Assembly (NCBI GenBank): GCA_030431255.1
Contig: JAUIJL010000001.1
Coordinates: 248,001 to 312,000, forward strand
Source of the DNA: Thermoanaerobaculia bacterium
GTDB taxonomy: Bacteria > Acidobacteriota > Thermoanaerobaculia > Multivoradales > J023
DNA length: 64,000 nt
Direction of reading: 5' to 3'
The position numbers and the translations under genes were made by a program. Positions 1-64,000 of the stretch are shown piece after piece (the stretch's first letter is position 1; every line of letters begins with the position of its first letter). The notes under the pieces are model-generated. The model was not told the DNA's origin. It searched no databases and was given only the letters and a program-made list of their open reading frames with translations.

Positions 1-1
1 G

Positions 2-1576
2 CTGCTGGAATTCGGTAGCTCCGGCAGTGGGGCCGGTGAGCTGGACTCCAACGGCAACATTGCCCTCGACTCCTCGGGCAATATCTACGTGGCAGATACC
101 AACAACGATCGAGTTTCGAAATTCAACAGCAGCGGTGTCTTCGTCGGCTCCTGGGGCACCACCGGCAGCGGTGCCGGGCAATTCGACGGTCCCTTCGGCT
201 TGGCCATCGACAGCGCCGATCAGGTTTATGTGTCCGACGACAACGAGCGGATCCAAAAATTCACCAGCGCCGGCGTGTTCATCGACCAATGGGGCTCGGC
301 GGGCAGCGGTGACGACGAATTCAACAACCCTTCGGGTCTGGCTTTCGACGATTCGGATCGACTCTATGTGGGTGACGCCGGCAACAACCGAATCAAGCGC
401 TACAGCTCCACAGGCACTTTCCAAACCGCTTGGCCGACGGGAGCTTCTCTGCCTTTCGACGTGGATGTGGACAGCAGCGGCAATGTATTCGTCGCCACCT
501 TCTTCGACATCATCCGGAAATTCAATAGCGGCGGCTCGTTGCAGACCCAATGGGGCTCGGAAGGCTCCGGCGAAGGTGAGCTGAACAATCCTCAGGGCAT
601 TGTGATCGACGCCTCGGGCAATGTTTACGTGGCGGATTCCCACAACAACCGCATTCAAAAATTCGACAATAACGGCATGTTTCTCTCCAAATGGGGTGAC
701 GCCGGCGGCGAGTTCAATATGGCCTCGGGAATGGCGATCGACGATGACGGCAACCTGTGGCTGACGGATTTTTGGCACGACAGGATGCAGAAGCTCGATC
801 CCGACGGCGGCTTCCTGGACGGCTTCGGCGGTGTGGGTGAAGGCAATGGTGAATTCAATCGACCCACGGAGGTCGAGCTTGACGGCGCCGGCAATCTCAT
901 CGTGATCGATCGCAATAACGACCGGATCCAGACATTCACCGCGGCCGGCGCGTTTCTCGACGTTTTTGATTTCCCAAGCATTTCTTTGGGTGAAGGATTC
1001 GGCGTGGACGGCGCGGGCAATATCTACGTGCCCACTTTCACCGACAGCACGGTCAAAAAATACGATAGCGACGGCAACTTCCTCTTTGAGCTCGGCGGAT
1101 TCGGCAGCGCGGACGGTGAATTTTCCGGACCTCGTGACGTGGCCATCGGCGCCGACGGCAGCATCTATGTCACGGACTCGGGCAATGATCGCATCCAGAA
1201 ATTCGACAGCTCGGGTAATTTCCTGGCCAAGTGGGGCTTCGAGGGCACGGGCGACGGTCAGCTGAACGCACCCTGGGATATCGCCATCGACGGCAACGGC
1301 AATCTCTACGTGACCGAGCTCAGCAACCACCGGGTGCAGAAATTCACCTCCAACGGCGGCTGGATCGCCACCTTCGGCTCCGAAGGCACCGCCGACGGGC
1401 AATTCGAGCAGGCGGACGCTATCGCCGTTCAAGGCCCTTTGGAAGACGGCACCACCACCGTTTTCGTCTCGGATCGCAGCGGCCGCGTGCAGCGCTTCAC
1501 CGACCTCAACGACTTCATTTTCGTGGATGGTTTCGAGAGCGGGGACCTGTCCGTTTGGAGCTCAGCATCGCCGTAG
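2..1576 (+). CDS. NHL-repeat beta-propeller protein, 5' partial
   Basis: The frame is open from base 2, so the N-terminus and any signal peptide lie outside the window. The visible 524 residues are a chain of about nine or ten NHL-type units of 40-50 residues, each of the form GxFNxPxGxAxDxxGNxYVxDxxNxRIQKF; six such units make a beta-propeller. The last residues form a tail with the core DGFESGD followed by SVWSS, which recurs at the end of the protein at 23249-24586. NHL propellers bind proteins, ligands or glycans; no enzyme motif is visible, so only an extracellular or cell-surface binding role can be proposed. The repeat family is clear; the biological role is not. Confidence 0.9.
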   Translation: MLEFGSSGSGAGELDSNGNIALDSSGNIYVADTNNDRVSKFNSSGVFVGSWGTTGSGAGQFDGPFGLAIDSADQVYVSDDNERIQKFTSAGVFIDQWGSAGSGDDEFNNPSGLAFDDSDRLYVGDAGNNRIKRYSSTGTFQTAWPTGASLPFDVDVDSSGNVFVATFFDIIRKFNSGGSLQTQWGSEGSGEGELNNPQGIVIDASGNVYVADSHNNRIQKFDNNGMFLSKWGDAGGEFNMASGMAIDDDGNLWLTDFWHDRMQKLDPDGGFLDGFGGVGEGNGEFNRPTEVELDGAGNLIVIDRNNDRIQTFTAAGAFLDVFDFPSISLGEGFGVDGAGNIYVPTFTDSTVKKYDSDGNFLFELGGFGSADGEFSGPRDVAIGADGSIYVTDSGNDRIQKFDSSGNFLAKWGFEGTGDGQLNAPWDIAIDGNGNLYVTELSNHRVQKFTSNGGWIATFGSEGTADGQFEQADAIAVQGPLEDGTTTVFVSDRSGRVQRFTDLNDFIFVDGFESGDLSVWSSASP

Positions 1577-1741
1577 CGCTTGTCGTCTCGAGCTGCTCAC
1601 TTCAGCGCCGGCTCCGGTGAGCTTGGAACCATTGGACTTTGGAAGTAGACATTCTAAGATCAGCCCGTTGATTCCGGGAGCTTCTCGGCCGGGAAAATCC
1701 CCGTGGCCGATTCACTGGCTGAACGCTGATTGAGGATGTTT

Positions 1742-2344
1742 ATGAGTGATCGGACGGTACCTAGGCCCCCTGCGAATTCCAGGATTCGCCCGGGGCTTCG
1801 CGGTCTTCTCTCAACCTATTTCTTGGTGCTTTGCCTGGCGGGGGCCCACACGGGCGGCGCCGTCGAAGCGGAAGAGATCGGAGTCGAGGAGATGACGAGC
1901 CTCTACACCGAGCTGGCCGCGCCGCCGTGTGAGACCCTGCCGGAGACGGAAAACGGCGGCGCCGGTTTGAAATGCGAGGGGCCGTCGGGCTTTCAGCTCT
2001 TGGCCCACGACGAGGACGCGCGGGTGTCGATGTCGGTGGTCGATCATCTCGGCGAGGTCTATCCGTTGGACTTTTGGAATGTGGTGACCCGCGGATTCTC
2101 GTCGTTGGGGCCGCGGGTCGAGTGGCGTCTGCAGGGCGGTCGTCCGATGGCTCTGATCGTCAGGGTGGAGGCCTTCGAGGATCCGGAGCGGCCGGATCGC
2201 ACGGTGTCTTATTTGGTGGTGGCTAAGGTCGCGGATCGAAAAATGTGCGTGACCGACCGCATCCCGCCTTCGAACAACCAAAATCTGATCGCCCGCGAAG
2301 CCGCGGACAGCTCCACGGATCGGCCTTGTTTGAAGGCCCGATAA
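1742..2344 (+). CDS. Small exported protein of unknown function
   Basis: A 200-residue protein. The frame is open from a TTG at 1730 and has ATGs at 1736 and 1742; the ATG at 1742 is preferred because a GAGG sits six bases upstream. Residues about 20-45 form a hydrophobic segment with small residues typical of a Sec signal peptide. The mature part has four cysteines (PPCE, LKCE, KMCV, RPCL), consistent with two disulfides in the periplasm, and contains the phrase LIVRVEAFEDPE. No known domain is recognised. It lies 18 bases upstream of the TerC-family gene on the same strand, so the two may be co-transcribed. Confidence 0.6.
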   Translation: MSDRTVPRPPANSRIRPGLRGLLSTYFLVLCLAGAHTGGAVEAEEIGVEEMTSLYTELAAPPCETLPETENGGAGLKCEGPSGFQLLAHDEDARVSMSVVDHLGEVYPLDFWNVVTRGFSSLGPRVEWRLQGGRPMALIVRVEAFEDPERPDRTVSYLVVAKVADRKMCVTDRIPPSNNQNLIAREAADSSTDRPCLKAR

Positions 2345-2362
2345 CCTCGCCGAGATCCGACC

Positions 2363-3097
2363 ATGAGCCTAATCGAAATCTTCTCCAGTCCCGAAGCTTG
2401 GATCAGCTTGATGACCCTGGCCGCGCTCGAAATCGTGCTCGGCATCGACAACGTGGTCTTCATTTCCATCGTGTCCGGCAAGCTGCCGGTGGAGCAGCGT
2501 CCCTTTGCGCGCAAGGTCGGCCTGGGTCTGGCTTTGATCACCCGCATCTTGTTGTTGATGTCCTTGAGCTGGGTGATGGGTCTCACGGAGCCTCTGTTTT
2601 CCGCGCTCGGTCGGCCCGTGTCCGGGCGGGACCTCATCCTGATCCTGGGTGGCCTCTTCTTGATCGGCAAGGCGACGATAGAGATCTACGACAACGTGGA
2701 AGGGGTCCACGGGAGTGGCGGCGATTCCGCCAAGGCGGGGGCGACCATGATGTCGGTTTTGATCCAAATCATGCTGCTCGACGTGGTCTTCTCGCTGGAC
2801 TCGGTGATCACCGCCATCGGCATGGTCGATGAGCTGGCGATCATGGTGATCGCCGTGGTGTTGGCGATGGTGGTGATGATTATCTTCGCCAATCCCATCG
2901 GGGATTTTGTCGAGAAGCACCCCTCGATCAAGATACTCGCCCTGGCGTTTTTGATCTTGATCGGTGTCATGCTCACCGCCGAAGGCACGGGTCGGCACGT
3001 GGAAAAGGGTTATATCTACTTCGCCATGGCCTTCGCATTGGGGATCGAGCTGCTCAACATGCGTTTCCGCTCGAAGCACCGTCAAGCGCCGGCTTGA
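2363..3097 (+). CDS. TerC-family integral membrane protein
   Basis: A 244-residue membrane protein with seven predicted helices. The diagnostic TerC motifs are present: ALEIVLGIDNVVFISIV in the first helix and LLDVVFSLDSVITAIGM near residue 145, each carrying the conserved acidic residue within a helix. Length and arrangement match the short YgdQ-like TerC proteins without CBS or CorC domains. Members of this family have been linked to tellurite resistance and to manganese or other metal efflux and metalation of exported proteins. The C-terminus ends in a short basic cytoplasmic tail. Family assignment is firm; the ion is unknown. Confidence 0.9.
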   Translation: MSLIEIFSSPEAWISLMTLAALEIVLGIDNVVFISIVSGKLPVEQRPFARKVGLGLALITRILLLMSLSWVMGLTEPLFSALGRPVSGRDLILILGGLFLIGKATIEIYDNVEGVHGSGGDSAKAGATMMSVLIQIMLLDVVFSLDSVITAIGMVDELAIMVIAVVLAMVVMIIFANPIGDFVEKHPSIKILALAFLILIGVMLTAEGTGRHVEKGYIYFAMAFALGIELLNMRFRSKHRQAPA

Positions 3098-3108
3098 TGA
3101 GCCCGAAC

Positions 3109-3189
3109 GTAGGGGAGGGCCTTGTGCCCTCCCGCCTTGTCGAATAGCGCATCGGGCGGGGGCAAGCCCCGGGCATGCGCCACCCCTAC
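3109..3189. repeat. REP-like inverted repeat bounded by GTAGGGG/CCCCTAC
   Basis: The 81-base block starts GTAGGGGAGGGC and ends GCCACCCCTAC, so its ends are inverted copies of each other, and it contains inner pairs such as GGGAGGGC/GCCCTCCC and GGGGC/GCCCC. It lies 12 bases after the TerC stop codon, between convergent genes. Dispersed elements with GTAGGGG ends are common in large bacterial genomes. It could be a non-autonomous REP-type element or serve as a transcription terminator; no encoded protein is seen in 3098-3385. Confidence 0.55.
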
Positions 3190-3385
3190 ATCGGATGCCT
3201 CTGGTCTAGCCCGCAACTTTCACCAGCCTTCTGCTGCGACACCGTATCCACCTGCATCTACGGCGTCAGAAGCCGATTCCGCTCCTCAACATACTGCAAG
3301 TATGTCTGCGTCGCAGAATGCGTCTTCTTCCTTGTATCTACAGGCGTCTCCGGCGTCTCGCGACGAAGTTGGTGAAATTTCCGGG

Positions 3386-4756
3386 CTAGAAGAAACGCAG
3401 GTCTCGCGGGTCCCTGCCGTGCAGGATCTCCGTGGCTTCGATCGAGAGGAAGAGCCCGCCCGCCACCAGGATGGTCCATCCTCGGGCACGGGCTTCGTCG
3501 AGGGCCAGCTCCATGGCCTGCTCAAGGGTGTCGGCTCGCCAGGTCGGTAGCTCCGGCCGGGCATTGCCGACGATGCTCTCGATCCGCTCCACCGGGCTGC
3601 CCATGTGCTGGGCGCGGGTGCAGATCACTCCGGACGCGCATCGGAGCAAGATGGGCACGAGCTCTTCGGCGTTTTTGTCGCTGGACACGCCGGTGACCAC
3701 TAGAACCGGCGCGCCCACCCAGCGGCTCACGGCTTCCACCAACGCCTCGGCGGTTTGCGGGGTGTGGCCCACGTCCACGTAGACCTCCGGGTTGTCGTGC
3801 ACTTTCTCGAAGCGACCGGCCAGGCAGGCCTTCTCGAGCCCTGACCTCAGAGCAGTGTCGATCTGCGGGCGGGACATCTCCGGCAGATGACGCTCGATCC
3901 AGGCCTCGGCCAGCACCATGGCCAGGGCCGCGTTCCATCCCTGGAACGCCCCAGCGAGGCCGATGCGCAAATCCTCGAAGCGGCGATCCCCGATCTTGAG
4001 ATCGACGGTCTGGCCCCATGGAGCGGGCTCGACCCGCAGCAGTCGGCAGAGCTCGTCGATGGCGACCAGGTCCACCCGGCGGACCTCGAGATAACCCCGC
4101 AGCCGCCTCAAGGCCTCCGGATCCAGATTCGCTCCCGCCACCAGGGTGCCACCGTCGGGGCAGAGATCGGCCTTGTCGAAAGCGATCAAGTCGAGACGGT
4201 CCCCCAGCAAGGCGGTGTGCTCCAGGTCGAGGGACGTGAGACCCACCAGGCGTCCCGGAATCGCGCGGGTCGAGTCGTACCGACCGCCAATGCCCGCCTC
4301 CGAGATCACCACCCGCACGTTTCGGTCGGAGAAGTGATTCGCAGCCATGGCGGTAAAGATTTCGAAGGCGCCGAAACGGTCGTCGGGAAATGAATCGCCG
4401 TAACGTCGGACGGCCTCTTGGACCCGGTGCCAGGCACTTCGCAGGGGCGCGGACGGAATGGGTCGACCGTCGACCACGATCCGTTCGCCGAAGTGACGCA
4501 AATGGGGTGAGGTATAGAGCCCGTAACTGACCGGCAGGTGATCGAAGATCGAGGCCAGCATGGCGCACACCGAGCCCTTGCCGTTGGAGCCGGTGATCTT
4601 GATCGCGTCCAGACCCGAAAGCCAAGCCGGGTCGGTGAGCTGCTCGACGAGCCGGGCCATGCGATGCAGGCCCACGCCGCTGCCGTACTTTTCAAGGCCC
4701 GCGAGCAGCTCCATGGGATCGAAGGAGCTAACGCGTTCTTTATCGGAGTCGGCCAA
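3386..4756 (-). CDS. folC: Bifunctional folylpolyglutamate/dihydrofolate synthase
   Basis: A 456-residue protein of the Mur ligase superfamily, the usual length for FolC. It adds glutamate to dihydropteroate and to folates in the cytoplasm using ATP. The P-loop ITGSNGKGS lies at residues 54-62, the SPHLRHFGERI folate motif follows at about 83-93, SEAGIGGRYDST at about 152-163 matches the family EVGLGGRLDATN block, and the DLEHTALLG histidine is at 180. The C-terminal domain has the VTGVSSDKN segment. The start is TTG at 4756, chosen because AGAGGA lies six bases upstream; the next in-frame ATG is at residue 15. It is transcribed alone and convergent with TerC. Confidence 0.93.
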   Translation of the reverse strand: MADSDKERVSSFDPMELLAGLEKYGSGVGLHRMARLVEQLTDPAWLSGLDAIKITGSNGKGSVCAMLASIFDHLPVSYGLYTSPHLRHFGERIVVDGRPIPSAPLRSAWHRVQEAVRRYGDSFPDDRFGAFEIFTAMAANHFSDRNVRVVISEAGIGGRYDSTRAIPGRLVGLTSLDLEHTALLGDRLDLIAFDKADLCPDGGTLVAGANLDPEALRRLRGYLEVRRVDLVAIDELCRLLRVEPAPWGQTVDLKIGDRRFEDLRIGLAGAFQGWNAALAMVLAEAWIERHLPEMSRPQIDTALRSGLEKACLAGRFEKVHDNPEVYVDVGHTPQTAEALVEAVSRWVGAPVLVVTGVSSDKNAEELVPILLRCASGVICTRAQHMGSPVERIESIVGNARPELPTWRADTLEQAMELALDEARARGWTILVAGGLFLSIEATEILHGRDPRDLRFF

Positions 4757-4966
4757 ACGAATTCCTCTCGGATTTGGGTCACGTTGTTGCGGGTAGGCGG
4801 CCCTACGAGGTGGCGCTCGGGTCGTGGGCCTTTCTTGTCAAGAGCCTAGTCGATCTGCAAGGATTCTGTCGAAGATCCAACCGTGCCTCCATGCTGCTCG
4901 CTTCTTTCGGCGTGGACCTTTGAAGACACCTCTGGACGCTCTCAGCAAGATGAAAGGACGCAGCTC

Positions 4967-5977
4967 ATGTCAGCTCCATCTCTCATGAACATGACCGGCT
5001 CGGCCATCGGAATTCTTTTCACGATAGTGTTGCTGGCTGCGCTTGTGCAGGGTCCTGCGCAGGCGGCGGGGTCGTCGGACCGTTCCGGCGGCAAGCTGGG
5101 CCAGTGGATGGCGGCGAAAAATCATCCCGAGACGGCCGCGGCTTCGGCGTTGGCGAGCATCGATGCAAAAGCAGTGGATCGTGAGCTCGATGCGCTGATC
5201 ACAGATCCGAGCAAGAAACCCCAACTGAGCTCGGGTTACCGATTGAAGACCCTGCCGTCCGAAGGTTTCGTGATTTACGAAGATCCGTCCGATCATCATC
5301 CGAGCCTGATCTTGAATCAGAAACCCCGCTACGATCTGATCCTTCAGGTGCCCCACAGCGGCCTCGAAACCGGCACCGTTGCGCAGGCGGCGTTCTTAAT
5401 GCGAGAGCTTGGTGCGCGGGCAATTTTGCTTTCCGGGATGCATCGATGCGCGGCGTCGACTTTCTCGGATTGCGACGGCAAGACCTCGGTCTGCGGTCAG
5501 TCGGAGCCTTATCGGACTTCCGACGCCGCCCATTCTGCGGATGGCCTATTCCAGAAGATGCACGAACGATTGACGGACGCCTGGCCCAAGAGCTTGGTGG
5601 TGCAGCTGCATGAGATGCGTCCTTCCGAGAAAGGTCCGTTGGTGATCCTGTCTTCGACCGCCAAAATCCATGGGGACGATGGCCCGGTGAGCGGCTTGAA
5701 AGCGGCCTTGCGCAAGCATCTCAAAGATAAAGCCTCGGTGCTCAGCTGCCATGACGAAGAAGATTTGAAAAAGGGTTTTCGGCTGTTGTGCGGCTTCACC
5801 AACGTTCAGGGCCGGGAAATCCACGGCTCGCCGGATCCGTGCGACGGCAACGCAACCCGCTCCAGCGAGCGATTCCTGCATGTGGAGCAGGACTACGAAA
5901 TCACCTCGGAGCCGTGGTACCTCGATGGTTTTGCCGCGGCCCTCGAGGAGCTGGCGGAGGCGAGCCGGCGTCTCTGA
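4967..5977 (+). CDS. Exported protein resembling a zinc amidohydrolase
   Basis: A 336-residue protein. The frame is open from a GTG at 4883, but the ATG at 4967 is preferred because an AAAGGA lies just upstream and it puts a good signal peptide (hydrophobic residues 13-28, cleavage near AQAA) at the N-terminus. The core contains VPHSGLETGT (H130, E134), a conserved-looking cysteine cluster, VVQLHEM (H215) and HVEQDYE (E308). This H/E...H...E arrangement resembles zinc hydrolases of the N-formylglutamate amidohydrolase, PghP or carboxypeptidase-like groups, but I cannot place it in any one family. If active it would act in the periplasm. Function is inference only. Confidence 0.55.
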   Translation: MSAPSLMNMTGSAIGILFTIVLLAALVQGPAQAAGSSDRSGGKLGQWMAAKNHPETAAASALASIDAKAVDRELDALITDPSKKPQLSSGYRLKTLPSEGFVIYEDPSDHHPSLILNQKPRYDLILQVPHSGLETGTVAQAAFLMRELGARAILLSGMHRCAASTFSDCDGKTSVCGQSEPYRTSDAAHSADGLFQKMHERLTDAWPKSLVVQLHEMRPSEKGPLVILSSTAKIHGDDGPVSGLKAALRKHLKDKASVLSCHDEEDLKKGFRLLCGFTNVQGREIHGSPDPCDGNATRSSERFLHVEQDYEITSEPWYLDGFAAALEELAEASRRL

Positions 5978-5986
5978 TCGCCGCTG

Positions 5987-8900
5987 CTAAACCGCTCTCG
6001 TGCCGAGCAAGCCCCGAAGACGTTCCAGCTCGAGACGTCCCCGCAGGTATCCGGTTTTTTCGATGAGGCGCTCGGCCTGGTGGAGGTGCTCGGTCGCCTC
6101 GGCCCCACGACCTTCTCGGATCAAGAGCTCTGCGCTGACGAAGTGAATGTGGGCTCGATTGAGGACCATTTCCCCTCGGGTGCTGATCTCGTCGGCTTCT
6201 TGGAGATCGAGCCAGGCGCCGTCCACATCGTTCATCATGCCTTTGAGCACCGCTCGTTCCATCAGTGGGTAGGGCAGGGTGTCGTCCCGTCCGGTCAACC
6301 GAAGGCTGTCGACCGCCTGGTCGAATAGCTCGAGGGCGCGCCGGTGGTCGACGGTTTGCCCTTGCTTGGCCCGGGCGGTGAGCAACAAAGCTTGGTAGTG
6401 CTGGAAACGGGCGACGAGGCTGGGCTTGCCGCTTTTTTTCGAAGCTCGAAACATTCGGTCCAAGCGTTCCTGGGCTTCGTCGAAGCGTTGCAGGTCGATC
6501 AAAAGGCTGACGAATTTGATGCCGTTTAGGCCGTCGAGAAATTTTTGGTTGCGGTGTTTTCGCTGGAGCCGCTCGGACTCGTTGAATGCGGCCAGGGCTC
6601 CGTCGACGTCCCAGCCCAGGTGCAGGGCATTGCCGAGGGTGGTGCGCCGGCTGATCTGATGGTCTCTGCGATCTGTCTTGTCGGCGGCTTCGAGGCTCAA
6701 ACGCGCGAATTTCACCACATTGGGAATGTCTCCCAGCTTGAGGTAAAACTCTTTGAGATTGGCCGCGTTTTTGGCCGCTCCCAGCCAATCTTCCCGTTCT
6801 AAATGGCGATCCACCGCCTCTTGGGAGGGCGCGATGGACTCGCGAATATGGCCGAGGGCGGAAAGGCACAGGCTGGCTCGGTTGAGGACCAGCATTTGTT
6901 GGGACGAGCTGAGCTCGGGCACGGGTCGATCCCAGCGTCGCTCGAAAAAACCCGAGAGGGCGGCGAGGTTGGCTCCGAAGGCGCCGATGACTTTCGTGCT
7001 GTAGCTCTGGTTGTGGTTGATGCGATCGAGGAAGATATCGTCGAGGGCTCGGCGGTAGAGCCCGGCTTCACAACCGTGCATGACGGCGGCGAAAAGGGGC
7101 TCCAGCTGCGGCAGGCTCTCCGGCCGGTGCTCGGTCGGCCGGCTGCGATAGTAGTCGAAGAGCTTGTGATGGGCGGCGGTCCAGATCTCCGGCCGGCTGC
7201 TCTTGAAGGCGTCGGAGAAATATTCACGGATCAACGGGTGACAGTCCAAGCTGTCGGGCTCGAAATCGTCGGCCTGGGCTAGGAGGCTGAGCCTCCTCAA
7301 GTTGCGGACCGCGTATTTCCAGCCGGCCTCCGAGACTTCCGAATCCACCTCGAGCTTTTGGAAGATCTCCTCCAAGTGAAGGGCCTCGAGGGCCTCGGCC
7401 GGTGCCGGGCGATCAAAAAGCCCCATCAAATAAAGGATGCCGAGCTCCTTTTTGTCTTGGAGCCAATCTCGGTAGGCCGCGATCACTCGGCGAGCATGGC
7501 CGCCGAGGTCTTGCTCTTCCATCAAGCCGGGGATCAGCTCCACCTTGCGCACATCGCCGCCGTAGACCACGTCGAGATAGCGACCGAGCAAAGTCAACGC
7601 CAGGGCGTGGCCGCCGAGATCCCGAGCGACCTCAAGGATCTTGTGCTGCTCGCCCGGTTTGGCCCACACCCCCAGATGGCTCAGCAACCGGGCACCGGCG
7701 TCGGGGCTGAGATGGCTGAGCTGCACGGTTTTCAGGGTGTGCCCGTCCTGCATGTCGAGGTCGGTGAGATCCACCCGCGAGGTCACCACGCAGAGGAAGC
7801 GAGGTCCCAGACGCGCCGCCTGTTTGAAGAAGGCGACCATGGATTTGTCGCGCAATTTTCCGTGAAGCTCCCCTTGGGGATATTGCAGCGGCTCCAGTCC
7901 GTCGAGCACCATCAGGGTCGGTGAGTCCGTGGCGATGTCAGCCAAGCGAGTGCCGCGGTCCCATGGAGGAAGCCGGAAGTCGCTTTCAGCGGCGCCGAGC
8001 CGCCTCAGGGCGTGGTCGAGGAAATCGTCGGCGGTGGCCCGTCCGTCAGATGAGGTGCCCTGGCGATAGAAGGACCATCCGTAGACCCTGAGGGCGCCAC
8101 GGAAGTCGTCGGCCTCCATCTGTTGGAGCCAGCGATTGACCAATGAGGTCTTGCCCACACCGCCCCAAGCGATCAACGACAGGATGCGGGTGTTGGAGTC
8201 GTCCCAGGCCTCGTCGAGGGCCCGGAGCTCCTCCTCACGACCGAAAAGCTGCTGGCCGGTGGACGGCAGGCGGGCGATGTGAACGGCTCTCTCGGCTCGC
8301 CGGGTCCGATCGGAAGGGTCGCGGGCAAAAATGGAGCCGTGGTCGACGCTCAAATAAACCACCGGCGTCGACCATTCAAAGCTGCCCCAGTCTCGATCCA
8401 CGCCGTAGATGGACTTGCGCCCTTCGGCCACTGCCACCTCTACAGGCTCTCGGCGGGCCAAGGAAGGGTAAAACCCGCGACTGAAGGCGCCGGCGGCGTC
8501 GGTGGAAATTGGGAATTGCATGGCTACCACCGCTGGTAGCTCGGCCCGCAGCACTAGGGACGAGGCGACGCCCGAAAATGGGCTCAAACCCTTGCGTCGC
8601 GGAGCTTCGGCGCCCCGGCAAGCACTCAGCACTACCAACCGAAGCTGCTTGTGGCCACGGACCAGGACCGCTAGGTCTTTGCCGGTGATCGTTGCTTTTG
8701 AGCCTTCGCCGAGCAGAAAAATAGAGCCTTCGCCGGAGGTGGCGTCGAAGGTGCCGTGACCCATGACATGCAGCACATGGGGGCGCTGGTGTTGCAGCAG
8801 GCGGTGCAGCTCGTCGTAGGAGCCGACCCGAGCAAAGCTGGGCAGGATCTCCGGGTCGGAGCTTAAGGCGGTCCGGATCTCACGGATTTCCCGCTCCGCG

Positions 8901-9517
8901 TCGATGCGGTCGTCGGAAGGGTCGCCATCGTCGTCGTCTTGTCCCGAGCCGGAGCCCGACAGGCCGTCGATCACCAACACCCGCAGCGAGCCGTGGATCG
9001 AGCGGAGATTCGGATCGATGGATACCGGTCGTTTCAAATAGCGGACGATCGGTGTCCACGGGTCGTGGGCGACGAATTGTCGGCCGTCGGGGTCGAAGAG
9101 AAGCTCCCAGGGTAACGCGGCAAGCTGGGGCTCGTTGGCGTCGAGCACTAGGCGCAACCGGAGGCCTTTGCCGTCCTTGAAGGCCGCTTGTCGACGTTTG
9201 GCCAACGCCTCGCGAACGCCGCCACTGATCAGGCGGCGGTACAAGATCTCGCCGAAAGCTCGGGGATTCGGAACGTCGGTGGGCGGCGGACGTTTCGTCG
9301 GGGCGCCGGTGATCCGGCTTTGAAGCGCCTCCAACGCGTCGTCGAGCTGGGTCAGGTCAAAGGGCGGGTCGAATCTCAAAGGGGCGCTGTCGCCCGAAGC
9401 ATGGGCGACCCGCGCCCTGCATTCGCCACCGACCCGTTCCAATAGGATGGAGAAATCCTGGAAGTCGGACGGGCTGGGCGTAGTCCGGGCGTGGGGGCTG
9501 GGGAGATCGGTCTCCAT
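5987..9517 (-). CDS. CHAT protease - STAND/NB-ARC ATPase - TPR protein
   Basis: A 1176-residue cytoplasmic multidomain protein. Residues about 110-395 form a CHAT (caspase-like) domain: the catalytic His is in VMGHGTF (H254) and the Cys in VVLSAC (C300). Residues about 420-700 form a STAND NTPase: FGREEEL entry motif at 425, Walker A WGGVGKTSL (K456), Walker B LMVLDGLEP (D539), sensor VVTSR (R581) and a GGHALALTLLG motif at 635-645 in place of GLPL. A winged-helix-like HPLIREYF follows at 760, then TPR-type helical hairpins to the end. The layout is that of an NLR-like sensor whose C-terminal repeats detect a ligand and whose N-terminal protease is the effector. Related CHAT-STAND proteins are associated with antiphage defence and programmed cell death. 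It is a single gene without a visible partner. Confidence 0.88.
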   Translation of the reverse strand: METDLPSPHARTTPSPSDFQDFSILLERVGGECRARVAHASGDSAPLRFDPPFDLTQLDDALEALQSRITGAPTKRPPPTDVPNPRAFGEILYRRLISGGVREALAKRRQAAFKDGKGLRLRLVLDANEPQLAALPWELLFDPDGRQFVAHDPWTPIVRYLKRPVSIDPNLRSIHGSLRVLVIDGLSGSGSGQDDDDGDPSDDRIDAEREIREIRTALSSDPEILPSFARVGSYDELHRLLQHQRPHVLHVMGHGTFDATSGEGSIFLLGEGSKATITGKDLAVLVRGHKQLRLVVLSACRGAEAPRRKGLSPFSGVASSLVLRAELPAVVAMQFPISTDAAGAFSRGFYPSLARREPVEVAVAEGRKSIYGVDRDWGSFEWSTPVVYLSVDHGSIFARDPSDRTRRAERAVHIARLPSTGQQLFGREEELRALDEAWDDSNTRILSLIAWGGVGKTSLVNRWLQQMEADDFRGALRVYGWSFYRQGTSSDGRATADDFLDHALRRLGAAESDFRLPPWDRGTRLADIATDSPTLMVLDGLEPLQYPQGELHGKLRDKSMVAFFKQAARLGPRFLCVVTSRVDLTDLDMQDGHTLKTVQLSHLSPDAGARLLSHLGVWAKPGEQHKILEVARDLGGHALALTLLGRYLDVVYGGDVRKVELIPGLMEEQDLGGHARRVIAAYRDWLQDKKELGILYLMGLFDRPAPAEALEALHLEEIFQKLEVDSEVSEAGWKYAVRNLRRLSLLAQADDFEPDSLDCHPLIREYFSDAFKSSRPEIWTAAHHKLFDYYRSRPTEHRPESLPQLEPLFAAVMHGCEAGLYRRALDDIFLDRINHNQSYSTKVIGAFGANLAALSGFFERRWDRPVPELSSSQQMLVLNRASLCLSALGHIRESIAPSQEAVDRHLEREDWLGAAKNAANLKEFYLKLGDIPNVVKFARLSLEAADKTDRRDHQISRRTTLGNALHLGWDVDGALAAFNESERLQRKHRNQKFLDGLNGIKFVSLLIDLQRFDEAQERLDRMFRASKKSGKPSLVARFQHYQALLLTARAKQGQTVDHRRALELFDQAVDSLRLTGRDDTLPYPLMERAVLKGMMNDVDGAWLDLQEADEISTRGEMVLNRAHIHFVSAELLIREGRGAEATEHLHQAERLIEKTGYLRGRLELERLRGLLGTRAV

Positions 9518-9680
9518 GGGGCCTCGGGATCAGAAAAAATATTCAGGAGCTCATTGTAGCTCGATTCCCTCGATGGGACTGACGATAGAGTCGGCCTCGA
9601 ATTCGAATCGGCGGAGCCGTCGGACCCCCGAGGCGCGCAATAGAAGACAAAGCTAGAGACACAGCTGGAGACAAAGCGAT

Positions 9681-10514
9681 ATGAAGATGGCCGGAAAAGT
9701 TGCCTTGGTGACCGGAGGCGCCCACGGGATCGGCAAGGCGTTGTGTGAGCGATTGGTGCAGGAGGGGGTCGGCGGTGTGATGGTGGCGGATATCGACACC
9801 GAGGCCGCGCAGGCGTTGGCGCAGGGGCTGAACGCATCCGGTGGACGGGCGGAGGCGATAGGTTGTGACGTCACCCGGGAGGAGGAGATTCGCCGAGCGG
9901 TGGCGGCAACCGAAGAGCATCTCGGGCCGATCGACCTGCTGGTGTCGAATGCCGGTTTCGGTTTCGGCGACGGCCCGGGTTGGATGGCCACCTCCCAAAC
10001 CGACGAGCAATGGGACACCCTGTGGCGGGTCCATGTCATGGCCCACGTTTGGGGTGCCCGGGCTGTGCTGCCGGGCATGATCCGTCGAGGCTCCGGTTAT
10101 CTGCTGAATACGGTGTCTGCCGCGGGCATCCTGAGCCAAATCGGCGACGCCGCCTATGCCACCACCAAACACGCGGCGATCGGTTTTGCCGAGAGCTTGG
10201 CCATCACCCACGGCGAGCAAGGGATCCGGGTTTCCGTGCTCTGTCCCCAGGGAGTTCGAACCCGATTGTTGGACGTCGAAGAGGTGGTGGCCAAATCCGT
10301 GGGCACGGACGGCATCCTCGAGCCCGAGCAAGTGGCGGACGACGTGATTCGAGCCATGGACGAGGAGCGGTTTCTGATCGTGCCCCATGGGGCTTCTTTG
10401 GAGTATCTGCGTAGAAAAGCGGCCGACTATGACCGCTGGCTCCAAGGCATGCGCCGATTCCGTCGCTCGCTCTTTCCGTCGGACGACATCATGGACCTCG
10501 GCCCGGAGACCTGA
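9681..10514 (+). CDS. Short-chain dehydrogenase/reductase (SDR)
   Basis: A 277-residue classical SDR. The Rossmann motif TGGAHGIG is at residues 11-18, the NAG motif at 90-92, and the catalytic set is S146, Y159 and K163 (YATTK). It should oxidise or reduce an alcohol/carbonyl pair with NAD(P)(H) in the cytoplasm; D37-D39 after the second strand favour NAD(H), which is a weak indication. The C-terminal 60 residues are longer than in FabG and resemble SDRs of steroid or lipid metabolism. It is divergent from the CHAT-STAND gene and appears to be monocistronic. Substrate unknown. Confidence 0.85.
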   Translation: MKMAGKVALVTGGAHGIGKALCERLVQEGVGGVMVADIDTEAAQALAQGLNASGGRAEAIGCDVTREEEIRRAVAATEEHLGPIDLLVSNAGFGFGDGPGWMATSQTDEQWDTLWRVHVMAHVWGARAVLPGMIRRGSGYLLNTVSAAGILSQIGDAAYATTKHAAIGFAESLAITHGEQGIRVSVLCPQGVRTRLLDVEEVVAKSVGTDGILEPEQVADDVIRAMDEERFLIVPHGASLEYLRRKAADYDRWLQGMRRFRRSLFPSDDIMDLGPET

Positions 10515-10538
10515 GGACCTTTCTCAAAAAAGATCGCC

Positions 10539-10571
10539 AAAGAAAAATTGCTCCCCGCTGGGGCGGGGAGC
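10539..10571 (-). terminator. Rho-independent terminator for the 10617-11810 gene
   Basis: A perfect 9-bp stem, GCTCCCCGC paired with GCGGGGAGC around a four-base loop, occupies 10550-10571. Read on the minus strand it is followed at once by a T-rich run (AATTTTTCTTT). It lies about 45 bases beyond the stop codon of the minus-strand gene, the expected place and orientation. On the plus strand the T run is missing, so it probably does not serve the SDR gene. Confidence 0.8.
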
Positions 10572-10616
10572 CGGAGGATCAGACCTGAAGCCAAGACGGT
10601 GATCGGTTGGACTGGC

Positions 10617-11810
10617 TCAGCGCACTCCGCAGGGGCCGCAAGTCGTGCTGAAGGGCCAGGTGACGGACCAATCGGATGCACCGTCGTCTTCGAATTCCAC
10701 TTCCACGCCATCGATTTTGACTTTGATCTTTTTCACGCCCAGGCAGAACCAGGTGTGGGTTTCGGAGCAGGAGAAGCCCGCCGCGCAGGAGGCGCCACCG
10801 CCGTGCTTGGAGCTGACCGACGCGCTCGAGTCGGAGGTCATCTTGTGGCACCAGCCGGTCAAGCCGCTATCCCAGCAGCGGGTGTTGGTGACGTAGGCCC
10901 GGCAGGTTCCTTGGCAGCTGGAGTCGCAGGTGCAGGTGGCGCCTAGGGTGGCGTAAGCGTAGTGTTTGCCGAAAATATGGTCGTTGCTGTCTTCGTCGGT
11001 ATTGTTGAAGGGACCGACCTGAACCGTCGATGGGGTGCACTCACCGCCGGGCACGGGCTCGATCGGTTTCGTTTGCACGTCGGTGCCGGTGGTGGTGGTG
11101 TCGCCGTCGCCGGGGGTGGTCGTGGTGGTGGTGTCGCCTTGGGGCTCGGAGTCGGGGAGATTGGATTTCTGAGCTCCGGCGAAAGCTTGAGGTGTCGGGG
11201 GCAGATCCTCGATCGCCACCTCGGCGATGCCCGCCACGATGTTGTCACTGACCACGAACTCCAGGTCGCCGTCGGCGTTGGGATACCAGATGAAGAGAGC
11301 GGAGTAGGTGCGGGATTGACCGTCGAGGGTCGCGGTCACCTGATAGGCCGTCGCGGAGTGAGCGTTGGAGAGGTCTACCACCGCGCTCTGCCCCACGGTA
11401 CCGTCGAGCACTTGTTGGATGGTGTACGAAGAGTAGATTTGACCGTCCGGTGAATCTTCCCAATTGGCGTCGATGAATTCCCAGCTGGCGCTGTAGGAAG
11501 CGGTACTGGCGATGGCATCGCTCAGGCGATGCATAGCCACCGAGTCGCCCCCGGGCATGGTCACCACATCGACCCACAAGAAGCTACTGAAAAGGCTGGA
11601 GTCACCGGTCACCAAGCCGGACACTTGCAGGTCGAGGTCTGTGGAGCCGGTGTAGGTCAGCATCTTGGCGTATAGATCTTGGACTTGTTGATGCTGTTGG
11701 ACTTGAAGGTCGGGGGCGTTCACGGGAATGGGCGCAGCGATCAGGGAAACAGGGACCAAAGCAAGGATCAAGCAACAGGCGGTCAGCAGGCAAAGAGAAA
11801 GATTTTTCAC
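10617..11810 (-). CDS. Exported Cys-rich protein with Thr-rich linker
   Basis: A 397-residue protein of unknown function. The start is a GTG at 11810 supported by AGGAG six bases upstream; an ATG slightly upstream is out of frame. Residues 1-26 are a Sec signal peptide ending near LIAAP. The N-terminal half (to about 225) has no recognisable motif; a low-complexity linker of Thr, Gly and Asp follows, and the C-terminal 120 residues hold about a dozen cysteines, in pairs such as TCTCDSSC and CGPC, suggesting a small disulfide-rich extracellular domain. A strong terminator lies just downstream. It appears to be transcribed alone. Confidence 0.7.
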   Translation of the reverse strand: MKNLSLCLLTACCLILALVPVSLIAAPIPVNAPDLQVQQHQQVQDLYAKMLTYTGSTDLDLQVSGLVTGDSSLFSSFLWVDVVTMPGGDSVAMHRLSDAIASTASYSASWEFIDANWEDSPDGQIYSSYTIQQVLDGTVGQSAVVDLSNAHSATAYQVTATLDGQSRTYSALFIWYPNADGDLEFVVSDNIVAGIAEVAIEDLPPTPQAFAGAQKSNLPDSEPQGDTTTTTTPGDGDTTTTGTDVQTKPIEPVPGGECTPSTVQVGPFNNTDEDSNDHIFGKHYAYATLGATCTCDSSCQGTCRAYVTNTRCWDSGLTGWCHKMTSDSSASVSSKHGGGASCAAGFSCSETHTWFCLGVKKIKVKIDGVEVEFEDDGASDWSVTWPFSTTCGPCGVR

Positions 11811-12441
11811 GGTTCATCTCCTAGTGAGGCATGAGGTTCGGGATAAAGAATCACTGGCTCAAAGTTGCAGTGAATGTTGAGTCATTGGATTCAGGGCCGG
11901 CCGGCGGATCGAATCTTTTTCAATGTATGTGCTTCCTTAGAGCAACAGGTGTGCCAACCTGTGTTTCCATCCCGAAAGAAAAGTGAAATTTCTTGCCGAA
12001 TGGTGGTGGTTCGGAGTGGTGAAATCGATGTAAGTTGATTTTGTACAACAGTTTAAGATGGTTTGACTCGGACTGGAAGACCTTCGAAAGCACCGGCTCA
12101 GCGCCTCGACTCGGCCGCCGTGCTCGGCATGTAAGCGCAAATAGGGTTGATCGAGCATTCGGGATGGGTCGTGTCTTGCCCGTGGGCTGATCGACCCGGG
12201 TAAAAGGTTTCACATCGATCACCGTCGAGCCCTTTTGTTCCTCGGGTCGTGACGGCCCTGACTAAAAATCGATTTGTCGAGCCGCACCGGCGTCTTCGAT
12301 GTCCGCGAGCCCAGGGCAGGGCCTACCCTGGTGGTATCGGAACCTCGCCGTGTACACTGAGCCGGTAACGAAAGCTCTGCGCGGATGATCTTCGGCTCGC
12401 TCTTCGAAGCTTCCGCCCATGCGCTCAAAGGTGGTCCCTCC
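11811..12441. other. 630-base non-coding interval between divergent genes
   Basis: No convincing coding frame is seen. Short minus-strand frames at 11920-12222 and 12219-12503 lack a plausible start and protein-like composition. The left part is more A+T-rich than the surroundings and should hold the promoters of the exported-protein gene and of the sigma factor gene. One short inverted repeat, ACAGGT at 11945-11950 and ACCTGT at 11957-11962, could be an operator, but six-base arms are weak evidence. Confidence 0.5.
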
Positions 12442-13041
12442 ATGTCGAAGATCCACAACCGAGAGCCCGATCCCGAAAGCTCACGGACCGAGCATCGAGT
12501 CACCCGCCTTTTGAGGCGTTGGATGGACGGCGACCAGCATGCCTTGGACGAGATGACCCCGCTGATTTACGACGAGCTGCGACTCCTGGCGCGCAGTCAT
12601 ATGCGGCGCGAGCGCTCTGGCCACGTGCTGCAAACCACGGCCTTGGTGCACGAAGCCTATTTGGAGCTGATCGGCCTCAATGTCGACTGGCGCAGCCGGG
12701 TGCATTTCTTTGCCGTCGTATCGCAAATGATGAGACGGGTGTTGGTGAACCTGGCTCGACAACGGGGCGCCGCCAAGCGCGGCGGCGGCGTTACCGTGTT
12801 GTCGCTCGACGAATCGCTGGTGGCGAATGGGCCCGCTCTGGATATCGTGGCCCTCGACCTGGCTTTGGAGAAGCTGGCGGTGGTCGACGAGCGCAAGGTG
12901 AAGGTGGTTGAAATGCGCTGCTTCGGCGGCCTGACCATCGACGAGGTGGCGAGCGTGCTCGAGGTGTCGCCCGCCACCGTGGAGCGGGATCTGAGCTTTG
13001 GTCGCGCTTGGCTGGCACGACATCTCGGACCGGTTCTTTGA
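12442..13041 (+). CDS. ECF RNA polymerase sigma factor (Sigma70_ECF type)
   Basis: A 199-residue sigma factor. Region 2 includes DELRLLARSHMRRER and HVLQTTALVHEAYLEL, the signature of the ECF group (PF07638/TIGR02999-like) that is common in Acidobacteriota and Planctomycetota. Region 4 contains a helix-turn-helix near GLTIDEVASVLEVSPATVERDL. The frame is open from 12385, but ATG 12442 is preferred: AAGGTGG lies upstream and it matches where homologues begin. It overlaps the following kinase gene by four bases (TTGA). The kinase probably controls this sigma factor or an associated regulator; no anti-sigma factor is visible. Confidence 0.9.
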   Translation: MSKIHNREPDPESSRTEHRVTRLLRRWMDGDQHALDEMTPLIYDELRLLARSHMRRERSGHVLQTTALVHEAYLELIGLNVDWRSRVHFFAVVSQMMRRVLVNLARQRGAAKRGGGVTVLSLDESLVANGPALDIVALDLALEKLAVVDERKVKVVEMRCFGGLTIDEVASVLEVSPATVERDLSFGRAWLARHLGPVL

Positions 13042-15740
13042 GCGACGAAACGACGTCGAGCCGCGGAGAGCTGGATGCCGACGGCTGGCGGCGGGTGGAA
13101 GAGATCTTTCACCGACTGAGGGCGGAAGCCCCGACGAGGTGGCGAGCCCTCGCCGACGAGGCTTGCGGTGACGACCCGCGAATTCGCCAAGAGGTGCTGG
13201 CGTTGCTCGGCGCCGAGGGCGACGGGCAAGCCCTGGAGGGAGCCATTCGCGGTGCGGTCGACGGCTGGCTCGGCGGCGACCTTCTGGGTGGCGACCTTCA
13301 GGGGGGCGATCTTCTTGGGGGCGACCCAAGCCCGCTCACCGATCCAGAGGAGATCGGTCCTTTTCGCATTCTCGAGCGCATCGGCGAAGGCGGGCTGGCC
13401 GTCGTGTATTTGGCCGAGCGCGACCAGCCCTTTCACCAAAAGGTGGCGATCAAGCTGCTCAAGCGAGGATTGGAGACCGAAGAGATCCTGCGGCGCCTCA
13501 AGCTCGAAGGTCAGATCTTGGCGCAGCTGGAGCATCCGAACGTGGCGCGCTTGCTCGATGGGGGGTGGACCGACGACGGTCGGCCCTATTTCGTGTTGGA
13601 GCATGTGCAAGGCGAGCCCATCGACCGCTATTGCGACAGCCGTCGCCTCGATATCTTCGCCCGCCTACGGCTGTTTCATACCTCCTGCCTGGCGGTCCAG
13701 CAGGCCCACAATCGTCTGGTGGTCCATCGGGACCTAAAACCATCGAATCTGCTGGTGACCACCCAAGGCGAGCCCAAGTTGCTCGACTTCGGCATCGCCA
13801 AGCTGCTCGACACCTCCCATCTACCGCACGCGGGGGCCGCGGCCGCCGTAACCCGACCCGGCGCATCGTGGATGACGCCGGACTACGCCGCGCCCGAGCA
13901 GATCGCCGGTGGCGAGCTGACCACGGCGGTGGATGTTTACGGCTTGGGCGTGCTGCTGTACCAGTTGCTCTGCGGCCGGCTGCCGCGTCAGCCGGTGGGT
14001 AAGACAGCCTTGGAAGCCGAGCGTCTTCTCGATCACACCCCACCGCCGCCCAGCGAGCAGCTCGAGCCCACCGCCGCGGCCGCGCGGGGCGGCACGGTCG
14101 ATTCGGTGTCACGGGTCGTGCGCGGCGACCTCGACAACCTCGTCGCCAAGGCTCTGGAGGCTGATCCGGCACGCCGTTACGCCTCGGCGCAACAGCTGGC
14201 TGAGGACGTGCAACGCTTCCTGCGCTCCGAGCCGCTGGTCGCTCGACCCGATACTTGGATCTATCGGGCCGACAAATTCGTACGCCGGCACCGAACCGCT
14301 GTGGGGGCGTCGGTATTGGTGGTGCTGTCGCTGGTGGTCGGGGTGGTGGCGGCGATGCTCGGCCTGAGGCAAGCGCGGCATCAGCACAACCTGGCGCAGC
14401 AGAGATTGGCGGAGATGGAGGCGGTGGTGGACTTCACCGCCGGCATGTTCGAAATTTCCGACCCCGGCGAGGCGCGCGGCAGCCGGGTGACGGCCCGAGA
14501 GATTCTCGATCGAGGAGCCGAGCGCATCAGCGGTCCGAGGGCCGATTCCATGGACGGACAACCCGCGGTGAAGGCACGTTTGATGGACACGATGGGGCGG
14601 GTGTACCGTAATTTGGGGCTCTACGGCTCGGCCCATGATCTTCTTTCCCGGGCGAGCCGTCAGTGGCTCAAAGCGGGCAAGGACTACCGTTTGGATGCCC
14701 TCGCCGGCCGTCGGCGTTTGGTGGCGGTCCTGCTGGACCAAGGCGATCTCGACGGGGCCGATGCTGCGCTCAAGGAGATTCGGGCTGAAGAAGCGCGCCT
14801 CGGCCCGGAGCTCGCGGCACACAAAGCGGGATTGGCCGAGACCCTGCACCTGTCGGGCCTGCTGGCGCGGGCGGTCGACGATCCGCGGGCTGCGTCGCTC
14901 CTTCGACAAGCCCTCCAGCTGCGGGTGAAGTCGCTCGGTGCCGACCATCTTGCGGTGGCGGAGAGTCGCAATGATTTGGGGGAGATCCTCGACCAACCGG
15001 AGGCGGCGCGGGAGCAGCTCGGGCTGGCCCTGAGCATCCGCCGCAAGCACCTCGGCCCGGATCATCCGTTGGTGGCGGAGACGTTGCACAACTTGGCCAC
15101 CCTTCATCAAGAGACGGGGGAGCTGGACGCCGCCGAGCAGAGCTTCAGGACAGTCCTCGCGATTCGCCGCAAGGTGTTGGGCGACGTCCATCGCGACGTG
15201 GCCGTGACCCTCAACAATCTCGGCGAGGTGCTGCATCGCCAGGAGCGACACTCAGAAGCCTTGGAGTCTTATCGGGAAGCCGTGCGAATCGCTCGGCAGA
15301 CCATTCCGATGCATCCCACCACGGCGGGCCTGCTGAGCAATCTGGCCCTCGAGCTGCGCGACTGCGAGCGGTTGGACGAGGCGATTGAGGTGATGGCCGA
15401 GGCCGTGGACCTGCGCTTCCGCCTATTCGGGAGAACCACCGAGCAGGCCCAGCTCGATTTCAACTACGCGGTGCTCCTGTCGTCGGCGGGTCGTCGGCGG
15501 GAGGCGGTCGCTGAGCTGGAAGAAATTCTGAGCGACATGCAAGAGCTGGGTTTGACGGGTTTCCCGCTGTCTTACCCCCTCACCTTGTTGGCCGACTTAT
15601 TGGCGGACGAAGGCGATTGCGGACGGTCAGGTGCGTTGGCTTCGCAAGCCTTGGAGCTTCGCTCTGAGCTGGCTGACGATCACCCTCTGCGCGTGCGAGC
15701 TCGGGAAGTGGCTGCCCGCTGCCCGGGGGTGGCGGGCTAA
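13038..15740 (+). CDS. Transmembrane Ser/Thr protein kinase with TPR sensor region
   Basis: A 900-residue protein if started at the TTG at 13038, which overlaps the sigma factor stop as TTGA; an upstream TTG at 13008 is also in frame. The kinase domain spans about 108-400: glycine loop IGEGGLAVVY (115-124), lysine K139 in VAIK, HRDLKPSN (230-237), DFG (250-252), APEQ (285-288). A single transmembrane helix lies at about 422-443, and the rest is a chain of TPR units (kinesin light chain-like, with repeated HPxxAxTLxNLAxLxxxxG phrases). The TPR part should be periplasmic. An odd stretch at 79-96 repeats GGDLL/GGDLQ four times just before the kinase domain. Kinase plus sigma form a likely two-gene signalling unit. 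Confidence 0.93.
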   Translation: MSDETTSSRGELDADGWRRVEEIFHRLRAEAPTRWRALADEACGDDPRIRQEVLALLGAEGDGQALEGAIRGAVDGWLGGDLLGGDLQGGDLLGGDPSPLTDPEEIGPFRILERIGEGGLAVVYLAERDQPFHQKVAIKLLKRGLETEEILRRLKLEGQILAQLEHPNVARLLDGGWTDDGRPYFVLEHVQGEPIDRYCDSRRLDIFARLRLFHTSCLAVQQAHNRLVVHRDLKPSNLLVTTQGEPKLLDFGIAKLLDTSHLPHAGAAAAVTRPGASWMTPDYAAPEQIAGGELTTAVDVYGLGVLLYQLLCGRLPRQPVGKTALEAERLLDHTPPPPSEQLEPTAAAARGGTVDSVSRVVRGDLDNLVAKALEADPARRYASAQQLAEDVQRFLRSEPLVARPDTWIYRADKFVRRHRTAVGASVLVVLSLVVGVVAAMLGLRQARHQHNLAQQRLAEMEAVVDFTAGMFEISDPGEARGSRVTAREILDRGAERISGPRADSMDGQPAVKARLMDTMGRVYRNLGLYGSAHDLLSRASRQWLKAGKDYRLDALAGRRRLVAVLLDQGDLDGADAALKEIRAEEARLGPELAAHKAGLAETLHLSGLLARAVDDPRAASLLRQALQLRVKSLGADHLAVAESRNDLGEILDQPEAAREQLGLALSIRRKHLGPDHPLVAETLHNLATLHQETGELDAAEQSFRTVLAIRRKVLGDVHRDVAVTLNNLGEVLHRQERHSEALESYREAVRIARQTIPMHPTTAGLLSNLALELRDCERLDEAIEVMAEAVDLRFRLFGRTTEQAQLDFNYAVLLSSAGRRREAVAELEEILSDMQELGLTGFPLSYPLTLLADLLADEGDCGRSGALASQALELRSELADDHPLRVRAREVAARCPGVAG

Positions 15741-15766
15741 CCCGGCGGAGATCAGCCCGTCAGGCA

Positions 15767-17197
15767 TCAAGGCGGGTCGCCCCAGCGTACGATCACTTTG
15801 CCGCCACCGGTTCCTCCTTTCATGCCGTGCTCCAAAATAGCCGGCGGCATGGACCCACAAATGGCCTCGATACGAACCTCGGTCTGCGACGACATCGACG
15901 CGAAGATGTAGGGCTGTGGGCTCAGGACGCTTTCGATGCTGAGCTGGGCGTCGGCTCGGAGGTGGATCGTCGTGCTCGAGCGAGACCCGTGGACCGTGCG
16001 CGTGGCAAAGAGGGTGCCGGTTTGGTGGAAGGTGTCCCCGGCGGGATCCTGGCTGCTGAGCTGGTCGCCGACCGATCTGCCCACGACGAAAGCGCCGTCG
16101 ATCCACAGATTGGCGTTCATCGATAGGCCGACATCGGCACGGTTTTCGGGCCGGCCGAAGGCTTTGGTGGCGGCACACAGCCTGGCCTCGGCTCGATGAT
16201 CGACCACGGGTGCGCACGGCGCCGAGCAGTCGGACCAGATCGGTAGGCGAAGAGACTCCGGCCGTCCCGCGATTTCAATCTGCCTTGACTTCACGCCGCG
16301 GAATTTCCCACACACGAGCTGGTAGCCCAGGGTCATGTGCCGGGGACCGACGGAGGTCAGATGGTCGAAAGCGGTCATTTGCGCCGCCCATCGACCGTCG
16401 GCTCCCGACCACCGCCGGCTGACTTGGAGAGGAGGGGAGCCGGTCGGGTGGCCGCTCTCCACCAACGGTGATCGATCCTCGATCGCCACCCAGCTGCATT
16501 GGCATAAGCCGTTGCCGGGCGGCAAAGAGATCTCGCCCGGCATACCGCCGGGTCCCTCGAACACGCCGCCGGCCTGCCACGCCAACGCCAGCTCGGCCAG
16601 GGGACCGCGCAGGGCAGGCGATCGGTCGAAGAGCTCGGCCAAGGCGTCGTCGTGGCCGGCGGCGCGGAGCTGCTCGATCGCGTCGATCAGCTCGCGATCC
16701 ACCGTCGCGCCGTCCGCCTTCAGGTCCCTTTGCACCCGCCATCGGCAGCTACCCCCTTGGCAGGTCACCCGCGGGCGAAAAGGCTCGTCCACGAGCAGCT
16801 CGCCGGTTTGCCCGTCCACCGCGCGGACACGCATCTGGGGGTGGCGGCCGTGGGCGAGCACGCCGGGCATCAAGACTTCGCCCGCTTCTCCTGGGGAGAC
16901 CTCACGCTCCGAAAGCAGCCGATGGCCGGCGCCGAGCAGCTGCACCTGGGCCGTGGTCACGGCGGTACCGAGCTCGAGGGCGATCACGAGGTCCTGCCCG
17001 TCGGCTCGGATGTCGAGCCCGTGGCTCACACCTCCATCGTCCGGTCCGGGAAGCACGGTCGGGACGCATTGCGGGAGCGCGGGGGTCGCGAGACCGATGA
17101 GCAGAAGGATTGAGATCGGGATGGCAAAGAGCTCCCGCGGGCGGAGCTGGGTTCTGAAGCGCCGCAGCGCCCAGGTCGAGGTCAGCGAGAGGGACAT
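15767..17197 (-). CDS. Exported protein of unknown function
   Basis: A 476-residue protein. The ATG at 17197 is chosen with AGGAG six bases upstream; a GTG at 17200 is also in frame. The first 44 residues hold a basic stretch and a hydrophobic segment ending near ALPQC, a long Sec signal peptide. The mature protein has several cysteines (VTCQGGSC, GLCQCSW, DCSAPCAPV, RLCAA) and no motif I recognise. It is convergent with the kinase gene with only 26 bases between stops. An extracytoplasmic location is the only supported inference. Confidence 0.65.
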   Translation of the reverse strand: MSLSLTSTWALRRFRTQLRPRELFAIPISILLLIGLATPALPQCVPTVLPGPDDGGVSHGLDIRADGQDLVIALELGTAVTTAQVQLLGAGHRLLSEREVSPGEAGEVLMPGVLAHGRHPQMRVRAVDGQTGELLVDEPFRPRVTCQGGSCRWRVQRDLKADGATVDRELIDAIEQLRAAGHDDALAELFDRSPALRGPLAELALAWQAGGVFEGPGGMPGEISLPPGNGLCQCSWVAIEDRSPLVESGHPTGSPPLQVSRRWSGADGRWAAQMTAFDHLTSVGPRHMTLGYQLVCGKFRGVKSRQIEIAGRPESLRLPIWSDCSAPCAPVVDHRAEARLCAATKAFGRPENRADVGLSMNANLWIDGAFVVGRSVGDQLSSQDPAGDTFHQTGTLFATRTVHGSRSSTTIHLRADAQLSIESVLSPQPYIFASMSSQTEVRIEAICGSMPPAILEHGMKGGTGGGKVIVRWGDPP

Positions 17198-17240
17198 CAC
17201 ATTCTCCTAGGGAGTTGATCTACATGGATCCGGTGAAGCA

Positions 17241-17275
17241 CCGACGTGCCTTCCCGGATCGGGAAAGCACGTCGG
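17241..17275. repeat. Long perfect-arm hairpin between two minus-strand genes
   Basis: The arms CCGACGTGC (17241-17249) and GCACGTCGG (17267-17275) pair, and inside them TTCCCG (17251-17256) pairs with CGGGAA (17260-17265); only one C/A mismatch separates the two stems, with a three-base loop. It lies about 40 bases beyond the stop of the 17315-18139 gene and about 45 bases before the start of the 15767-17197 gene. No T run follows on either strand, so it may be an attenuator, an mRNA 3' end stabiliser or a protein-binding palindrome rather than a classic terminator. Confidence 0.6.
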
Positions 17276-17314
17276 GCGGCATGCGGACCGAGGTCCGCGT
17301 CGATCAGATCGGCA

Positions 17315-18139
17315 TCACCAGTATTGCGCCTCGGAAAGCACCAGCCCGGCGGACGCCAGCATCGACATATGCAGAGCGTATTCGTGGCGGGAGATCGGCC
17401 CGAGATGATCCGCCTTTTCGTATTCGAGCTTGTAGGCCAAGGCATCTACAGCCGCGGCGTTGTCGTCGATATTGGGAATTTGGCTGGGATCGCCGTCGCC
17501 CAGATACCAGGGGCTTTCCAATTCGAGCCGCTTCTGCCGGTGCCAATACTCGACGCTGTAGCGAGCGATCGACGCGGTGGCGAGCAGCGATTCAGCGTCC
17601 CGTGTGGAAAAAGTAGCGCGTATGTCTTCTTCGAGCGCTCTCAGATCGGCAGCGGTCGACTCCGGATCGTCGATATTCAGCAGCGCGCGGATTTTTTCCG
17701 TCCAAAAAAGCTGCTCCTCTGACATGGATTCTTTCAACAAAACGTAGCGGGTCTCGGGATCGGCAGAGACGAAGCGCGCCACCCGTTCGATGTCGGCTTG
17801 GCGAATCGCGCACCCAGCCGGTTGGCTGTCTGCCGCGAGGTCCAGGATCCGGCCGGTGGCGGCGATCGTCAGGGGTGCGAGCCGTGTGCCGACCCGGTTT
17901 CGGGCGGTGATGGCGTAGTCCAACCCTTCGTTGTGGAGACGCCCGGCCTCGTCGTGGGGATTGTTGGGATTGGAAACGTCGGGACGACCGGGAAGCTCGA
18001 CCTCACCGTTTTGGCCGGGAGGCACGATGATCTCACCGTTTTGGCCGAAAGCGGCCCCAGCGGTCGAGAGCGTGACGGCGATAGCGAGCAATGCGAAACC
18101 CACTTTGCGGATTTGGAAGTCAGACGAGTTGGTGAGCAT
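17315..18139 (-). CDS. Exported protein of unknown function
   Basis: A 274-residue protein. The frame extends upstream to 18238, but the ATG at 18139 is preceded by GGAG with good spacing and gives a clear signal peptide (FALLAIAVTLSTAGAAFGQ). Right after the cleavage site the phrase NGE...PPGQNGE is repeated, encoded by a short tandem DNA repeat around 18003-18050. The rest is largely alpha-helical and acidic, with RLHNEGLDYAI and MSEEQLFWTEKI segments, and two internal cysteines at most. No family recognised. It is divergent from the M23 peptidase gene at 18366. Confidence 0.65.
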   Translation of the reverse strand: MLTNSSDFQIRKVGFALLAIAVTLSTAGAAFGQNGEIIVPPGQNGEVELPGRPDVSNPNNPHDEAGRLHNEGLDYAITARNRVGTRLAPLTIAATGRILDLAADSQPAGCAIRQADIERVARFVSADPETRYVLLKESMSEEQLFWTEKIRALLNIDDPESTAADLRALEEDIRATFSTRDAESLLATASIARYSVEYWHRQKRLELESPWYLGDGDPSQIPNIDDNAAAVDALAYKLEYEKADHLGPISRHEYALHMSMLASAGLVLSEAQYW

Positions 18140-18365
18140 AAAAAAATCTCCTTGATCACAGGGAATTTGGCAGGCCGGCAGGCTTTGGGCCGGCCTCGAT
18201 ATGGGACCTCTTCGGCCCGTTGGAGATTCAAAGCGCATTTTTCACTGGATCTCCCTCATTGAATTTCGATTTTTTTTTGACGGGCTTTTAGTCGGATCCT
18301 CGCCGATACGTCAAACGGGAAAGATTGGAGCATGGAGCTTCGATGGAGACCCGAGGAGAGATTTG

Positions 18366-19607
18366 ATGAAACATCCCTGGACCCCTTTAGTGCTGTTGAT
18401 GGCCTTGCTTTTGAGTTTCGGTTCCGTGTCCTTCGCATCGGCGGAGCTCGGACCGCGTGTTGAATGGATCACCGAAGAAGCCCCTGCCACGGCCATGAGC
18501 CTTGAAGTCCCGGCCGACGCCTTCGTGCGTCACGGGGGTCTCATGCCCCGCCACCGCGGATTCGACATCGTGCAGATCTCCTCATTTGAGCTCGGGGATC
18601 ACCATCACGTGGGCTTGGGTGTGCCCGCCGGTGAGTGGATCGTGCATTTTGCCTATGACGGCAACAGCTTCGACCCGGCCGGTGATCTCGAAGACTTTGT
18701 GAAGTCGAAGATCGCGTCCCCCTACTACCTGCCGACGGGCAAGCGTCCCCAAGTCGGCGACCGCAGCTTCGTGGAGCTGGAAGGTGAGCTCGGCACCCTG
18801 TGGATCACCCACGAAGGTTGGAACGTCTATTCGTTTTTGATCTACGGCGGCCTCGAGCAGATGTCACCCCGTTTGATCGAGCGTTTGATCAAAGGCTGGA
18901 GCCTGGAGCAAACGGATCCGATCTACATCGCTCCCGAGGATCGCGGCAATTGGTCGTCCGGCATGGAGCTGAAGGTGGACACCGCCGTGCCCAGCTCCGC
19001 CACGGCGCCGTCGATGAAAATGCCTTGGTCGAAATGGAATAAATACACCTACTCCGGCGGACCCCATCACCCCTGGTACACCGGCAACGGCTGCAGCAAC
19101 ATCTACTACCACAGGGATATGAGCGGGGTGGATTTCGCCCTGCCCAACAACACGGACGTGCTGGCAGCGGCCGGCGGCACCGTGACCTATTCCGGCAATG
19201 CCGGTGACGGCCGGGGAAACTTCGTGCGGATCAAGCACTCGGGCGGAGTCGATTCGGAGTATTGGCATCTCACCAGCACCAGCGTCAGCTCGGGGTCCGT
19301 GTCCCAAGGCAAGCTGATCGGCAAGTCCGGCGCCAACCACCTACATTTCGAGCTGCGCAAGACCAGCGACAACAGCCGATTCTCGACCCACGGCGTGTCG
19401 ATCGACGGTTACACCATCTACGCCCTACAGTCGTCCTTCAGCGACAACTTGGCCTACAACTATCAGGGCACGTTGATCCGGGGCTCCGGATACCAAGCCT
19501 ATGTTTGGCATTGTGACCAATGGGTGAAGCGTTGGCAGGGCACCAGCCAAACCATCGTCGCCGGCAGCTCGACCCTGGTGACGTCGACCAATACCAAAAT
19601 CCCTTGA
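18366..19607 (+). CDS. Exported M23-family metallopeptidase
   Basis: A 413-residue protein. The ATG at 18366 follows GGAGAG and starts a signal peptide ending near SASAE; the frame is open further upstream from 18201 but without such features. The C-terminal half is an M23/LytM-type domain: YYHRDMSGVDFALP supplies the first His and Asp, GGTVTYSGNAGDGRGNFVRIKH follows, then YWHL and the HLHFE zinc/catalytic motif. The spacing between the first His and Asp is wider than the usual HxGxD, so either the His is displaced or a ligand is lost. M23 enzymes cut peptidoglycan cross-bridges or act as endopeptidase regulators. It is followed by a second M23 gene 113 bases downstream. Confidence 0.85.
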   Translation: MKHPWTPLVLLMALLLSFGSVSFASAELGPRVEWITEEAPATAMSLEVPADAFVRHGGLMPRHRGFDIVQISSFELGDHHHVGLGVPAGEWIVHFAYDGNSFDPAGDLEDFVKSKIASPYYLPTGKRPQVGDRSFVELEGELGTLWITHEGWNVYSFLIYGGLEQMSPRLIERLIKGWSLEQTDPIYIAPEDRGNWSSGMELKVDTAVPSSATAPSMKMPWSKWNKYTYSGGPHHPWYTGNGCSNIYYHRDMSGVDFALPNNTDVLAAAGGTVTYSGNAGDGRGNFVRIKHSGGVDSEYWHLTSTSVSSGSVSQGKLIGKSGANHLHFELRKTSDNSRFSTHGVSIDGYTIYALQSSFSDNLAYNYQGTLIRGSGYQAYVWHCDQWVKRWQGTSQTIVAGSSTLVTSTNTKIP

Positions 19608-19720
19608 GCCGGTTGGCTCGATGCTCCAAAAAACTTTGCAAGCACAGCCTTCTATTTCGAGCCGGCCCGTCGAAACATCACTTGATGTATCCGGTGTGAT
19701 TCAAACATGAGGAATACGCC

Positions 19721-20854
19721 ATGAAAGCTTTTCAGATATCCACTATTGCCTTGGCCTTGATCGTCGCGATGACCTTTGCCTTGGGATCGGCGACGTCCGC
19801 GGATGCCGCGGGCTCCCAGCTCTTGGACGAGGATTTCATAGAAGACGGCTGGGCCGTCTACCACGACGAGCTCTTCGACGTGACCCTCGAATATCCCGCG
19901 AATTGGCGGGTCAAGCCCCATGGTGGCTTGTTGGATCAGGGTGGGGTCGTGACCTTCATCGCCCCGAGCGCTCGTTCCGCCTCGAGCTTGTCGGACCCTC
20001 ACGACAGCGGTAGCGAGATTGTATTCGGTCCATATTTGACCGCTCTGGAGCGGGATATGACCGTGTCGGAGTGGCGCCAAAAGCGGCAGGATCTATTCGC
20101 GCCCTACGCCAAGTCCGAAAGTGTTCTGCTGAGCGCCGAGAAAGTCCGGGTGGCCGAGGTCGAGGGTCTGCGCACGGTGGAGCACAATCCGCTCGGGCTT
20201 TCGCGCTCGACCGACTTCGCCCGCGGGGAGATGGTGTGGTTTCTGTGGGACAACGCTGATGAGGACTTGACGGACATCTACGACCGCATGCTGGCGTCGA
20301 TCCGCTTCGGCAAAGGGGCGCCGAGCTCGCTGCAGGGGCTCTATGGTGACGGATTCATCAGCTCGCCGCTGGAATACCCAGAGCCCGAGGCGGCCGAGAA
20401 GTCTCTCTTGCTCAACTTCCGGGTGCCCCTGAACGGTTATAACGTGGCCAAATGCAGCAATACCCACGGATCGGTTTACACCGAATACGCCATCGACGTC
20501 TTTCTCAACACGGGCACGCAGGTCTATGCGGCCGCCAACGGTGAGGTGATCTTCAGGGATTGGTCCGGCAACTACGGCAAGCTGATCAAGGTCAATACCG
20601 AGCCTCACGAGCACTTCTACGGCCACCTGTCTTCCTACCTCTACGTCTACGTGGGTTTGAATGTCAACAAAGGCAGCGTCATCGCTTTGAGCGGTGACAC
20701 CGGCTTGGGCGACGCCCACCTGCACTTCGAGGTTCGTGAGCGCTATGCCAACGTGGGTGTAGATATGCGCTATATCGGTGGCTTCATCGAGAACGGCAGC
20801 TACCCCTCCCAAAACGGAGTGGCGGTCACGAGCTGTGGCTATTGGTGGTATTGA
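19721..20854 (+). CDS. Exported M23 metallopeptidase with N-terminal PsbP-like region
   Basis: A 377-residue protein with a signal peptide (residues 1-29, ending SADAAG). Residues about 45-195 contain VYHDELFDVTLEYPANWRV and VTFIAPSA, a pattern seen in PsbP-like domains. The C-terminal M23 domain has NTHGSVYTEYAIDVFL, where the His and Asp ligands are separated by an insert typical of the YAIDF subgroup, then AAANGEVIF, YGHL, and the HLHFE motif near residue 330. Cys pairs (KCSNT, TSCGY) suggest a disulfide. Together with its upstream paralogue it probably remodels or cleaves peptidoglycan or an external substrate outside the cytoplasm. Confidence 0.87.
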   Translation: MKAFQISTIALALIVAMTFALGSATSADAAGSQLLDEDFIEDGWAVYHDELFDVTLEYPANWRVKPHGGLLDQGGVVTFIAPSARSASSLSDPHDSGSEIVFGPYLTALERDMTVSEWRQKRQDLFAPYAKSESVLLSAEKVRVAEVEGLRTVEHNPLGLSRSTDFARGEMVWFLWDNADEDLTDIYDRMLASIRFGKGAPSSLQGLYGDGFISSPLEYPEPEAAEKSLLLNFRVPLNGYNVAKCSNTHGSVYTEYAIDVFLNTGTQVYAAANGEVIFRDWSGNYGKLIKVNTEPHEHFYGHLSSYLYVYVGLNVNKGSVIALSGDTGLGDAHLHFEVRERYANVGVDMRYIGGFIENGSYPSQNGVAVTSCGYWWY

Positions 20855-20882
20855 TCAATTCCTGATCCCCACCTGAGGTTGA

Positions 20883-20919
20883 GAGAACGCCGGATGGGCC
20901 AGTCCCGCCCGGCGTTCTC
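20883..20919. terminator. Strong hairpin after the M23 gene pair
   Basis: GAGAACGCCGG (20883-20893) pairs perfectly with CCGGCGTTCTC (20909-20919) around a 15-base loop. It sits about 30 bases after the stop of the second M23 gene and about 80 bases beyond the stop of the convergent gene at 20997. Only a weak T-containing run (GTCATATTGTG) follows on the plus strand, so it is a probable bidirectional terminator with moderate support. Confidence 0.55.
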
Positions 20920-20996
20920 GTCATATTGTGCAGGGATCAGTCTCTCCGAGCGGCCATAACGAAGAGGTGCCGGACTCGGGCTATCTTGCGATTCCG

Positions 20997-23177
20997 CTAT
21001 TTGGCAGATGCTTCCGTATACCCCAGCCCGTCCCCGTCGAAACGACCTTCACTACATAGGAAGTAGAGCTCTCCCGTCTCGTCGATGTAGGTGCCGCCCG
21101 CCTTGTTGAAATCGCAATAATGGAAGCTGAGGCCGCCGAAGCCGATTTTACCGTCGCTATTGTCGACGTAGTAGGTCTTATATTCTCCGTTATTCGGATA
21201 GGGCATAAATTTCGAATCTGTTTGGATGGCCCACACCTTGTTTTCGTCGCTGATTTGATTGGGATTGAAGAGGCAGACGAACCAATTCTTGCCGTCCGAA
21301 TCCCGGAGGTAGTCGCAATTCTGGGCCGCATCTTGAAAGCGAGCCTTCGCGGACTGAGACGGCACGTTCGTCCAGGTCCGTCCGGGATCGATCGAGTCGA
21401 AGTGCTTCGATCTCAACACCCATAGCCTTCGATCATCTCCCTCGTCGCCGATGGCAAGAACGTATTCTGGACCGGGGCCTACGGTGAAGGTGGCGATGTC
21501 GGGCGAGTGGACGCCAGGGGGGCGAAGGATCGTACTGTACTTTTTCACGTCCTCCGGGTCGGTGACATCGAGAAAGAGGATGCCGTCCGGGTGGTCGCCG
21601 ATCTTCGGGTCGCCGTGCACTACCACCATCATGATCGCGGCACCGTGATGCTCATCACCGACCCGACCGACCTGAGCCGGGTGAGACCATTTACCGAAGG
21701 CGTCCGCCGAGCCGTTCAACTGATGACACCAAACGATTTTTCCCCCTCCGGCGCTCAGGGCCTGATGCTTCCAGATCCAGATGACACCCCCGGTATCGTG
21801 GCTGAGGGTGCCCATGTAGTAGCGGTCGGCGGTGCCGACCGCCACTTGGTCCGGCAGCCGGGCAATGCTCTGGACGTGCCATTTATTGAACGCGCCCCCG
21901 CCGTTCTTGACCTCTTTGCAGCCTTCGGCGGAGAGTTCAGCCTTGAATTCATAGTTGTCGTCGCCTTTCTCCATGGCAGACTTCAGTGAGCGCTTGGTCA
22001 GGGTCCGAACCCGGGGTCCAACCGGCGCGAGGCCGAATTCGCAAGTGCCGCCGCAAGGTCCATGGTCCTGGGTGTGTATCAGAAGCGGTGCGTTGTCGCC
22101 TTTCGACATTTGGTTTGGGGCGTCCCACGCTGCTACATATCCGGTTTTCCCGGATCCGTCTTGGACTTGAATGGTGTAGGTGCCTGGTTTGCCCTCGACC
22201 GGCCGAATCACAAAGTCGCAGTCCGGTTTCTTGCAGCTCTCATAATCCCCATAGAAGACCTTTAAGGGATTGCCACCGTGCACGAGGCCGGTGTGGGCTC
22301 CCCACGAAGCGATGATCCCGTGATCGCCTTTTCTATTCCTGACTCGAATGGTGTAAGTATCCGCCTTGCCCTGGATCGGCTCGAAGCGGAAGTCGCAATC
22401 GTATTCGACACAATTCTCAAAGGGGCCACCGTATGCTCTGAGGTCGTTTTCAGCCTTGCCCCGCCCCATGTGCAGATCCCATGCGGCCACCGTCCCGGTT
22501 CTTTCTGGAGCCTCGACTTGCATGGTGTAGGCACCGTTTAGGGGCATGGGCGTCAGCTTGAACTGGCAGTCGTTCTTCGCACAGCTGCTGTAGCTACCCA
22601 CATAGACTTGCAGGGGATGGCGGCCGTTGATCGGACCTGTGTGGGCACCCCAGGCTGCGATGTAGCCGGTTTTGCCGTTCTGGTCTCCGACCTCAATCGT
22701 GTAGGTATCCGGTTTGCCCTTGATGGGTTTGACGATGAAGGAACAGTCGTCTTTCATGCAGGAGTTGTAATCTCCCTTGTGCACCTTGAGTGGGTTGCCG
22801 CCGTTTGACAATCCCGCGTGGGCACCCCAAGAGGCCACGATACCTGTTTCTCCCTCGGGATTGCGCACCTCGATGGTGTAGGTGTCGTCTTCGCCATCAA
22901 TGGGTCGGAAGGTAAAGACGCAATCGTTGCCCTTGCAGCTGTCGTAGGTGTCGGCGTAAATCATGAGTGGATTGCCGCCGTCTTTGATTTCGACGTGAGC
23001 GCCCAAGGCTGCCACGACACCTTGCTTGCCGCTCGGGGTCTCGATGCCTATTCGATAGCTTCCGAAAGGTATGCCGTCGGCGAGCAGTGGCGAGGCGGGT
23101 GTTACTGCAATCGCCCAGACGAGCAAGCAGCCGAGTGAGAAGCCGAATGAAATGTTTTTGTTGGAAGAGTGGGCCAA
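20997..23177 (-). CDS. Exported six-repeat Cys-pair protein with C-terminal propeller-like domain
   Basis: The frame is open from an ATG at 23204, but a TTG at 23177 has AAAGGAG six bases upstream and gives a better signal peptide (cleavage near LLADG); that gives 726 residues. Residues about 45-390 contain six units of 56-60 residues, each with a GxxGxVAAWGAHTG motif, a GGNPLKV motif, and a cysteine pair CxxxxC (CxxxC in the last) at about 81/86, 140/145, 199/204, 256/261, 315/320 and 375/379. Six such units would make two beta-trefoils. The remaining 320 residues include IARLPDQVAVGT and LAIGDEGDDRRLWVL phrases of a propeller-like fold. No catalytic motif is seen; binding of a carbohydrate or surface ligand is a guess. 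Confidence 0.7.
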   Translation of the reverse strand: MAHSSNKNISFGFSLGCLLVWAIAVTPASPLLADGIPFGSYRIGIETPSGKQGVVAALGAHVEIKDGGNPLMIYADTYDSCKGNDCVFTFRPIDGEDDTYTIEVRNPEGETGIVASWGAHAGLSNGGNPLKVHKGDYNSCMKDDCSFIVKPIKGKPDTYTIEVGDQNGKTGYIAAWGAHTGPINGRHPLQVYVGSYSSCAKNDCQFKLTPMPLNGAYTMQVEAPERTGTVAAWDLHMGRGKAENDLRAYGGPFENCVEYDCDFRFEPIQGKADTYTIRVRNRKGDHGIIASWGAHTGLVHGGNPLKVFYGDYESCKKPDCDFVIRPVEGKPGTYTIQVQDGSGKTGYVAAWDAPNQMSKGDNAPLLIHTQDHGPCGGTCEFGLAPVGPRVRTLTKRSLKSAMEKGDDNYEFKAELSAEGCKEVKNGGGAFNKWHVQSIARLPDQVAVGTADRYYMGTLSHDTGGVIWIWKHQALSAGGGKIVWCHQLNGSADAFGKWSHPAQVGRVGDEHHGAAIMMVVVHGDPKIGDHPDGILFLDVTDPEDVKKYSTILRPPGVHSPDIATFTVGPGPEYVLAIGDEGDDRRLWVLRSKHFDSIDPGRTWTNVPSQSAKARFQDAAQNCDYLRDSDGKNWFVCLFNPNQISDENKVWAIQTDSKFMPYPNNGEYKTYYVDNSDGKIGFGGLSFHYCDFNKAGGTYIDETGELYFLCSEGRFDGDGLGYTEASAK

Positions 23178-23248
23178 GGATAGCTCCTTTTGAGTGACGG
23201 ACATGATAGGAACAACAAGAATAAGTCATTCTTCTATCTAGGTCGACC

Positions 23249-24586
23249 TCACTCAGCGGGCACGGTCGACGACCAAGACGCCGTATCGCCGGACTCGAAG
23301 CCGTCGCCGAAGAGTGGGAAGAGGTAGAGTTGGCCGAGGATGCTCTCGTCGGAGATGTCACTTGCCGAGGAGCCTTGGCTTTGCCAGACCACCATGATCC
23401 GGCCATCGGCTGCGGCCGAGGCGCTCGGTGCGGATTGGGAGCCGGTAGTGTACGTGTTGACTTGGAACGGGCTGCCGGCTGGGCTGCCGTCGGAAGCGAG
23501 GCGCAGGGCGCTGATGCTCGCGCCTTGGGGGTCGTCCGGCTCGGAGCTTTCGCTTTGCCAAAGGACCAAGGTGCCGCCGTCCCCTTGGCCGACGATGTGC
23601 GGCTGCATGGGCTCGGTTTCGCTAAGCCTGCTGATCCGCAGCTCGCCGGCGAGGGATTGGCCGGTGGATGACAGCCGTCGACTTTGAATCGAGGTGTTGA
23701 CCCCCTCTTGATGTTGGGACCGATCGCTTCGCCACACCACGGTGAATTCGTTATTCGTGACGGCGGTGATGGCCGGTTGGCTCTGGTCGCCGGAGGTGAT
23801 GCCGTTCACTTGGAATTCTTGACCCGCGAGCTGGCCATTGGAGCTGAGCCGCCGTCCTCGGATGCCGCCGGAGATGTCTTCGGGGGCGTCGCGGCTCCGC
23901 CAGACGACCAGGAATTCGCCGTTTTCACCGCGGGCCAGGGCCGGGCTGTCCTGGGGGCCGGTGGTGTAGGCATTGACTTGGAGCTCGGGCGCAGTGGGTG
24001 TGCCGGTCGAGGAGAAGAAACGGGCCTGGATGCTGCTCAAGGAGCTGTCGCTGCCGGCGGATTGATCGCTCTGCCAAACCACCACGAAGCCGCCGTCGGG
24101 TGCCGTCGCGACTTTCGGCGCGCGCTGATAGTAGAGGGTGGAGGTGTCCACTTGAAAAGCGTTGCCGATAGCGGTGCCATTCAGGTCATAGCGTTGGGCC
24201 TGAACACCGGTGAGCGCGTTACCTCCTTGCCAGAAGGCCCAAGTCACGACGAATCCCCCGTCCGGGCGGGCCGCCACCGCGGGATCGTATTGGGGGGAGG
24301 TGGTAGCGCCGACGGCGAATTGACCACCGATCGAGCTGCCATCGGAGCTGTATCGTTGACCCTGAATGCTGAGGCTGGAGGATTCCGGGCTGCCGAAGCT
24401 CTGCCAGAGCACGACAAAGCCGCCGTCGGCGGTGGACGCCACCGCCGGGTCCAGCTGAGCTCCGGTGGTATAGGTGTTGACTTGAAATTCCGAGCCCAGG
24501 GTCGGGTCAGAAGCTCGGCTGGGAGCCACTGAGCAAACTGTCATCGACATCGCTACCCAAAAAGTCACAGAGGATCTTTGATACAT
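23249..24586 (-). CDS. Exported FVVxWQS-repeat protein with DGFESGD tail
   Basis: A 445-residue protein; ATG 24586 is preceded by GGGAGGAG. A signal peptide covers about residues 1-25. The mature part is made of about six or seven repeats of 55-60 residues with the form DPAVAxxxDGGFVVxWQS followed by IQGQRYSSxGxxxGxxFxVNTYTTGxQ, a repeat common in exported and adhesin-like proteins and probably a beta-propeller. It ends with the tail core DGFESGD and ASWSS, like the NHL protein at the start of the window. It directly precedes (upstream in transcription) the Cys-pair repeat protein with a 71-base gap, so they may be co-expressed. Confidence 0.82.
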   Translation of the reverse strand: MYQRSSVTFWVAMSMTVCSVAPSRASDPTLGSEFQVNTYTTGAQLDPAVASTADGGFVVLWQSFGSPESSSLSIQGQRYSSDGSSIGGQFAVGATTSPQYDPAVAARPDGGFVVTWAFWQGGNALTGVQAQRYDLNGTAIGNAFQVDTSTLYYQRAPKVATAPDGGFVVVWQSDQSAGSDSSLSSIQARFFSSTGTPTAPELQVNAYTTGPQDSPALARGENGEFLVVWRSRDAPEDISGGIRGRRLSSNGQLAGQEFQVNGITSGDQSQPAITAVTNNEFTVVWRSDRSQHQEGVNTSIQSRRLSSTGQSLAGELRISRLSETEPMQPHIVGQGDGGTLVLWQSESSEPDDPQGASISALRLASDGSPAGSPFQVNTYTTGSQSAPSASAAADGRIMVVWQSQGSSASDISDESILGQLYLFPLFGDGFESGDTASWSSTVPAE

Positions 24587-24619
24587 CGGACTCCTCCCAA
24601 GATGGAATGGTCGGCTGAA

Positions 24620-25825
24620 TCAACCGACTGACTCGAATTCGATGCCGGCCGCTTGAAGACGCTGGAGCAGTGGATCTCCGAGGGCCGCGACCGGGGTCAG
24701 ATGGCCGAAGCGAGCGGGTAGATCGTCCCGGTCGAAGGCCATGCAAAGGGCCGACTCGGCGAGCATCTTGGAGGTCTCGCCGTATCCCGGATCGCCGCCT
24801 CGGACCTCGGTGATCACCTTCTGGTCCCCCGCCCGGCCGAGAAAGGTCACGCGGAAGCTGCTCTTGGCCCGGGTTTGGGCGTCGGGGCCTTCGCCGGAGG
24901 TGCGCATGCGCAACAAGAGCTTGCGGGTGGGAGGAAGCTGGGCCATGGTGAACACCCCACCGAGCAGGGCGCCGCCCGCGACCAGGCGCGGAAGGGAGCC
25001 GATTCTCATGGAGTGTCCGTAGCGAAAGTCAGGGCCGAATTCTTCCACCTGTCGGGCGCTGCGCAACACGATGACCGGATCGATGGTCGGCATGGGGCAA
25101 ATCCAGCCTTTGACCTTCGATTCGTAGCGCACGCGGGTGCGCAGGGGACGGACCTTTCTGGCGCTCGGCTGCCCGTCGGCCTTCGAGCCCTTGGCGTTCG
25201 GGCTGTTGTGGTTCGGCCTCTTCGCCCCCCGGCCCATGCCCGCCATGGCCTCCACCGCCGACTGCCAGGTGCCGCCGGAAAGGGTTCCTTTTGCCGAGAC
25301 GATGCCTTCGATGCGAATGGGTTGGTCGGAAGGTAGTTGGCGTGCGGTAAAGAGGGCGCCGAAGTCATGGGGAATGCTGTCGAAACCGCAACAGCTCACC
25401 AAGCGCAGCTGTTTCTTTTCAGCCTCAGGCCCGTAGGCCCGACGAATGCGGCTGACGAATTCGGGCTCGCCGGTGATGTCGAGGTAGTCGGCGCCACCGG
25501 CGACGCAAGCGGCGACCACCGGCTCGCCGTAGCGGGCGTAGGGGCCGACAGTGGTGGCCACCACCCGGGCTTGGCCGGCCATGGACTCGAGCGACGGGGC
25601 ATCGCCGAGCTGTGCTTGTAGAAGCTCCGGTTGAGGCGCCTCTCCGCCGAGCGTTTCAAGTCGCAGGGCGAGGGCTTCGAGCTTGGCGAGATCACGGCCC
25701 GCCATCGCCCAGCTCAGCTGCTCGCCCCCGTGTTTTTTCCCGTGTTTTTTAAGGTATTCAGCGGTGAGGGCGCCGGTGAAACCCGTGGCCCCGAAAAGGA
25801 CGATGTCGAATTTTTTGCTGGTCAT
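24620..25825 (-). CDS. Saccharopine dehydrogenase-like / trans-acting enoyl reductase family protein
   Basis: A 401-residue protein. The ATG at 25825 begins MTSKKFDIVLFGATGFTG, a perfect Rossmann start (GATGFTG), so the longer frame to 25903 is not used. Other family blocks are MAGRDLAKLE, VGPYARYGEPVVAAC, DITGEPEF and SCCGFDSIPHDFG. This matches the saccharopine dehydrogenase NADP-binding family that includes mycobacterial trans-acting enoyl reductases and eukaryotic SCCPDH. Bacterial members are generally uncharacterised oxidoreductases, often tied to lipid metabolism. It is not likely to be a true lysine-pathway saccharopine dehydrogenase, despite the lysine-related genes nearby. Confidence 0.87.
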   Translation of the reverse strand: MTSKKFDIVLFGATGFTGALTAEYLKKHGKKHGGEQLSWAMAGRDLAKLEALALRLETLGGEAPQPELLQAQLGDAPSLESMAGQARVVATTVGPYARYGEPVVAACVAGGADYLDITGEPEFVSRIRRAYGPEAEKKQLRLVSCCGFDSIPHDFGALFTARQLPSDQPIRIEGIVSAKGTLSGGTWQSAVEAMAGMGRGAKRPNHNSPNAKGSKADGQPSARKVRPLRTRVRYESKVKGWICPMPTIDPVIVLRSARQVEEFGPDFRYGHSMRIGSLPRLVAGGALLGGVFTMAQLPPTRKLLLRMRTSGEGPDAQTRAKSSFRVTFLGRAGDQKVITEVRGGDPGYGETSKMLAESALCMAFDRDDLPARFGHLTPVAALGDPLLQRLQAAGIEFESVG

Positions 25826-26042
25826 GAGAGTGCCATTGTAGCGCGCCGTGTGGGCTCGATGCGAAAGTCGAGGTGGGGTCCCGCAGCACAGAGCCCGTCC
25901 CACCGAGCGCGGGGGAGATAAGATGGAATGGATTTGGTGGATCTAAGGTCGCTGGTGGATTTGTGGTCGGAAGGACGCTGTTGCAAGCACGAGAGGTGCT
26001 CTACGAAGATGCTGACAGGGTGACTGAGAGGGGAAGCATTTT

Positions 26043-26879
26043 ATGCCAAGGATTCCTGAAGATTGGATGCCGGCCTGTCCCATGGAGAGGATCATTTGCC
26101 ATTGGACGGTAGGTCGCTATCGAGCCAATGATGTCGACAAGGCGGCCTACCACATCTTGATCGAAGGGGACGGCAATCTCGTCCGCGGCACCTATTCGAT
26201 CAAAGCCAACTCCAGCCTGCGCTCCGGTGTGGGTTATGCCGCCCACACGAAATCTTGCAATACCCGCTCGATCGGTATTTCGTGCTGCTCGATGTTTCAA
26301 TCCAAGGAATCACCCTTCGACGGCGGCCCTGAGCCGATGAAAGAGGAGCAATGGCTGGTGATGGCAGAAGTCGCGGCTGAGCTGTGCGCGGCCTACGGCA
26401 TTCCGGTCACCCCGGCGACGGTGCTCGGCCACGGTGAGGTCCAAGAGACTCTCGGTAAGGCTCAGAACGGCAAATGGGATCCCATGGTGCTGCCTTGGGA
26501 TTCGGATCTGCCGGCGGCGGAGGTCGGTGAGCTCTTTCGCCAGAAGGTGCGCGATTTCTTGGATCACGAAGAAGAGGAAGAGCCGGTCTTGATGCTGCGC
26601 TCGGTAGTGATCAAGGGACGGGAATTCGAGGATGCCTTCATTGAGAACGAGAGCGTCCATGTGTCAGCGCAGCCGGTGATCGAAGCGTTCGGGCTCCAAT
26701 CGCAGCTGATCGAGGGCCCGGATTCGGTGTCGATCGAGCTGACCCTCGAGGACCGAACCGTCGTGGTTCCCGTGGCTCGTCTCCGGGGCGAGATCTACGC
26801 CGACGTGCGCGAGATCGCGGAGCTGCTCGACCTATCGATCGATTGGAATGCACGCACCAAGGTCGTGACCTTGGAGTGA
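26043..26879 (+). CDS. N-acetylmuramoyl-L-alanine amidase with copper amine oxidase N-like C-terminal domain
   Basis: A 278-residue protein without a signal peptide. Residues 1-175 form an Amidase_2/PGRP-type domain: zinc ligands are expected to be H20 (ICHWTVG), H130 (LGHGEV) and D146 (GKWDP), and YAAHTKSCNTRSIGIS matches the family core. It would cut the amide bond between muramic acid and the L-Ala of the stem peptide. Residues about 185-278 (from MLRSVVIKG to WNARTKVVTLE) resemble the copper amine oxidase N-terminal-like (stalk) domain found as a wall-binding appendage. A soluble amidase with no export signal looks like a phage endolysin or a toxin-like enzyme, but no phage genes lie beside it. 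Confidence 0.85.
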   Translation: MPRIPEDWMPACPMERIICHWTVGRYRANDVDKAAYHILIEGDGNLVRGTYSIKANSSLRSGVGYAAHTKSCNTRSIGISCCSMFQSKESPFDGGPEPMKEEQWLVMAEVAAELCAAYGIPVTPATVLGHGEVQETLGKAQNGKWDPMVLPWDSDLPAAEVGELFRQKVRDFLDHEEEEEPVLMLRSVVIKGREFEDAFIENESVHVSAQPVIEAFGLQSQLIEGPDSVSIELTLEDRTVVVPVARLRGEIYADVREIAELLDLSIDWNARTKVVTLE

Positions 26880-26911
26880 GACCCAACCCCATTTCGGTGG
26901 GGCGGCGCGGT

Positions 26912-27601
26912 TTAAGACGGAAGCAGGATGGGCAGCAGGTCCGTCAGTCGTCGGATTTCATAAACACTGGGGATCTCGGGGTCCGCCGGGCGCCCATGGA
27001 CGTTCAGCCAACAGGTGTCGATCCCGAAATCCAAACCGCCTTGGATGTCCGAGCTCAGGCTGTCGCCGATGATCAAGACCTCCTCTTTCGCCGGATGCTG
27101 CATCCGACGAAAGGCTTCTTCAAAGATGCCTGGATGGGGTTTGGCGACCCCGACTTCTTCGGAAATCACGATGTCCTCAAAGAAGCCGGCGAACGTCGAT
27201 CGACGCAAGCGCGGCCGCTGCACGTCCTTCAGACCGTTGGTGATCAGCACCATCCTGGCGTGTCCGGAAAGGGCGAAAACCACTTCCTGAGCCCCGTCCA
27301 TGGGGATCGTTTGACGGGCCAGATTGTCTAGGTAGCGGTCGGCCATGTCGTCCGGGTCCTGCTGAAGCTCGATAGCTTCCAGCAGTCTGGAAAAGCGTAG
27401 GATCCTGAGCTCCTTCGAGGTCACGCTTCCTTCCTCGAGCAACTCCCACAGCCGCCCGTTGATGTTCTTGTAGATGTCGAAATAGCGAGCTTCGAAGGGG
27501 AGGCCGATCTGGCTGAAGGTCGACCTCAGGGCCTTCGCCTCAGCGAGATCGAAGTTGAGCAGGGTTCCGTCGATGTCGAAAAGCAGCCATGGATATTTCA
27601 T
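26912..27601 (-). CDS. HAD-superfamily hydrolase, YjjG-like nucleotidase
   Basis: A 229-residue HAD phosphatase. Motif I is FDIDGTLL (residues 8-15), motif II VLITNG, the lysine motif GVAKPHP, and motif III/IV IIGDSLSSDIQGG. Length and the KPHPGIFEEAFRRM region fit the YjjG group that dephosphorylates non-canonical pyrimidine nucleotides, though HAD substrates cannot be read reliably from sequence. The ATG at 27601 is chosen because motif I then sits at the normal distance; the frame continues upstream only as an antisense reading of the dapF-like gene. It is convergent with the amidase gene. Confidence 0.88.
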   Translation of the reverse strand: MKYPWLLFDIDGTLLNFDLAEAKALRSTFSQIGLPFEARYFDIYKNINGRLWELLEEGSVTSKELRILRFSRLLEAIELQQDPDDMADRYLDNLARQTIPMDGAQEVVFALSGHARMVLITNGLKDVQRPRLRRSTFAGFFEDIVISEEVGVAKPHPGIFEEAFRRMQHPAKEEVLIIGDSLSSDIQGGLDFGIDTCWLNVHGRPADPEIPSVYEIRRLTDLLPILLPS

Positions 27602-27671
27602 GAATTTTGGATGGGTGTAGAGTAGGCCGGATGGAGGCTTCGGGGGATGGACGTCGGAGCCGATGGTATTC

Positions 27672-27715
27672 GACCTTCCGCAGCGCGGGAAGGGGAGAGA
27701 CCTTCCGTAGCGCGA
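27672..27715. repeat. 17-bp direct repeats upstream of the dapF-like gene
   Basis: GACCTTCCGCAGCGCGG at 27672-27688 recurs as GACCTTCCGTAGCGCGA at 27699-27715 with two changes; the copies start 27 bases apart. They lie 40-80 bases upstream of the dapF-like start codon in a 153-base divergent interval, where a repressor or activator site would be expected. They may also be a chance local duplication. Confidence 0.4.
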
Positions 27716-27754
27716 TGTCGAGCCTGGGGTCTGACGATTGAGGAGCAGGTGGAC

Positions 27755-28612
27755 ATGAAATTCGCGAAGTATCACGGTCTCGGCAACGACTATTTGGTGA
27801 TCCGACCCCAAGATGTGGGCCCGGAGTGGACCTTGGATCAGCCCAGCGCGAGGCATCTCTGTGATCGACACTACGGCCTGGGGTCCGACGGCATCCTCTT
27901 GGGACCCTTGGACAGCAACACCTGTGATTTCGGCCTGCGGATCTTCAACTCGGACGGCAGCGAGGCGGAGAAGAGCGGCAATGGATTGCGTATTTTCGCC
28001 CGCTTTCTTTGGGATCAAGGCGTGGTCGACGAGCGACCCTTCTCGGTGGAAACAGCCGGCGGGGAGGTGTCTTGCGAGGTGGCCAAAGACGGGCGCGAGG
28101 TGCGGGTGGAGATGGGAAGAGTCTGCTTCGACAGCGAGGCGATTCCCGTGGTCGGCGAGCGTCGGGAAGTGTTGCGGGAGACCCTCGAGGTGGACGGGGA
28201 GTCGTTGACCTTCTGCGGGGCGAGCCTGGGCAATCCCCACTGCGTGGTGCTGTTCAACGCACCCCGGTCGAAAGATGCCTACCGATTTGGGCCGTTGATC
28301 GAAACAGACCCGCGATTTCCCGGCCGCATCAACGTGCAATTGATGGAAGTGGTGGACCGCAACAACATCCGGATCGAAATCTGGGAGCGAGGCTCTGGAT
28401 ATACCCTGGCGTCCGGCAGCAGCAGCACGGCTTCGGCGGCGGTGGCTCGGCGACTGGGGCTTTGCGATTCGGCAATCACCGTGCATATGCCCGGCGGTAA
28501 TTTGGAGCTGCAATTCGACGACGATTTCCGCGCCACCCTGATCGGTCCGGTGGTTCGGGTGGGATCCGGTGAAGCGGACCTGGAGATGTTCGAGGCTCCT
28601 TTGGTCGGCTGA
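27755..28612 (+). CDS. Diaminopimelate epimerase homologue lacking both catalytic cysteines
   Basis: A 285-residue DapF-fold protein, started at the ATG at 27755 behind GGAGCAGGTGG. The family blocks are intact: GLGNDY (8-13), GLGSDGIL (41-48), SGNGLRIF, GNPHCVVLF (159-167), WERGSGYTLASGSSS (210-224). Canonical DapF has Cys in CGNGxRC and in ACGTG; here both are serine, S74 and S220 (codons AGC and TCC). DapF interconverts LL- and meso-diaminopimelate with a two-cysteine acid/base pair, so normal epimerase activity is doubtful. The rest of the active site looks kept, so it may bind an amino acid and catalyse another reaction. It is convergent with the Lrp-like gene. Confidence 0.88.
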   Translation: MKFAKYHGLGNDYLVIRPQDVGPEWTLDQPSARHLCDRHYGLGSDGILLGPLDSNTCDFGLRIFNSDGSEAEKSGNGLRIFARFLWDQGVVDERPFSVETAGGEVSCEVAKDGREVRVEMGRVCFDSEAIPVVGERREVLRETLEVDGESLTFCGASLGNPHCVVLFNAPRSKDAYRFGPLIETDPRFPGRINVQLMEVVDRNNIRIEIWERGSGYTLASGSSSTASAAVARRLGLCDSAITVHMPGGNLELQFDDDFRATLIGPVVRVGSGEADLEMFEAPLVG

Positions 28613-28625
28613 GAGCCTCGGACCC

Positions 28626-29066
28626 TCAGCGGTCCACCCGAGTGGCCAGAATCACCGAGGTGGTGGTGCTTTTCACGCCGTCCAGCTCGCGGATGGCGTC
28701 GATCCAATCGTCGATTGCTTCAGTGGTCTCCGCTTCCAGCTCGGCGATGATGTCGAAGGGGCCGCTGATGGTGTGCAGTCGACGCACCCCGTCGAAACGG
28801 GCGACGGCGGCCACCACTTGGCGGGTGCGGTCGGGGTCGGTGATCATCATCAACATGGCCCGCACCCGACGACGGCGAATCGAGTCACCGAGGCGCACGG
28901 TGTAGCCCGCGATGATCCCCTGGCGCTCCAGGCGCTCGATCCAGCTCTGCACCGTGGAGCGGGCGACCCCCAGCTTGCGGGCCAGAGCCGAGGTGGGCTC
29001 GCGGGCGTTGCGGCGCAGCAGCTCGAGCAGCTCCTGCTCTTCGGGTTTGAGACCGATCTCATTCAT
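28626..29066 (-). CDS. Lrp/AsnC-family transcriptional regulator
   Basis: A 146-residue protein with the standard Lrp layout: an N-terminal helix-turn-helix (ELLRRNAREPTSALARKLGVARSTVQSWIERLERQGII, read as separate helices) and a C-terminal RAM ligand-binding domain. The upstream frame to 29372 is ignored because MNEIGLKPEE is the family start. It is divergent from the ydiJ-like/hglS-like operon across a 217-base interval with a good inverted repeat, so it very likely regulates that operon, with lysine or a related amino acid as a plausible effector (inference). Confidence 0.9.
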   Translation of the reverse strand: MNEIGLKPEEQELLELLRRNAREPTSALARKLGVARSTVQSWIERLERQGIIAGYTVRLGDSIRRRRVRAMLMMITDPDRTRQVVAAVARFDGVRRLHTISGPFDIIAELEAETTEAIDDWIDAIRELDGVKSTTTSVILATRVDR

Positions 29067-29170
29067 ATCGTCGATTATTTCGTGAAAACCACAGGGTCGT
29101 CGACGAATTAACGAAAAATCGGGCTTTTTTTCGACGCATCCGCCCCGCAAAATGCGCGTGCGTGGATTCA

Positions 29171-29199
29171 GGATCTTCTGAAGCGGTTTCAGAAGGTCC
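29171..29199. promoter_or_regulatory. Candidate operator in the Lrp/YdiJ divergent promoter
   Basis: GGATCTTCTGAA (29171-29182) and TTCAGAAGGTCC (29188-29199) are inverted copies matching at 11 of 12 positions around a five-base spacer. The element lies near the middle of the 217-base interval between the divergent regulator and the ydiJ-like gene. Lrp-family proteins often bind imperfect palindromes of about this size, and the neighbouring stretch (about 29070-29135) is A+T-rich. Position and symmetry support an operator; no binding data can be seen in sequence. Confidence 0.5.
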
Positions 29200-29283
29200 C
29201 GAAATAGGGTGGCCGATCGTCGCCACCATCTGAAATCCGCTTGACCCCCTCGAGGATCTCTCCGCCGCTCCGAGCCGCTCGCC

Positions 29284-32200
29284 ATGTCCGACTCCGACTG
29301 TGCTCTCGACTCCGACTCTGCTCTCGACCCCGGATCCAACACCTCCCTAGGCGCTCGTCTGCGTCGGGCCACGGCGTCCCAAGGTTTTGCCGGCGACGTC
29401 TACGACGACTTGTCGCGGAGAGTGGCCTTTTCCACCGACAACTCCATCTACCAGGTGGTGCCCCGCTGCATCGCCGCGGCTCGCGAGACCGCTGATTTGG
29501 CGCGTCTGGTGCGGGCGGTGGCGACCCTCGAAGCACCGGTGCCCTTGGTGGCTCGGGGTGGCGGCACGGGCACCAATGGCCAATCGCTGACCGAGGATGT
29601 GGTCGTCGATTGCGCCGCCCTCAATCGCATTCTGTCCGTGGACCCGGAGCGCCGTCGCGCCTGGGTGGAGCCGGGGGTGGTGCTCGACCAGCTCAATCGC
29701 TACGTGGCGGAGCACAGCCTGTTTTTCCCGCCGCACGTGTCGACGTCGAGCCGGGCGACCCTCGGCGGCATGGTGTCCACGGACGCCGCCGGCAAGGGCT
29801 CGCGCATTTACGGCCGGACCTCCGACCACATCGCGGCCCTGCGGGTGGTCACCGTCGACGGACAAGAGCACGAGCTGCGGGCCCTGCCCATGGCCGAAGC
29901 CCGCGAGCGAGCCCGACAGGGTGACGGCTTGGGTCGTCTCTACGGGAAGCTCTTGGAGCTGCTGGAGCCGGGGCGGGAGCGGATCGTCGAGTCTTGGCCG
30001 CGGCTCCAGCGGGGATTCTCCGGTTACAACCTACGGGGCGCCTTCGGATTCGCCTCCGGCGCGCAAGTGCCTGGCACCCCGGCAGAAGGCACCCCGGCAG
30101 AAGTGCCCGGCACCCCGGATGTCTTTGATCCCGTGCGGCTGATCTGTGGCTCCGAGGGCACCTTGGTGCTGGTTTCCGGCATCGAGGTGAAGCTGACGCC
30201 CAAACCCCGGGAACGGGCGCTGGTGGTGGTGACCTACGACGATTTCATCGCTGCTCTGCGGGATTTGCCCCATCTCCTGGCAGCGGATCCGGCGGCGATC
30301 GAGGCCATGGACGAGACCGTTCAAGGTTTGAGCAGCCGTTCGTCGGCTTGGGCTTCCCTCGTGGACGTGCTGCCGGTCGCCGGGGGATCGAGCCTTTTCG
30401 TGGAGCTGGTGGACGACGATGCCGGGCGGCTCGAAGGTCGTTTGCAGCTCCTGGAGCGGCAGACCCGGGCCCGCATCGGTGAGCCGACGCGTCGTGGGCC
30501 CGTCGAGGTCACGGTGATTCGAGATGCCGCCCAGCAATCGGCGGTGTGGGCGGCGCGCAAGGACGCCGTCGGCCTGTTGGCCAAAGCCGGCCGAGACATC
30601 GCGGAAGACGACGGAGCCCAAGGGCGTCCCCAGGCCTTCGTCGAGGATTGCGCAGTGCCGGCCGAGCAGCTGGCGGATTTCATCCAAGGATTTCGCGAGA
30701 TCCTCGACCACGAAGGGCTGATCTACGGCATCTACGGCCACGCCGACGCCGGCTGCGTGCACGTGCGACCGTCCCTCGACCTGGGTGATGCCAAGCTGGC
30801 CCGCGCTCAGCTGCGGCGGATTTCCGATCGGGTCGCGGCTTTGGCGGCGGAGCACGGCGGTGTGCTCTGGGGGGAGCACGGCATCGGCTTCCGTGGCGAG
30901 TACGCGGCGGATCGCCTCGGTCCGGAGCTGCATCGACTGATGCTCGGCGTCAAACGGATCTTCGATCCCGAGGGCCGTTTCAATCCCCACAAGCTCTATG
31001 ACCGATCGTTGAAGGCCTTGGACGCCGTGCCCATGCGCGCGGACCGGGACGGCGGTGTCGATCCGGACGCGCGACGGCGCTTTGCCGACGCCTTCCGCTG
31101 CAACGGCAACGGAGCTTGCCACACTCGGGCGCCGTCGGCGGTGATGTGTCCGTCGTTCCAGGCCACGGGAGACCATCGCCAAAGCCCCAAGGGACGGTCC
31201 GACCTGCTGCGGGAGTGGCTGCGTCGGCGATCCGGGGCCGCTGTGCCCACGGCGGAAGAGAGAGCGGAGACTGAAGAGCTGGAGCGCGATCTCCGGCAAA
31301 GCCTGAACGGCTGCTTGTCGTGCAAAGCGTGTGCCTCGCAATGTCCGGCGGAGGTCGATATTCCGGAGCTCAAGAGCCGGTTCCTGGAAGAGATCCACCG
31401 CACGGAGCGTCGGCCCTGGCGCGAATATTTGATGCTCGCTCTCGAGCGCTTCGGACCGGTCGTCGCGCCCTGGGGGCGATGGATCAACCCGCTGATGCAT
31501 AATCCCTTCAGCCGACGGCTGACCGCCGGGCTCGGCTTGGTGGACCTGCCGCGTTTTTCGGTGCCGTCGCTCCAACGGCGGATGAAGGTCCGTGGCGCCC
31601 GGGTCTGGACCGTGGATCGGCTGGTGGCTTCGGCTGCCCCGGTCGACGGCTCGACAGTGGTTTTGCTGGCGGATCCATTCAACGCCCTTTTTGACGCCCA
31701 AGCCTTGACCGCCGCCCACGATCTAATCGCCGGGCTCGGATTCCGCCCGCTGCTGGTGGCCCTCGGCCCGACGGGCAAATTCGAGCACGTCAAAGGTTTC
31801 CGAGATCGCTTCCGCCGCGCCGCCGTGGACCGCATGCGAGATCTGGCCCGCCTGAGCGCCTGGTCCAAGACCCACGGAGTCGGCGAGCCGCTGATCCTCG
31901 AGCCGTCCGTGGCTCTGCTCTTCTCCCAGGAATACGTTTCCCAGGGAGTCACCTCTCAGGCAGACCGCAGAAGCGAGGCCGAGCCGCCGACGGTCCGCTG
32001 GATTCAGGATTGGCTCCTGGAGGTGTTGCCCAGCCGCACCGACCGCTTCGAGCGGCCTTCCGAACGTACCGACCGAATTTCGGGGGGTAGCACTGCGCAA
32101 GTCTTCGTGCATTGCTCCGAAAAGGCCGCCCGTCCGGGAACCGGCGGCTCGTGGATCGCGGTCCTGAAGCTGCTTTCCCAAGATGCCGTCGAGGTTGCGG

Positions 32201-32436
32201 TCGGCTGTTGCGGCATGGCCGGGGTCTTCGGACACGAGGCGGAGAACGCCGACGTCGCTCGAAGGCTTTTCGACACCGGCTGGCGCGAGCCTTTGACCCG
32301 TTCAAAAACGATTTCTGTGGCCACTGGATTTTCTTGCCGGTGCCACGCCCATCACTTGACCGGAGACCGTCCTCGGCATCCGGTCGAGCTCCTAGTGCTT
32401 CTTCTCAAACCGCTCTATGCAGCATCCAACCCGTAA
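29284..32436 (+). CDS. ydiJ: FAD/Fe-S oxidoreductase, YdiJ-type D-2-hydroxyglutarate dehydrogenase
   Basis: A 1050-residue protein close to the length of E. coli YdiJ. The FAD-binding part has RGGGTGTNGQSL (91-102) and ATLGGMVSTDAAG; the FAD oxidase C-terminal part ends in HGIGFRGEY (about 530). Two 4Fe-4S clusters are indicated by CNGNGACHT with CPSFQATGD (about 606) and CLSCKACASQCP (about 677). The final part is a CCG-type domain (VGCCGMAG, about 974). YdiJ-type enzymes oxidise D-2-hydroxyglutarate to 2-oxoglutarate. The downstream hglS-like gene makes that very substrate, supporting the call. The N-terminus has a short SDSDxALD repeat, and a GTPAE tandem duplication lies at residue about 264. 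Confidence 0.87.
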   Translation: MSDSDCALDSDSALDPGSNTSLGARLRRATASQGFAGDVYDDLSRRVAFSTDNSIYQVVPRCIAAARETADLARLVRAVATLEAPVPLVARGGGTGTNGQSLTEDVVVDCAALNRILSVDPERRRAWVEPGVVLDQLNRYVAEHSLFFPPHVSTSSRATLGGMVSTDAAGKGSRIYGRTSDHIAALRVVTVDGQEHELRALPMAEARERARQGDGLGRLYGKLLELLEPGRERIVESWPRLQRGFSGYNLRGAFGFASGAQVPGTPAEGTPAEVPGTPDVFDPVRLICGSEGTLVLVSGIEVKLTPKPRERALVVVTYDDFIAALRDLPHLLAADPAAIEAMDETVQGLSSRSSAWASLVDVLPVAGGSSLFVELVDDDAGRLEGRLQLLERQTRARIGEPTRRGPVEVTVIRDAAQQSAVWAARKDAVGLLAKAGRDIAEDDGAQGRPQAFVEDCAVPAEQLADFIQGFREILDHEGLIYGIYGHADAGCVHVRPSLDLGDAKLARAQLRRISDRVAALAAEHGGVLWGEHGIGFRGEYAADRLGPELHRLMLGVKRIFDPEGRFNPHKLYDRSLKALDAVPMRADRDGGVDPDARRRFADAFRCNGNGACHTRAPSAVMCPSFQATGDHRQSPKGRSDLLREWLRRRSGAAVPTAEERAETEELERDLRQSLNGCLSCKACASQCPAEVDIPELKSRFLEEIHRTERRPWREYLMLALERFGPVVAPWGRWINPLMHNPFSRRLTAGLGLVDLPRFSVPSLQRRMKVRGARVWTVDRLVASAAPVDGSTVVLLADPFNALFDAQALTAAHDLIAGLGFRPLLVALGPTGKFEHVKGFRDRFRRAAVDRMRDLARLSAWSKTHGVGEPLILEPSVALLFSQEYVSQGVTSQADRRSEAEPPTVRWIQDWLLEVLPSRTDRFERPSERTDRISGGSTAQVFVHCSEKAARPGTGGSWIAVLKLLSQDAVEVAVGCCGMAGVFGHEAENADVARRLFDTGWREPLTRSKTISVATGFSCRCHAHHLTGDRPRHPVELLVLLLKPLYAASNP
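30073..30102 (+). repeat. Exact 15-bp tandem repeat inside the ydiJ-like gene
   Basis: GGCACCCCGGCAGAA occurs twice in a row (30073-30102), followed by a third, diverged part. It preserves the frame and encodes GTPAE twice, in a loop between the FAD-binding subdomains. The flanks (GTGCCTGGCACC, GTGCCCGGCACC) are palindromic, a known style of small dispersed repeat. Confidence 0.7.
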
Positions 32437-32447
32437 GGAGTGACACG

Positions 32448-33884
32448 ATGTCCGCCTTCGAGCCCCGTTGGCAGCTCCGTGCCCGTTTTGCCGCCGCCTT
32501 GGCCGAGATGTACGGTCGGGAGGTTCCCGCTTACAACACCCTGGTGGACGTTTCCCGCCAGGTGAATCGCGAGGTGCTCGCCCGTCGCGACCAGCTCGAG
32601 GACGGCGACCGCGATCGCACCCTGGTGGGCGACGTGGAGCGCGTTTCTTCCGAGCGTCACGGCGCGATCCGCGTCGGCAGCCCGCGGGAGATGCGTCAGG
32701 TGGCGCGACTCTTCTCGGTGCTCGGCATGTATCCCGTGGGTTTTTACGATCTGCGGGAGGCGTCGGCCAAATCCGTGCCGGTGATCGCCACGTGCTTTCG
32801 ACCGATCGAGACCGAGGAGCTGGACCGCCACCCCTTCCGCGTGTTCACCTCCATGTTGGTGACCGACGATCGCCGATTCTTCGACGCCGACACCCAAGCG
32901 CGTTTGGAGGCCTTCATCGAGAAGCGCGTGCTCTTCGAGCCGGAGCTGATGGCGCTGGTGGAGCAGGCGGAGCGGGAAGGTGGTCTGGCCGGCGACACCG
33001 CGGACCGATTTCTGAGCTTGGCCTGTGGGGCCTTCGAGCTGGCGGATCGCCCCGTGTCGTTGCCTTGGTATCAGCACCTCCAGGGGATCTCGTCCGTGGC
33101 CGCGGACATCGGCGCCGAGGCGGGTACCCACATCAACCACCTGACTCCCCGGGTGCTCGATATCGACGCCCTGTACGAGCGCATGGAAGCTCACGGCATC
33201 ACCATGATCGACCACATCCAGGGCCCGCCCCGGTGGGACGGTCCTTTCGTGCTCCTGCGCCAGACGTCGTTCCGCGCCCTCGACGAGCCCCGCCGTTTGA
33301 TCGACGCCGACGGCAACGAGGTCTCCGGTCATTTGCGGGTCCGCTTCGGCGAGGTGGAGGCCCGCGGTGTGGCCCTCACCCCCGAGGGGCGGGATCTCTA
33401 CGATCAGCTGCTCGAACGGGTGGAGTCGGTCCTGGCGGAGCGTCCCGAGGCTTCGTATCAAGACGTTGCCCGCGGCATCTTCGAGGAGCATTTCCCCGGC
33501 ACCTATCGCGAGCTGGCGCGCCGAGGTTTGGCCTATTTCCGCTTCCAACCCACGGAGGCGGCCCTACGCCTCGGCCCCCTCGACACCGACGATCCCATCG
33601 AGCTGATGGAAGCCGGACACCTGTTGGCGGAGCCGGTGGTTTACGAGGACTTCCTGCCCAAGAGCGCGGCCGGCATCTTCCAATCCAACCTCACCGGTGA
33701 CGGCAGCCGCCAAGACGGCTTCGAAGGCCGTCTGCATGACGCGGCATCCCTCTCGGAGATCATCGGTCGACGGATCCTCGATCCCTACGCCCTCTACCAA
33801 AGCCGCCAGGACGCCTCGATCGTCGAGGCGCTGGCGGCTATCGGTTATGACGTGTCGTCCAAGGGTCTGAAGCGGGTTTCTTGA
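32448..33884 (+). CDS. hglS: 2-oxoadipate dioxygenase/decarboxylase (HglS, DUF1338 family)
   Basis: A 478-residue protein of the DUF1338 family, an Fe(II)-dependent VOC-fold enzyme that converts 2-oxoadipate plus oxygen into D-2-hydroxyglutarate and CO2. The ATG at 32448 is 11 bases after the ydiJ stop, and its AAGGAG overlaps that stop codon. Landmarks are SSERHGAIR (H71, R75), GTHINHLTPR (H228/H231) and RFGEVEARG (E302/E304); these fit the His/His/Glu metal ligands and substrate arginine reported for HglS, as far as I recall the numbering. Also present is EHFPGTYRELARRGLAYFRF typical of the family. It forms an operon with the upstream YdiJ-type gene. Confidence 0.9.
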   Translation: MSAFEPRWQLRARFAAALAEMYGREVPAYNTLVDVSRQVNREVLARRDQLEDGDRDRTLVGDVERVSSERHGAIRVGSPREMRQVARLFSVLGMYPVGFYDLREASAKSVPVIATCFRPIETEELDRHPFRVFTSMLVTDDRRFFDADTQARLEAFIEKRVLFEPELMALVEQAEREGGLAGDTADRFLSLACGAFELADRPVSLPWYQHLQGISSVAADIGAEAGTHINHLTPRVLDIDALYERMEAHGITMIDHIQGPPRWDGPFVLLRQTSFRALDEPRRLIDADGNEVSGHLRVRFGEVEARGVALTPEGRDLYDQLLERVESVLAERPEASYQDVARGIFEEHFPGTYRELARRGLAYFRFQPTEAALRLGPLDTDDPIELMEAGHLLAEPVVYEDFLPKSAAGIFQSNLTGDGSRQDGFEGRLHDAASLSEIIGRRILDPYALYQSRQDASIVEALAAIGYDVSSKGLKRVS

Positions 33885-33923
33885 TCCGGCCCGCTCGCTC
33901 GGCCGAACGTGGCACCGACCGTG

Positions 33924-36900
33924 TCAGGAGCCGGGAAAGGCGTCCGTATCCGATTGGCCACAGAGGTTGCCCTGTGGATTTCGGTAGACCTTCTCGGCTC
34001 CGGTGACGGTGTCGACCACTTTCACCTGGTAAGCGACGTCGGAGAGCGCCCCGAAGAAGACCCAGAAGCGGTCGTTGATATCCCTCGCGTCGAGGACCTT
34101 CACCGCCAGCTCGATATTCTGGTCGTTAAAGAACCAGAAAAGCCCGGTTTCATCGGTGAACGGTAGCGCCGTGCCCACCCCGGAGCCCTCGCTCGTTTGC
34201 CAATCCACGGACACCGCGAACCGGTCGAGCAGGCACAGCTGGGTGTGGCTCGGCTCACAGGCGAGGGCTTTGGCGGAGCTGCGGGTTTTCGGGTCGGTGT
34301 CCAATGGGACACTTACCGACGAGTCACCCACCGCCAGGCCACCGGCCAGAGGCTCCGGGAAGGCCCGAGTGTCGGCGTCACCGCACAGCTCGAGGGGCGG
34401 ATTGTGGAAGATCCGCGTGGTGCCGGCTTGATGGTCCTTGGCTTCAATCCAATATTCCACATTGCTCAGGGAGCCGTAGAACAACCAATGGTGGTCGTTG
34501 AGGCCGACGCCGTCGAGCACCTTCACGATCAGCTCCAGATTGGCGTCGGAGAAGAACCAGAAAAAGGCGCTGTCGTCGGTGCCGGGCAAGACCCTGGCGA
34601 GGCCTTGCTCGCCCGATTCCGGCACTTTCCAGCGCACCGAGACACTGAACCGACCGTCGCGCAGGCAGCGGGTGAATTCCGTCGGCGCGCACACGGGTGT
34701 GGTGGTCGAGACCGCCCACAGCTCACGGCCGTGCTCTGCGCTGTCGGCGGAGAACACCAGCCGATCTCCCACTTTGACCATCTCCCGAGGCGCCGATCCG
34801 GTCGCTCCGGGGTCGATGGAGGCCGCTTGCGAAACGGTGAGAGTCGCCAGGCTCAGGCGCCACAGCTGCTGGCCGCTTTGGCCGTCCTCGGCTGAGAAAT
34901 ACTCGGCTGAGAAATACAGCGCGTCGTCGATCAGCCGCAAGCCATGGGGATAGCTGCCGCGCGCACCGGGCCACAGATCCACGACCCGGCCGGTGCCGTC
35001 GGCGGTGCCGTCGCTCTTCCACAGCTCGGCACCCCGGTCGTCGGCCAGAACGAAGAACAGCCGGTGGTCGTGGGTGACGATCCATTCGCCGCCCACCGCA
35101 CCGGCGTATTCGGCCACCTGGGAGATGCCGTGTCCATCGGACGAGAGCAGGGCCACAGTGCCGTCCCGTTGCTCGAACCAGACGAGCCGATCCGCCAGGG
35201 CGCGGGCGGTGAGCACCTGACCGACCTGCCCTAATAAAGACACGGCGGCCGTGCCCGCGTTCCAGGTCCACAGGGCACGGCCGGAGCCGTCGTCGGCGGT
35301 CCAAAAGGCGCGATCTCCAACCACGGTCAAGTGCTCGGGATCCGAGCCTTGGGGGCCGGGGTAAAGGTCGGCCACCACACCGGTGCCCTCGGCGGTGCCG
35401 TCGCTTTGCCACACCTCGGAGCCGGTGCTCTGCGGATAGGCAATGAAGATCAGTCGCTCGCCGCTCGTCGACGGCAATCGGCGGAGATCCCGGGGATAGA
35501 CGAAATATCGCTCGGAGTGTCCGTTGTACCACTCGGGCTCGAGATCGACGATCATTTCCGTGCCCGAGGCCGTGCCGTCCGTGCGCCACAGCTGCTGACC
35601 ATAGGCGCGGTCGGCGAGAAAATAAGTCCGATTGCCGACTTGGACGGGCTCGCGGACGTAGGCGGGGCCCGAGTCGGCGAAGCCCAACTGGCGTGTGCCG
35701 GCGGCGGTGCCGTCGGTGATCCACGGCAACGCCCAGGCAGTTTCGTCCCGTGCGCTCAGCAGGAGACGCGGTCCGTCCGGGGTTTGTACCGGGTCGGACG
35801 ACAACAGATCGACGTCGGAGAGCAAGAGGGTCGTGCCCTCAGCCGTGCCGTCAGTGGCGAGCAAATCGCCGCGTTCCAGCCCGGGGTCGGTGCCGAAGAC
35901 CGCTACGGATCCCAGGCTCGCGGCATGCACCGGGTTCGACGATCGTGGGCGCTCCGTGCCGCCGAAGAGCGGTTGCGCGGTGCCGGCCGTGTCGCCGCTG
36001 ACCCACAACCGTTCGTCGGCACCGGTGGTCTTGAACAAGAAGAGATCACCGATCGCGGCGCTGCCGAAGAGCAGGGAAACGTCGAGGTCCTCGATCCTCT
36101 CGATGAAAGACGTGCCTTGGGTCGTGCCGTCGCTGCGCCAAAGGGAAAGGTCATAGGGCTCTTGGAGCGCAATTCGAACGTGATCGTCGAAAGCCTCCGC
36201 CACCAGCTGCCCTTCCAATTGCTCGAGCAGCGGGCCGGTCCAGGTCTTGCCGTTCAGTCGATAGAGGCTGTGCACGAAGTTGAAGTCCTCTACCAGCACC
36301 AGCTCGGTGTTTTCGTCGATCACGAAAACCTCACGCGCATTGCCGCCGCCCGGCGGTGCCGGCAGCGGCTCGACCCCGTTCTCATCTATTTCGTAGAGGG
36401 TTTCGAGTGCTTGGAACAGCAGTCGTTGATGCCCGACCATCAGCTTCGGCTCCGTAGAGGACCCGAAGCAGGTCTGGCAGCTGAACAGTATCTCCGACGC
36501 CGAATCGGTCCGCATGCGATAAATCCGAAGATCCGAAGGCACCCCTCCTGACCGCGAGAGCACGTAAAAAGCGTTGCCGAGCACGGCCGATTGCCCAATG
36601 GGGAATTCGCAATCTTCCCCTTCACAGAGGTCCGCGATGATTTGGGTGCCCGCCGCAGTGCCGTCGGTCCACCACCAAAATACTTGGTCGTTTTCGTTGA
36701 AGGCTCGAAAGACCACGCCGTCGTCGAAGGGGAAGAAATCATACGGTGAGGAGCCTCCGTCAAAACGTAAGTCCCCGAGCATTTTCGTGCCTCCGGGAGT
36801 GCCGTCGGAGACCCAGGGCTCGAGGCCATCGTTTAGGGAGGCGGAGGCCGAGAAATAGAGGCGACCGTCGATCAGTGTCAGGTTCGACTGCCGAAAGACG

Positions 36901-37328
36901 GATGAGCATCGGCCGGGGCAGATATCCGCCACCAAGTGGGTGCCCTCAGGGGTGCCGTCGGAAGTCCAGATCTCGTTGCCGTGGATGCCGTCGTCGGCGA
37001 CCCAAAAAGCCCTTTGGCCATCGAATCGAACGGTGTGCACCAAGCCGCTGTCGAGCTGCTTCTCGCACGCGCCTGGGCAAGCCTCAGCCCAGAAGCGGGT
37101 GCCATTCTGGGTGCCGTCCGATACCCACAGCTCCGGAATATCGGGCTCTCCGGAGATGAATATCAGCGAGTCGTCCGCCGCGTCCACGATCCATTGAGCG
37201 ACGTCGGGGCGGGTTTCGGTGTCGAGGTCGGCAATCAGGGCCGGCTGTGCCCTGGCCCAGCCGGCCAACCACAGGGTCGACAGGATCGGAATGGATTGAC
37301 GGAGGATGTGGAGGAATCGGGGTGACAT
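33924..37328 (-). CDS. Exported ELWxSDGT-repeat propeller protein with duplicated tail domain
   Basis: A 1134-residue protein; ATG 37328 follows AAGGAG. A signal peptide covers residues 1-27. Residues about 35-880 contain some 15-20 short motifs of the form ELWxSDGTxxGT, each followed by a VxDLxPG phrase, arranged as large beta-propellers. The C-terminal 250 residues hold two copies of one domain, at nucleotides about 34690-34380 and 34275-33940: a Cys, RFSVSVRW or RFAVSVDW, LPxTDxxxFWFF, VKVLD, WxFxGxLSxVxY, and CGxxDTxAFP. That domain is seen in many exported proteins of Acidobacteriota. A structural or adhesive surface role is likely but unproven. Confidence 0.85.
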   Translation of the reverse strand: MSPRFLHILRQSIPILSTLWLAGWARAQPALIADLDTETRPDVAQWIVDAADDSLIFISGEPDIPELWVSDGTQNGTRFWAEACPGACEKQLDSGLVHTVRFDGQRAFWVADDGIHGNEIWTSDGTPEGTHLVADICPGRCSSVFRQSNLTLIDGRLYFSASASLNDGLEPWVSDGTPGGTKMLGDLRFDGGSSPYDFFPFDDGVVFRAFNENDQVFWWWTDGTAAGTQIIADLCEGEDCEFPIGQSAVLGNAFYVLSRSGGVPSDLRIYRMRTDSASEILFSCQTCFGSSTEPKLMVGHQRLLFQALETLYEIDENGVEPLPAPPGGGNAREVFVIDENTELVLVEDFNFVHSLYRLNGKTWTGPLLEQLEGQLVAEAFDDHVRIALQEPYDLSLWRSDGTTQGTSFIERIEDLDVSLLFGSAAIGDLFLFKTTGADERLWVSGDTAGTAQPLFGGTERPRSSNPVHAASLGSVAVFGTDPGLERGDLLATDGTAEGTTLLLSDVDLLSSDPVQTPDGPRLLLSARDETAWALPWITDGTAAGTRQLGFADSGPAYVREPVQVGNRTYFLADRAYGQQLWRTDGTASGTEMIVDLEPEWYNGHSERYFVYPRDLRRLPSTSGERLIFIAYPQSTGSEVWQSDGTAEGTGVVADLYPGPQGSDPEHLTVVGDRAFWTADDGSGRALWTWNAGTAAVSLLGQVGQVLTARALADRLVWFEQRDGTVALLSSDGHGISQVAEYAGAVGGEWIVTHDHRLFFVLADDRGAELWKSDGTADGTGRVVDLWPGARGSYPHGLRLIDDALYFSAEYFSAEDGQSGQQLWRLSLATLTVSQAASIDPGATGSAPREMVKVGDRLVFSADSAEHGRELWAVSTTTPVCAPTEFTRCLRDGRFSVSVRWKVPESGEQGLARVLPGTDDSAFFWFFSDANLELIVKVLDGVGLNDHHWLFYGSLSNVEYWIEAKDHQAGTTRIFHNPPLELCGDADTRAFPEPLAGGLAVGDSSVSVPLDTDPKTRSSAKALACEPSHTQLCLLDRFAVSVDWQTSEGSGVGTALPFTDETGLFWFFNDQNIELAVKVLDARDINDRFWVFFGALSDVAYQVKVVDTVTGAEKVYRNPQGNLCGQSDTDAFPGS

Positions 37329-37392
37329 ACAAGATCTCCTTGGAGTGGAATAGAGAATGTTAATGTAGCATATTCTGATCTAGAGTCGGAGC

Positions 37393-37884
37393 TCAATGCC
37401 CGAGCTCTTGCTCCAAGCAGGATTTGAGCAGCAGCAAAGCCCGGTGATGGCTCCGGGCGTGGTGCAGCATCAGGGCGGCGACACCGGTCATCAGCGCACC
37501 GGTGGCGGCGGCGGGCCAAGCTTGGCCGTGACCGAGGACACCGACCACCAGGGTGACGACGGTGAAGAGGGCGCTGTAGAGCACCGCCAAGCGTCCGGCC
37601 ACGACCCGCTGCACGGCGAAGAGAGGTTTCCGTTGGGTGAGCACCCAAAGGGCAAAGCCGCACCAAGAGAGACCGATGGCGATCATCGCCATGAAAGCCG
37701 CCCGGGTGCGCAGGGGCAGCGCCGGCTCGCTCACCAGCAGGGAGAGCACGATCGCCGTCACCGTGGCCGCGGCCAGCAGCACGAAGAGATAGGGGCGACG
37801 ATTTCGCCACGACGCTTCGCGGTTGAGGAAGCTCTTGATGGACTCGATGCTCACGGGTGTCGAGGGGTCGAAGGTCGGTTTCAT
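37393..37884 (-). CDS. Small four-helix membrane protein, possible anti-sigma factor
   Basis: A 163-residue protein overlapping the upstream sigma factor gene as ATGA at 37881-37884. After a soluble basic N-terminus (about 30 residues, with ESIKSFLNREASWRNRRPY) come four hydrophobic helices and a short His-rich cytoplasmic tail ending CLEQELGH. Translational coupling to an ECF sigma factor suggests that it restrains the sigma factor at the membrane, but it lacks the HxxxCxxC zinc motif of ZAS anti-sigma factors, so this is inference. A longer frame to 38274 is only an antisense or shifted reading over the sigma gene. Confidence 0.7.
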   Translation of the reverse strand: MKPTFDPSTPVSIESIKSFLNREASWRNRRPYLFVLLAAATVTAIVLSLLVSEPALPLRTRAAFMAMIAIGLSWCGFALWVLTQRKPLFAVQRVVAGRLAVLYSALFTVVTLVVGVLGHGQAWPAAATGALMTGVAALMLHHARSHHRALLLLKSCLEQELGH

Positions 37885-38444
37885 GAGGCCTCTCCTTGGG
37901 GTTCGAGATAGTTCTTGAGCTGCTTGCGCGCCCGGTGGAGCCGGGATTTGACGGTACCTTGGGGGATGTCGAGCACCTCCGCCACTTCCTGGAGGCTCAG
38001 CTCTTGGGCGTAGAAGAGGGTCACCACCTCCCGATCGGGCCAAGCCAATCGAGCGAGGGAATAGTCGAGGTCCCGCAAACGCAGGGGCAAATCCAAGTCC
38101 ACGGGCTCGGCTGTGAGCTCGCTCAGCGGTGTGTCGTCGTCTGGGGTGAGCTCCGCGTCCGAGTATTTGCGCCGGAGGCGATCCACCACCGCGAGACGGG
38201 CGATGCGATAGATCCAAGGGCCGAAGCGAGAGGGATCCCGGAGCCTCGGTAAGCCCCTCAAGACCCGCAGCCAAAGCTCTTGGACCGTCTCTTCCACCGC
38301 GTCGTCACCGGCTAGGGAGCGGCAGACGAAGGCCCACATGCGACCGTGCCATCGATCCACCAGCTCGTCGAGAGCGTCGGGCTCGCCGAGGCGACAGCGC
38401 ACCACCAGCAGCTGATCGAGCTTGGATTGATGAGGGTCGTCCAT
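37881..38444 (-). CDS. ECF-family RNA polymerase sigma factor
   Basis: A 187-residue sigma factor starting at ATG 38444 (MDDPHQSKLDQLL). Region 2 spans ELVDRWHGRMWAFVCR to ETVQELWLRVLRGL; region 4 contains WPDREVVTLFYAQELSLQEVAEVLDIPQGTVKSRLHRAR, read as two helices with the turn. It is a conventional ECF (RpoE-like) protein, unrelated in subgroup to the sigma factor at 12442. It overlaps the downstream membrane gene by four bases. Promoter elements for autoregulation were not recognised in the 266-base interval upstream. Confidence 0.92.
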   Translation of the reverse strand: MDDPHQSKLDQLLVVRCRLGEPDALDELVDRWHGRMWAFVCRSLAGDDAVEETVQELWLRVLRGLPRLRDPSRFGPWIYRIARLAVVDRLRRKYSDAELTPDDDTPLSELTAEPVDLDLPLRLRDLDYSLARLAWPDREVVTLFYAQELSLQEVAEVLDIPQGTVKSRLHRARKQLKNYLEPQGEAS

Positions 38445-38710
38445 GGAGGCGCTCCATCTCGGGTGAAACACAGCCTGGGAGGCTTGGTCGGCTCGGTGCC
38501 AACCCTTCACCTAGAGAGTCGGGGAAAGCGCTCCGGAGGTTCACGGAAAGTTGCAAACGGCAAAAACGAGCCGTCCGTTAAGCATTAGAAAAGTTTGGAT
38601 GGTGGATCCGGCTTCGACTTTCCGCCGTGAAATAATACGAAGAAACTTCCGGGCAGTGAAACAGCTGGGCCGAGCTGATCGGTCATTCTGAATCGAGGGA
38701 GGATTCCGTC

Positions 38711-40690
38711 ATGGCGAAAGGTTGGATTCGGGCCTACGACGAGGAGCAACGGGTGCTGAAAGCCCAGCACTCTTTTATCTTGCGTTCCCACCGCAGCGAG
38801 TTTCGACAATCCTTTACCACCCCCTTGCGGGCGGAAGCTCGTGACGGCGCCCAGATTGTGGGCACCATGCGCTGGGGCGATGAGGTGGAGCTGCCCGAGG
38901 GCCTGTCCATGGGGCCGTGGACGAAAGCGGTGACCGCGGTCGGCGAAGGATTCCTAAGCTCCAACCATGTGGTGCAATTGGCTTGGGTGCGGCGCAAATT
39001 CGAAGCGGAAATGGAAACCGCGAAGGGTGAGAAGACGCTCTTGTGGGGAGATCTGGTGCAGATCTTGATCCCGCGGGTTGAGCCCGATCCGGAGTCCGGT
39101 AAAGAGCGGTGCAAGGTGCGCGCTCGTGGAAGTGTGGGCGAAATGCTCGTCGATGATTTGGACAAAGAGAAACCGCTGCTCGAGATCTACTTTATCGACG
39201 TCGGCCAAGGCGACGGCGTGCTCGTGCGCACCCCGGATGGTCGCCATCTGCTGATCGACGGTGGCCTGGAGCGTCGAAAGCAGCTGACGGGCAAGAACGC
39301 GGCCGATTTCGTCGATTGGAAGTTCTTCTTCGACTACGGCGATCATTGCATTCGGCTGGACTCGATGATGGCCTCCCACTCCGACAACGACCACTACGGC
39401 GGTTTGCACGATTTGGTCCGCCGCACTCCCGCCGCCGATCGTGAGCTGGATTGCGGAACGGTCTCGATCGAGACCTTTCACCATCCTGGGCTGTCGCGGT
39501 GGAGCGAAGATAAGCTGGCGGATCCTCCCCACAGGGATGGTTTAGGGCCTCGGAAGGACAATCTTTTCATCCGTCTCTTGGACGACCGTGAGGACGCGGA
39601 GCGGGCTGTGGTCGGCGAGCACGACGGCGAGAAAACGGAGAAGCTGTCGCGGGATTGGTGTGCTTTCATCAAGGCCATTTTGGACAACCCGGAGCAGCCG
39701 TCTACCCGCTTCGAGAGAATCGGTGTCGAGAGGGAGCACCTTCAAGACGGCGATGCCTTGCCCAAGCTGTGGGAAAGTCGGGCGGATTGCGATGTCAGGG
39801 TGCTGGGTCCGGTCTTCGAGAATGCCGAAAGCGGCCCGGCGCTGCCGGATCTCGGTAACTTGTCGATCAACACCAACGGCCACAGCATCTGCCTGCGCAT
39901 CGACTACCACGACGCCAGAATCCTGCTGACCGGCGACCTGAACAAGAAGAGCATGGGCTGGCTCAGCGAGTGCTACGGCGATCGCATGGACGCCTGGGAA
40001 TGCGACGTGGCCAAGGCCTGCCACCACGGTAGCCACGATATCTCCTACCAATTCCTGGAAAAGATCCACGCCGCGGCGACCATCATCTCGTCCGGTGACG
40101 CCGAAGGGCACGCCCATCCCCGTCCCGAGATCGTCGGCGCCAGCGCCCTGAGCGGCTTCTGTTCCGTGGACCGAGAGAAAGATTGCCTGAAAACACCGCT
40201 GATCTACATGACCGAGATCGAGCGCAGTGTCAGCCTGGGAGCCCTGAATCGGGTCGACTTCCGCCGCTTGCCGATCGCAGGCCAACCCACGGACGGCGCC
40301 GTGGTCTGCCGTCCCGTGGACGAGCTGGGCGACAAAGACCACATGACCCCGGAGCAACGGCGGGCGCATCGAAAGATCGTGGACAGAAACGAAGCCGATA
40401 GATTCGTGCGTGGGGCCGCCCGGGAGCAAGGGCCGCTGCTCAAAGCCATGGAAAATGCCGTTAGGACCGGCGAGATCGACCTCTACTTGAGCCTCTCCGT
40501 TCCCCAGGGGCCCATGAGCGCCAAAAATAAAGAAAAGCGGGCATGGCGCTCGCGCATCATGGACAAAAATCACTACGGTCTGGTGAACGTGCGTACCGAC
40601 GGCAAAACCATCCTATGCGCGACCCTGAATGAAACCGAAAAGAAGTGGGTCTGCCACAGCTTTCCCGCCCGCTTCGGTCCTCAGGATTGA
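38711..40690 (+). CDS. Soluble ComEC/Rec2-like metallo-beta-lactamase fold protein with SH3-like N-terminus
   Basis: A 659-residue protein, ATG 38711 behind GAGGGAGGA. The N-terminal 150 residues look like two SH3-like barrels (around VGTMRWGDEVELP and LLWGDLVQILIP). The MBL domain starts DVGQGDGVLVRTPDG (163-177), with the HxDxDH metal motif SHSDNDHYGG (H223, D225, D227, H228), LLTGDLN, ACHHGSHD and SSGDAEGHAHPRP. Those are hallmarks of the ComEC/Rec2 MBL subfamily, but no membrane channel is present. Stand-alone proteins of this type probably cut nucleic acid or phosphodiesters and occur in defence-associated loci. The C-terminal 200 residues are unknown. It is convergent with the FHA regulator, overlapping it by 10 bases. 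Confidence 0.85.
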   Translation: MAKGWIRAYDEEQRVLKAQHSFILRSHRSEFRQSFTTPLRAEARDGAQIVGTMRWGDEVELPEGLSMGPWTKAVTAVGEGFLSSNHVVQLAWVRRKFEAEMETAKGEKTLLWGDLVQILIPRVEPDPESGKERCKVRARGSVGEMLVDDLDKEKPLLEIYFIDVGQGDGVLVRTPDGRHLLIDGGLERRKQLTGKNAADFVDWKFFFDYGDHCIRLDSMMASHSDNDHYGGLHDLVRRTPAADRELDCGTVSIETFHHPGLSRWSEDKLADPPHRDGLGPRKDNLFIRLLDDREDAERAVVGEHDGEKTEKLSRDWCAFIKAILDNPEQPSTRFERIGVEREHLQDGDALPKLWESRADCDVRVLGPVFENAESGPALPDLGNLSINTNGHSICLRIDYHDARILLTGDLNKKSMGWLSECYGDRMDAWECDVAKACHHGSHDISYQFLEKIHAAATIISSGDAEGHAHPRPEIVGASALSGFCSVDREKDCLKTPLIYMTEIERSVSLGALNRVDFRRLPIAGQPTDGAVVCRPVDELGDKDHMTPEQRRAHRKIVDRNEADRFVRGAAREQGPLLKAMENAVRTGEIDLYLSLSVPQGPMSAKNKEKRAWRSRIMDKNHYGLVNVRTDGKTILCATLNETEKKWVCHSFPARFGPQD

Positions 40691-42129
40691 GCGCGGGCCC
40701 AAGAATCGCTCAAACCGAGGCGTTTCAGTTTTTTGGCCAGACCGCTACGGGAGATCCCCAACAGCTCGGCGGCGCGAATTTGATGGCCGGAGGTGCGGAT
40801 CATCGCCTCGCGAACCATCCGTCGCTCCATGGCGTCGATTTTCGGTCTGAGCTCCAACGACGAAGCGGTCAGCGGTGACTCCTCGGGCTCCTCTGGTTTC
40901 TCGGGCGTCTCGGCGCGTCTCAACGCCTGGGACAAGATGTCGATATCGATGATGCCTCCCACGGGCCGATGGGCGACCAGTCGCCCGGCGACATTGGCCA
41001 GCTCCCGGATATTGCCCGGCCATGGGTGGTTGCGCAGCTCTTTTAAGGCCCGGGCGGTGATGCCGCGCAAATCGAATCCGACTCTTTCAGCGGCGAGCTG
41101 AAGGTGGTGGCGGATCAAGTGAGGGATATCGGCGCGGCAACGGCGCAGGGGCGGAACCTCGAGCAAACCGGCAGCCATTCGGTAGTAGAGGTCGCGTCGC
41201 AGGGATTCAGAGTCGAGATCCACATGGGTCGAGGCGATGATCCACACGTTGATCGGGCGTGAGACGCCTCCAACCGGTTGAATCTCGCCTTCTTGCAAGA
41301 CCCGTAACAGCTTAGCTTGGAGCGTCGGCGCCAGCTCGCCGATTTCATCGAGAAGAATAGTCCCACCTTCAGCTTGCGAGAAATAACCTTTTCGAGCCTC
41401 GACACCCGTGGCCGCCCCCTTGACGACGCCGAACATCTCGGCTTCAAGAAGGTTCTCAGGAATCGCCGCGCAATTGACGACGACGTAGGGAGATTCAGGA
41501 GCGGAGGACGAGTTGTGTAAGGTCCGGGCCAACATCTCCTTTCCGGCTCCGGTCTCGCCGTGTAACAACACGGGCTGTCGTAGGCGACAGACCTCGGCCA
41601 TTTGTCGATAAAGGCGCTCCATTTCGTCGGAAGTCCCGACCACATAACCTTCCGGAAAGCGGAGCCGGCGTTCCAGCTCGCCCTTCGGCGACCCATTAGG
41701 GGCGTCCGGTCGGTCGCCAGGAAACGGCTCCGTGTCCACCTGCTCGAAGCCCGCCGTGGCACCGAGATCGCTGACGGTAGCTTGCTCGAATTGAATGGCC
41801 AGCTTCGCGCCTTCATCGAGGCTCTCGACGATCAGCTCCACAGGGCCGAAGGCGATTTTCGATCCTTCCGAGGCGACGGCTCGCTCCACCCGGATCTCAT
41901 CGATGAAAGTACCGTTGGTGCTGCGCAGATCCTCCACCCACAAACCTCGGCTGTCGATTTGGATACGCGCATGGCGGCGCGAGACTCCGGCAAAGGCCAG
42001 ATTGATGTCGTTTTCGGCCGTGCTGCCGACCGAGATCTCTCCCGACGGTAAGTCGAAGAGCAACATTTGCCCGTTCGAGCTTCCCTTCAACCGAAAAAGG
42101 TTGTCGTTCTTAAACGTTTCAATGCTCAT
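40681..42129 (-). CDS. FHA domain - AAA+ sigma-54-activator-like regulator
   Basis: A 482-residue protein. The N-terminal FHA domain (about 20-105) has GSTAENDI, SRRHARI and STNGTFID, the phosphothreonine-binding residues. The AAA+ domain follows: Walker A GETGAGKE (191-198), Walker B GGTILLDEIGEL (255-266), and RRDLYYRMA. The loop that contacts sigma-54, normally GAFTGA, reads GAATGV (238-243), with the key Phe replaced by Ala. A Fis-type helix-turn-helix (SGHQIRAAELLGISRSGLAKKLK) ends the protein. The regulator should respond to a phosphorylated Ser/Thr-kinase target. The altered loop questions normal sigma-54 activation. Confidence 0.92.
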   Translation of the reverse strand: MSIETFKNDNLFRLKGSSNGQMLLFDLPSGEISVGSTAENDINLAFAGVSRRHARIQIDSRGLWVEDLRSTNGTFIDEIRVERAVASEGSKIAFGPVELIVESLDEGAKLAIQFEQATVSDLGATAGFEQVDTEPFPGDRPDAPNGSPKGELERRLRFPEGYVVGTSDEMERLYRQMAEVCRLRQPVLLHGETGAGKEMLARTLHNSSSAPESPYVVVNCAAIPENLLEAEMFGVVKGAATGVEARKGYFSQAEGGTILLDEIGELAPTLQAKLLRVLQEGEIQPVGGVSRPINVWIIASTHVDLDSESLRRDLYYRMAAGLLEVPPLRRCRADIPHLIRHHLQLAAERVGFDLRGITARALKELRNHPWPGNIRELANVAGRLVAHRPVGGIIDIDILSQALRRAETPEKPEEPEESPLTASSLELRPKIDAMERRMVREAMIRTSGHQIRAAELLGISRSGLAKKLKRLGLSDSWARAQS

Positions 42130-42537
42130 GTTGTATTTCAGCCCTTTTTGTATGGCAATAGGCTGCTGCCGGAGCTGGTCATCGAAAGGGATGTGATTCT
42201 TAAGGACGTAGCGTTACTCCAGAGCTGAAACCGCAGAAGAGAACCGCCAGGTTCCATCGTTCGGGTTGGTCTTGCTGGTGCGAGGTCGCTACACCGAATC
42301 GAGTTGGGGACGCATCTTTACATGGAGAATTCTAGGGAAATATTTCACCAGATCCGCGAGGATTGGCTTGTGATCCCCGGATCCTCGAGCTCGGCGAGCT
42401 CCTTGCCAGTGGAAAGGCCTCGGAGGACCGGGGTCGCTGGCCGCGGCTCTTCCCACCAATGCGGTGCCAATTCTCTTCGAGCCGGGAGCGCGGCGATCTG
42501 CTGCCAGGCTGTCGATCCCCCAAGAGCCGTCGATGCC
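42130..42537. other. 408-base non-coding interval upstream of the FHA regulator
   Basis: No supported gene is seen. Plus-strand frames starting at 42304 and 42363 run into the antisense of the membrane protein gene and have poor composition. The interval should contain the promoter of the FHA regulator near 42130-42230, which is locally A+T-richer. A site TGGCAATAGGCTGCTG at about 42153 vaguely resembles a sigma-54 promoter but points away from the regulator. Confidence 0.45.
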
Positions 42538-44112
42538 TCAAGAAAGAGTGCCCAGCTCGTGCATATTCTCCAGCTCGGCGAGCGACCGCTCGCTGCAGGT
42601 AGGGCAAAGGCCGTGGGTGAATTGAGCGCCCGAGGTGCGTGCCATATAGGTTTCAATCTGTTGCCAGAATCCCCGATCGTCGCGGACTTTTTTGCACGAT
42701 GGGCAGATCGGCAGCAGGCCCCTCAGGGTTTGGACCTGATCGAGGGCTTCGCGCAGTGCCGCGGACTCTTTCGCCAGCTGACCATGGCTGCGCTCCCGCG
42801 CCGATTCCAGGCTGTAGGTCAAGAGGGTGACCAGCCCCAAGGTGGTCAGGAATCGACCCGACATGGCGACCGGATAGCTGAAACCGATGGGGGCGAGCAA
42901 CAAGAAAGCGGCCGTTGCGAAGGCCCCGGCCGACCATTCGACACCTCGGCGTCCGAGCACGAAGACGCTGAGGGCAGGGTAGGAATACATCCAGAGGACG
43001 GCATAGCCGCCATAGGCGCCGACCCACAGCTCGTAGGCAAGGACCACCAGGCTGGCGGCGGCCGCCAGCTGATAGGCGGCACGGTCCCTTGGGCCTGTTC
43101 TTCTGCCGATCCATAGTTGGGCGCTGATCCCGAGGAGGAGGGCCAGCAAGCCGAAGATCAAGCCGGCTTCTAGGTAGCGACCCGCCCGCAGATCGATGGA
43201 GCCGAAGTAACCGACGACCGGGATCATCCATCCGATCCCAGCGCTGAAGTAAATTCGCCGTCGACGACGGTGCTCCGACTCCTCGAAGCTCCAGCCGGCC
43301 GTCTTTTCGACGGTCTTCGGGCCGGGGGCCGTGACCTCTAAGCGCGGGACCCGCGGATCGGCTTCCCGCAGACACCCGGGACACAGTGCCGGTTCCATCT
43401 CCACCGCCGAGTGTTTTTCCAAATAGACCTCGATATCGTGCCAATAGCCCCCATCGTCGCGCACGCTTTTGCACGAGGCGCAGATGGGCACCAAATCGTA
43501 GAGGGTTTCGAGGTCCGCGAGCGCTTGTTGGAGCTGGGTCTTCTCCCGCTGTAAGCGCCGGGACTGCCTATCTCGGGCCGATTCGAGACCGTAACCGAGC
43601 AACCCCAGCAGCGTGAACGTGGCCAGGGCCACCGTGCCCAAAGGTCCATCGGGAGTGACCCTGGGGTCGACCACGAAGAGCAACCAAGCCAAGACGGCGG
43701 CGGTGATCACCAGCCAGAGCATGCCCTCGCGGCGTCCGAGAGCGAAAAAGCTGCCCAGGGGCAGCACGTAATACCAAAGAAAAGTGAATCCCTCGTTGAC
43801 GCCGATGGCGGATTCGTAGGAGATCACCACAAGGCCTGCGATCAAGGCCGATCGAGCCAACGTCGTGGTGCTCAGGCCGCGAGGAAATCGAGCGCTCAAC
43901 GCCACAAAAAACATCGCCACCGCCAACGACTGCACGGCCTCTAGGGTCCGACCCGCCAGGAAGTCGATCAGGCTGAACACCAAGAGCACCACCGACGTAG
44001 CCCTGGCCCCCAAGACCACATGGGCGCCGCGGCGCCCTTCGTCGGACGCCGATCCGAGCACAGATATCCAATCCTCAATGGGACGGAATCTCTTAAGCAA
44101 GCTCGACGGCAT
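42538..44112 (-). CDS. Tandemly duplicated membrane protein with Cys-quartet modules
   Basis: A 524-residue protein; ATG 44112 follows AGGAG, and the longer frame is discarded. It consists of two copies of one unit, each with about five or six membrane helices (roughly residues 35-175 and 290-435), a short coiled coil, and a cytoplasmic module of the form LxPICxSCKxVRDDxGxW...CPxC. The four cysteines are at 211/214/244/247 and 470/473/503/506, exactly 259 residues apart, so the copies align without gaps. Modules like this occur at the C-terminus of PAS and histidine kinase proteins and may bind zinc. No kinase or cyclase follows it here. Its role is unknown but sensory or scaffolding is plausible. 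Confidence 0.8.
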   Translation of the reverse strand: MPSSLLKRFRPIEDWISVLGSASDEGRRGAHVVLGARATSVVLLVFSLIDFLAGRTLEAVQSLAVAMFFVALSARFPRGLSTTTLARSALIAGLVVISYESAIGVNEGFTFLWYYVLPLGSFFALGRREGMLWLVITAAVLAWLLFVVDPRVTPDGPLGTVALATFTLLGLLGYGLESARDRQSRRLQREKTQLQQALADLETLYDLVPICASCKSVRDDGGYWHDIEVYLEKHSAVEMEPALCPGCLREADPRVPRLEVTAPGPKTVEKTAGWSFEESEHRRRRRIYFSAGIGWMIPVVGYFGSIDLRAGRYLEAGLIFGLLALLLGISAQLWIGRRTGPRDRAAYQLAAAASLVVLAYELWVGAYGGYAVLWMYSYPALSVFVLGRRGVEWSAGAFATAAFLLLAPIGFSYPVAMSGRFLTTLGLVTLLTYSLESARERSHGQLAKESAALREALDQVQTLRGLLPICPSCKKVRDDRGFWQQIETYMARTSGAQFTHGLCPTCSERSLAELENMHELGTLS

Positions 44113-44289
44113 GGTGCTGGCGCTCCTGATTCCAAAGGCTGCAAGGGTAAAGGTTTTTACCAATCTATCAGGAGTCCGTCGGTTCTGGCTCTTTTGTCTG
44201 AGAATCAAGTGTTTTCAGGCCGAGACGCCACGGCCGACTCTTGCTTTGCCTCGCCGGCTCCCCCATCATCATGGGAGCGAAAGCCATGG

Positions 44290-45372
44290 ATGGAGTGTTC
44301 TGAGCCATTGCCAGGGGAGGCGGCATTGCAAATTTCGAAACGTCGTGCTCTTAAAAAGCTCGTCCGGTCGGTTCTGCCGGCGAATCCTTCGTCGAAAGTG
44401 GTGGAGACGTTCTTCGGTGAGGCCATCGCCCAAGATTTGCCGATGGCCAATTCGGTCCGAGAGCTGGCGGAGTGGATCGTGGATCGGTTGTTGGAGGATC
44501 CCGAGCAGCTGCGCAAGACCTTGAATCGGCTCGACGACGGCAGCCCAAAGGTGGCGGAGCTCCTGGCATGGGCGGACATGCTGCCCGCGGAAGGGATTTC
44601 CGGAGAAGGGAATCTGGAAGAACGCCCGGAGCGGCCCTTGACCTCCCGGGAGCGCTTCGACCGCAGCCTGCGCATCGTCGAGACCGGTGCTACGGTCATC
44701 GGCGGCGTCGGCTCGCCGATGGCGATCTACTACGGCCTCAACCGTCGAGACGACGAGCCCGAAGCCGGGGTCACTGAAACCGCCGCGGGCGCTGACGGCG
44801 GTACCCTGGCAGAGCCGGAGCCCGAGCTCGAAATCTCGCCCCGTGATCCGAGCCCGTTGCGCAGATCGAGATCTTTGACGAACGATTCGGAGTCGGTCGC
44901 GCCGAGCAGCCCGGGGCCTCTGGTGCGGCTCGATTTCCAAACCGGAGAGGGCAAGAATCTCTTCGCTCAGGAATTGCTGGTCGAGCAAGATCAGATCGAG
45001 CTCATCGAGAATTGGCTCTCCAAATCCGATCCGCGAGATCTCGGACGCGAGCTGATATTTGAAGGCTACGTGGCGACGGGAGGTGCCCCGGTTCCCATAT
45101 TGGCCGAGATCGAGACGACCCTTGAGCCTGTGAGCATCCGCTACCAAGGCCCGAGCCTCACCCTGAAGAGAGAGCTGCCGGTGCTCGTCGCCGCTAGAGT
45201 CGAGCCTAAACAGCAGATCGAGCAACCCACGGGCGAAGGGATGCAAACCGCCGCCTTTGAGGTGCCGGCCGTGTCGTGGGTCGTGGGTCTGCCGGCGGTC
45301 GCCTTCCTGGGAGCGTGGTCGTTCCGAAAAGCGTCACGGCGGATGTTCAAGGCGCTTTTCGAGTCGGATTGA
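44290..45372 (+). CDS. Protein of unknown function with helical N-terminal domain and C-terminal membrane anchor
   Basis: A 360-residue protein; ATG 44290 is preferred, with GGGAG upstream, over the frame opening at 44020, which overlaps the divergent gene. Residues about 15-100 form a compact all-helical domain (ALKKLVRSVLP, VVETFFGEAIAQDL, RELAEWIVDRLL) reminiscent of effector-associated, death-like adaptor domains. A hydrophobic stretch at 132-150 may be a first membrane segment, followed by an acidic linker, a beta-rich region (about 210-305) and a clear membrane helix at 326-344 with a basic tail. No homologous family can be named. It is divergent from the duplicated membrane protein and they may share a promoter. 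Confidence 0.6.
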   Translation: MECSEPLPGEAALQISKRRALKKLVRSVLPANPSSKVVETFFGEAIAQDLPMANSVRELAEWIVDRLLEDPEQLRKTLNRLDDGSPKVAELLAWADMLPAEGISGEGNLEERPERPLTSRERFDRSLRIVETGATVIGGVGSPMAIYYGLNRRDDEPEAGVTETAAGADGGTLAEPEPELEISPRDPSPLRRSRSLTNDSESVAPSSPGPLVRLDFQTGEGKNLFAQELLVEQDQIELIENWLSKSDPRDLGRELIFEGYVATGGAPVPILAEIETTLEPVSIRYQGPSLTLKRELPVLVAARVEPKQQIEQPTGEGMQTAAFEVPAVSWVVGLPAVAFLGAWSFRKASRRMFKALFESD

Positions 45373-45386
45373 TCGGTGCGACTCGC

Positions 45387-46322
45387 TCAGTCGAAAATCT
45401 CCTCGAGCGAGTCGGCCTTTTTGAACCGACCGGCCCAGCGTGCGATGTCAGCTGAGCTCGCATTCTGCAAGCGATCCTCGACTCGAGGAGGGAGTGAGCC
45501 GAAAGCACCGATCAACAAGGCTCTTAGGAGATTTGCCTCTCCTTGTTGAATGCCCTGGGTTTTGCCGTCTTCTATGGCTAGTCGTTCGATGCTGGTGACG
45601 TATTGCACATTCTTCTCCGCTTCGATTTCGTGGACGGCGTCTTTGACTCGTTGACTCAGCTCTTCGGGTAGGGTCATGATCCAATCGATGAATCTGAACA
45701 GATTGAGAACGTCGTTTCTACCGAAACCGCGGTTATAGAGGCTTCTGATCAAGCGAATCTTCCAGGTGAGTCGCTCTTCGGGTCGAGCGCGAGTAGCCTG
45801 GGTCTTGAGATGGGCCATGGTCACCAAGGCGAAAGGATTCGCGCTCGCCTCCAGCTCAGCCCACCGGCTATTGTACTCCAGTAGCTTCACAGTCGGAAAT
45901 TCGAGATGCATCTTGCAGTCCCAGAGATCACAGGCCGTGAATCCCTTGGGATGAAAGCTTCGATCCTCATCGCAGAGCAGGGCGACGGATACCACTGGGC
46001 GTCTAAATCGATCGAAAGTCCGATAGTTGTAGATGAAGACCCGCTCGGCAAAGCTTTGATCCCTTTGGGCCTGAATCTCGATATTCACCATCACTTCGAA
46101 CGGCTCGCCGTCTACAGTCCAGATTTGAAAGAGCTTGTCCGCCAAGCGATGAGTGACCTCGGATTTCGGAAAGATCTTGAGAAGCTCTTTGTCCTTGCTG
46201 ATTGGCGGTCGGCTCCAATCCACCCCTCCGTGGATTTTTGGGAAGTAGAGCTCAAAAAAGTCCTTGAGATACAGCTCCAGAACATCCTTCCATGGACTAT
46301 CGTAGTCGTCTCTTTGCGACAT
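45387..46322 (-). CDS. Rpn/YhgA-family nuclease-like protein
   Basis: A 311-residue protein; the ATG at 46322 is taken, with GGAGAGG upstream, though a GTG at 46328 is in frame. The N-terminal half is a PD-(D/E)xK-like region: an Asp in the KDKELLKI area, a core strand MVNIEIQAQRD giving the ExQ signature, and YNYRTFDRF. The C-terminal part has the DUF4351-like ANLLRALLIGAFGSLP helices. Rpn proteins are recombination-promoting nucleases often spread by transfer. It is convergent with the unknown anchored protein and lies at the end of a possible accessory region (38.7-46.3 kb). Confidence 0.85.
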   Translation of the reverse strand: MSQRDDYDSPWKDVLELYLKDFFELYFPKIHGGVDWSRPPISKDKELLKIFPKSEVTHRLADKLFQIWTVDGEPFEVMVNIEIQAQRDQSFAERVFIYNYRTFDRFRRPVVSVALLCDEDRSFHPKGFTACDLWDCKMHLEFPTVKLLEYNSRWAELEASANPFALVTMAHLKTQATRARPEERLTWKIRLIRSLYNRGFGRNDVLNLFRFIDWIMTLPEELSQRVKDAVHEIEAEKNVQYVTSIERLAIEDGKTQGIQQGEANLLRALLIGAFGSLPPRVEDRLQNASSADIARWAGRFKKADSLEEIFD

Positions 46323-46461
46323 CCTCACCTCTCCGTGCCCCCAAAGTGTGGAGGCGCTAATAAGGCGTAAATTTACGCTTCGAGAGGTACATTGTCAATA
46401 AGTTGAGTGCCAGCCGAGGAAGGCGAAGTTGCTTGTGCTTGAGTGGGTCGAACGCGCCTGA

Positions 46462-47976
46462 TCACTCAGCCTTCCGTGACACCAAATAGACTCCACCCCC
46501 AACGACCGTTGCCGCGACGATGCCTAGAGCGGCGGAGATACCCGGGTTCTTGACCGAGACGTCGGCGAAGTAGGAGAAGTATGCCGGACCAGTGATGTAG
46601 AGGCCGTAGTGCACGATCACGGCGGTGATGGCTGCGGCGGTGGCTGCGGCGGCGGGGGTTTTTTCGAGGAAGGTGCCGAAGAGCACGGGGATGAAGGCGG
46701 CGGCGAAGTAGGCGTAGACGCCGAGCTGGGCGAAGATGATGACGCTCAGGTTGGGCTCGATCAGCTGTTGGTAGGCGAGGGCAAGGCTGAGGGCGGCCAG
46801 GGCGACGATGACGCCTCGGTTGAGGCGGAAAAGGAAGAGATCGCTGAGGCTGCGGCCGGTGAATCGGCTGTGGAGATTCTTGATCAGATCGTTGGTGATG
46901 ATCAGGGATAGGCTTTGGATCAGGCCTTCGAGGGTCGACATACCGGCAGAGATCAGGCCGAGGAAGACGATGACGCCCACGTACCAAGGGAATTGAGTGA
47001 CCAGGTAGGTGGAGGTGACGCTATCCGGCGCGATGGTGGCGCCGCCGTGCTCGAGGGTGGGGAAGGCGAGGCGTGCGTAGAGGCCGACGAAGACCACCCA
47101 GAAGAAAAGGGTTTGAATTGCGATGCCGGTGACCAAATAGCGGTTGACGTCGCGCTCTTTTTTCAACAATAAAGATTTTGTGATGATGTGCGGCTGGCAA
47201 ACGATGGCGACACCCACGACGATGGTGCAAAAAACCACTTCGAAGCCGTCGCGGAAGAGGGGGCTTTGGGTGTTGTAGAGAGCCACCAGATTGGGATCGA
47301 TGGCCCGCAGCCGATCGATGAAACCGGCGATTCCGCCCTCGAAAAAGCGAGTGCCGGAGCCCAGCAGGATGATCGCCACCACGGTCATGATCAGGGCTTG
47401 GATGGTGTTGGTGTAGACCATGGAGTTGGCGCCACCGAACATCATGTAGCCGAAGGAGAAGATCACGATGGCGACCAAGACCACGGGCTCTGCGAGACCG
47501 AGGGAGGCGGCGACCACTTTGGTGAGACCCACCAGGATCATGACGATGAAGGTCACCAGCAAAAGCGATAGGACGGCGAAGAAGAGCGCCAGATTGGGGC
47601 TTTGATAGCGCTCTCCCACCCATTGCGAAAGGGTTAGGGCACGTACGGAATCGCCGTATTTGCGAAAGCCCTTGGTGATGACCACCAGGGAGATCGACAT
47701 GGAGATGGGCAGCACCACGCATAGCCCGAAGATGGCGCTCAGGCCGAAATAGGCCACCAAGCCGGGGTTGATGATGAAGGTGGCGGCGCTGGTGGTGGAG
47801 GCGGCGAGGGCGAGCCCCACGGCGACGGGGGAGAAGGCGATGTTGCCGACGGCGTAGTCCTCAACGCTGCGGTTGCGCCGAGCGCCGCGCACCACCAAAA
47901 CCAGGATGGCGGTGGCGTACGCGATCACCAAGAGCCAGCCGGCGAGCACGTTCGGGTCGGATGTAGAAGGGTCCAT
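46462..47976 (-). CDS. Sodium:solute symporter (SSS family)
   Basis: A 504-residue protein with about 13 membrane helices. The SSS-family features include GLALAASTTSAATFIINPG in the second helix region, FGGANSMVYTNTIQALIM, and GLISAGMSTLEGLIQSLS, matching PutP/SglT-type sodium-binding helices. It imports an organic solute with Na+; substrate unknown. It is the last gene of a minus-strand cluster: its start lies 12 bases after the stop of the alpha/beta hydrolase gene. The neighbours suggest a carboxylic acid, such as a fatty or hydroxy acid, as cargo. Confidence 0.9.
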   Translation of the reverse strand: MDPSTSDPNVLAGWLLVIAYATAILVLVVRGARRNRSVEDYAVGNIAFSPVAVGLALAASTTSAATFIINPGLVAYFGLSAIFGLCVVLPISMSISLVVITKGFRKYGDSVRALTLSQWVGERYQSPNLALFFAVLSLLLVTFIVMILVGLTKVVAASLGLAEPVVLVAIVIFSFGYMMFGGANSMVYTNTIQALIMTVVAIILLGSGTRFFEGGIAGFIDRLRAIDPNLVALYNTQSPLFRDGFEVVFCTIVVGVAIVCQPHIITKSLLLKKERDVNRYLVTGIAIQTLFFWVVFVGLYARLAFPTLEHGGATIAPDSVTSTYLVTQFPWYVGVIVFLGLISAGMSTLEGLIQSLSLIITNDLIKNLHSRFTGRSLSDLFLFRLNRGVIVALAALSLALAYQQLIEPNLSVIIFAQLGVYAYFAAAFIPVLFGTFLEKTPAAAATAAAITAVIVHYGLYITGPAYFSYFADVSVKNPGISAALGIVAATVVGGGVYLVSRKAE

Positions 47977-47988
47977 GTCGGCTCCGGA

Positions 47989-48834
47989 TTAGGTGGGCGT
48001 CAGGCGGTCGAGAAAGAGTAGGTAGTCCGCAGCCAGCCAGTGGGGATCCTCCACCACCAGGGCATGGCCCGACGACGGGTGGATGCTCAGCTCGCATGGA
48101 CGGCCGGGCCGGTGCAGGGCGTCGACCATCTCTCGCACGAGGTCGAGGGGCATGATGCGGTCCTCGGTGGCGTGCACCACCCGCGTTGGACATTGCACCT
48201 TGGCGAGGAAGGCCGAGAGATCGAAGTCGAGCAGACTGCCTAGGATCGCCAGCAGACCCTCGAACCACGGGTGGGGCAGAGCGGCGACCTGACGGGCTCG
48301 ATTGGCGATGGTTTCAGCGTGCTCTTGCCGATATTCGGCGGAGTAGAAGTCGTGCAAAAGGGCGTCGTGGAACGGCTGGGTGCTGCCGCCGCCGAGCACT
48401 TGCCGCACGAGGCCCTGCATGCGCTGGGAGTCTCCGGCCATGCCCGGGGGCGTGCGGTGGACCGTGGTGGCGAGGGTTAGAGAGTGGATCCGCTCTGGGA
48501 TCTCGGCGACCAGCGGCATGCTGACCATGCCGCCGTAGGACGTGCCCAGGACGTGCACCCTCGGCAGATCGATGTGATCCATCAGGTGGATCACGGAGGG
48601 CACGTGGTCCTCAATGCGAGTCGGTGCCGGTTGTGGATCCGAGGGCGGGCTGAGCAATTGACCGCGGAAATCGCATCCGAGCACTGCGTAGCCATTGGCC
48701 AGCAACGCGTCGGTGATCGGTGCCCACGACGGATAGGTCATCATGCCGCCGTTGAGCAGCAGGACCACCTCGCCCCGATCCAGGTCGGCGGTCGGCTCCA
48801 ACAATCGGTGGCCCAAGGGAGAAGGTGTGCTCAT
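47989..48834 (-). CDS. Cytosolic alpha/beta hydrolase
   Basis: A 281-residue alpha/beta hydrolase. The nucleophile elbow is GTSYGG (S99), the acidic residue lies in ATEDRIMP (about 219), and the His in SSGHALVVEDP (about 266). The oxyanion region is LNGGMM rather than HG. There is no signal peptide. Its ATG overlaps the stop of the upstream acyl-CoA ligase gene by four bases (48831-48834), indicating translational coupling. It may cleave an ester, thioester or C-C bond in the pathway encoded by this cluster. Confidence 0.87.
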   Translation of the reverse strand: MSTPSPLGHRLLEPTADLDRGEVVLLLNGGMMTYPSWAPITDALLANGYAVLGCDFRGQLLSPPSDPQPAPTRIEDHVPSVIHLMDHIDLPRVHVLGTSYGGMVSMPLVAEIPERIHSLTLATTVHRTPPGMAGDSQRMQGLVRQVLGGGSTQPFHDALLHDFYSAEYRQEHAETIANRARQVAALPHPWFEGLLAILGSLLDFDLSAFLAKVQCPTRVVHATEDRIMPLDLVREMVDALHRPGRPCELSIHPSSGHALVVEDPHWLAADYLLFLDRLTPT

Positions 48835-50393
48835 GCCGGCTCCTGGGAGTCAGTGGATGTGTCGCGCAGGTAGTCCTCGCGCAAATCGCCTTTGACCACT
48901 TTGCCGTAGGCGGTGCGCGGTAGGTGATCGAGGATCCGGTAGGCCTTGGGCCATTTGAATTTGGCGAGGCGCTCGCTCAGGAAGGCTTGTAGGGAATCGT
49001 CGGGTTGCACCATCGGGCCACGCAACACCACGAAGGCGACGCCGATTTCCCCCCATTTCGGATCCGGGATGCCCACCACGGCGGCGTCTTCCACCTCCGG
49101 GTGCTGTACCAGAACCGCTTCGATCTCGGCGGGATAGATATTGACGCCGCCGCTGATGATCATGTCCTTGCTGCGGCCGGCGACGTAATAAAAACCCTCT
49201 TCGTCCCGTCGGGCCTGGTCGCCGGTGTGGAACCAGCCCTCGCCGTCGATGGATTTGGCGGTGGCTTCCGGGTTGTTCCAATACCCCTGGCAGACATGAT
49301 CGCCGCGGAAGAGCAGCTCGCCGATCTCACCGTCGGCCACATCGCGACTATCGGCGTCCACCAAGCGTACCTCCGTGAACGGCATGGGCTTGCCGATGGA
49401 CCCCGCCTTGCGCACGCTGTCGTCCACGGTCATAGCGAAGCAATTGACCCCGACCTCGGTCATGCCGAAGCCTTGTTTGAAGGCGATGCCCCGCGCTTGG
49501 TAAGCGTCGATCAAATATTGGGGCAGGGGCGCTCCGCCACTGATCAGCCACCGAATGCTGCTCAGATCGACGGTCTCGAAGGCCGGCGATTCGGCCAGCA
49601 TTTTCCAGATGGTGGGCACCCCGAGGGTGACGGTCACGCCCTCGTTTTCGATCGTCCGCCAGACGTCCTCGGCGTTGAATTCCGCGTGCAAAACCACCGT
49701 GCCGCCGATGGTGAAAATGGGAGTCAGGAACGCAGCCAGGCCGCCGGCGTGGTAGAGGGGCGTGAAAATCGAGGTGACGTCGTCGCTTCGCAGCTGCCAG
49801 CCACAAACCGTATTGAAGGCGTTGGCCACCACCATGCGATGGGGAATCTGGACGCCCTTGGGCCGGCCGGTGGTGCCCGAGGTGTAGAGCATGCAGTAGA
49901 CGTCCTCGCCGTCGCAGGGGGTGCGTTGCCAATCGTTTTTTTCGGGAAGGCGGCGGATCTCCTCAGCGTAGGAGCGGGCTTTGACGTCGGAAGCGTCGGA
50001 CGCATCGAGGGCGATCCAATGGTCGAGCTCCAAGCGCTCTCGCAGCTGGGCGACGACCTCGGCGCCGTGGTGATCGTAGATCAAACCGCTCAAACCCGCG
50101 TCGGTGATCACGTGCTCCAGCTCCGGCGCCGTGAGACGGGTGCCGAGGGTCACCAGGATGAGACCGGTCTTGCCGGCGGCAAAGAAGGCTTCGAGAAATT
50201 CCACCCGGTTGTGGGACAGGATGCCGATGCGATCACCCTTTTGCAGACCGAGGACCTCGGTCCACAAGCGAGCGCAGGCCTCGGCCCGGGCATCGAGCTC
50301 GGCGTAGGTCAGCCGCAGCTCGGGCTCGACGACGACCAGGGCCGGGTCGTCGGGGGTCAGGCGGGCGCGATCGCCCAGAAGGTCAGCTTGCAT
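48831..50393 (-). CDS. AMP-forming acyl-CoA ligase
   Basis: A 520-residue ANL-superfamily enzyme. Motifs: P-loop YTSGTTGRPKG, substrate region FKQGFGMTEVG, HTGD, hinge GRSKDMIISGGVNIYPAEIE, and the C-terminal catalytic lysine in YGKVVKG. It activates a carboxylate with ATP, then CoA. Its sequence fits medium- or long-chain or cyclic acid ligases, not OleC beta-lactone synthetase, which lacks this hinge. ATG 50393 follows GGGAGG. It overlaps the upstream KAS-like gene by 11 bases and the downstream hydrolase by four, so these three are tightly coupled. Confidence 0.92.
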   Translation of the reverse strand: MQADLLGDRARLTPDDPALVVVEPELRLTYAELDARAEACARLWTEVLGLQKGDRIGILSHNRVEFLEAFFAAGKTGLILVTLGTRLTAPELEHVITDAGLSGLIYDHHGAEVVAQLRERLELDHWIALDASDASDVKARSYAEEIRRLPEKNDWQRTPCDGEDVYCMLYTSGTTGRPKGVQIPHRMVVANAFNTVCGWQLRSDDVTSIFTPLYHAGGLAAFLTPIFTIGGTVVLHAEFNAEDVWRTIENEGVTVTLGVPTIWKMLAESPAFETVDLSSIRWLISGGAPLPQYLIDAYQARGIAFKQGFGMTEVGVNCFAMTVDDSVRKAGSIGKPMPFTEVRLVDADSRDVADGEIGELLFRGDHVCQGYWNNPEATAKSIDGEGWFHTGDQARRDEEGFYYVAGRSKDMIISGGVNIYPAEIEAVLVQHPEVEDAAVVGIPDPKWGEIGVAFVVLRGPMVQPDDSLQAFLSERLAKFKWPKAYRILDHLPRTAYGKVVKGDLREDYLRDTSTDSQEPA

Positions 50394-51432
50394 GGTCGAT
50401 TCCTCCCGCGCCTTGACCGACCACCGGCCCCCAGCGGACCGTGGAGGCGGACCAGGCGTAACCGATGCCCGCCGCCACCATCACCATCAAGGTACCGTCC
50501 CGCAGGCGACCGGAGTCGAGGCCGAGCTTGACGCTGATCGCTTGGTCCTGTTGGCCGATGTGGCCGAAGTCCGAGAGGTAACAGCTTTGTTCCTCGGTCA
50601 AACCCAGCTCCGAGAGGATGTAGCGGTGAGCGGAGGGTTTCATGTGCAGGATGTTGAGATAGCCGATGTCGGAGCGATCACAAACGCTTCTGGCCAGGGA
50701 TTGATCGACTACTTTCAAAAAATTGGCCATGGAGACGGCATCCAGCCGCTCTTTCATGCCCTGGGGATCGGGGCAATCGAAGCGATCTCGCTTGGCGGCC
50801 CTTGCCTCCGGGCTCAGGGCCTCCTTGGTGCCGCCGGCGGGAATGATCACGTCGAAAGAAAAGTCGCCGTCGACGATGACCGACGATTCCAAGAGCTCGT
50901 TGCGACCCAGGTTCTTGCGCAGCAGGATGGCGCCGCCGCCCGCCGCCAGACCGAAGAGGAAGCGGGTGCGCGAATTGGAGTAGTCCAGGTGGTCGCCGTT
51001 GCGATAGCCACCAGCGATCAACACCGTGTTCAGGTCGGGATCGCTCAGCATCATGGATTTGGCCATTTTCAGGGTAGCCATGGTCGTGGCGCAGCGCATT
51101 TGCACGTCGATCGCCCAGGCGCGATGGGCTCCCAGGTCGTGGGCGAGCTTGATGCCCGCGGTCCACAGGGGGTGCTCCTTCCACTCCTCGGTGGTGCACA
51201 GCACGAGGTCGATCTCGTCGGCCGGGATCGACGCCCGGCGCAGGGCGTCCTCCGCCGCCCACACCGCCATGGCGTTGGTGTGGTCGTCCGGTCCCGGCAC
51301 CGGTTTGCGCGCGATGCCGAGCTTTTCCACCACCACCTGTTCGGGAATGCCGGTCAGCTCCGCGAGCTCGGCGGCGGTTTTGAAAGGTTCGGGGATGTAG
51401 GTCCCCACGGAGGCGATGCCGATATGGGTCAT
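50383..51432 (-). CDS. KAS III-like condensing enzyme with Cys-His-His site
   Basis: A 349-residue thiolase-superfamily protein of the FabH/KAS III type. The nucleophile is C114 in VQMRCATT. The usual active-site His is H263 (ILHMKPS). The third residue, Asn in canonical FabH, is replaced by H291 (FGHIGQQDQ). The rest of the fold (GGYRNG, GLAAGGGAILL, GIGYAWSA) is well kept. A Cys-His pair without Asn also occurs in PqsC-like enzymes, which condense without malonyl decarboxylation, so the reaction may not be standard fatty acid initiation. The frame to 51906 upstream is an artefact; ATG 51432 gives the family start. Confidence 0.85.
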   Translation of the reverse strand: MTHIGIASVGTYIPEPFKTAAELAELTGIPEQVVVEKLGIARKPVPGPDDHTNAMAVWAAEDALRRASIPADEIDLVLCTTEEWKEHPLWTAGIKLAHDLGAHRAWAIDVQMRCATTMATLKMAKSMMLSDPDLNTVLIAGGYRNGDHLDYSNSRTRFLFGLAAGGGAILLRKNLGRNELLESSVIVDGDFSFDVIIPAGGTKEALSPEARAAKRDRFDCPDPQGMKERLDAVSMANFLKVVDQSLARSVCDRSDIGYLNILHMKPSAHRYILSELGLTEEQSCYLSDFGHIGQQDQAISVKLGLDSGRLRDGTLMVMVAAGIGYAWSASTVRWGPVVGQGAGGIDHAS

Positions 51433-51442
51433 AGTGATTCCG

Positions 51443-52480
51443 TCATCCGCAAACAGCTGAGTATCCCGAGCAACAGCCGGTGCCGGTGCACGAGGTGGTG
51501 AGCATGTTGATTTGGATGGCGCCAGTATTGCTCTTGGCTCGGTAGTGGCCGACGCCGTCGGCGTCGCCGCCGAGCAGGTTGAAGATCGTCCAATCCGCGA
51601 GGTCGTAGTCGAGGCCGAGGGCGGTGGTGCCGTGGCCGACGTCGAGCTGGGAGCGGACGTTGGATCGACTGTCGAAGCGAGCGGAATTGCCACAGCCGCT
51701 GACCGACGACGCGGTGCCGCACAGCACCTCATCGTGGATGTCGGCGCCGATGGTGTAGAACCAGGTGCTCTTGCCGGACGGATCGTCGCGGAAGCCGCCG
51801 TTGCCCATGCGCGGATTCCAGGTGGACCAGCTGTGGGGGTAAAGGCCGAAGATGTCGGAGTTGTAGATGTTTTGGGAGCCGCAAGTGGGGTAGAGGGCGT
51901 TGGCATAACCCACCCACCAACAGGAGACCAGGCCGCGCATGCCGCCGGCGATGCCGATGAAGCGGCGGGTGCTGCTCCACAGGCTGTTTTCGTCGATGGC
52001 GTAGAGGGCCATGGTGACGCCGAGGGAGTGGGCCACCACGTCGACTTGGGAAGCGCTCGTGTAGGCCTTAACGTCCCAGATGAAGTCGGCGATTTGGTCG
52101 GCTTTCGACGGCTTGTGGTAGTTGTATTGCGGCAAGGATCGCTCGCTGGACGACAACCAATTCAAGCCGAAAAGCTCGCAGTCGTTATAGCCGGCGTTGC
52201 GAAACGCGTCGTAAACCGACGGCACGCCCGTGGACGATGGGGCATCATAATTCTTGGCTTCATCGCCGTTGCCGTGTAGGAAGATCACCGGGGTCTTTGA
52301 GGCCGTGCAGCTGCCACCGCCGAATCCGCCCCAAGGCGCATTAGACGGTGAGAATCCACCCGCGAATTGGTTCGCTCCGCCGTTGACGTCGAGGGCCGAG
52401 GCCGGGGCGCCGAGGCAAAGCAGGGAAGCGAGGACGGCGAGGATCCAAGGGGCTGATCTGCGGGTTGACGTGCGGCTCAT
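51443..52480 (-). CDS. Exported lipase / PHB depolymerase-like alpha/beta hydrolase
   Basis: A 345-residue protein; ATG 52480 follows AGGAG. The signal peptide ends at ASA (residue 29). The hydrolase has an oxyanion HGNGDE (69-74) and nucleophile elbow VAHSLG (S152). The GGANQFAGGF and NWLSSSERS phrases resemble lipase-class enzymes of the PhaZ7 extracellular polyhydroxybutyrate depolymerase type. Cysteines CTGTGCC near the C-terminus suggest a disulfide-bound tail. It would release acids or oligomers outside the cell, which the TonB receptor and symporter in the same cluster could import. Lipase versus depolymerase cannot be settled from sequence. Confidence 0.78.
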   Translation of the reverse strand: MSRTSTRRSAPWILAVLASLLCLGAPASALDVNGGANQFAGGFSPSNAPWGGFGGGSCTASKTPVIFLHGNGDEAKNYDAPSSTGVPSVYDAFRNAGYNDCELFGLNWLSSSERSLPQYNYHKPSKADQIADFIWDVKAYTSASQVDVVAHSLGVTMALYAIDENSLWSSTRRFIGIAGGMRGLVSCWWVGYANALYPTCGSQNIYNSDIFGLYPHSWSTWNPRMGNGGFRDDPSGKSTWFYTIGADIHDEVLCGTASSVSGCGNSARFDSRSNVRSQLDVGHGTTALGLDYDLADWTIFNLLGGDADGVGHYRAKSNTGAIQINMLTTSCTGTGCCSGYSAVCG

Positions 52481-52506
52481 CGCAATCTCCTTTAGGGCTC
52501 TGGGGT

Positions 52507-53541
52507 TCAGGGACTGGTTTCAAGGGCTGGGTCCGGGGAGAGGAGAGGTTTCAACGCCTCGAGCAGTGCTTGGGGGCACTCCGCTTGGGGCAAATGACCG
52601 CATTTCTTAATCACATGAAGCTCGGCATCGGGTAGGCCGGCCACCAAGCGGTCCGGGTAGTCGCGGCCCATAAAGCGGTCCGACTCGCCCCACACCACGT
52701 GCACCTTGGGCTTGATCTCGGACAGCCGTCCGTCGAGCAGGTGGCCTTCCAGGTCGTCGTTCTCCGCGAACATGCGGCTGATGGGGCCCTTGGGGCCGCG
52801 TCGAACCAGATCGTCGAGCACCATGTCGGGGGTGGCGGGTGACGACGGATCCCGCAAGGCCGACATCAAGAGCCGGGCTTGCTCGCGATCCTCGGGCAAT
52901 AGGTCGAGGGGCTCTTCGGAGCCGTCGAGGGTTTGGGGCTCGGCGCGCACCGGCCCGCCGTTGATCCACCACTCGGCTTCGACCCAATCGGGATGTCGAT
53001 GGGCGATCAGCGCCGCCAGCCAAGCTCCCATGGAGTTGCCGGCCAGGGTCACTTTAGTCTCAGCCCGTCGGGGGTCAGTAGTCTCGGCCCGTTGGGGGTC
53101 AGTGCCGGCCCGCTGACGTTCGAGCCAGGTCTCCAGGCCTTGGAATACCGTCGACATCTTCAAGGGTCCGTCCGCAGGTCCGCTCTCGCCGTGACCCGGT
53201 AGATCCACCAACAACACCCGCCGACTTTCCGCCAGGGCGGGTGCTACCTGGAACCAAGTGCCGGCTTGGTCCGCCACGCCGTGGATCATCACCAGGGTGG
53301 GATGCTCGGTCGAGCCCTTGGACCACCACACGAGCGATTGGTCGTGGATTTGCTCCTCATGGCGCTCGAAACCCGAGGCCGCCAGCTGGGTGCGGGTGAA
53401 AGCAATGAAGAAGTCCATGGGGCCGGGGCTTTGGACCTGCGGTTCTGTGGCCTCTGGTTCGGCGGCCGGCTCGGGCTCTTGGGCCAGAATCGGTGGGATC
53501 GAGAGCAGGGTGACGAGAAGAACCGCTGCAATGTGGTCCAT
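52507..53541 (-). CDS. Exported or membrane-associated alpha/beta hydrolase
   Basis: A 344-residue protein started at ATG 53541, where a signal peptide MDHIAAVLLVTLLSIPPILA begins; the longer frame to 53850 only reads through the upstream repeats. Features are HGVADQAG, DLPGHGES, nucleophile elbow AGNSMGA (S170) and the terminal GHLPQ histidine. Residues 147-162 carry an eight-residue duplication, TDPQRAET/TDPRRAET, encoded by a 24-bp tandem repeat close to the nucleophile elbow. No clear ribosome site precedes the start: that DNA is GC-rich repeat. The enzyme probably works in the periplasm on an ester. Confidence 0.8.
   Translation of the reverse strand: MDHIAAVLLVTLLSIPPILAQEPEPAAEPEATEPQVQSPGPMDFFIAFTRTQLAASGFERHEEQIHDQSLVWWSKGSTEHPTLVMIHGVADQAGTWFQVAPALAESRRVLLVDLPGHGESGPADGPLKMSTVFQGLETWLERQRAGTDPQRAETTDPRRAETKVTLAGNSMGAWLAALIAHRHPDWVEAEWWINGGPVRAEPQTLDGSEEPLDLLPEDREQARLLMSALRDPSSPATPDMVLDDLVRRGPKGPISRMFAENDDLEGHLLDGRLSEIKPKVHVVWGESDRFMGRDYPDRLVAGLPDAELHVIKKCGHLPQAECPQALLEALKPLLSPDPALETSP
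53057..53104 (-). repeat. 24-bp tandem repeat inside the alpha/beta hydrolase gene
   Basis: Two 24-base units at 53057-53080 and 53081-53104 differ at three positions (one starts GTCTCAGCCC, the other GTCTCGGCCC), with a degenerate third partial unit following. The frame is kept, adding eight residues to a surface loop before the nucleophile strand. Confidence 0.8.
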
Positions 53542-53542
53542 C

Positions 53543-53823
53543 ACCCTCACCCCCCCATCCCCCCTCTCCCGGGGCGGGAGAGGGGGGAGTGCTTGCTTGC
53601 GCTCCGCGCGCGCGTTTGAAAGTGCTTCTTCAGCCTTTGGGCGTAGAGCAGCTTTCTCTGATACGTCACCACTCACGCCGGCTCTCTGGCTCCCCCTCTC
53701 CCGTCTGCGGGAGAGGGGGTTGGGGGGTGAGGGCTCTGAAATATGAGTAGGGCTAGGGAGAGCGGTCGCGCGCTCCGGTCCCCTCTCCCCCCCGGGGAGA
53801 GGGCTAGGGTGATCGTCCTTCAA
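53543..53823. repeat. Cluster of GC-rich palindromic repeats within the operon
   Basis: Three palindromes with CCCTCTCCC/GGGAGAGGG arms fill the gap between the second KAS gene and the alpha/beta hydrolase: 53559-53587 (12-bp arms, loop GGGGC), 53692-53719 (12-bp arms, loop TCTG) and 53781-53803 (10-bp arms, loop CCC). The outer ends CCCTCACCCC and GGGGTGAGGG also pair across 53543-53733. Such repeats are widely dispersed in G+C-rich bacterial genomes and can form strong RNA hairpins. Here they split an otherwise tight operon. Confidence 0.85.
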
Positions 53824-53840
53824 GCTTGAATCCATAGGAA

Positions 53841-54854
53841 TCATCTCCATCTAAAAGCCACACCGGCTTGGTTGTAACCCACCCCCGAGCCCACCAAGAC
53901 CACCAAATCACCGGGCTCGGTTTTGCCCTGCTCGACGGCGTCGTCCAAGGCCATGGCCAGGCAGGCGGAGCCCGTATAACCCCACTGCTCCATGATCGTG
54001 TGGGTGCGCTCCAAGGGCAGACCGAGCTCCGACATCACCAGCTCGATGGAGGGTTTTCGGACTTGGGTGAACAGTGCCAGGTTGATGTCCGGGACCTCGA
54101 AATCACCGTTTTGGGCCAGCTCGCGCACCAGACGGGGCCAGCCCTCGTTGTTGATTTCCGGCGGATAGCGCTCGATCAGTCGAACTTGGGTACGACCGGC
54201 GTCCACGGCCTCGTGGCTGGCGGGCTCGGCGGTGCCGCCGGCGAAAATTCCCCAGCGCTCTGCGTAGGAGCCGTCGGCGTGGGTGGCGGCGGCGACGAAA
54301 CCCGGCTCGTCCGACGGCTCGAGCACCGCCGCGCCGGCACCGTCGCCGTAGAAGAAGACCGTTGGATCCGACGGGTCCGCGTGGCGATGCATGAGGTAGG
54401 CGCCGACCACCAGGACGGTTTGGATCTTCGGATTGACCGCGATCCAGCCCGCGGCGGTGGCCAGGCCCGTGGGAAAGGAGGCGCAGGCACAGCCGATGTC
54501 GAAGGTGCCGGCGTTTGTTGCGCCGAGCTTGTGCTGCAAGACCGTGGAGGTGGCCGGGGTGGGGAAGTCGGGGGTGTCGGTGCAGAGGATCACGAGATCC
54601 ACGTCTTTGGGCTCGCGACCCGCGCGCTCCAAAGCTTGCTGAGCCGCGGGCAGGGCGAGATCCGAGGTCGCCCAATCGTCGGGCGCGAGCCAACGGCGAC
54701 GGATGCCGGTGCCCTCTTCCATATCGTCGACGAAGGTCTCGAGGCCCTGGATGTGCGCGAATCGCCGTCGAAGGTCGTGGTTGCTCAGCTCGATTTGGGG
54801 CACATAACGTCCCGTGGCGACGATTCGCGCAGATCTTTGGGGGAGGGGGAGCAT
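53841..54854 (-). CDS. KAS III-like condensing enzyme lacking the His and Asn positions
   Basis: A 337-residue thiolase-superfamily protein. The nucleophile is kept as C124 (IGCACASF). The stretch aligned with the FabH His motif reads LFTQVRKPS (T263), and that aligned with the Asn motif reads WGYTGSAC (Y293), so neither residue is in place. The fold is otherwise complete (FFYGDGAGAAVL, VLVGSGVGYN). Paralogues of this WGYTGSAC type exist but their reactions are not known to me. It could form a heterodimer with the other KAS-like protein at 50383-51432, as in PqsBC. The ATG at 54854 lies 20 bases after the SDR gene. Confidence 0.83.
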   Translation of the reverse strand: MLPLPQRSARIVATGRYVPQIELSNHDLRRRFAHIQGLETFVDDMEEGTGIRRRWLAPDDWATSDLALPAAQQALERAGREPKDVDLVILCTDTPDFPTPATSTVLQHKLGATNAGTFDIGCACASFPTGLATAAGWIAVNPKIQTVLVVGAYLMHRHADPSDPTVFFYGDGAGAAVLEPSDEPGFVAAATHADGSYAERWGIFAGGTAEPASHEAVDAGRTQVRLIERYPPEINNEGWPRLVRELAQNGDFEVPDINLALFTQVRKPSIELVMSELGLPLERTHTIMEQWGYTGSACLAMALDDAVEQGKTEPGDLVVLVGSGVGYNQAGVAFRWR

Positions 54855-54874
54855 TTTTGGCTCGGGTCCCAAGC

Positions 54875-55654
54875 TCAAGTCCCGAGCACCAAGCCGCCGT
54901 CCACGGAGAGCACTGCGCCGTTGACGAACGACGCGGCGTCCGAGGCCAGCCAGAGATACGCCTCGGCGATCTCCTCGGGTTTGCCCAGGCGGTCCACAGG
55001 AGTACGAGCCACCATGCCGGTCACCACCTTCTCGGGCATGCTCCGGACCATCTCCGTGCCGATGAAACCGGGGGCCACGGCGTTGGAACGAATGCCGTAG
55101 CGCCCCAGCTCCCGGGCCCAGCCGCGGGTCATGTTGATCACCCCGGCTTTGGTGGCGGCGTAGTTGGTTTGGCCGAAATTGCCGTAGAGACCGACCACCG
55201 ACGAGGCGCTTAGGATCACCCCTCGCTCGGCGCGGATCATGTGCGGCACCACGGCCCGGGTGCACAGGAAAACGCCTTTCAAGTTGACGTTCAGCACGGC
55301 GTCGAAGTCCTCATCGCTCATGGTGGAGACCACCTCGCCGCCCCGCCACTTCACCAGCTGGGCGTCGCGGGTGATGCCGGCGTTGTTGACCAACACGTCG
55401 ACTCCGCCCCAGCGGTCGACGATTTCCGCCACCGCGTTTTCGACCGCCTCTCGGTCCGTGACGTTGACCGACTGGCATCGGGCTGTCCCGCCGGCAGCTT
55501 CGAGCTCGGCTTGCAGCTCGTCGGCTTCTAGGCGCACGTCCCATGCGGCGACTCTCGCACCTTCCGCGGCGAAGCGTTTGGCGGTGGCTCGTCCAATGCC
55601 GGCGTTCGCGCCGGTGACGATGACCACGCGGTCGTTCAATCCTGTTTCGATCAC
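54875..55654 (-). CDS. FabG-like short-chain dehydrogenase
   Basis: A 259-residue classical SDR with a GTG start at 55654 behind AAGGAGAG. Motifs: TGANAGIG (14-21), NNAGITRD (90-97), catalytic S and YAATK (about 167), and PGFIGTEM. It is closest to 3-oxoacyl-ACP/CoA reductases, and so reduces a beta-keto acyl intermediate with NADPH, or works in the oxidative direction. Its place between the TonB receptor and the KAS-like gene in one operon suggests that it handles the condensation product. Confidence 0.9.
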   Translation of the reverse strand: MIETGLNDRVVIVTGANAGIGRATAKRFAAEGARVAAWDVRLEADELQAELEAAGGTARCQSVNVTDREAVENAVAEIVDRWGGVDVLVNNAGITRDAQLVKWRGGEVVSTMSDEDFDAVLNVNLKGVFLCTRAVVPHMIRAERGVILSASSVVGLYGNFGQTNYAATKAGVINMTRGWARELGRYGIRSNAVAPGFIGTEMVRSMPEKVVTGMVARTPVDRLGKPEEIAEAYLWLASDAASFVNGAVLSVDGGLVLGT

Positions 55655-55730
55655 GTCAAAGCTCTCCTTATCCGATCGTCAAAAACCGCCCCGTCGGCCA
55701 CGCCACAGGATGCGGCCGACGGGACCGAGA

Positions 55731-58019
55731 TCAGAATTTATACCCGAGGGTCGCCGTCACCGTGCGCGGATCGCCGAAGGAGCCTTGCACGATGCCGAGC
55801 ACGGGGATGTTGTAGCCGTTGGTGAGGTATTCCTCATCGGTGAGGTTCTTGCCGTTGACGGTAACCTGCCAATGGCCGTTGCCGGAGAGCCAGGAGACCC
55901 AGGCGTTGACCGTGTCGAAGGAGGGTTGGACCAGGGGCAGCAAGGGACGGGTGGGATCCCGCGGATCGGGTCCGCCTTCGGTGGTCAGCACGGAGTCGTC
56001 GCGGTAGGCATAACCGATGCTGCTGGTGATCAGGCCGCCGAACGCCGGGAAGTCGAAGTTGAGGTTGATCGCGCCGGTGATCTCGGGGGCATTGCTGATC
56101 ACCTGGGTGTCGACGAAACCGTCGTTGTTGGCGTCGAGGAATTCGTCGGGATCGGCGTCGAGCCAGCTCAGGTTGCCGGACAGGCCGAACCAGTAGACGG
56201 TGGGCGAGGTCCAATCGAATTCCACCTCGAGGCCTTGCATGGTGGCGTTGCCGGCGTTCAAGAAGTTGCCGAAGAACGCGTCGTCGGAGCCGTCACCGTC
56301 GGAGTCGAAGGAGGTGAAGGTGCTGACTTGGATGTCTTCGTAGTCGCCGTAGAAGGCCGCTAGGTTGAGCACCAAGCTGCGATCCGCGAGGATCGACTTC
56401 AAACCCACCTCGGCGACGGTCAAGACCTCGTCGTCGAAAGGCTCGGCGGACTCGGGGAAAGCCGTGGCCTGGGCGCGCACGTTGAAACCGCCGCTTTTGA
56501 AACCCCGGGAGAGGGTCACATAACCCATGACGTCGTCGGAGAAGGCGTAGTCCAGACCGACCTTGGGCGCCACGGAGGTGAAGGTCTCGCTCTTGTCGTA
56601 GTCGGCGGTGACCGCGGTCACGGTGCTGAAGGTGTCGTCGGAGTAGCCGGCGTTGAAAGCGATGCCGCGCTTTTCTTCCTCGGTCAAGCGTAGGCCGAAG
56701 TTGAAGGTCAGGCGATCGTTGATGGCGTAGCTGCCGTCGCCGAAGAGGGCGATGGACTCGGTGTCGGTGGTGCCTTCGGTGGTGCCGAAGATGCTGTTGA
56801 GGAAGATGTTCTGCACCAGGCCGCCGGCGGTGCCATCGAAGTAGTAGAAGCCGAAGACGCCGCTGAAGTCGCCGCCGGCGTCGTAGATGAATTGGAATTC
56901 CTGGGAGGTCTGCTCATCGAAGTAGGTGGCGATGACGTCGGTGATGCGCGCCGGGGTGGTGTCGAAGTCGATGTTGTTCTCGGTGTCCGACTCCCGGTAG
57001 GCGGTGATCGATTTGAAACGCCAATCGTCGTTGATCCGCCAATCGATGGTCATGGAATAACCCTCGGACTCGGTGCTGTTCAAGGGCGCCAAGCCGCTTT
57101 GGGTATCGAAGATGTTGGGCAAGGGATCACAGGCTTGGCCGAGGAAGAGCAAGCAGAAGGGGTTGGCTTCCAGGCGGGTCAGACCCTTGGGCTCGGCGTC
57201 GTCCTCGGTGTGGTCGAGGCGCAGCTTGATGGTGACGTCGTCGGACGGCAGCCAGTCGAGACCGAGGCGGTACGCCACGGTGTCTTTGTTGGAGACCTCC
57301 CGGCCGGTGAAGAGGTTGGTGCCGTAACCGTCCCGTTGCAGGGAGGCGACGGCCGCCTTGGCCCGCAGCTTGCCGGGAATCAGGGCACCGCTGACCGAGG
57401 CCTTGAAGTCGGTGGTGCCGTAATCACCGCCGGTCAAGCTGATGGTGCCGGTGGTCTCGTCGGTCATGGCGCGGCTGGTGTATTTGATCGCGCCGCCGAT
57501 GGTGTTCTTGCCGTAGAGGGTGCCCTGGGGTCCGCGCAAGACCTCGATTTGTTGGATGTCGAAGACGTCCAGCAAAGCGCCTTGGGGGCGGGCCATGTAG
57601 ACGTCGTCCAAATACAGACCGACGCCCGGGTCGACGCCCCAAAGAGGATCCGCTTGGCCGATGCCGCGCATGAACGCGGTGAGGGTGGTGCTTTGGTTGC
57701 GGCCGGGATAAATCGACAAGTTGGGGACCTGGGCTTGCAGCTCCGAGAGGTCTACCACGCCGCTGTCCTCAAGGGTCTCGGCGGTGACCACCGTCACCGC
57801 CACCGGCACTTCTTGGATGTTCTCTTCCCGTTTGCGGGCGGTGACCACGATCTCGTCGTCCACCTCGCCGCTGGGCTCTTCGGCGGCAGCGGTCTGCTCG
57901 TCTTGGAGGTTTTCATTCTCGGCCCGGGTTTCTTCCGGGCTCAGGCCCTCGGCGGGGGTCAAGGTCGGGAGCAGAGCGAGACATGCTCCAAGGCCGACGA
58001 GGATTAGCTTGCGCATCAT
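55731..58019 (-). CDS. TonB-dependent outer membrane receptor
   Basis: A 762-residue protein from ATG 58019 (GGAGG five bases upstream). Signal peptide ends near TPAEG. A TonB-box-like segment EIVVTARKREEN begins the mature region, followed by the plug (IQEVPVAVTVV, LRGPQGTLYGKN) and a 22-strand-type barrel ending in TATLGYKF with the terminal Phe. The subgroup resembles receptors from Sphingomonads and Gammaproteobacteria that import hydrophobic or aromatic substrates rather than siderophores. It heads the minus-strand cluster after the TetR gene and supplies outer membrane uptake. Confidence 0.93.
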   Translation of the reverse strand: MMRKLILVGLGACLALLPTLTPAEGLSPEETRAENENLQDEQTAAAEEPSGEVDDEIVVTARKREENIQEVPVAVTVVTAETLEDSGVVDLSELQAQVPNLSIYPGRNQSTTLTAFMRGIGQADPLWGVDPGVGLYLDDVYMARPQGALLDVFDIQQIEVLRGPQGTLYGKNTIGGAIKYTSRAMTDETTGTISLTGGDYGTTDFKASVSGALIPGKLRAKAAVASLQRDGYGTNLFTGREVSNKDTVAYRLGLDWLPSDDVTIKLRLDHTEDDAEPKGLTRLEANPFCLLFLGQACDPLPNIFDTQSGLAPLNSTESEGYSMTIDWRINDDWRFKSITAYRESDTENNIDFDTTPARITDVIATYFDEQTSQEFQFIYDAGGDFSGVFGFYYFDGTAGGLVQNIFLNSIFGTTEGTTDTESIALFGDGSYAINDRLTFNFGLRLTEEEKRGIAFNAGYSDDTFSTVTAVTADYDKSETFTSVAPKVGLDYAFSDDVMGYVTLSRGFKSGGFNVRAQATAFPESAEPFDDEVLTVAEVGLKSILADRSLVLNLAAFYGDYEDIQVSTFTSFDSDGDGSDDAFFGNFLNAGNATMQGLEVEFDWTSPTVYWFGLSGNLSWLDADPDEFLDANNDGFVDTQVISNAPEITGAINLNFDFPAFGGLITSSIGYAYRDDSVLTTEGGPDPRDPTRPLLPLVQPSFDTVNAWVSWLSGNGHWQVTVNGKNLTDEEYLTNGYNIPVLGIVQGSFGDPRTVTATLGYKF

Positions 58020-58051
58020 GATTGCCTCCAAAGCGTTGAGCCGGCCGGCGG

Positions 58052-58759
58052 CTAGGTGCCGTCGGCCTGGGTCTGGGGTGAAAGTCCGAGGTCCGATTTG
58101 AGGTCGGTAGGTTGTGTGCCCTGCGGGCTCGAGCCATGTCTAGGCAGCAGCCCGTAGCGCAGAAGACGGATGAATTCCGTGGTGGCTTGGCGGGAGTCCA
58201 TGCCGAAATGCATGGGAGCTCCGAAGCACTTTTCTACGGTGAAGTAATAGAAAAACCAACGGGTGGCGAAGATCACGCCCACCAAAGGATCCACCTCGTC
58301 CCCGAGCTCGCCGGCCGCTTGACGCTCCGCCAGCTTGGCGCCGTAGAGATCCTGGAATCGCGATGCCATGCCTTCGTAAAAAGCACGGATGTGCTCGCCA
58401 CGAAACTCCACCACGTCGACGTAGATCAGCAGGATGTAGGCGGAATTCTCTTCCACCGCCTTTTCGATCTCGTCGACCATCTCCTCGAGATCCTCGGGGA
58501 AACCGGCGCGGGCGAAGTGTCGCTGCAGGGGATGGTCGGGATCCAAGAGCCGATCCCAATACTCCTGCAACAGCCGCTTGAACATCGCTTCCTTGTTGGG
58601 GAAGTGGTGGTAGAGATTGCCCATCGACAACCCGGACCGATCCGCGATCTGTCGCATGGTCGTCGCCCCGAACCCATGGCTCGAAAACAGCTCGAGAGCC
58701 GCGTTCAAAGCCTGGCGGTTAGAAGCTTTCGATCGTTCCTGTTGGCGTCTGGGTGCCAT
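58052..58759 (-). CDS. TetR-family transcriptional regulator
   Basis: A 235-residue regulator; ATG 58759 follows GGAGAAGAG. The helix-turn-helix lies at about 13-59 (TTMRQIADRSGLSMGNLYHHFPNKEAM). The ligand domain is long for the family and contains AYILLIYVDVVEFRG. It is encoded just upstream of the TonB receptor with a 32-base gap and so is transcribed with the cluster; it probably controls it in response to an acyl or lipid ligand. Palindromic sites 180-220 bases upstream are candidate operators. Confidence 0.9.
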   Translation of the reverse strand: MAPRRQQERSKASNRQALNAALELFSSHGFGATTMRQIADRSGLSMGNLYHHFPNKEAMFKRLLQEYWDRLLDPDHPLQRHFARAGFPEDLEEMVDEIEKAVEENSAYILLIYVDVVEFRGEHIRAFYEGMASRFQDLYGAKLAERQAAGELGDEVDPLVGVIFATRWFFYYFTVEKCFGAPMHFGMDSRQATTEFIRLLRYGLLPRHGSSPQGTQPTDLKSDLGLSPQTQADGT

Positions 58760-59259
58760 CTCTTCTCCAAATTCGAAAAGTCTCGGGCGGTCGCCGTGAG
58801 AGGTCCGAAGATCCACGACGGCGGTCGGTAGGTTCGGCGACAGGGTACCAAGGACGGGCCGATCAAGGTCGTCTAACGACCCGGGCCGAGGCCAAGTCGA
58901 GGCCCAACGCCGACCGGCAGCTCTCGAGACTTTTCATGCCGAGCTACCGCTCGGTAAAAAACCGAGCAACCGCTCTGTATTTTTCACGCGCCATGACGAC
59001 GTGTCAAGGATTTGCTTGGAAAGTCTTAGCACAGGGTTGGCTTGGCGAAGTGCGATCCTCCGACACTTCGCGCCGCAGTTTCGGCGCTTACGACACTTTG
59101 GGCTGTCTCAGGGTCCTTGTCCTTTTACGCTGAGGAAGATTTTGTAAGTCATTTAAAATTATAGGTTTAAGTCTGTTCATTCGAGTTGGCCCGGGACTTG
59201 CTCTAGGGGTTGGTCTACTTCGTTTCGTGAGACTCCGTTCCTGATCCAGGAGACCGATT
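58760..59259. other. 500-base intergenic region upstream of the TetR gene
   Basis: No gene is supported in this interval, which separates the divergent TetR cluster from the O-antigen ligase-like operon. It includes the candidate TetR operator pair (58945-58980) and, around 59130-59180, an A+T-rich stretch (CATTTAAAATTATAGG) likely to be part of the promoter for the plus-strand operon. Confidence 0.6.
58945..58980. promoter_or_regulatory. Candidate paired TetR operators
   Basis: TACCGCTCGGTA (58945-58956) is a perfect palindrome with five-base arms. A second copy, AACCGCTCTGTA, starts at 58968; the centres are 23 bp apart, about two helical turns, with ACCGAGC in between. TetR family operators frequently contain ACCG...CGGT halves. 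They lie about 190 bases upstream of the TetR start codon in the divergent interval. Confidence 0.45.
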
Positions 59260-60603
59260 GTGATCGCTCTGCACTGGTTGGCCCTCTTAACGCTGGTGAA
59301 TCTGACGCTGATGGCGCTCTTTCCGATTTGGTGGCTTTTGCTGCTGGATCTGGTGACGGTGACTTTCGTCGGTGGGTGGTCCGTGGGACCGCTGCGTATC
59401 GGTGCCGGCGATCTGATGGCGGTGTCGGTTCTCTGGGCTCTGGTGTTGAGGGGTAGGCGTTCGGAGCCCTGGCGGTGGGGCAAGCTTCCGCTGCTTTTGC
59501 CCTGGTTGGTTTTCGGCGTGCTGCTGTGCTGTTCTTATTTAGAGGCGCCGGCGAACCAGCGCAATTTGACCGATCCGATTCGGGTGGCCTACCAGCTGTG
59601 TCGCTATTGTCTGCGACCGATCATTTATTTTCCTTTGGCCTTGCTCTTATTGCGCAGCCCGGTGAGAGCGTATCTGATGGTGGGTTTTATCCAGGGCGCG
59701 GCGGTTCTCTGCTCGCTGATGGCGATCCACCAAGGCTATTCCGGAGTCAATGCGGCTCCTGGGCCTTTCGGAACCGGCAACTTGCTCGGGGGACAATTGA
59801 TTGTCTCTTTCGTGCTTTCCGGTGCGGGTACGGTCTTTCCGCGCACCCGCCGTAGCTTCGTGCTCAACGGATTGGCGCTGCTCTTGATCACACGGGCGCT
59901 GCTTTTTACTCAATCCCGCGGAGCCATGGTGGCCGCCGGTGCCGGAGCGGTTTTTTTCGCCGTCCTGCTGCTCAGCCGACATCTCGGCCGTCGGCGTCTG
60001 GCCTATCTTGCCCCTCTGGCGTTCCTCGCCCTCATCGCCTCGTTGCCATTGATGCCCAAGGTGTTGGCCAATCCGTTCGTTACCCATGCTTTGTCCGCTT
60101 CCAATGGCACCGAAGACAGCACCATGCGGTGGCGGATGGAGCAACGATGGCCCCACTTCTGGGCAATCGCGTTGGCAAATCCTTGGCTGGGCACGGGCAC
60201 GGCGGTCGATCCGGCCCTCGGTGATAAGGCCAATACACCGCACAACGGCTTTCTTTCCATGCTCGTGATGTGGGGATTTCCCGCTTTAGCGATTCTGCTC
60301 TTTTTTGCCTTCAGAACTATTAAGAACGGTTGTCGCTTGTTTTGGCTTGCGCCGAATCCAGATCATAAGATTTTCGGTTTGTCGATCGCGTCGGCTCTGG
60401 TCGGTCTACTGACCCACCAATTGGTGGAGGCAACGCTGGCGATCAACTTCAACTTTAAGGTTTTTTGGCTTTTTGCGGCCGTCAGCGAGCTGGCTAAGCG
60501 ATGGCCGGACGACAACGAATGCGGCAATGCCGTTTACGGCCCGGCTCGGTTCCCGTCGATGTCCACCCCGACCTTCCAGAGATTTAGAAAGGTAGAAAAA
60601 TGA
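59260..60603 (+). CDS. O-antigen ligase / polymerase-like membrane protein
   Basis: A 447-residue protein with about 11-12 membrane helices; GTG start at 59260, AGGAG upstream. The Wzy_C family signature FTQSRGAMVA and the later HNGFLSMLVMWGFPAL motif are present, with the large loop RMEQRWPHFWAIALANPWLGTG between them. Members ligate or polymerise glycans (O-antigen, exopolysaccharide) at the periplasmic face; the exact glycan is unknown. It overlaps the next gene by four bases (ATGA at 60600). Confidence 0.88.
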   Translation: MIALHWLALLTLVNLTLMALFPIWWLLLLDLVTVTFVGGWSVGPLRIGAGDLMAVSVLWALVLRGRRSEPWRWGKLPLLLPWLVFGVLLCCSYLEAPANQRNLTDPIRVAYQLCRYCLRPIIYFPLALLLLRSPVRAYLMVGFIQGAAVLCSLMAIHQGYSGVNAAPGPFGTGNLLGGQLIVSFVLSGAGTVFPRTRRSFVLNGLALLLITRALLFTQSRGAMVAAGAGAVFFAVLLLSRHLGRRRLAYLAPLAFLALIASLPLMPKVLANPFVTHALSASNGTEDSTMRWRMEQRWPHFWAIALANPWLGTGTAVDPALGDKANTPHNGFLSMLVMWGFPALAILLFFAFRTIKNGCRLFWLAPNPDHKIFGLSIASALVGLLTHQLVEATLAINFNFKVFWLFAAVSELAKRWPDDNECGNAVYGPARFPSMSTPTFQRFRKVEK

Positions 60604-62594
60604 GACGACATGAAACCGTTGATGAGCTTCGGGTCTCCGAGTCCTATTCGTTCCGCCGCTGCTCAGGGGTCGGTCTTGGGACTGGTGGCCTGGTCGGCTT
60701 TGCCTGTGGGCTTTACCTGCTGGCCTGGAATCCCGTTCCGGGAGCGTTGAGCCGGGTCACCCTATTGCTTTTCGTGACCGCGGCCTATGGATTGGTAATC
60801 GGTCTGCCCGTGGCCCTTGCTTGGAAGACCATAGGGCGATGGCTGGGCTCCCGATCGATGGGAGATCGGGGCGGCGCTCCGTCGGCTTTGGATGCCCCGG
60901 AGTTGGGAGCCCCGACCGCATTGTGGCAAACGGCGGTCAGTCTCGGCGCGATCAGCATCCTTTCACTCGTTTTGCAGCTGATCCAAGACCTCATCGGCTA
61001 TCGGGATCGCGGTTTGGGTTGGGCGCTTCTGAAGGCGGCGGACGGGATGGGATTCATCTCAGTCTTCATCGTCGTGTTTGCGATGGCCGTGCTCACCCTG
61101 GTCCAGATTCGCAATCGGGTCGAAGGAAATTACTTGGCCGTCTCGTCGATCGCTTTGCCGATGCTTTTTTGGAGCGGCAACGTAATCTTCGACGAATCCA
61201 GGGCGGTGCGTCGGCAAGGGACGACCAGTCGGGAGATAGCGGCTGAGGCACGGCCCGACTTCGGCGGCCATTCGGGGCGCAAGATAGCGGTGGTCGGTTT
61301 CGACGGCCTCGACGATCGCATCATGCAGCCACTGATTCGTCGTGGGGAAATGCCGACTTTTGCCGAGCTGTATCGGCAGGGGACCTACCGGCCACTAAAG
61401 ACCTTGCCGTACGGATTGTCACCACCTATTTGGGCGACGGTCTCCACAGGGGTCAGCCCTTCGAGCCATGGCATTCATGGTTTCGAGAAGCGCCGTCTAT
61501 GGGGTACCTCGCTCGATTTGGGATGGGTGCGACGAACGCCCGACGGTATCGGCACGGTCGGCCTCTTCCGCGGTCTCCAGAAGATAGGGCTGATCAGACC
61601 GGGGCTCGTCGACGCAACCGACGCCACGGCTCCTACCCTGTGGCGGATCGCGGGCCGCGCTGGGCTCGCGACCTCGGTGGTCGGTTGGATGACGACTTGG
61701 CCGGCCGAGCCAATTAACGGCACTCTCATTTCCGATCGGGCTTTCACCGCCGCCAATCGTCGCCGGGGTCTCGCTGCCGAAACCGCGCAGATCGCTGGTG
61801 GACCCGTGCGCTTGGGTGGCACAGGGCACGGTAACGGAGGTGCCGAGGAGCAGGATCTCTGCTCTCCGGTTCCGAGCTGCTTGGAGCTGTTGTACGGATC
61901 CTCGAGCTCGGAAACCTATAAGAATCCCGGTCTCGACGTGGCCGAGTTTCATCTAGCGGAAAACCGATTCTATCTCGACGTCTTTCAGAGGATGCCGGAA
62001 ATTCCGAACCGAGACTTCGTCTTCTTTTATACCCATCTGCCGGATTTCGTGAACCACCGGATGACCGCTTCGGAGTTGGAAAAGGTGAGGGCGGGGATCT
62101 ACGACACGGCGACGGAGAAGATGGTGCGCAGGGTTTATATGGCGGTGGACGAAACGCTGCAAGCTGTGCTGGACACCCTCGGCGCGGACACGACGGTTTT
62201 GGTGGTCTCCGATCATGGAGTCGATCTGCTGGTGGAGGGACGGACGAAGCGAGTCGATCACGCCCTCGGTCCGGATGGGGTGTTTTTCTTTCGCTCCGGA
62301 ACCGGAGTCGAGGATCTTCGCCGTCTGCTGCCGAGTCGGGTAGATCTCTACGACCTGGCACCCACCGTGCTCGATCTGGCGGGGCTGCCCATTCCTCCCG
62401 CCATGAGCGGTCGATCGATGTCGAAGCTGGTCAGAGGTGAGCTCGGATTGCCGGTTTTGCAGGAGGCTTCGGAGACCGAGAGCCTGCAGCAGGTCCGAGA
62501 TCGCGACCGGAGCAGCGAGTCTGAGGCGCAGAGCACCGCCACCGTCGACGAGCAGCTCCTGGAGCGCTTGCGTGCGTTGGGATATATCGGTTGA
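60600..62594 (+). CDS. Membrane-anchored alkaline phosphatase-superfamily phosphodiesterase
   Basis: A 664-residue protein. The N-terminal 200 residues carry four or five membrane helices, then a periplasmic type I phosphodiesterase domain (PF01663-like): VVGFDGLDDRIM (D235), SPPIWATVSTGVSPSSHGIHGF (with T280 as the likely nucleophile and H290/H293), FFYTHLPDFVNHR, and VVSDHGVD (about 540). It would hydrolyse or transfer phosphodiester or phospho-alcohol groups outside the cytoplasm, perhaps on a surface glycan made by its operon partner. The tail has the RLRALGYIG ending often seen in Acidobacteriota members. Confidence 0.9.
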   Translation: MRRHETVDELRVSESYSFRRCSGVGLGTGGLVGFACGLYLLAWNPVPGALSRVTLLLFVTAAYGLVIGLPVALAWKTIGRWLGSRSMGDRGGAPSALDAPELGAPTALWQTAVSLGAISILSLVLQLIQDLIGYRDRGLGWALLKAADGMGFISVFIVVFAMAVLTLVQIRNRVEGNYLAVSSIALPMLFWSGNVIFDESRAVRRQGTTSREIAAEARPDFGGHSGRKIAVVGFDGLDDRIMQPLIRRGEMPTFAELYRQGTYRPLKTLPYGLSPPIWATVSTGVSPSSHGIHGFEKRRLWGTSLDLGWVRRTPDGIGTVGLFRGLQKIGLIRPGLVDATDATAPTLWRIAGRAGLATSVVGWMTTWPAEPINGTLISDRAFTAANRRRGLAAETAQIAGGPVRLGGTGHGNGGAEEQDLCSPVPSCLELLYGSSSSETYKNPGLDVAEFHLAENRFYLDVFQRMPEIPNRDFVFFYTHLPDFVNHRMTASELEKVRAGIYDTATEKMVRRVYMAVDETLQAVLDTLGADTTVLVVSDHGVDLLVEGRTKRVDHALGPDGVFFFRSGTGVEDLRRLLPSRVDLYDLAPTVLDLAGLPIPPAMSGRSMSKLVRGELGLPVLQEASETESLQQVRDRDRSSESEAQSTATVDEQLLERLRALGYIG

Positions 62595-62611
62595 GCCACT
62601 GGAGACAAATC

Positions 62612-64000
62612 ATGCGATATGCCTTCCTTCCACCCGTCTGGCTTTTCGTGCTCGGCCTCGGCTCTTTGGGGCCCGTTCCGAGTGTCGAAGCTCACGCTCC
62701 CCACGACGTGATCTACGACATCCGTTTTTCGCCGGACTACGAGCGAGACGGCACCGTTTACGTCATTGCCCGGGGGTCTTTCTTGGTCTCCCGAGATCGA
62801 GGGGAAACCTGGATCCGGCGCATTCACGGGCTGGATTTGAGCGAGGGTAGCCGTCTGACTGCCCTGGAGGTCGTCCCTGGCTCGCCGATGACCCTCTACA
62901 TGACCTCGACCCGGGACGGAGTCTTCCGATCAGCAGACGGGGGGAGATCTTGGGAGCGCACCGGCTCGGGGCCCGCAGACGTAGAGCTCCAGTGGATAGC
63001 GGCGGACCCGCGGCGCCCCCAGAGGATCGTCGTCGGTGGGCCGCGAGGTCTCTTTGCGACCGACACAGGAGGTAGGCCATGGCGTCGATTGCCCTTTGCC
63101 GGGCGCCCGACCGCAGTGGTCTTTGCGCCGAGCCGGTCTGCCGAGGGCTCGCAGATTGTGCTCGGCGATGCCTCGAATAATTTGTGGGGCTCGGCGGACG
63201 GCGAGCAATGGCGGCGGTTGGCCCGGATACCGGAAGGTCGGGGTATCCAAACCTTGGAGATCGTCGAGCACGTGAGCGATGGGATCGCCGTTTTGGTCGG
63301 AGCGCGCGGGGGCGGGTTTTGGGAGCTGCGAACGGTAGGGGCAGAGCTGGAATCCCTCGACGTCTCGGACCGCGGCTTACGGGGTCGTTCCGTCCGCTCG
63401 TTGGTGCATATCGATGATTTCGAAGGGTCGGGTCGCGCGGCGGTGCTGGCCTCCACTCGACAGGGTGGGGTTTTTGCCCGGCATGCCGGCGGCTCGTGGG
63501 CCGCGGTCGGACGCGGATTGACCCTCGATCATCAAGCGGACCGCGGCGGCTTTCCCCATTTTTCGGATCTGCGAAAATCGCCCGCTTTTGCTCGCGATAG
63601 GACCCTTTTCCTCGGTGGTTTCAACGGCCTCTTCCGCAGCCTGGACGGAGGCCGTCGGTGGACGGAGCTGACGACGCTCGCGGCGGAGCTGCCCGTGGAC
63701 GTGGCGTTGTTGGCGGAAGCGGGTCAGCCGGCTTTGCTGGCGGTCGCGACTTATCGAGCCGGTCTCTACATCAGCCGAGACCGGGGGAAAACCTGGGCCC
63801 GGTCCGTGGCGGGTTTGGAAAGCCCGGAGGTCGAAAACGGCTGCCGGCGTCTTTACCAAGTGGAGCCGTCACCGACGTTCAGCGCGGATCAAACCCTGTG
63901 GGTGTCCTCTCGAAATGCGGTGTTTTTATCCTCGGACGGCGGACGGTCCTTTGGCGAAACCCTCCGTTTCCGGGCCTATGGCTCCTCGTGGCCGGCGGGG
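62612..64000 (+). CDS. Exported BNR/Asp-box beta-propeller protein, 3' partial
   Basis: The frame from ATG 62612 (GGAG eight bases upstream) is open to the last base of the window, 463 codons so far. A signal peptide of about 25 residues is followed by repeated Asp-box motifs: SRDRGETW, SADGGRSW, TDTGGRPW, SLDGGRRW, SRDRGKTW and SSDGGRSF, spaced about 55-80 residues apart. This matches sialidase- or VPS10/Ycf48-like propellers, usually used for binding rather than catalysis. It begins 17 bases after the phosphodiesterase stop codon, so it is the third gene of the same operon. Confidence 0.88.
   Translation, partial: MRYAFLPPVWLFVLGLGSLGPVPSVEAHAPHDVIYDIRFSPDYERDGTVYVIARGSFLVSRDRGETWIRRIHGLDLSEGSRLTALEVVPGSPMTLYMTSTRDGVFRSADGGRSWERTGSGPADVELQWIAADPRRPQRIVVGGPRGLFATDTGGRPWRRLPFAGRPTAVVFAPSRSAEGSQIVLGDASNNLWGSADGEQWRRLARIPEGRGIQTLEIVEHVSDGIAVLVGARGGGFWELRTVGAELESLDVSDRGLRGRSVRSLVHIDDFEGSGRAAVLASTRQGGVFARHAGGSWAAVGRGLTLDHQADRGGFPHFSDLRKSPAFARDRTLFLGGFNGLFRSLDGGRRWTELTTLAAELPVDVALLAEAGQPALLAVATYRAGLYISRDRGKTWARSVAGLESPEVENGCRRLYQVEPSPTFSADQTLWVSSRNAVFLSSDGGRSFGETLRFRAYGSSWPAG

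What the first reader, a model, noticed from the sequence alone, without database searches (positions are those of the whole stretch)
46462..58759. Ten-gene operon linking uptake, hydrolases and two altered KAS enzymes
All genes run on the minus strand, most with overlaps or gaps under 80 bases, starting with a TetR regulator and TonB receptor and ending with a sodium symporter. In the middle are an exported lipase/PHB depolymerase-like enzyme, an acyl-CoA ligase, an SDR and two KAS III-like proteins. The gene types superficially resemble OleABCD, but the ligase has normal acyl-CoA ligase motifs and the SDR is FabG-like. It may be a new route for assimilating or building an acyl-derived compound.
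Basis: partly seen in the sequence, partly recalled or inferred. Interest (0 to 1): 0.65.

Follow-up and report, generated by a model that had tools for sequence, protein, structure and literature searches.

The report
Bioplastic-eating operon with altered KAS enzymes
A bacterium carries an operon that most likely breaks down and eats the storage bioplastic PHB, and its two 'fatty-acid-building' enzymes have lost the usual catalytic residues and may instead help take the building blocks apart.

Summary
In detail: ten co-directional minus-strand genes, nine junctions of -11 to 299 bp. The 'lipase/PHB depolymerase-like' protein is a close PhaZ7 homologue (E 8e-93) with its catalytic triad. Gene order is conserved in relatives; the three PhaZ7 genes found in 59 genomes (this one included), and a remnant in a fourth, all lie within 1.4 kb of KAS-A. 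KAS-B relatives occur in eight bacterial phylum-level groups and haloarchaea; of 35 loci over 15 kb, 35 have a CoA ligase or transferase on the same strand and 33 an alpha/beta hydrolase. In Chloroflexota an unrelated extracellular PHA depolymerase and PHA synthases sit in or near such clusters. Both KAS proteins keep the acylating Cys but have lost FabH's His and Asn, in fixed ways. Best reading: a PHB / 3-hydroxybutyrate assimilation operon (well supported) whose KAS proteins probably act on the acetoacetyl-CoA step (inferred, untested). Against: most KAS-B clusters carry no PHA gene and canonical thiolases are common. OleABCD is not the model. New variant of a known kind; the KAS chemistry is the open part.

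The parts
58052..58759 (-). TetR-family regulator, first gene of the operon
   Evidence: Pfam TetR_N 65.6 bits; orthologues at the same end of the gene set in G003, G011, G018, G034, G046, G054
55731..58016 (-). TonB-dependent outer-membrane receptor (ligand inferred: PHB oligomers or a related product)
   Evidence: Plug and beta-barrel domains; 68-81% identical in six same-order relatives; replaced by another receptor family in G011
54875..55654 (-). FabG-like SDR; proposed (R)-3-hydroxybutyrate or 3-hydroxybutyryl-CoA dehydrogenase
   Evidence: FabG subfamily NF009466 245 bits (cut-off 222); FabG equivalog TIGR01830 285 bits (cut-off 297.75); acetoacetyl-CoA reductase TIGR01829 221 bits (cut-off 302)
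53841..54854 (-). KAS-A: KAS III-fold protein with Cys124, Thr263, Tyr293 in place of Cys-His-Asn
   Evidence: Pfam ACP_syn_III and ACP_syn_III_C; residues; own clade; within 1.4 kb of PhaZ7
53544..53815 (.). GC-rich palindromic repeats in the 299-bp KAS-A to hydrolase gap; function unknown, possibly an RNA hairpin that tunes expression
   Evidence: inverted and direct repeats; the three CCCTCTCCC matches of the window's + strand lie here
52507..53541 (-). alpha/beta hydrolase with a signal-peptide-like N-terminus (by eye), GNSMG nucleophile motif; proposed oligomer hydrolase
   Evidence: Abhydrolase_6 67 bits; motif; conserved at this place in relatives
51443..52480 (-). PhaZ7-like extracellular native-PHB depolymerase; triad Ser152-Asp250-His312
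   Evidence: PDB PhaZ7 E 7.8e-93; NCBIfam NF050060 400 bits, cut-off 450; triad residues invariant in the three-row alignment A6
50383..51432 (-). KAS-B: KAS III-fold protein with Cys114, Leu262, Lys265, His291 in place of the FabH motifs
   Evidence: NCBIfam NF005308 455 bits, cut-off 315; residues; model pLDDT 92, VIA Z 39.0 to BioZ
48831..50393 (-). acyl-CoA ligase (ANL family)
   Evidence: AMP-binding 307 bits and AMP-binding_C 76 bits; PDB acyl/feruloyl-CoA synthetase E 7e-104
47989..48834 (-). cytosolic-looking alpha/beta hydrolase, GTSYG motif
   Evidence: Abhydrolase_1 70 bits; motif
46462..47976 (-). sodium:solute symporter; proposed 3-hydroxybutyrate / short-chain acid uptake
   Evidence: SSF 108.5 bits; 73-79% identical in six relatives

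Best explanation
The operon lets the cell live on poly-3-hydroxybutyrate (PHB) released by other organisms. PhaZ7 is secreted and cuts amorphous PHB. The TonB receptor brings oligomers into the periplasm. The exported and cytosolic alpha/beta hydrolases finish the cutting. The SSF symporter brings in the hydroxy acid, the ligase makes the CoA thioester and the SDR oxidises the (R)-3-hydroxyl group, giving acetoacetyl-CoA. KAS-A and KAS-B, thiolase-superfamily proteins that keep the acyl-accepting Cys but have lost the residues used in decarboxylative condensation, then act on that CoA thioester, most likely by thiolase-like cleavage to acetyl-CoA. TetR is the local switch. Shown: gene content, order conservation, PhaZ7 homology with its triad, conserved KAS substitutions, co-occurrence with PHA genes. 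Inferred: substrates, transport roles, order of ligase and SDR, one transcript. Least sure: the KAS reaction (about 0.4 given the rest).
For: PhaZ7 homologue E 8e-93 with triad. In 59 genomes of the order (this one included) PhaZ7 occurs in 3, plus a remnant in G003, each within 1.4 kb of KAS-A and with SDR and ligase in the same gene string. A second, unrelated extracellular scl-PHA depolymerase (NF050058, 324 bits, cut-off 150) lies in a KAS-B/KAS-A/ligase/hydrolase/ABC gene string in a Chloroflexota genome. PHA synthases: in L035 a class I synthase (645 bits, cut-off 623) and a class III-like one (362 bits, just under 365) stand upstream of KAS-B and the SDR; in L101 two class I synthases (635 and 653 bits) lie divergently, 10-12 kb from KAS-B. 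Of 35 KAS-B loci over 15 kb, 35 have a ligase or CoA transferase on the same strand, 33 a hydrolase, 23 a Liv-type ABC or SSF transporter, 15 a close SDR. An isocitrate lyase gene (728 bits, cut-off 562) lies about 0.3 kb upstream of KAS-B in L020, as expected if the product is acetyl-CoA. Each step of the published route from PHA to oxoacyl-CoA (PMC7830162, passages) has a candidate here; in the operon only the KAS proteins are left for a thiolase-like step.
Against: No activity has been measured. Canonical thiolases are plentiful: 32 of 33 KAS-B genomes searched, 7 matches in this one, so no thiolase gap has to be filled. KAS-B and KAS-A each occur without the other: no KAS-B orthologue in G003, G011 or G018; KAS-A at 40% identity or more in only 6 of 32 KAS-B genomes. 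Most KAS-B genomes carry no PHA gene at all: PhaC_N in 7 of 70 and near KAS-B in 2; Esterase_PHB in 9 of 70 and near in 1. PhaZ7 scores below the NCBIfam cut-off (400 against 450). Four related operons (G015, G034, G046, G054) have no PhaZ7. Some KAS-B loci carry a 4-hydroxybutyryl-CoA dehydratase homologue and Etf genes, so other short-chain acids may be substrates. KAS-B has no Cys in its C-terminal glycine loop, where thiolases carry the base (alignment; equivalence recalled). 12 of 71 loci, all 12.5 kb or shorter, show neither ligase nor CoA transferase on the same strand.
Confidence: 0.6

Rival explanations
1. Same PHB operon, but the KAS proteins are acyl-transfer enzymes without C-C chemistry: the Cys takes a 3-hydroxyacyl or acyl group and hands it to CoA or a hydroxyl, as in acyltransferase members of the KAS III fold (recalled: CerJ, ChlB3).
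For: Both keep the Cys and have lost FabH's His and Asn. Canonical thiolases exist elsewhere in the genomes. CerJ and ChlB3 are among the sequence matches of KAS-B, weakly (E 3e-6 and 2e-9).
Against: No obvious acceptor molecule; PHA synthase, SDR and isocitrate lyase neighbours suit a C4/C2 step.
Confidence: 0.3
2. The substrate is another ester or polyester (other lipids, cutin-like polymers, lactones) and PhaZ7 here has drifted from PHB.
For: P0006 also matches Lipase_2, PhaZ7 is grouped with lipases in print (PMC7830162 passages), and it scores below the curated cut-off. Most KAS-B genomes lack PHA genes.
Against: Full-length PhaZ7 homology (E 8e-93); an unrelated PHA depolymerase and PHA synthases turn up with KAS-B in another phylum.
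Confidence: 0.15
3. A biosynthetic OleABCD-like or pqs-like pathway that joins acyl chains, with transporters for a precursor or product.
For: Gene types overlap: ligase, hydrolase, SDR, KAS III-like pair. PqsD, PqsBC and OleA are among the structural neighbours of KAS-B.
Against: KAS residues for decarboxylative condensation are absent; a PHA depolymerase is in the operon and in L100, and import systems are common in the clusters.
Confidence: 0.07
4. The operon mobilises the cell's own PHA store.
For: PHA synthases lie near KAS-B in two Chloroflexota loci.
Against: No PhaC_N hit in 63 of the 70 KAS-B genomes searched, this one among them; the depolymerases have signal-peptide-like N-termini (by eye).
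Confidence: 0.05

Closest known systems
PhaZ7 of Paucimonas lemoignei (extracellular native-PHB depolymerase; PDB 2vtv, 4bvl)
   Same: Full-length homology (E 8e-93), triad, signal-peptide-like N-terminus
   Different: Sits in a ten-gene operon with KAS-like enzymes and uptake systems; 400 bits against the curated cut-off of 450. The gene context of PhaZ7 in P. lemoignei was not looked at.
Classical PHB assimilation: depolymerase, 3HB dehydrogenase (Bdh), AacS or ScoAB (PMC7830162, passages), then thiolase (recalled)
   Same: Same logical steps
   Different: General ANL ligase instead of AacS/Sco, FabG-like SDR, KAS III-fold proteins in the operon, TonB/SSF uptake genes
NCBIfam NF005308 / PRK06840 '3-oxoacyl-ACP synthase'
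   Same: KAS-B is a member (455 bits, cut-off 315)
   Different: The family name implies condensation on ACP; catalytic residues and gene context argue against it
FabH (KAS III)
   Same: Fold and Cys; KAS-A and KAS-B models match FabH structures
   Different: His244 and Asn274 replaced in every KAS-A and KAS-B row checked
OleABCD
   Same: Gene types
   Different: FabG-like SDR, PHA depolymerase, uptake genes, no Cys-His-Asn

Membership tests
PhaZ7 / e_nPHAscl (NF050060) | curated score cut-off 450 bits | tested here: not met
   400 bits; the two relatives 407 and 399
PhaZ7 / e_nPHAscl (NF050060) | full-length homology to the solved enzyme and Ser-Asp-His triad | tested here: met
   (Ser152, Asp250, His312; which PhaZ7 residues are catalytic is recalled)
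PhaZ7 / e_nPHAscl (NF050060) | hydrolysis of amorphous PHB | not testable with these tools
   -
FabH / KAS III condensing enzyme | KAS III fold and Pfam domains | tested here: met
FabH / KAS III condensing enzyme | Cys-His-Asn triad | tested here: not met
   KAS-A Cys-Thr/Ser-Tyr in 19 of 19 rows (16 distinct) plus 2 more; KAS-B Cys-Leu/Ile/Val/Thr-His in 80 of 80 rows (77 distinct)
NF005308 (PRK06840) | curated score cut-off 315 bits | tested here: met
   455 bits for KAS-B; KAS-A is not a member (166 bits)
Thiolase (acetyl-CoA C-acyltransferase) | thiolase Pfam domains | tested here: not met
   no Thiolase_N/C match for either KAS at E 0.001
Thiolase (acetyl-CoA C-acyltransferase) | NEAF, GHP and CxG fingerprints (listed in PMC3406046, passages) | tested here: inconclusive
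   KAS-B has an invariant His in a GHxG-like motif at FabH N274 (equivalence with GHP recalled), but an aliphatic residue at FabH H244 and no Cys in the C-terminal glycine loop
OleABCD | OleA with its condensing residues plus OleB, OleC, OleD | tested here: inconclusive
   no Ole-specific model was run; the KAS triad is absent and the SDR is FabG-like
PHB assimilation pathway | extracellular depolymerase and candidate 3HB-to-acetyl-CoA enzymes genetically linked | tested here: met
   as candidates by homology only
PHB assimilation pathway | growth on PHB or 3HB needs the operon | not testable with these tools
   -

The most novel reading that the evidence does not exclude
Two separate KAS III lineages have lost the Cys-His-Asn triad, each in its own fixed way (Cys-Thr-Tyr and Cys-Leu-His), and became degradative CoA enzymes of short-chain hydroxy-acid and PHA catabolism: KAS III-fold proteins that cleave acetoacetyl-CoA or a related C4-CoA. 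KAS-B is spread over many bacterial phyla and haloarchaea and filed in databases as a fatty-acid-building enzyme.
Probability: 0.35. Interest if true: 0.78.

Novelty: new variant of a known kind. Interest (0 to 1): 0.6.

Why it matters
It would give a widely spread protein family, now annotated only as '3-oxoacyl-ACP synthase', a testable catabolic role. It would show KAS III-fold enzymes working in breakdown rather than synthesis. It also points to a compact genetic module for eating PHB in little-studied Acidobacteriota, useful for reading bioplastic degradation out of metagenomes.

Tried and rejected
OleABCD membership: set aside, since the KAS triad is absent and the SDR is FabG-like. An obligate KAS-A/KAS-B heterodimer like PqsBC: considered and dropped, because each occurs without the other. 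'KAS-B fills a missing thiolase': dropped, since 32 of 33 genomes have a canonical thiolase (the exception is G310). The idea that PhaZ7 belongs to all such operons: dropped; G015, G034, G046 and G054 have both KAS genes but no PhaZ7.

Literature: searches (KAS III with thiolysis; with PHB, depolymerase and ligase; PRK06840) returned 0 papers. Searches returned lists (84, 1, 30, 14 and 16 papers; 10, 1, 12, 10 and 10 shown); no title or abstract start shown describes this gene set, and none of those papers was opened. Two searches led to the three papers of which I saw passages only. Only open-licence PubMed Central is held, so absence is weak.

Structure: the second look lists only KAS III relatives; thiolases are not in its rows, which shows nothing. 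KAS-A was modelled from 10 rows and is less sure (pLDDT 82).

Method limits: my ORF caller picked some antisense ORFs (cluster c3) and missed KAS-B in several loci; neighbour counts in this report come from tblastn with score cut-offs that I set. Rows dropped: L014, L015, L016 as second copies of L030, L069, L068; KAS matches covering under 85% of the query; for the tree, two of every three KAS-B rows. L058 and L075 were left out because their genomes are those of L020 and L042. Chance estimates: PhaC within 13 kb of KAS-B in at least 2 of 7 PhaC genomes 7e-4, but one of them (L035) prompted the search and without it 0.035; Esterase_PHB 0.049; the two further PhaZ7 genes within 3 kb of KAS-A 6e-7. 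They treat genes as placed at random, and the distances were chosen after looking.
Full report
What is there. The window is bases 248001-312000 of contig 15 of a 10.2-Mb genome. Three same-order genomes hold contigs of the same length and content as named Acidobacteriota records (L014/L030 Thermoanaerobaculia, L016/L068, L015/L069), so the host is inferred to be an acidobacterium. Ten minus-strand genes run from a TetR regulator (58759) to an SSF symporter (46462) with junctions of 35, 76, 20, 299, 26, 10, -11, -4 and 12 bp. Gene types were checked with Pfam and NCBIfam. A sigma-70-like site lies at 59007-58979 upstream of TetR, but such sites are hardly commoner here (3) than in shuffles (mean 2.2).

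The depolymerase. P0006 matches the solved PhaZ7 of Paucimonas lemoignei over residues 32-341 (E 7.8e-93). The catalytic Ser, Asp and His are conserved, here and in two relatives. It scores 400 bits in the curated PhaZ7 family, below the cut-off of 450. PhaZ7 acts on native, amorphous PHB (PMC11893044, passages).

Conservation in relatives. In same-order genomes the order TetR, TonB, SDR, KAS-A, exported hydrolase..., ligase, hydrolase, symporter recurs with variations, at about 35 to 84% identity. A search for PhaZ7 in 59 genomes (the own one included) found three genes: this one, G011 and G018. Both others lie in the same kind of gene set. G018 has TetR-TonB-SDR-KAS-A-hydrolase-PhaZ7-ligase up to the contig end. 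G011 has a compact set: TetR, a TonB-type receptor of another family, SDR, ligase, hydrolase, KAS-A, PhaZ7. G003 keeps a PhaZ7 piece (residues 20-101) between hydrolase and ligase. None of these three has a KAS-B orthologue. G015, G034, G046 and G054 have both KAS genes but no PhaZ7. Of the genomes examined the window's is the only one with both KAS genes and PhaZ7; G005 is cut by a contig end. KAS-B orthologues (50% identity or more) occur in 6 of the 59, one of them a fragment, so the module is patchy. In the tree the window's KAS-B stands apart from that of G054 (L069), which groups with Acidimicrobiia. In G034, G046 and G054 KAS-B comes with a ligase only about 36-43% identical to the window's. 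So KAS-B seems to have been recruited more than once.

KAS-B across phyla. A scan of GTDB contigs gave 71 loci; by record title they lie in Chloroflexota, Myxococcota, Acidobacteriota, KSB1, Ignavibacteriota, Actinomycetota (mostly Acidimicrobiia), Deinococcota (mostly Trueperaceae) and Gemmatimonadetes. More distant members (36-39% identity) are on ten haloarchaeal plasmids; in the four that I opened they sit directly behind a Liv-type ABC transporter operon. By tblastn on the same strand, 59 of 71 loci have a ligase or CoA transferase, 49 a hydrolase, 26 a Liv or SSF transporter, 28 an SDR, 13 KAS-A. Among the 35 loci over 15 kb the counts are 35, 33, 23, 15 and 7. In some the ligase is joined or replaced by a CoA transferase whose best family is butyryl-CoA:acetate CoA-transferase, far below its cut-off (271 against 675 bits). 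In Acidobacteriota at large KAS-B is found in 10 of 247 genomes, 9 over the family cut-off.

PHA link outside the window. In the Chloroflexota locus L100 a type-1 scl-PHA depolymerase (324 bits, cut-off 150; signal-peptide-like start) lies in one gene string with KAS-B, KAS-A, ligases, enoyl-CoA hydratase-type genes and an ABC transporter. In L035 a class I PHA synthase (645 bits, cut-off 623), a weakly PhaR-like gene (36 bits, cut-off 148) and a class III-like synthase (362, cut-off 365) stand before KAS-B and the SDR. In L101, a second KAS-B locus of the L100 genome, two class I synthases (over cut-off) and a class III-like one are divergent from KAS-B. Over 70 KAS-B genomes, PhaC_N is in 7 (8 genes) and near KAS-B in 2; Esterase_PHB is in 9 and near in 1. 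So the link is striking where present, but most KAS-B clusters carry no PHA gene. Loci L045 and L050 carry a 4-hydroxybutyryl-CoA dehydratase homologue (86% identical to each other; L045 against 1u8v E 8e-89) next to Etf genes, which suggests wider C4 acid use. L020 has isocitrate lyase just upstream of KAS-B.

The altered active sites. Against E. coli FabH, KAS-A has Cys, Thr (one Ser) and Tyr at the Cys112, His244 and Asn274 positions in 19 of 19 rows (16 distinct), and so do the two further genes of G011 and G018. KAS-B has Cys, an aliphatic residue (Thr in 4) and His in 80 of 80 rows (77 distinct), with Lys at FabH Asn247 in 80 of 80. Five of five other KAS III proteins of relatives keep Cys-His-Asn. 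In a tree of 50 rows (26 KAS-B, 18 KAS-A, 6 FabH-type) each kind is one group with full support; the root is a midpoint, so whether the triad was lost once or twice is not settled. AlphaFold models (pLDDT 92 and 82) match FabH, BioZ and PqsD structures. The His of KAS-B stands where thiolases carry the GHP His (equivalence recalled; fingerprints in PMC3406046, passages), but counterparts of the NEAF Asn and the CxG Cys are absent.

Interpretation. The published route is depolymerase, 3HB dehydrogenase, CoA activation to an oxoacyl-CoA (PMC7830162, passages), then thiolysis (general knowledge). The operon supplies a candidate for each step; G011 shows a minimal version. The thiolase place is empty except for the KAS proteins. 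That makes thiolase-like cleavage the most economical role, but canonical thiolases elsewhere (32 of 33 genomes) mean that it is not forced by elimination, and acyl transfer is a fair rival. I give 0.6 to the PHB/3HB operon reading with KAS on its CoA step, and about 0.4 within it to C-C cleavage. What was searched in print, and how far, is under Tried and rejected.

Noticed in passing
53544-53815: GC-rich palindromic repeats fill the only long gap of the operon; their CCCTCTCCC core occurs nowhere else in the window except one reverse-strand match at 56507.
   Followed up: partly
L013 (G003:C134), 5000-5242: PhaZ7 reduced to residues 20-101 directly before the ligase; KAS-B absent. A deletion or an assembly fault.
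   Followed up: no
L045:11890-14374 and L050:11936-14400: KAS-B locus with Etf genes and a 4-hydroxybutyryl-CoA dehydratase homologue (L045: E 8e-89): perhaps a 4-hydroxybutyrate branch of the same module.
   Followed up: partly
L020:8374-9669: Isocitrate lyase gene about 0.3 kb upstream of KAS-B.
   Followed up: no
L039:8261-9970 and others: Thiolase-like PRK06064-type gene paired with a zf-ChsH2/OB_ChsH2_C gene inside KAS clusters (at the set scores in 6 and 7 of 71 loci).
   Followed up: no
L062:16767-17777: A second KAS-B, only 36% identical to the window's, with its own ligase in a KSB1 cluster.
   Followed up: no
window 45387-46328: Minus-strand ORF of 313 aa just downstream of the operon without a Pfam match at 1e-5; looks like a PD-(D/E)XK nuclease/transposase-family protein by eye.
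   Followed up: no
window 59260-62594: O-antigen ligase-type membrane protein and a type I phosphodiesterase-family protein, divergent from the operon.
   Followed up: no
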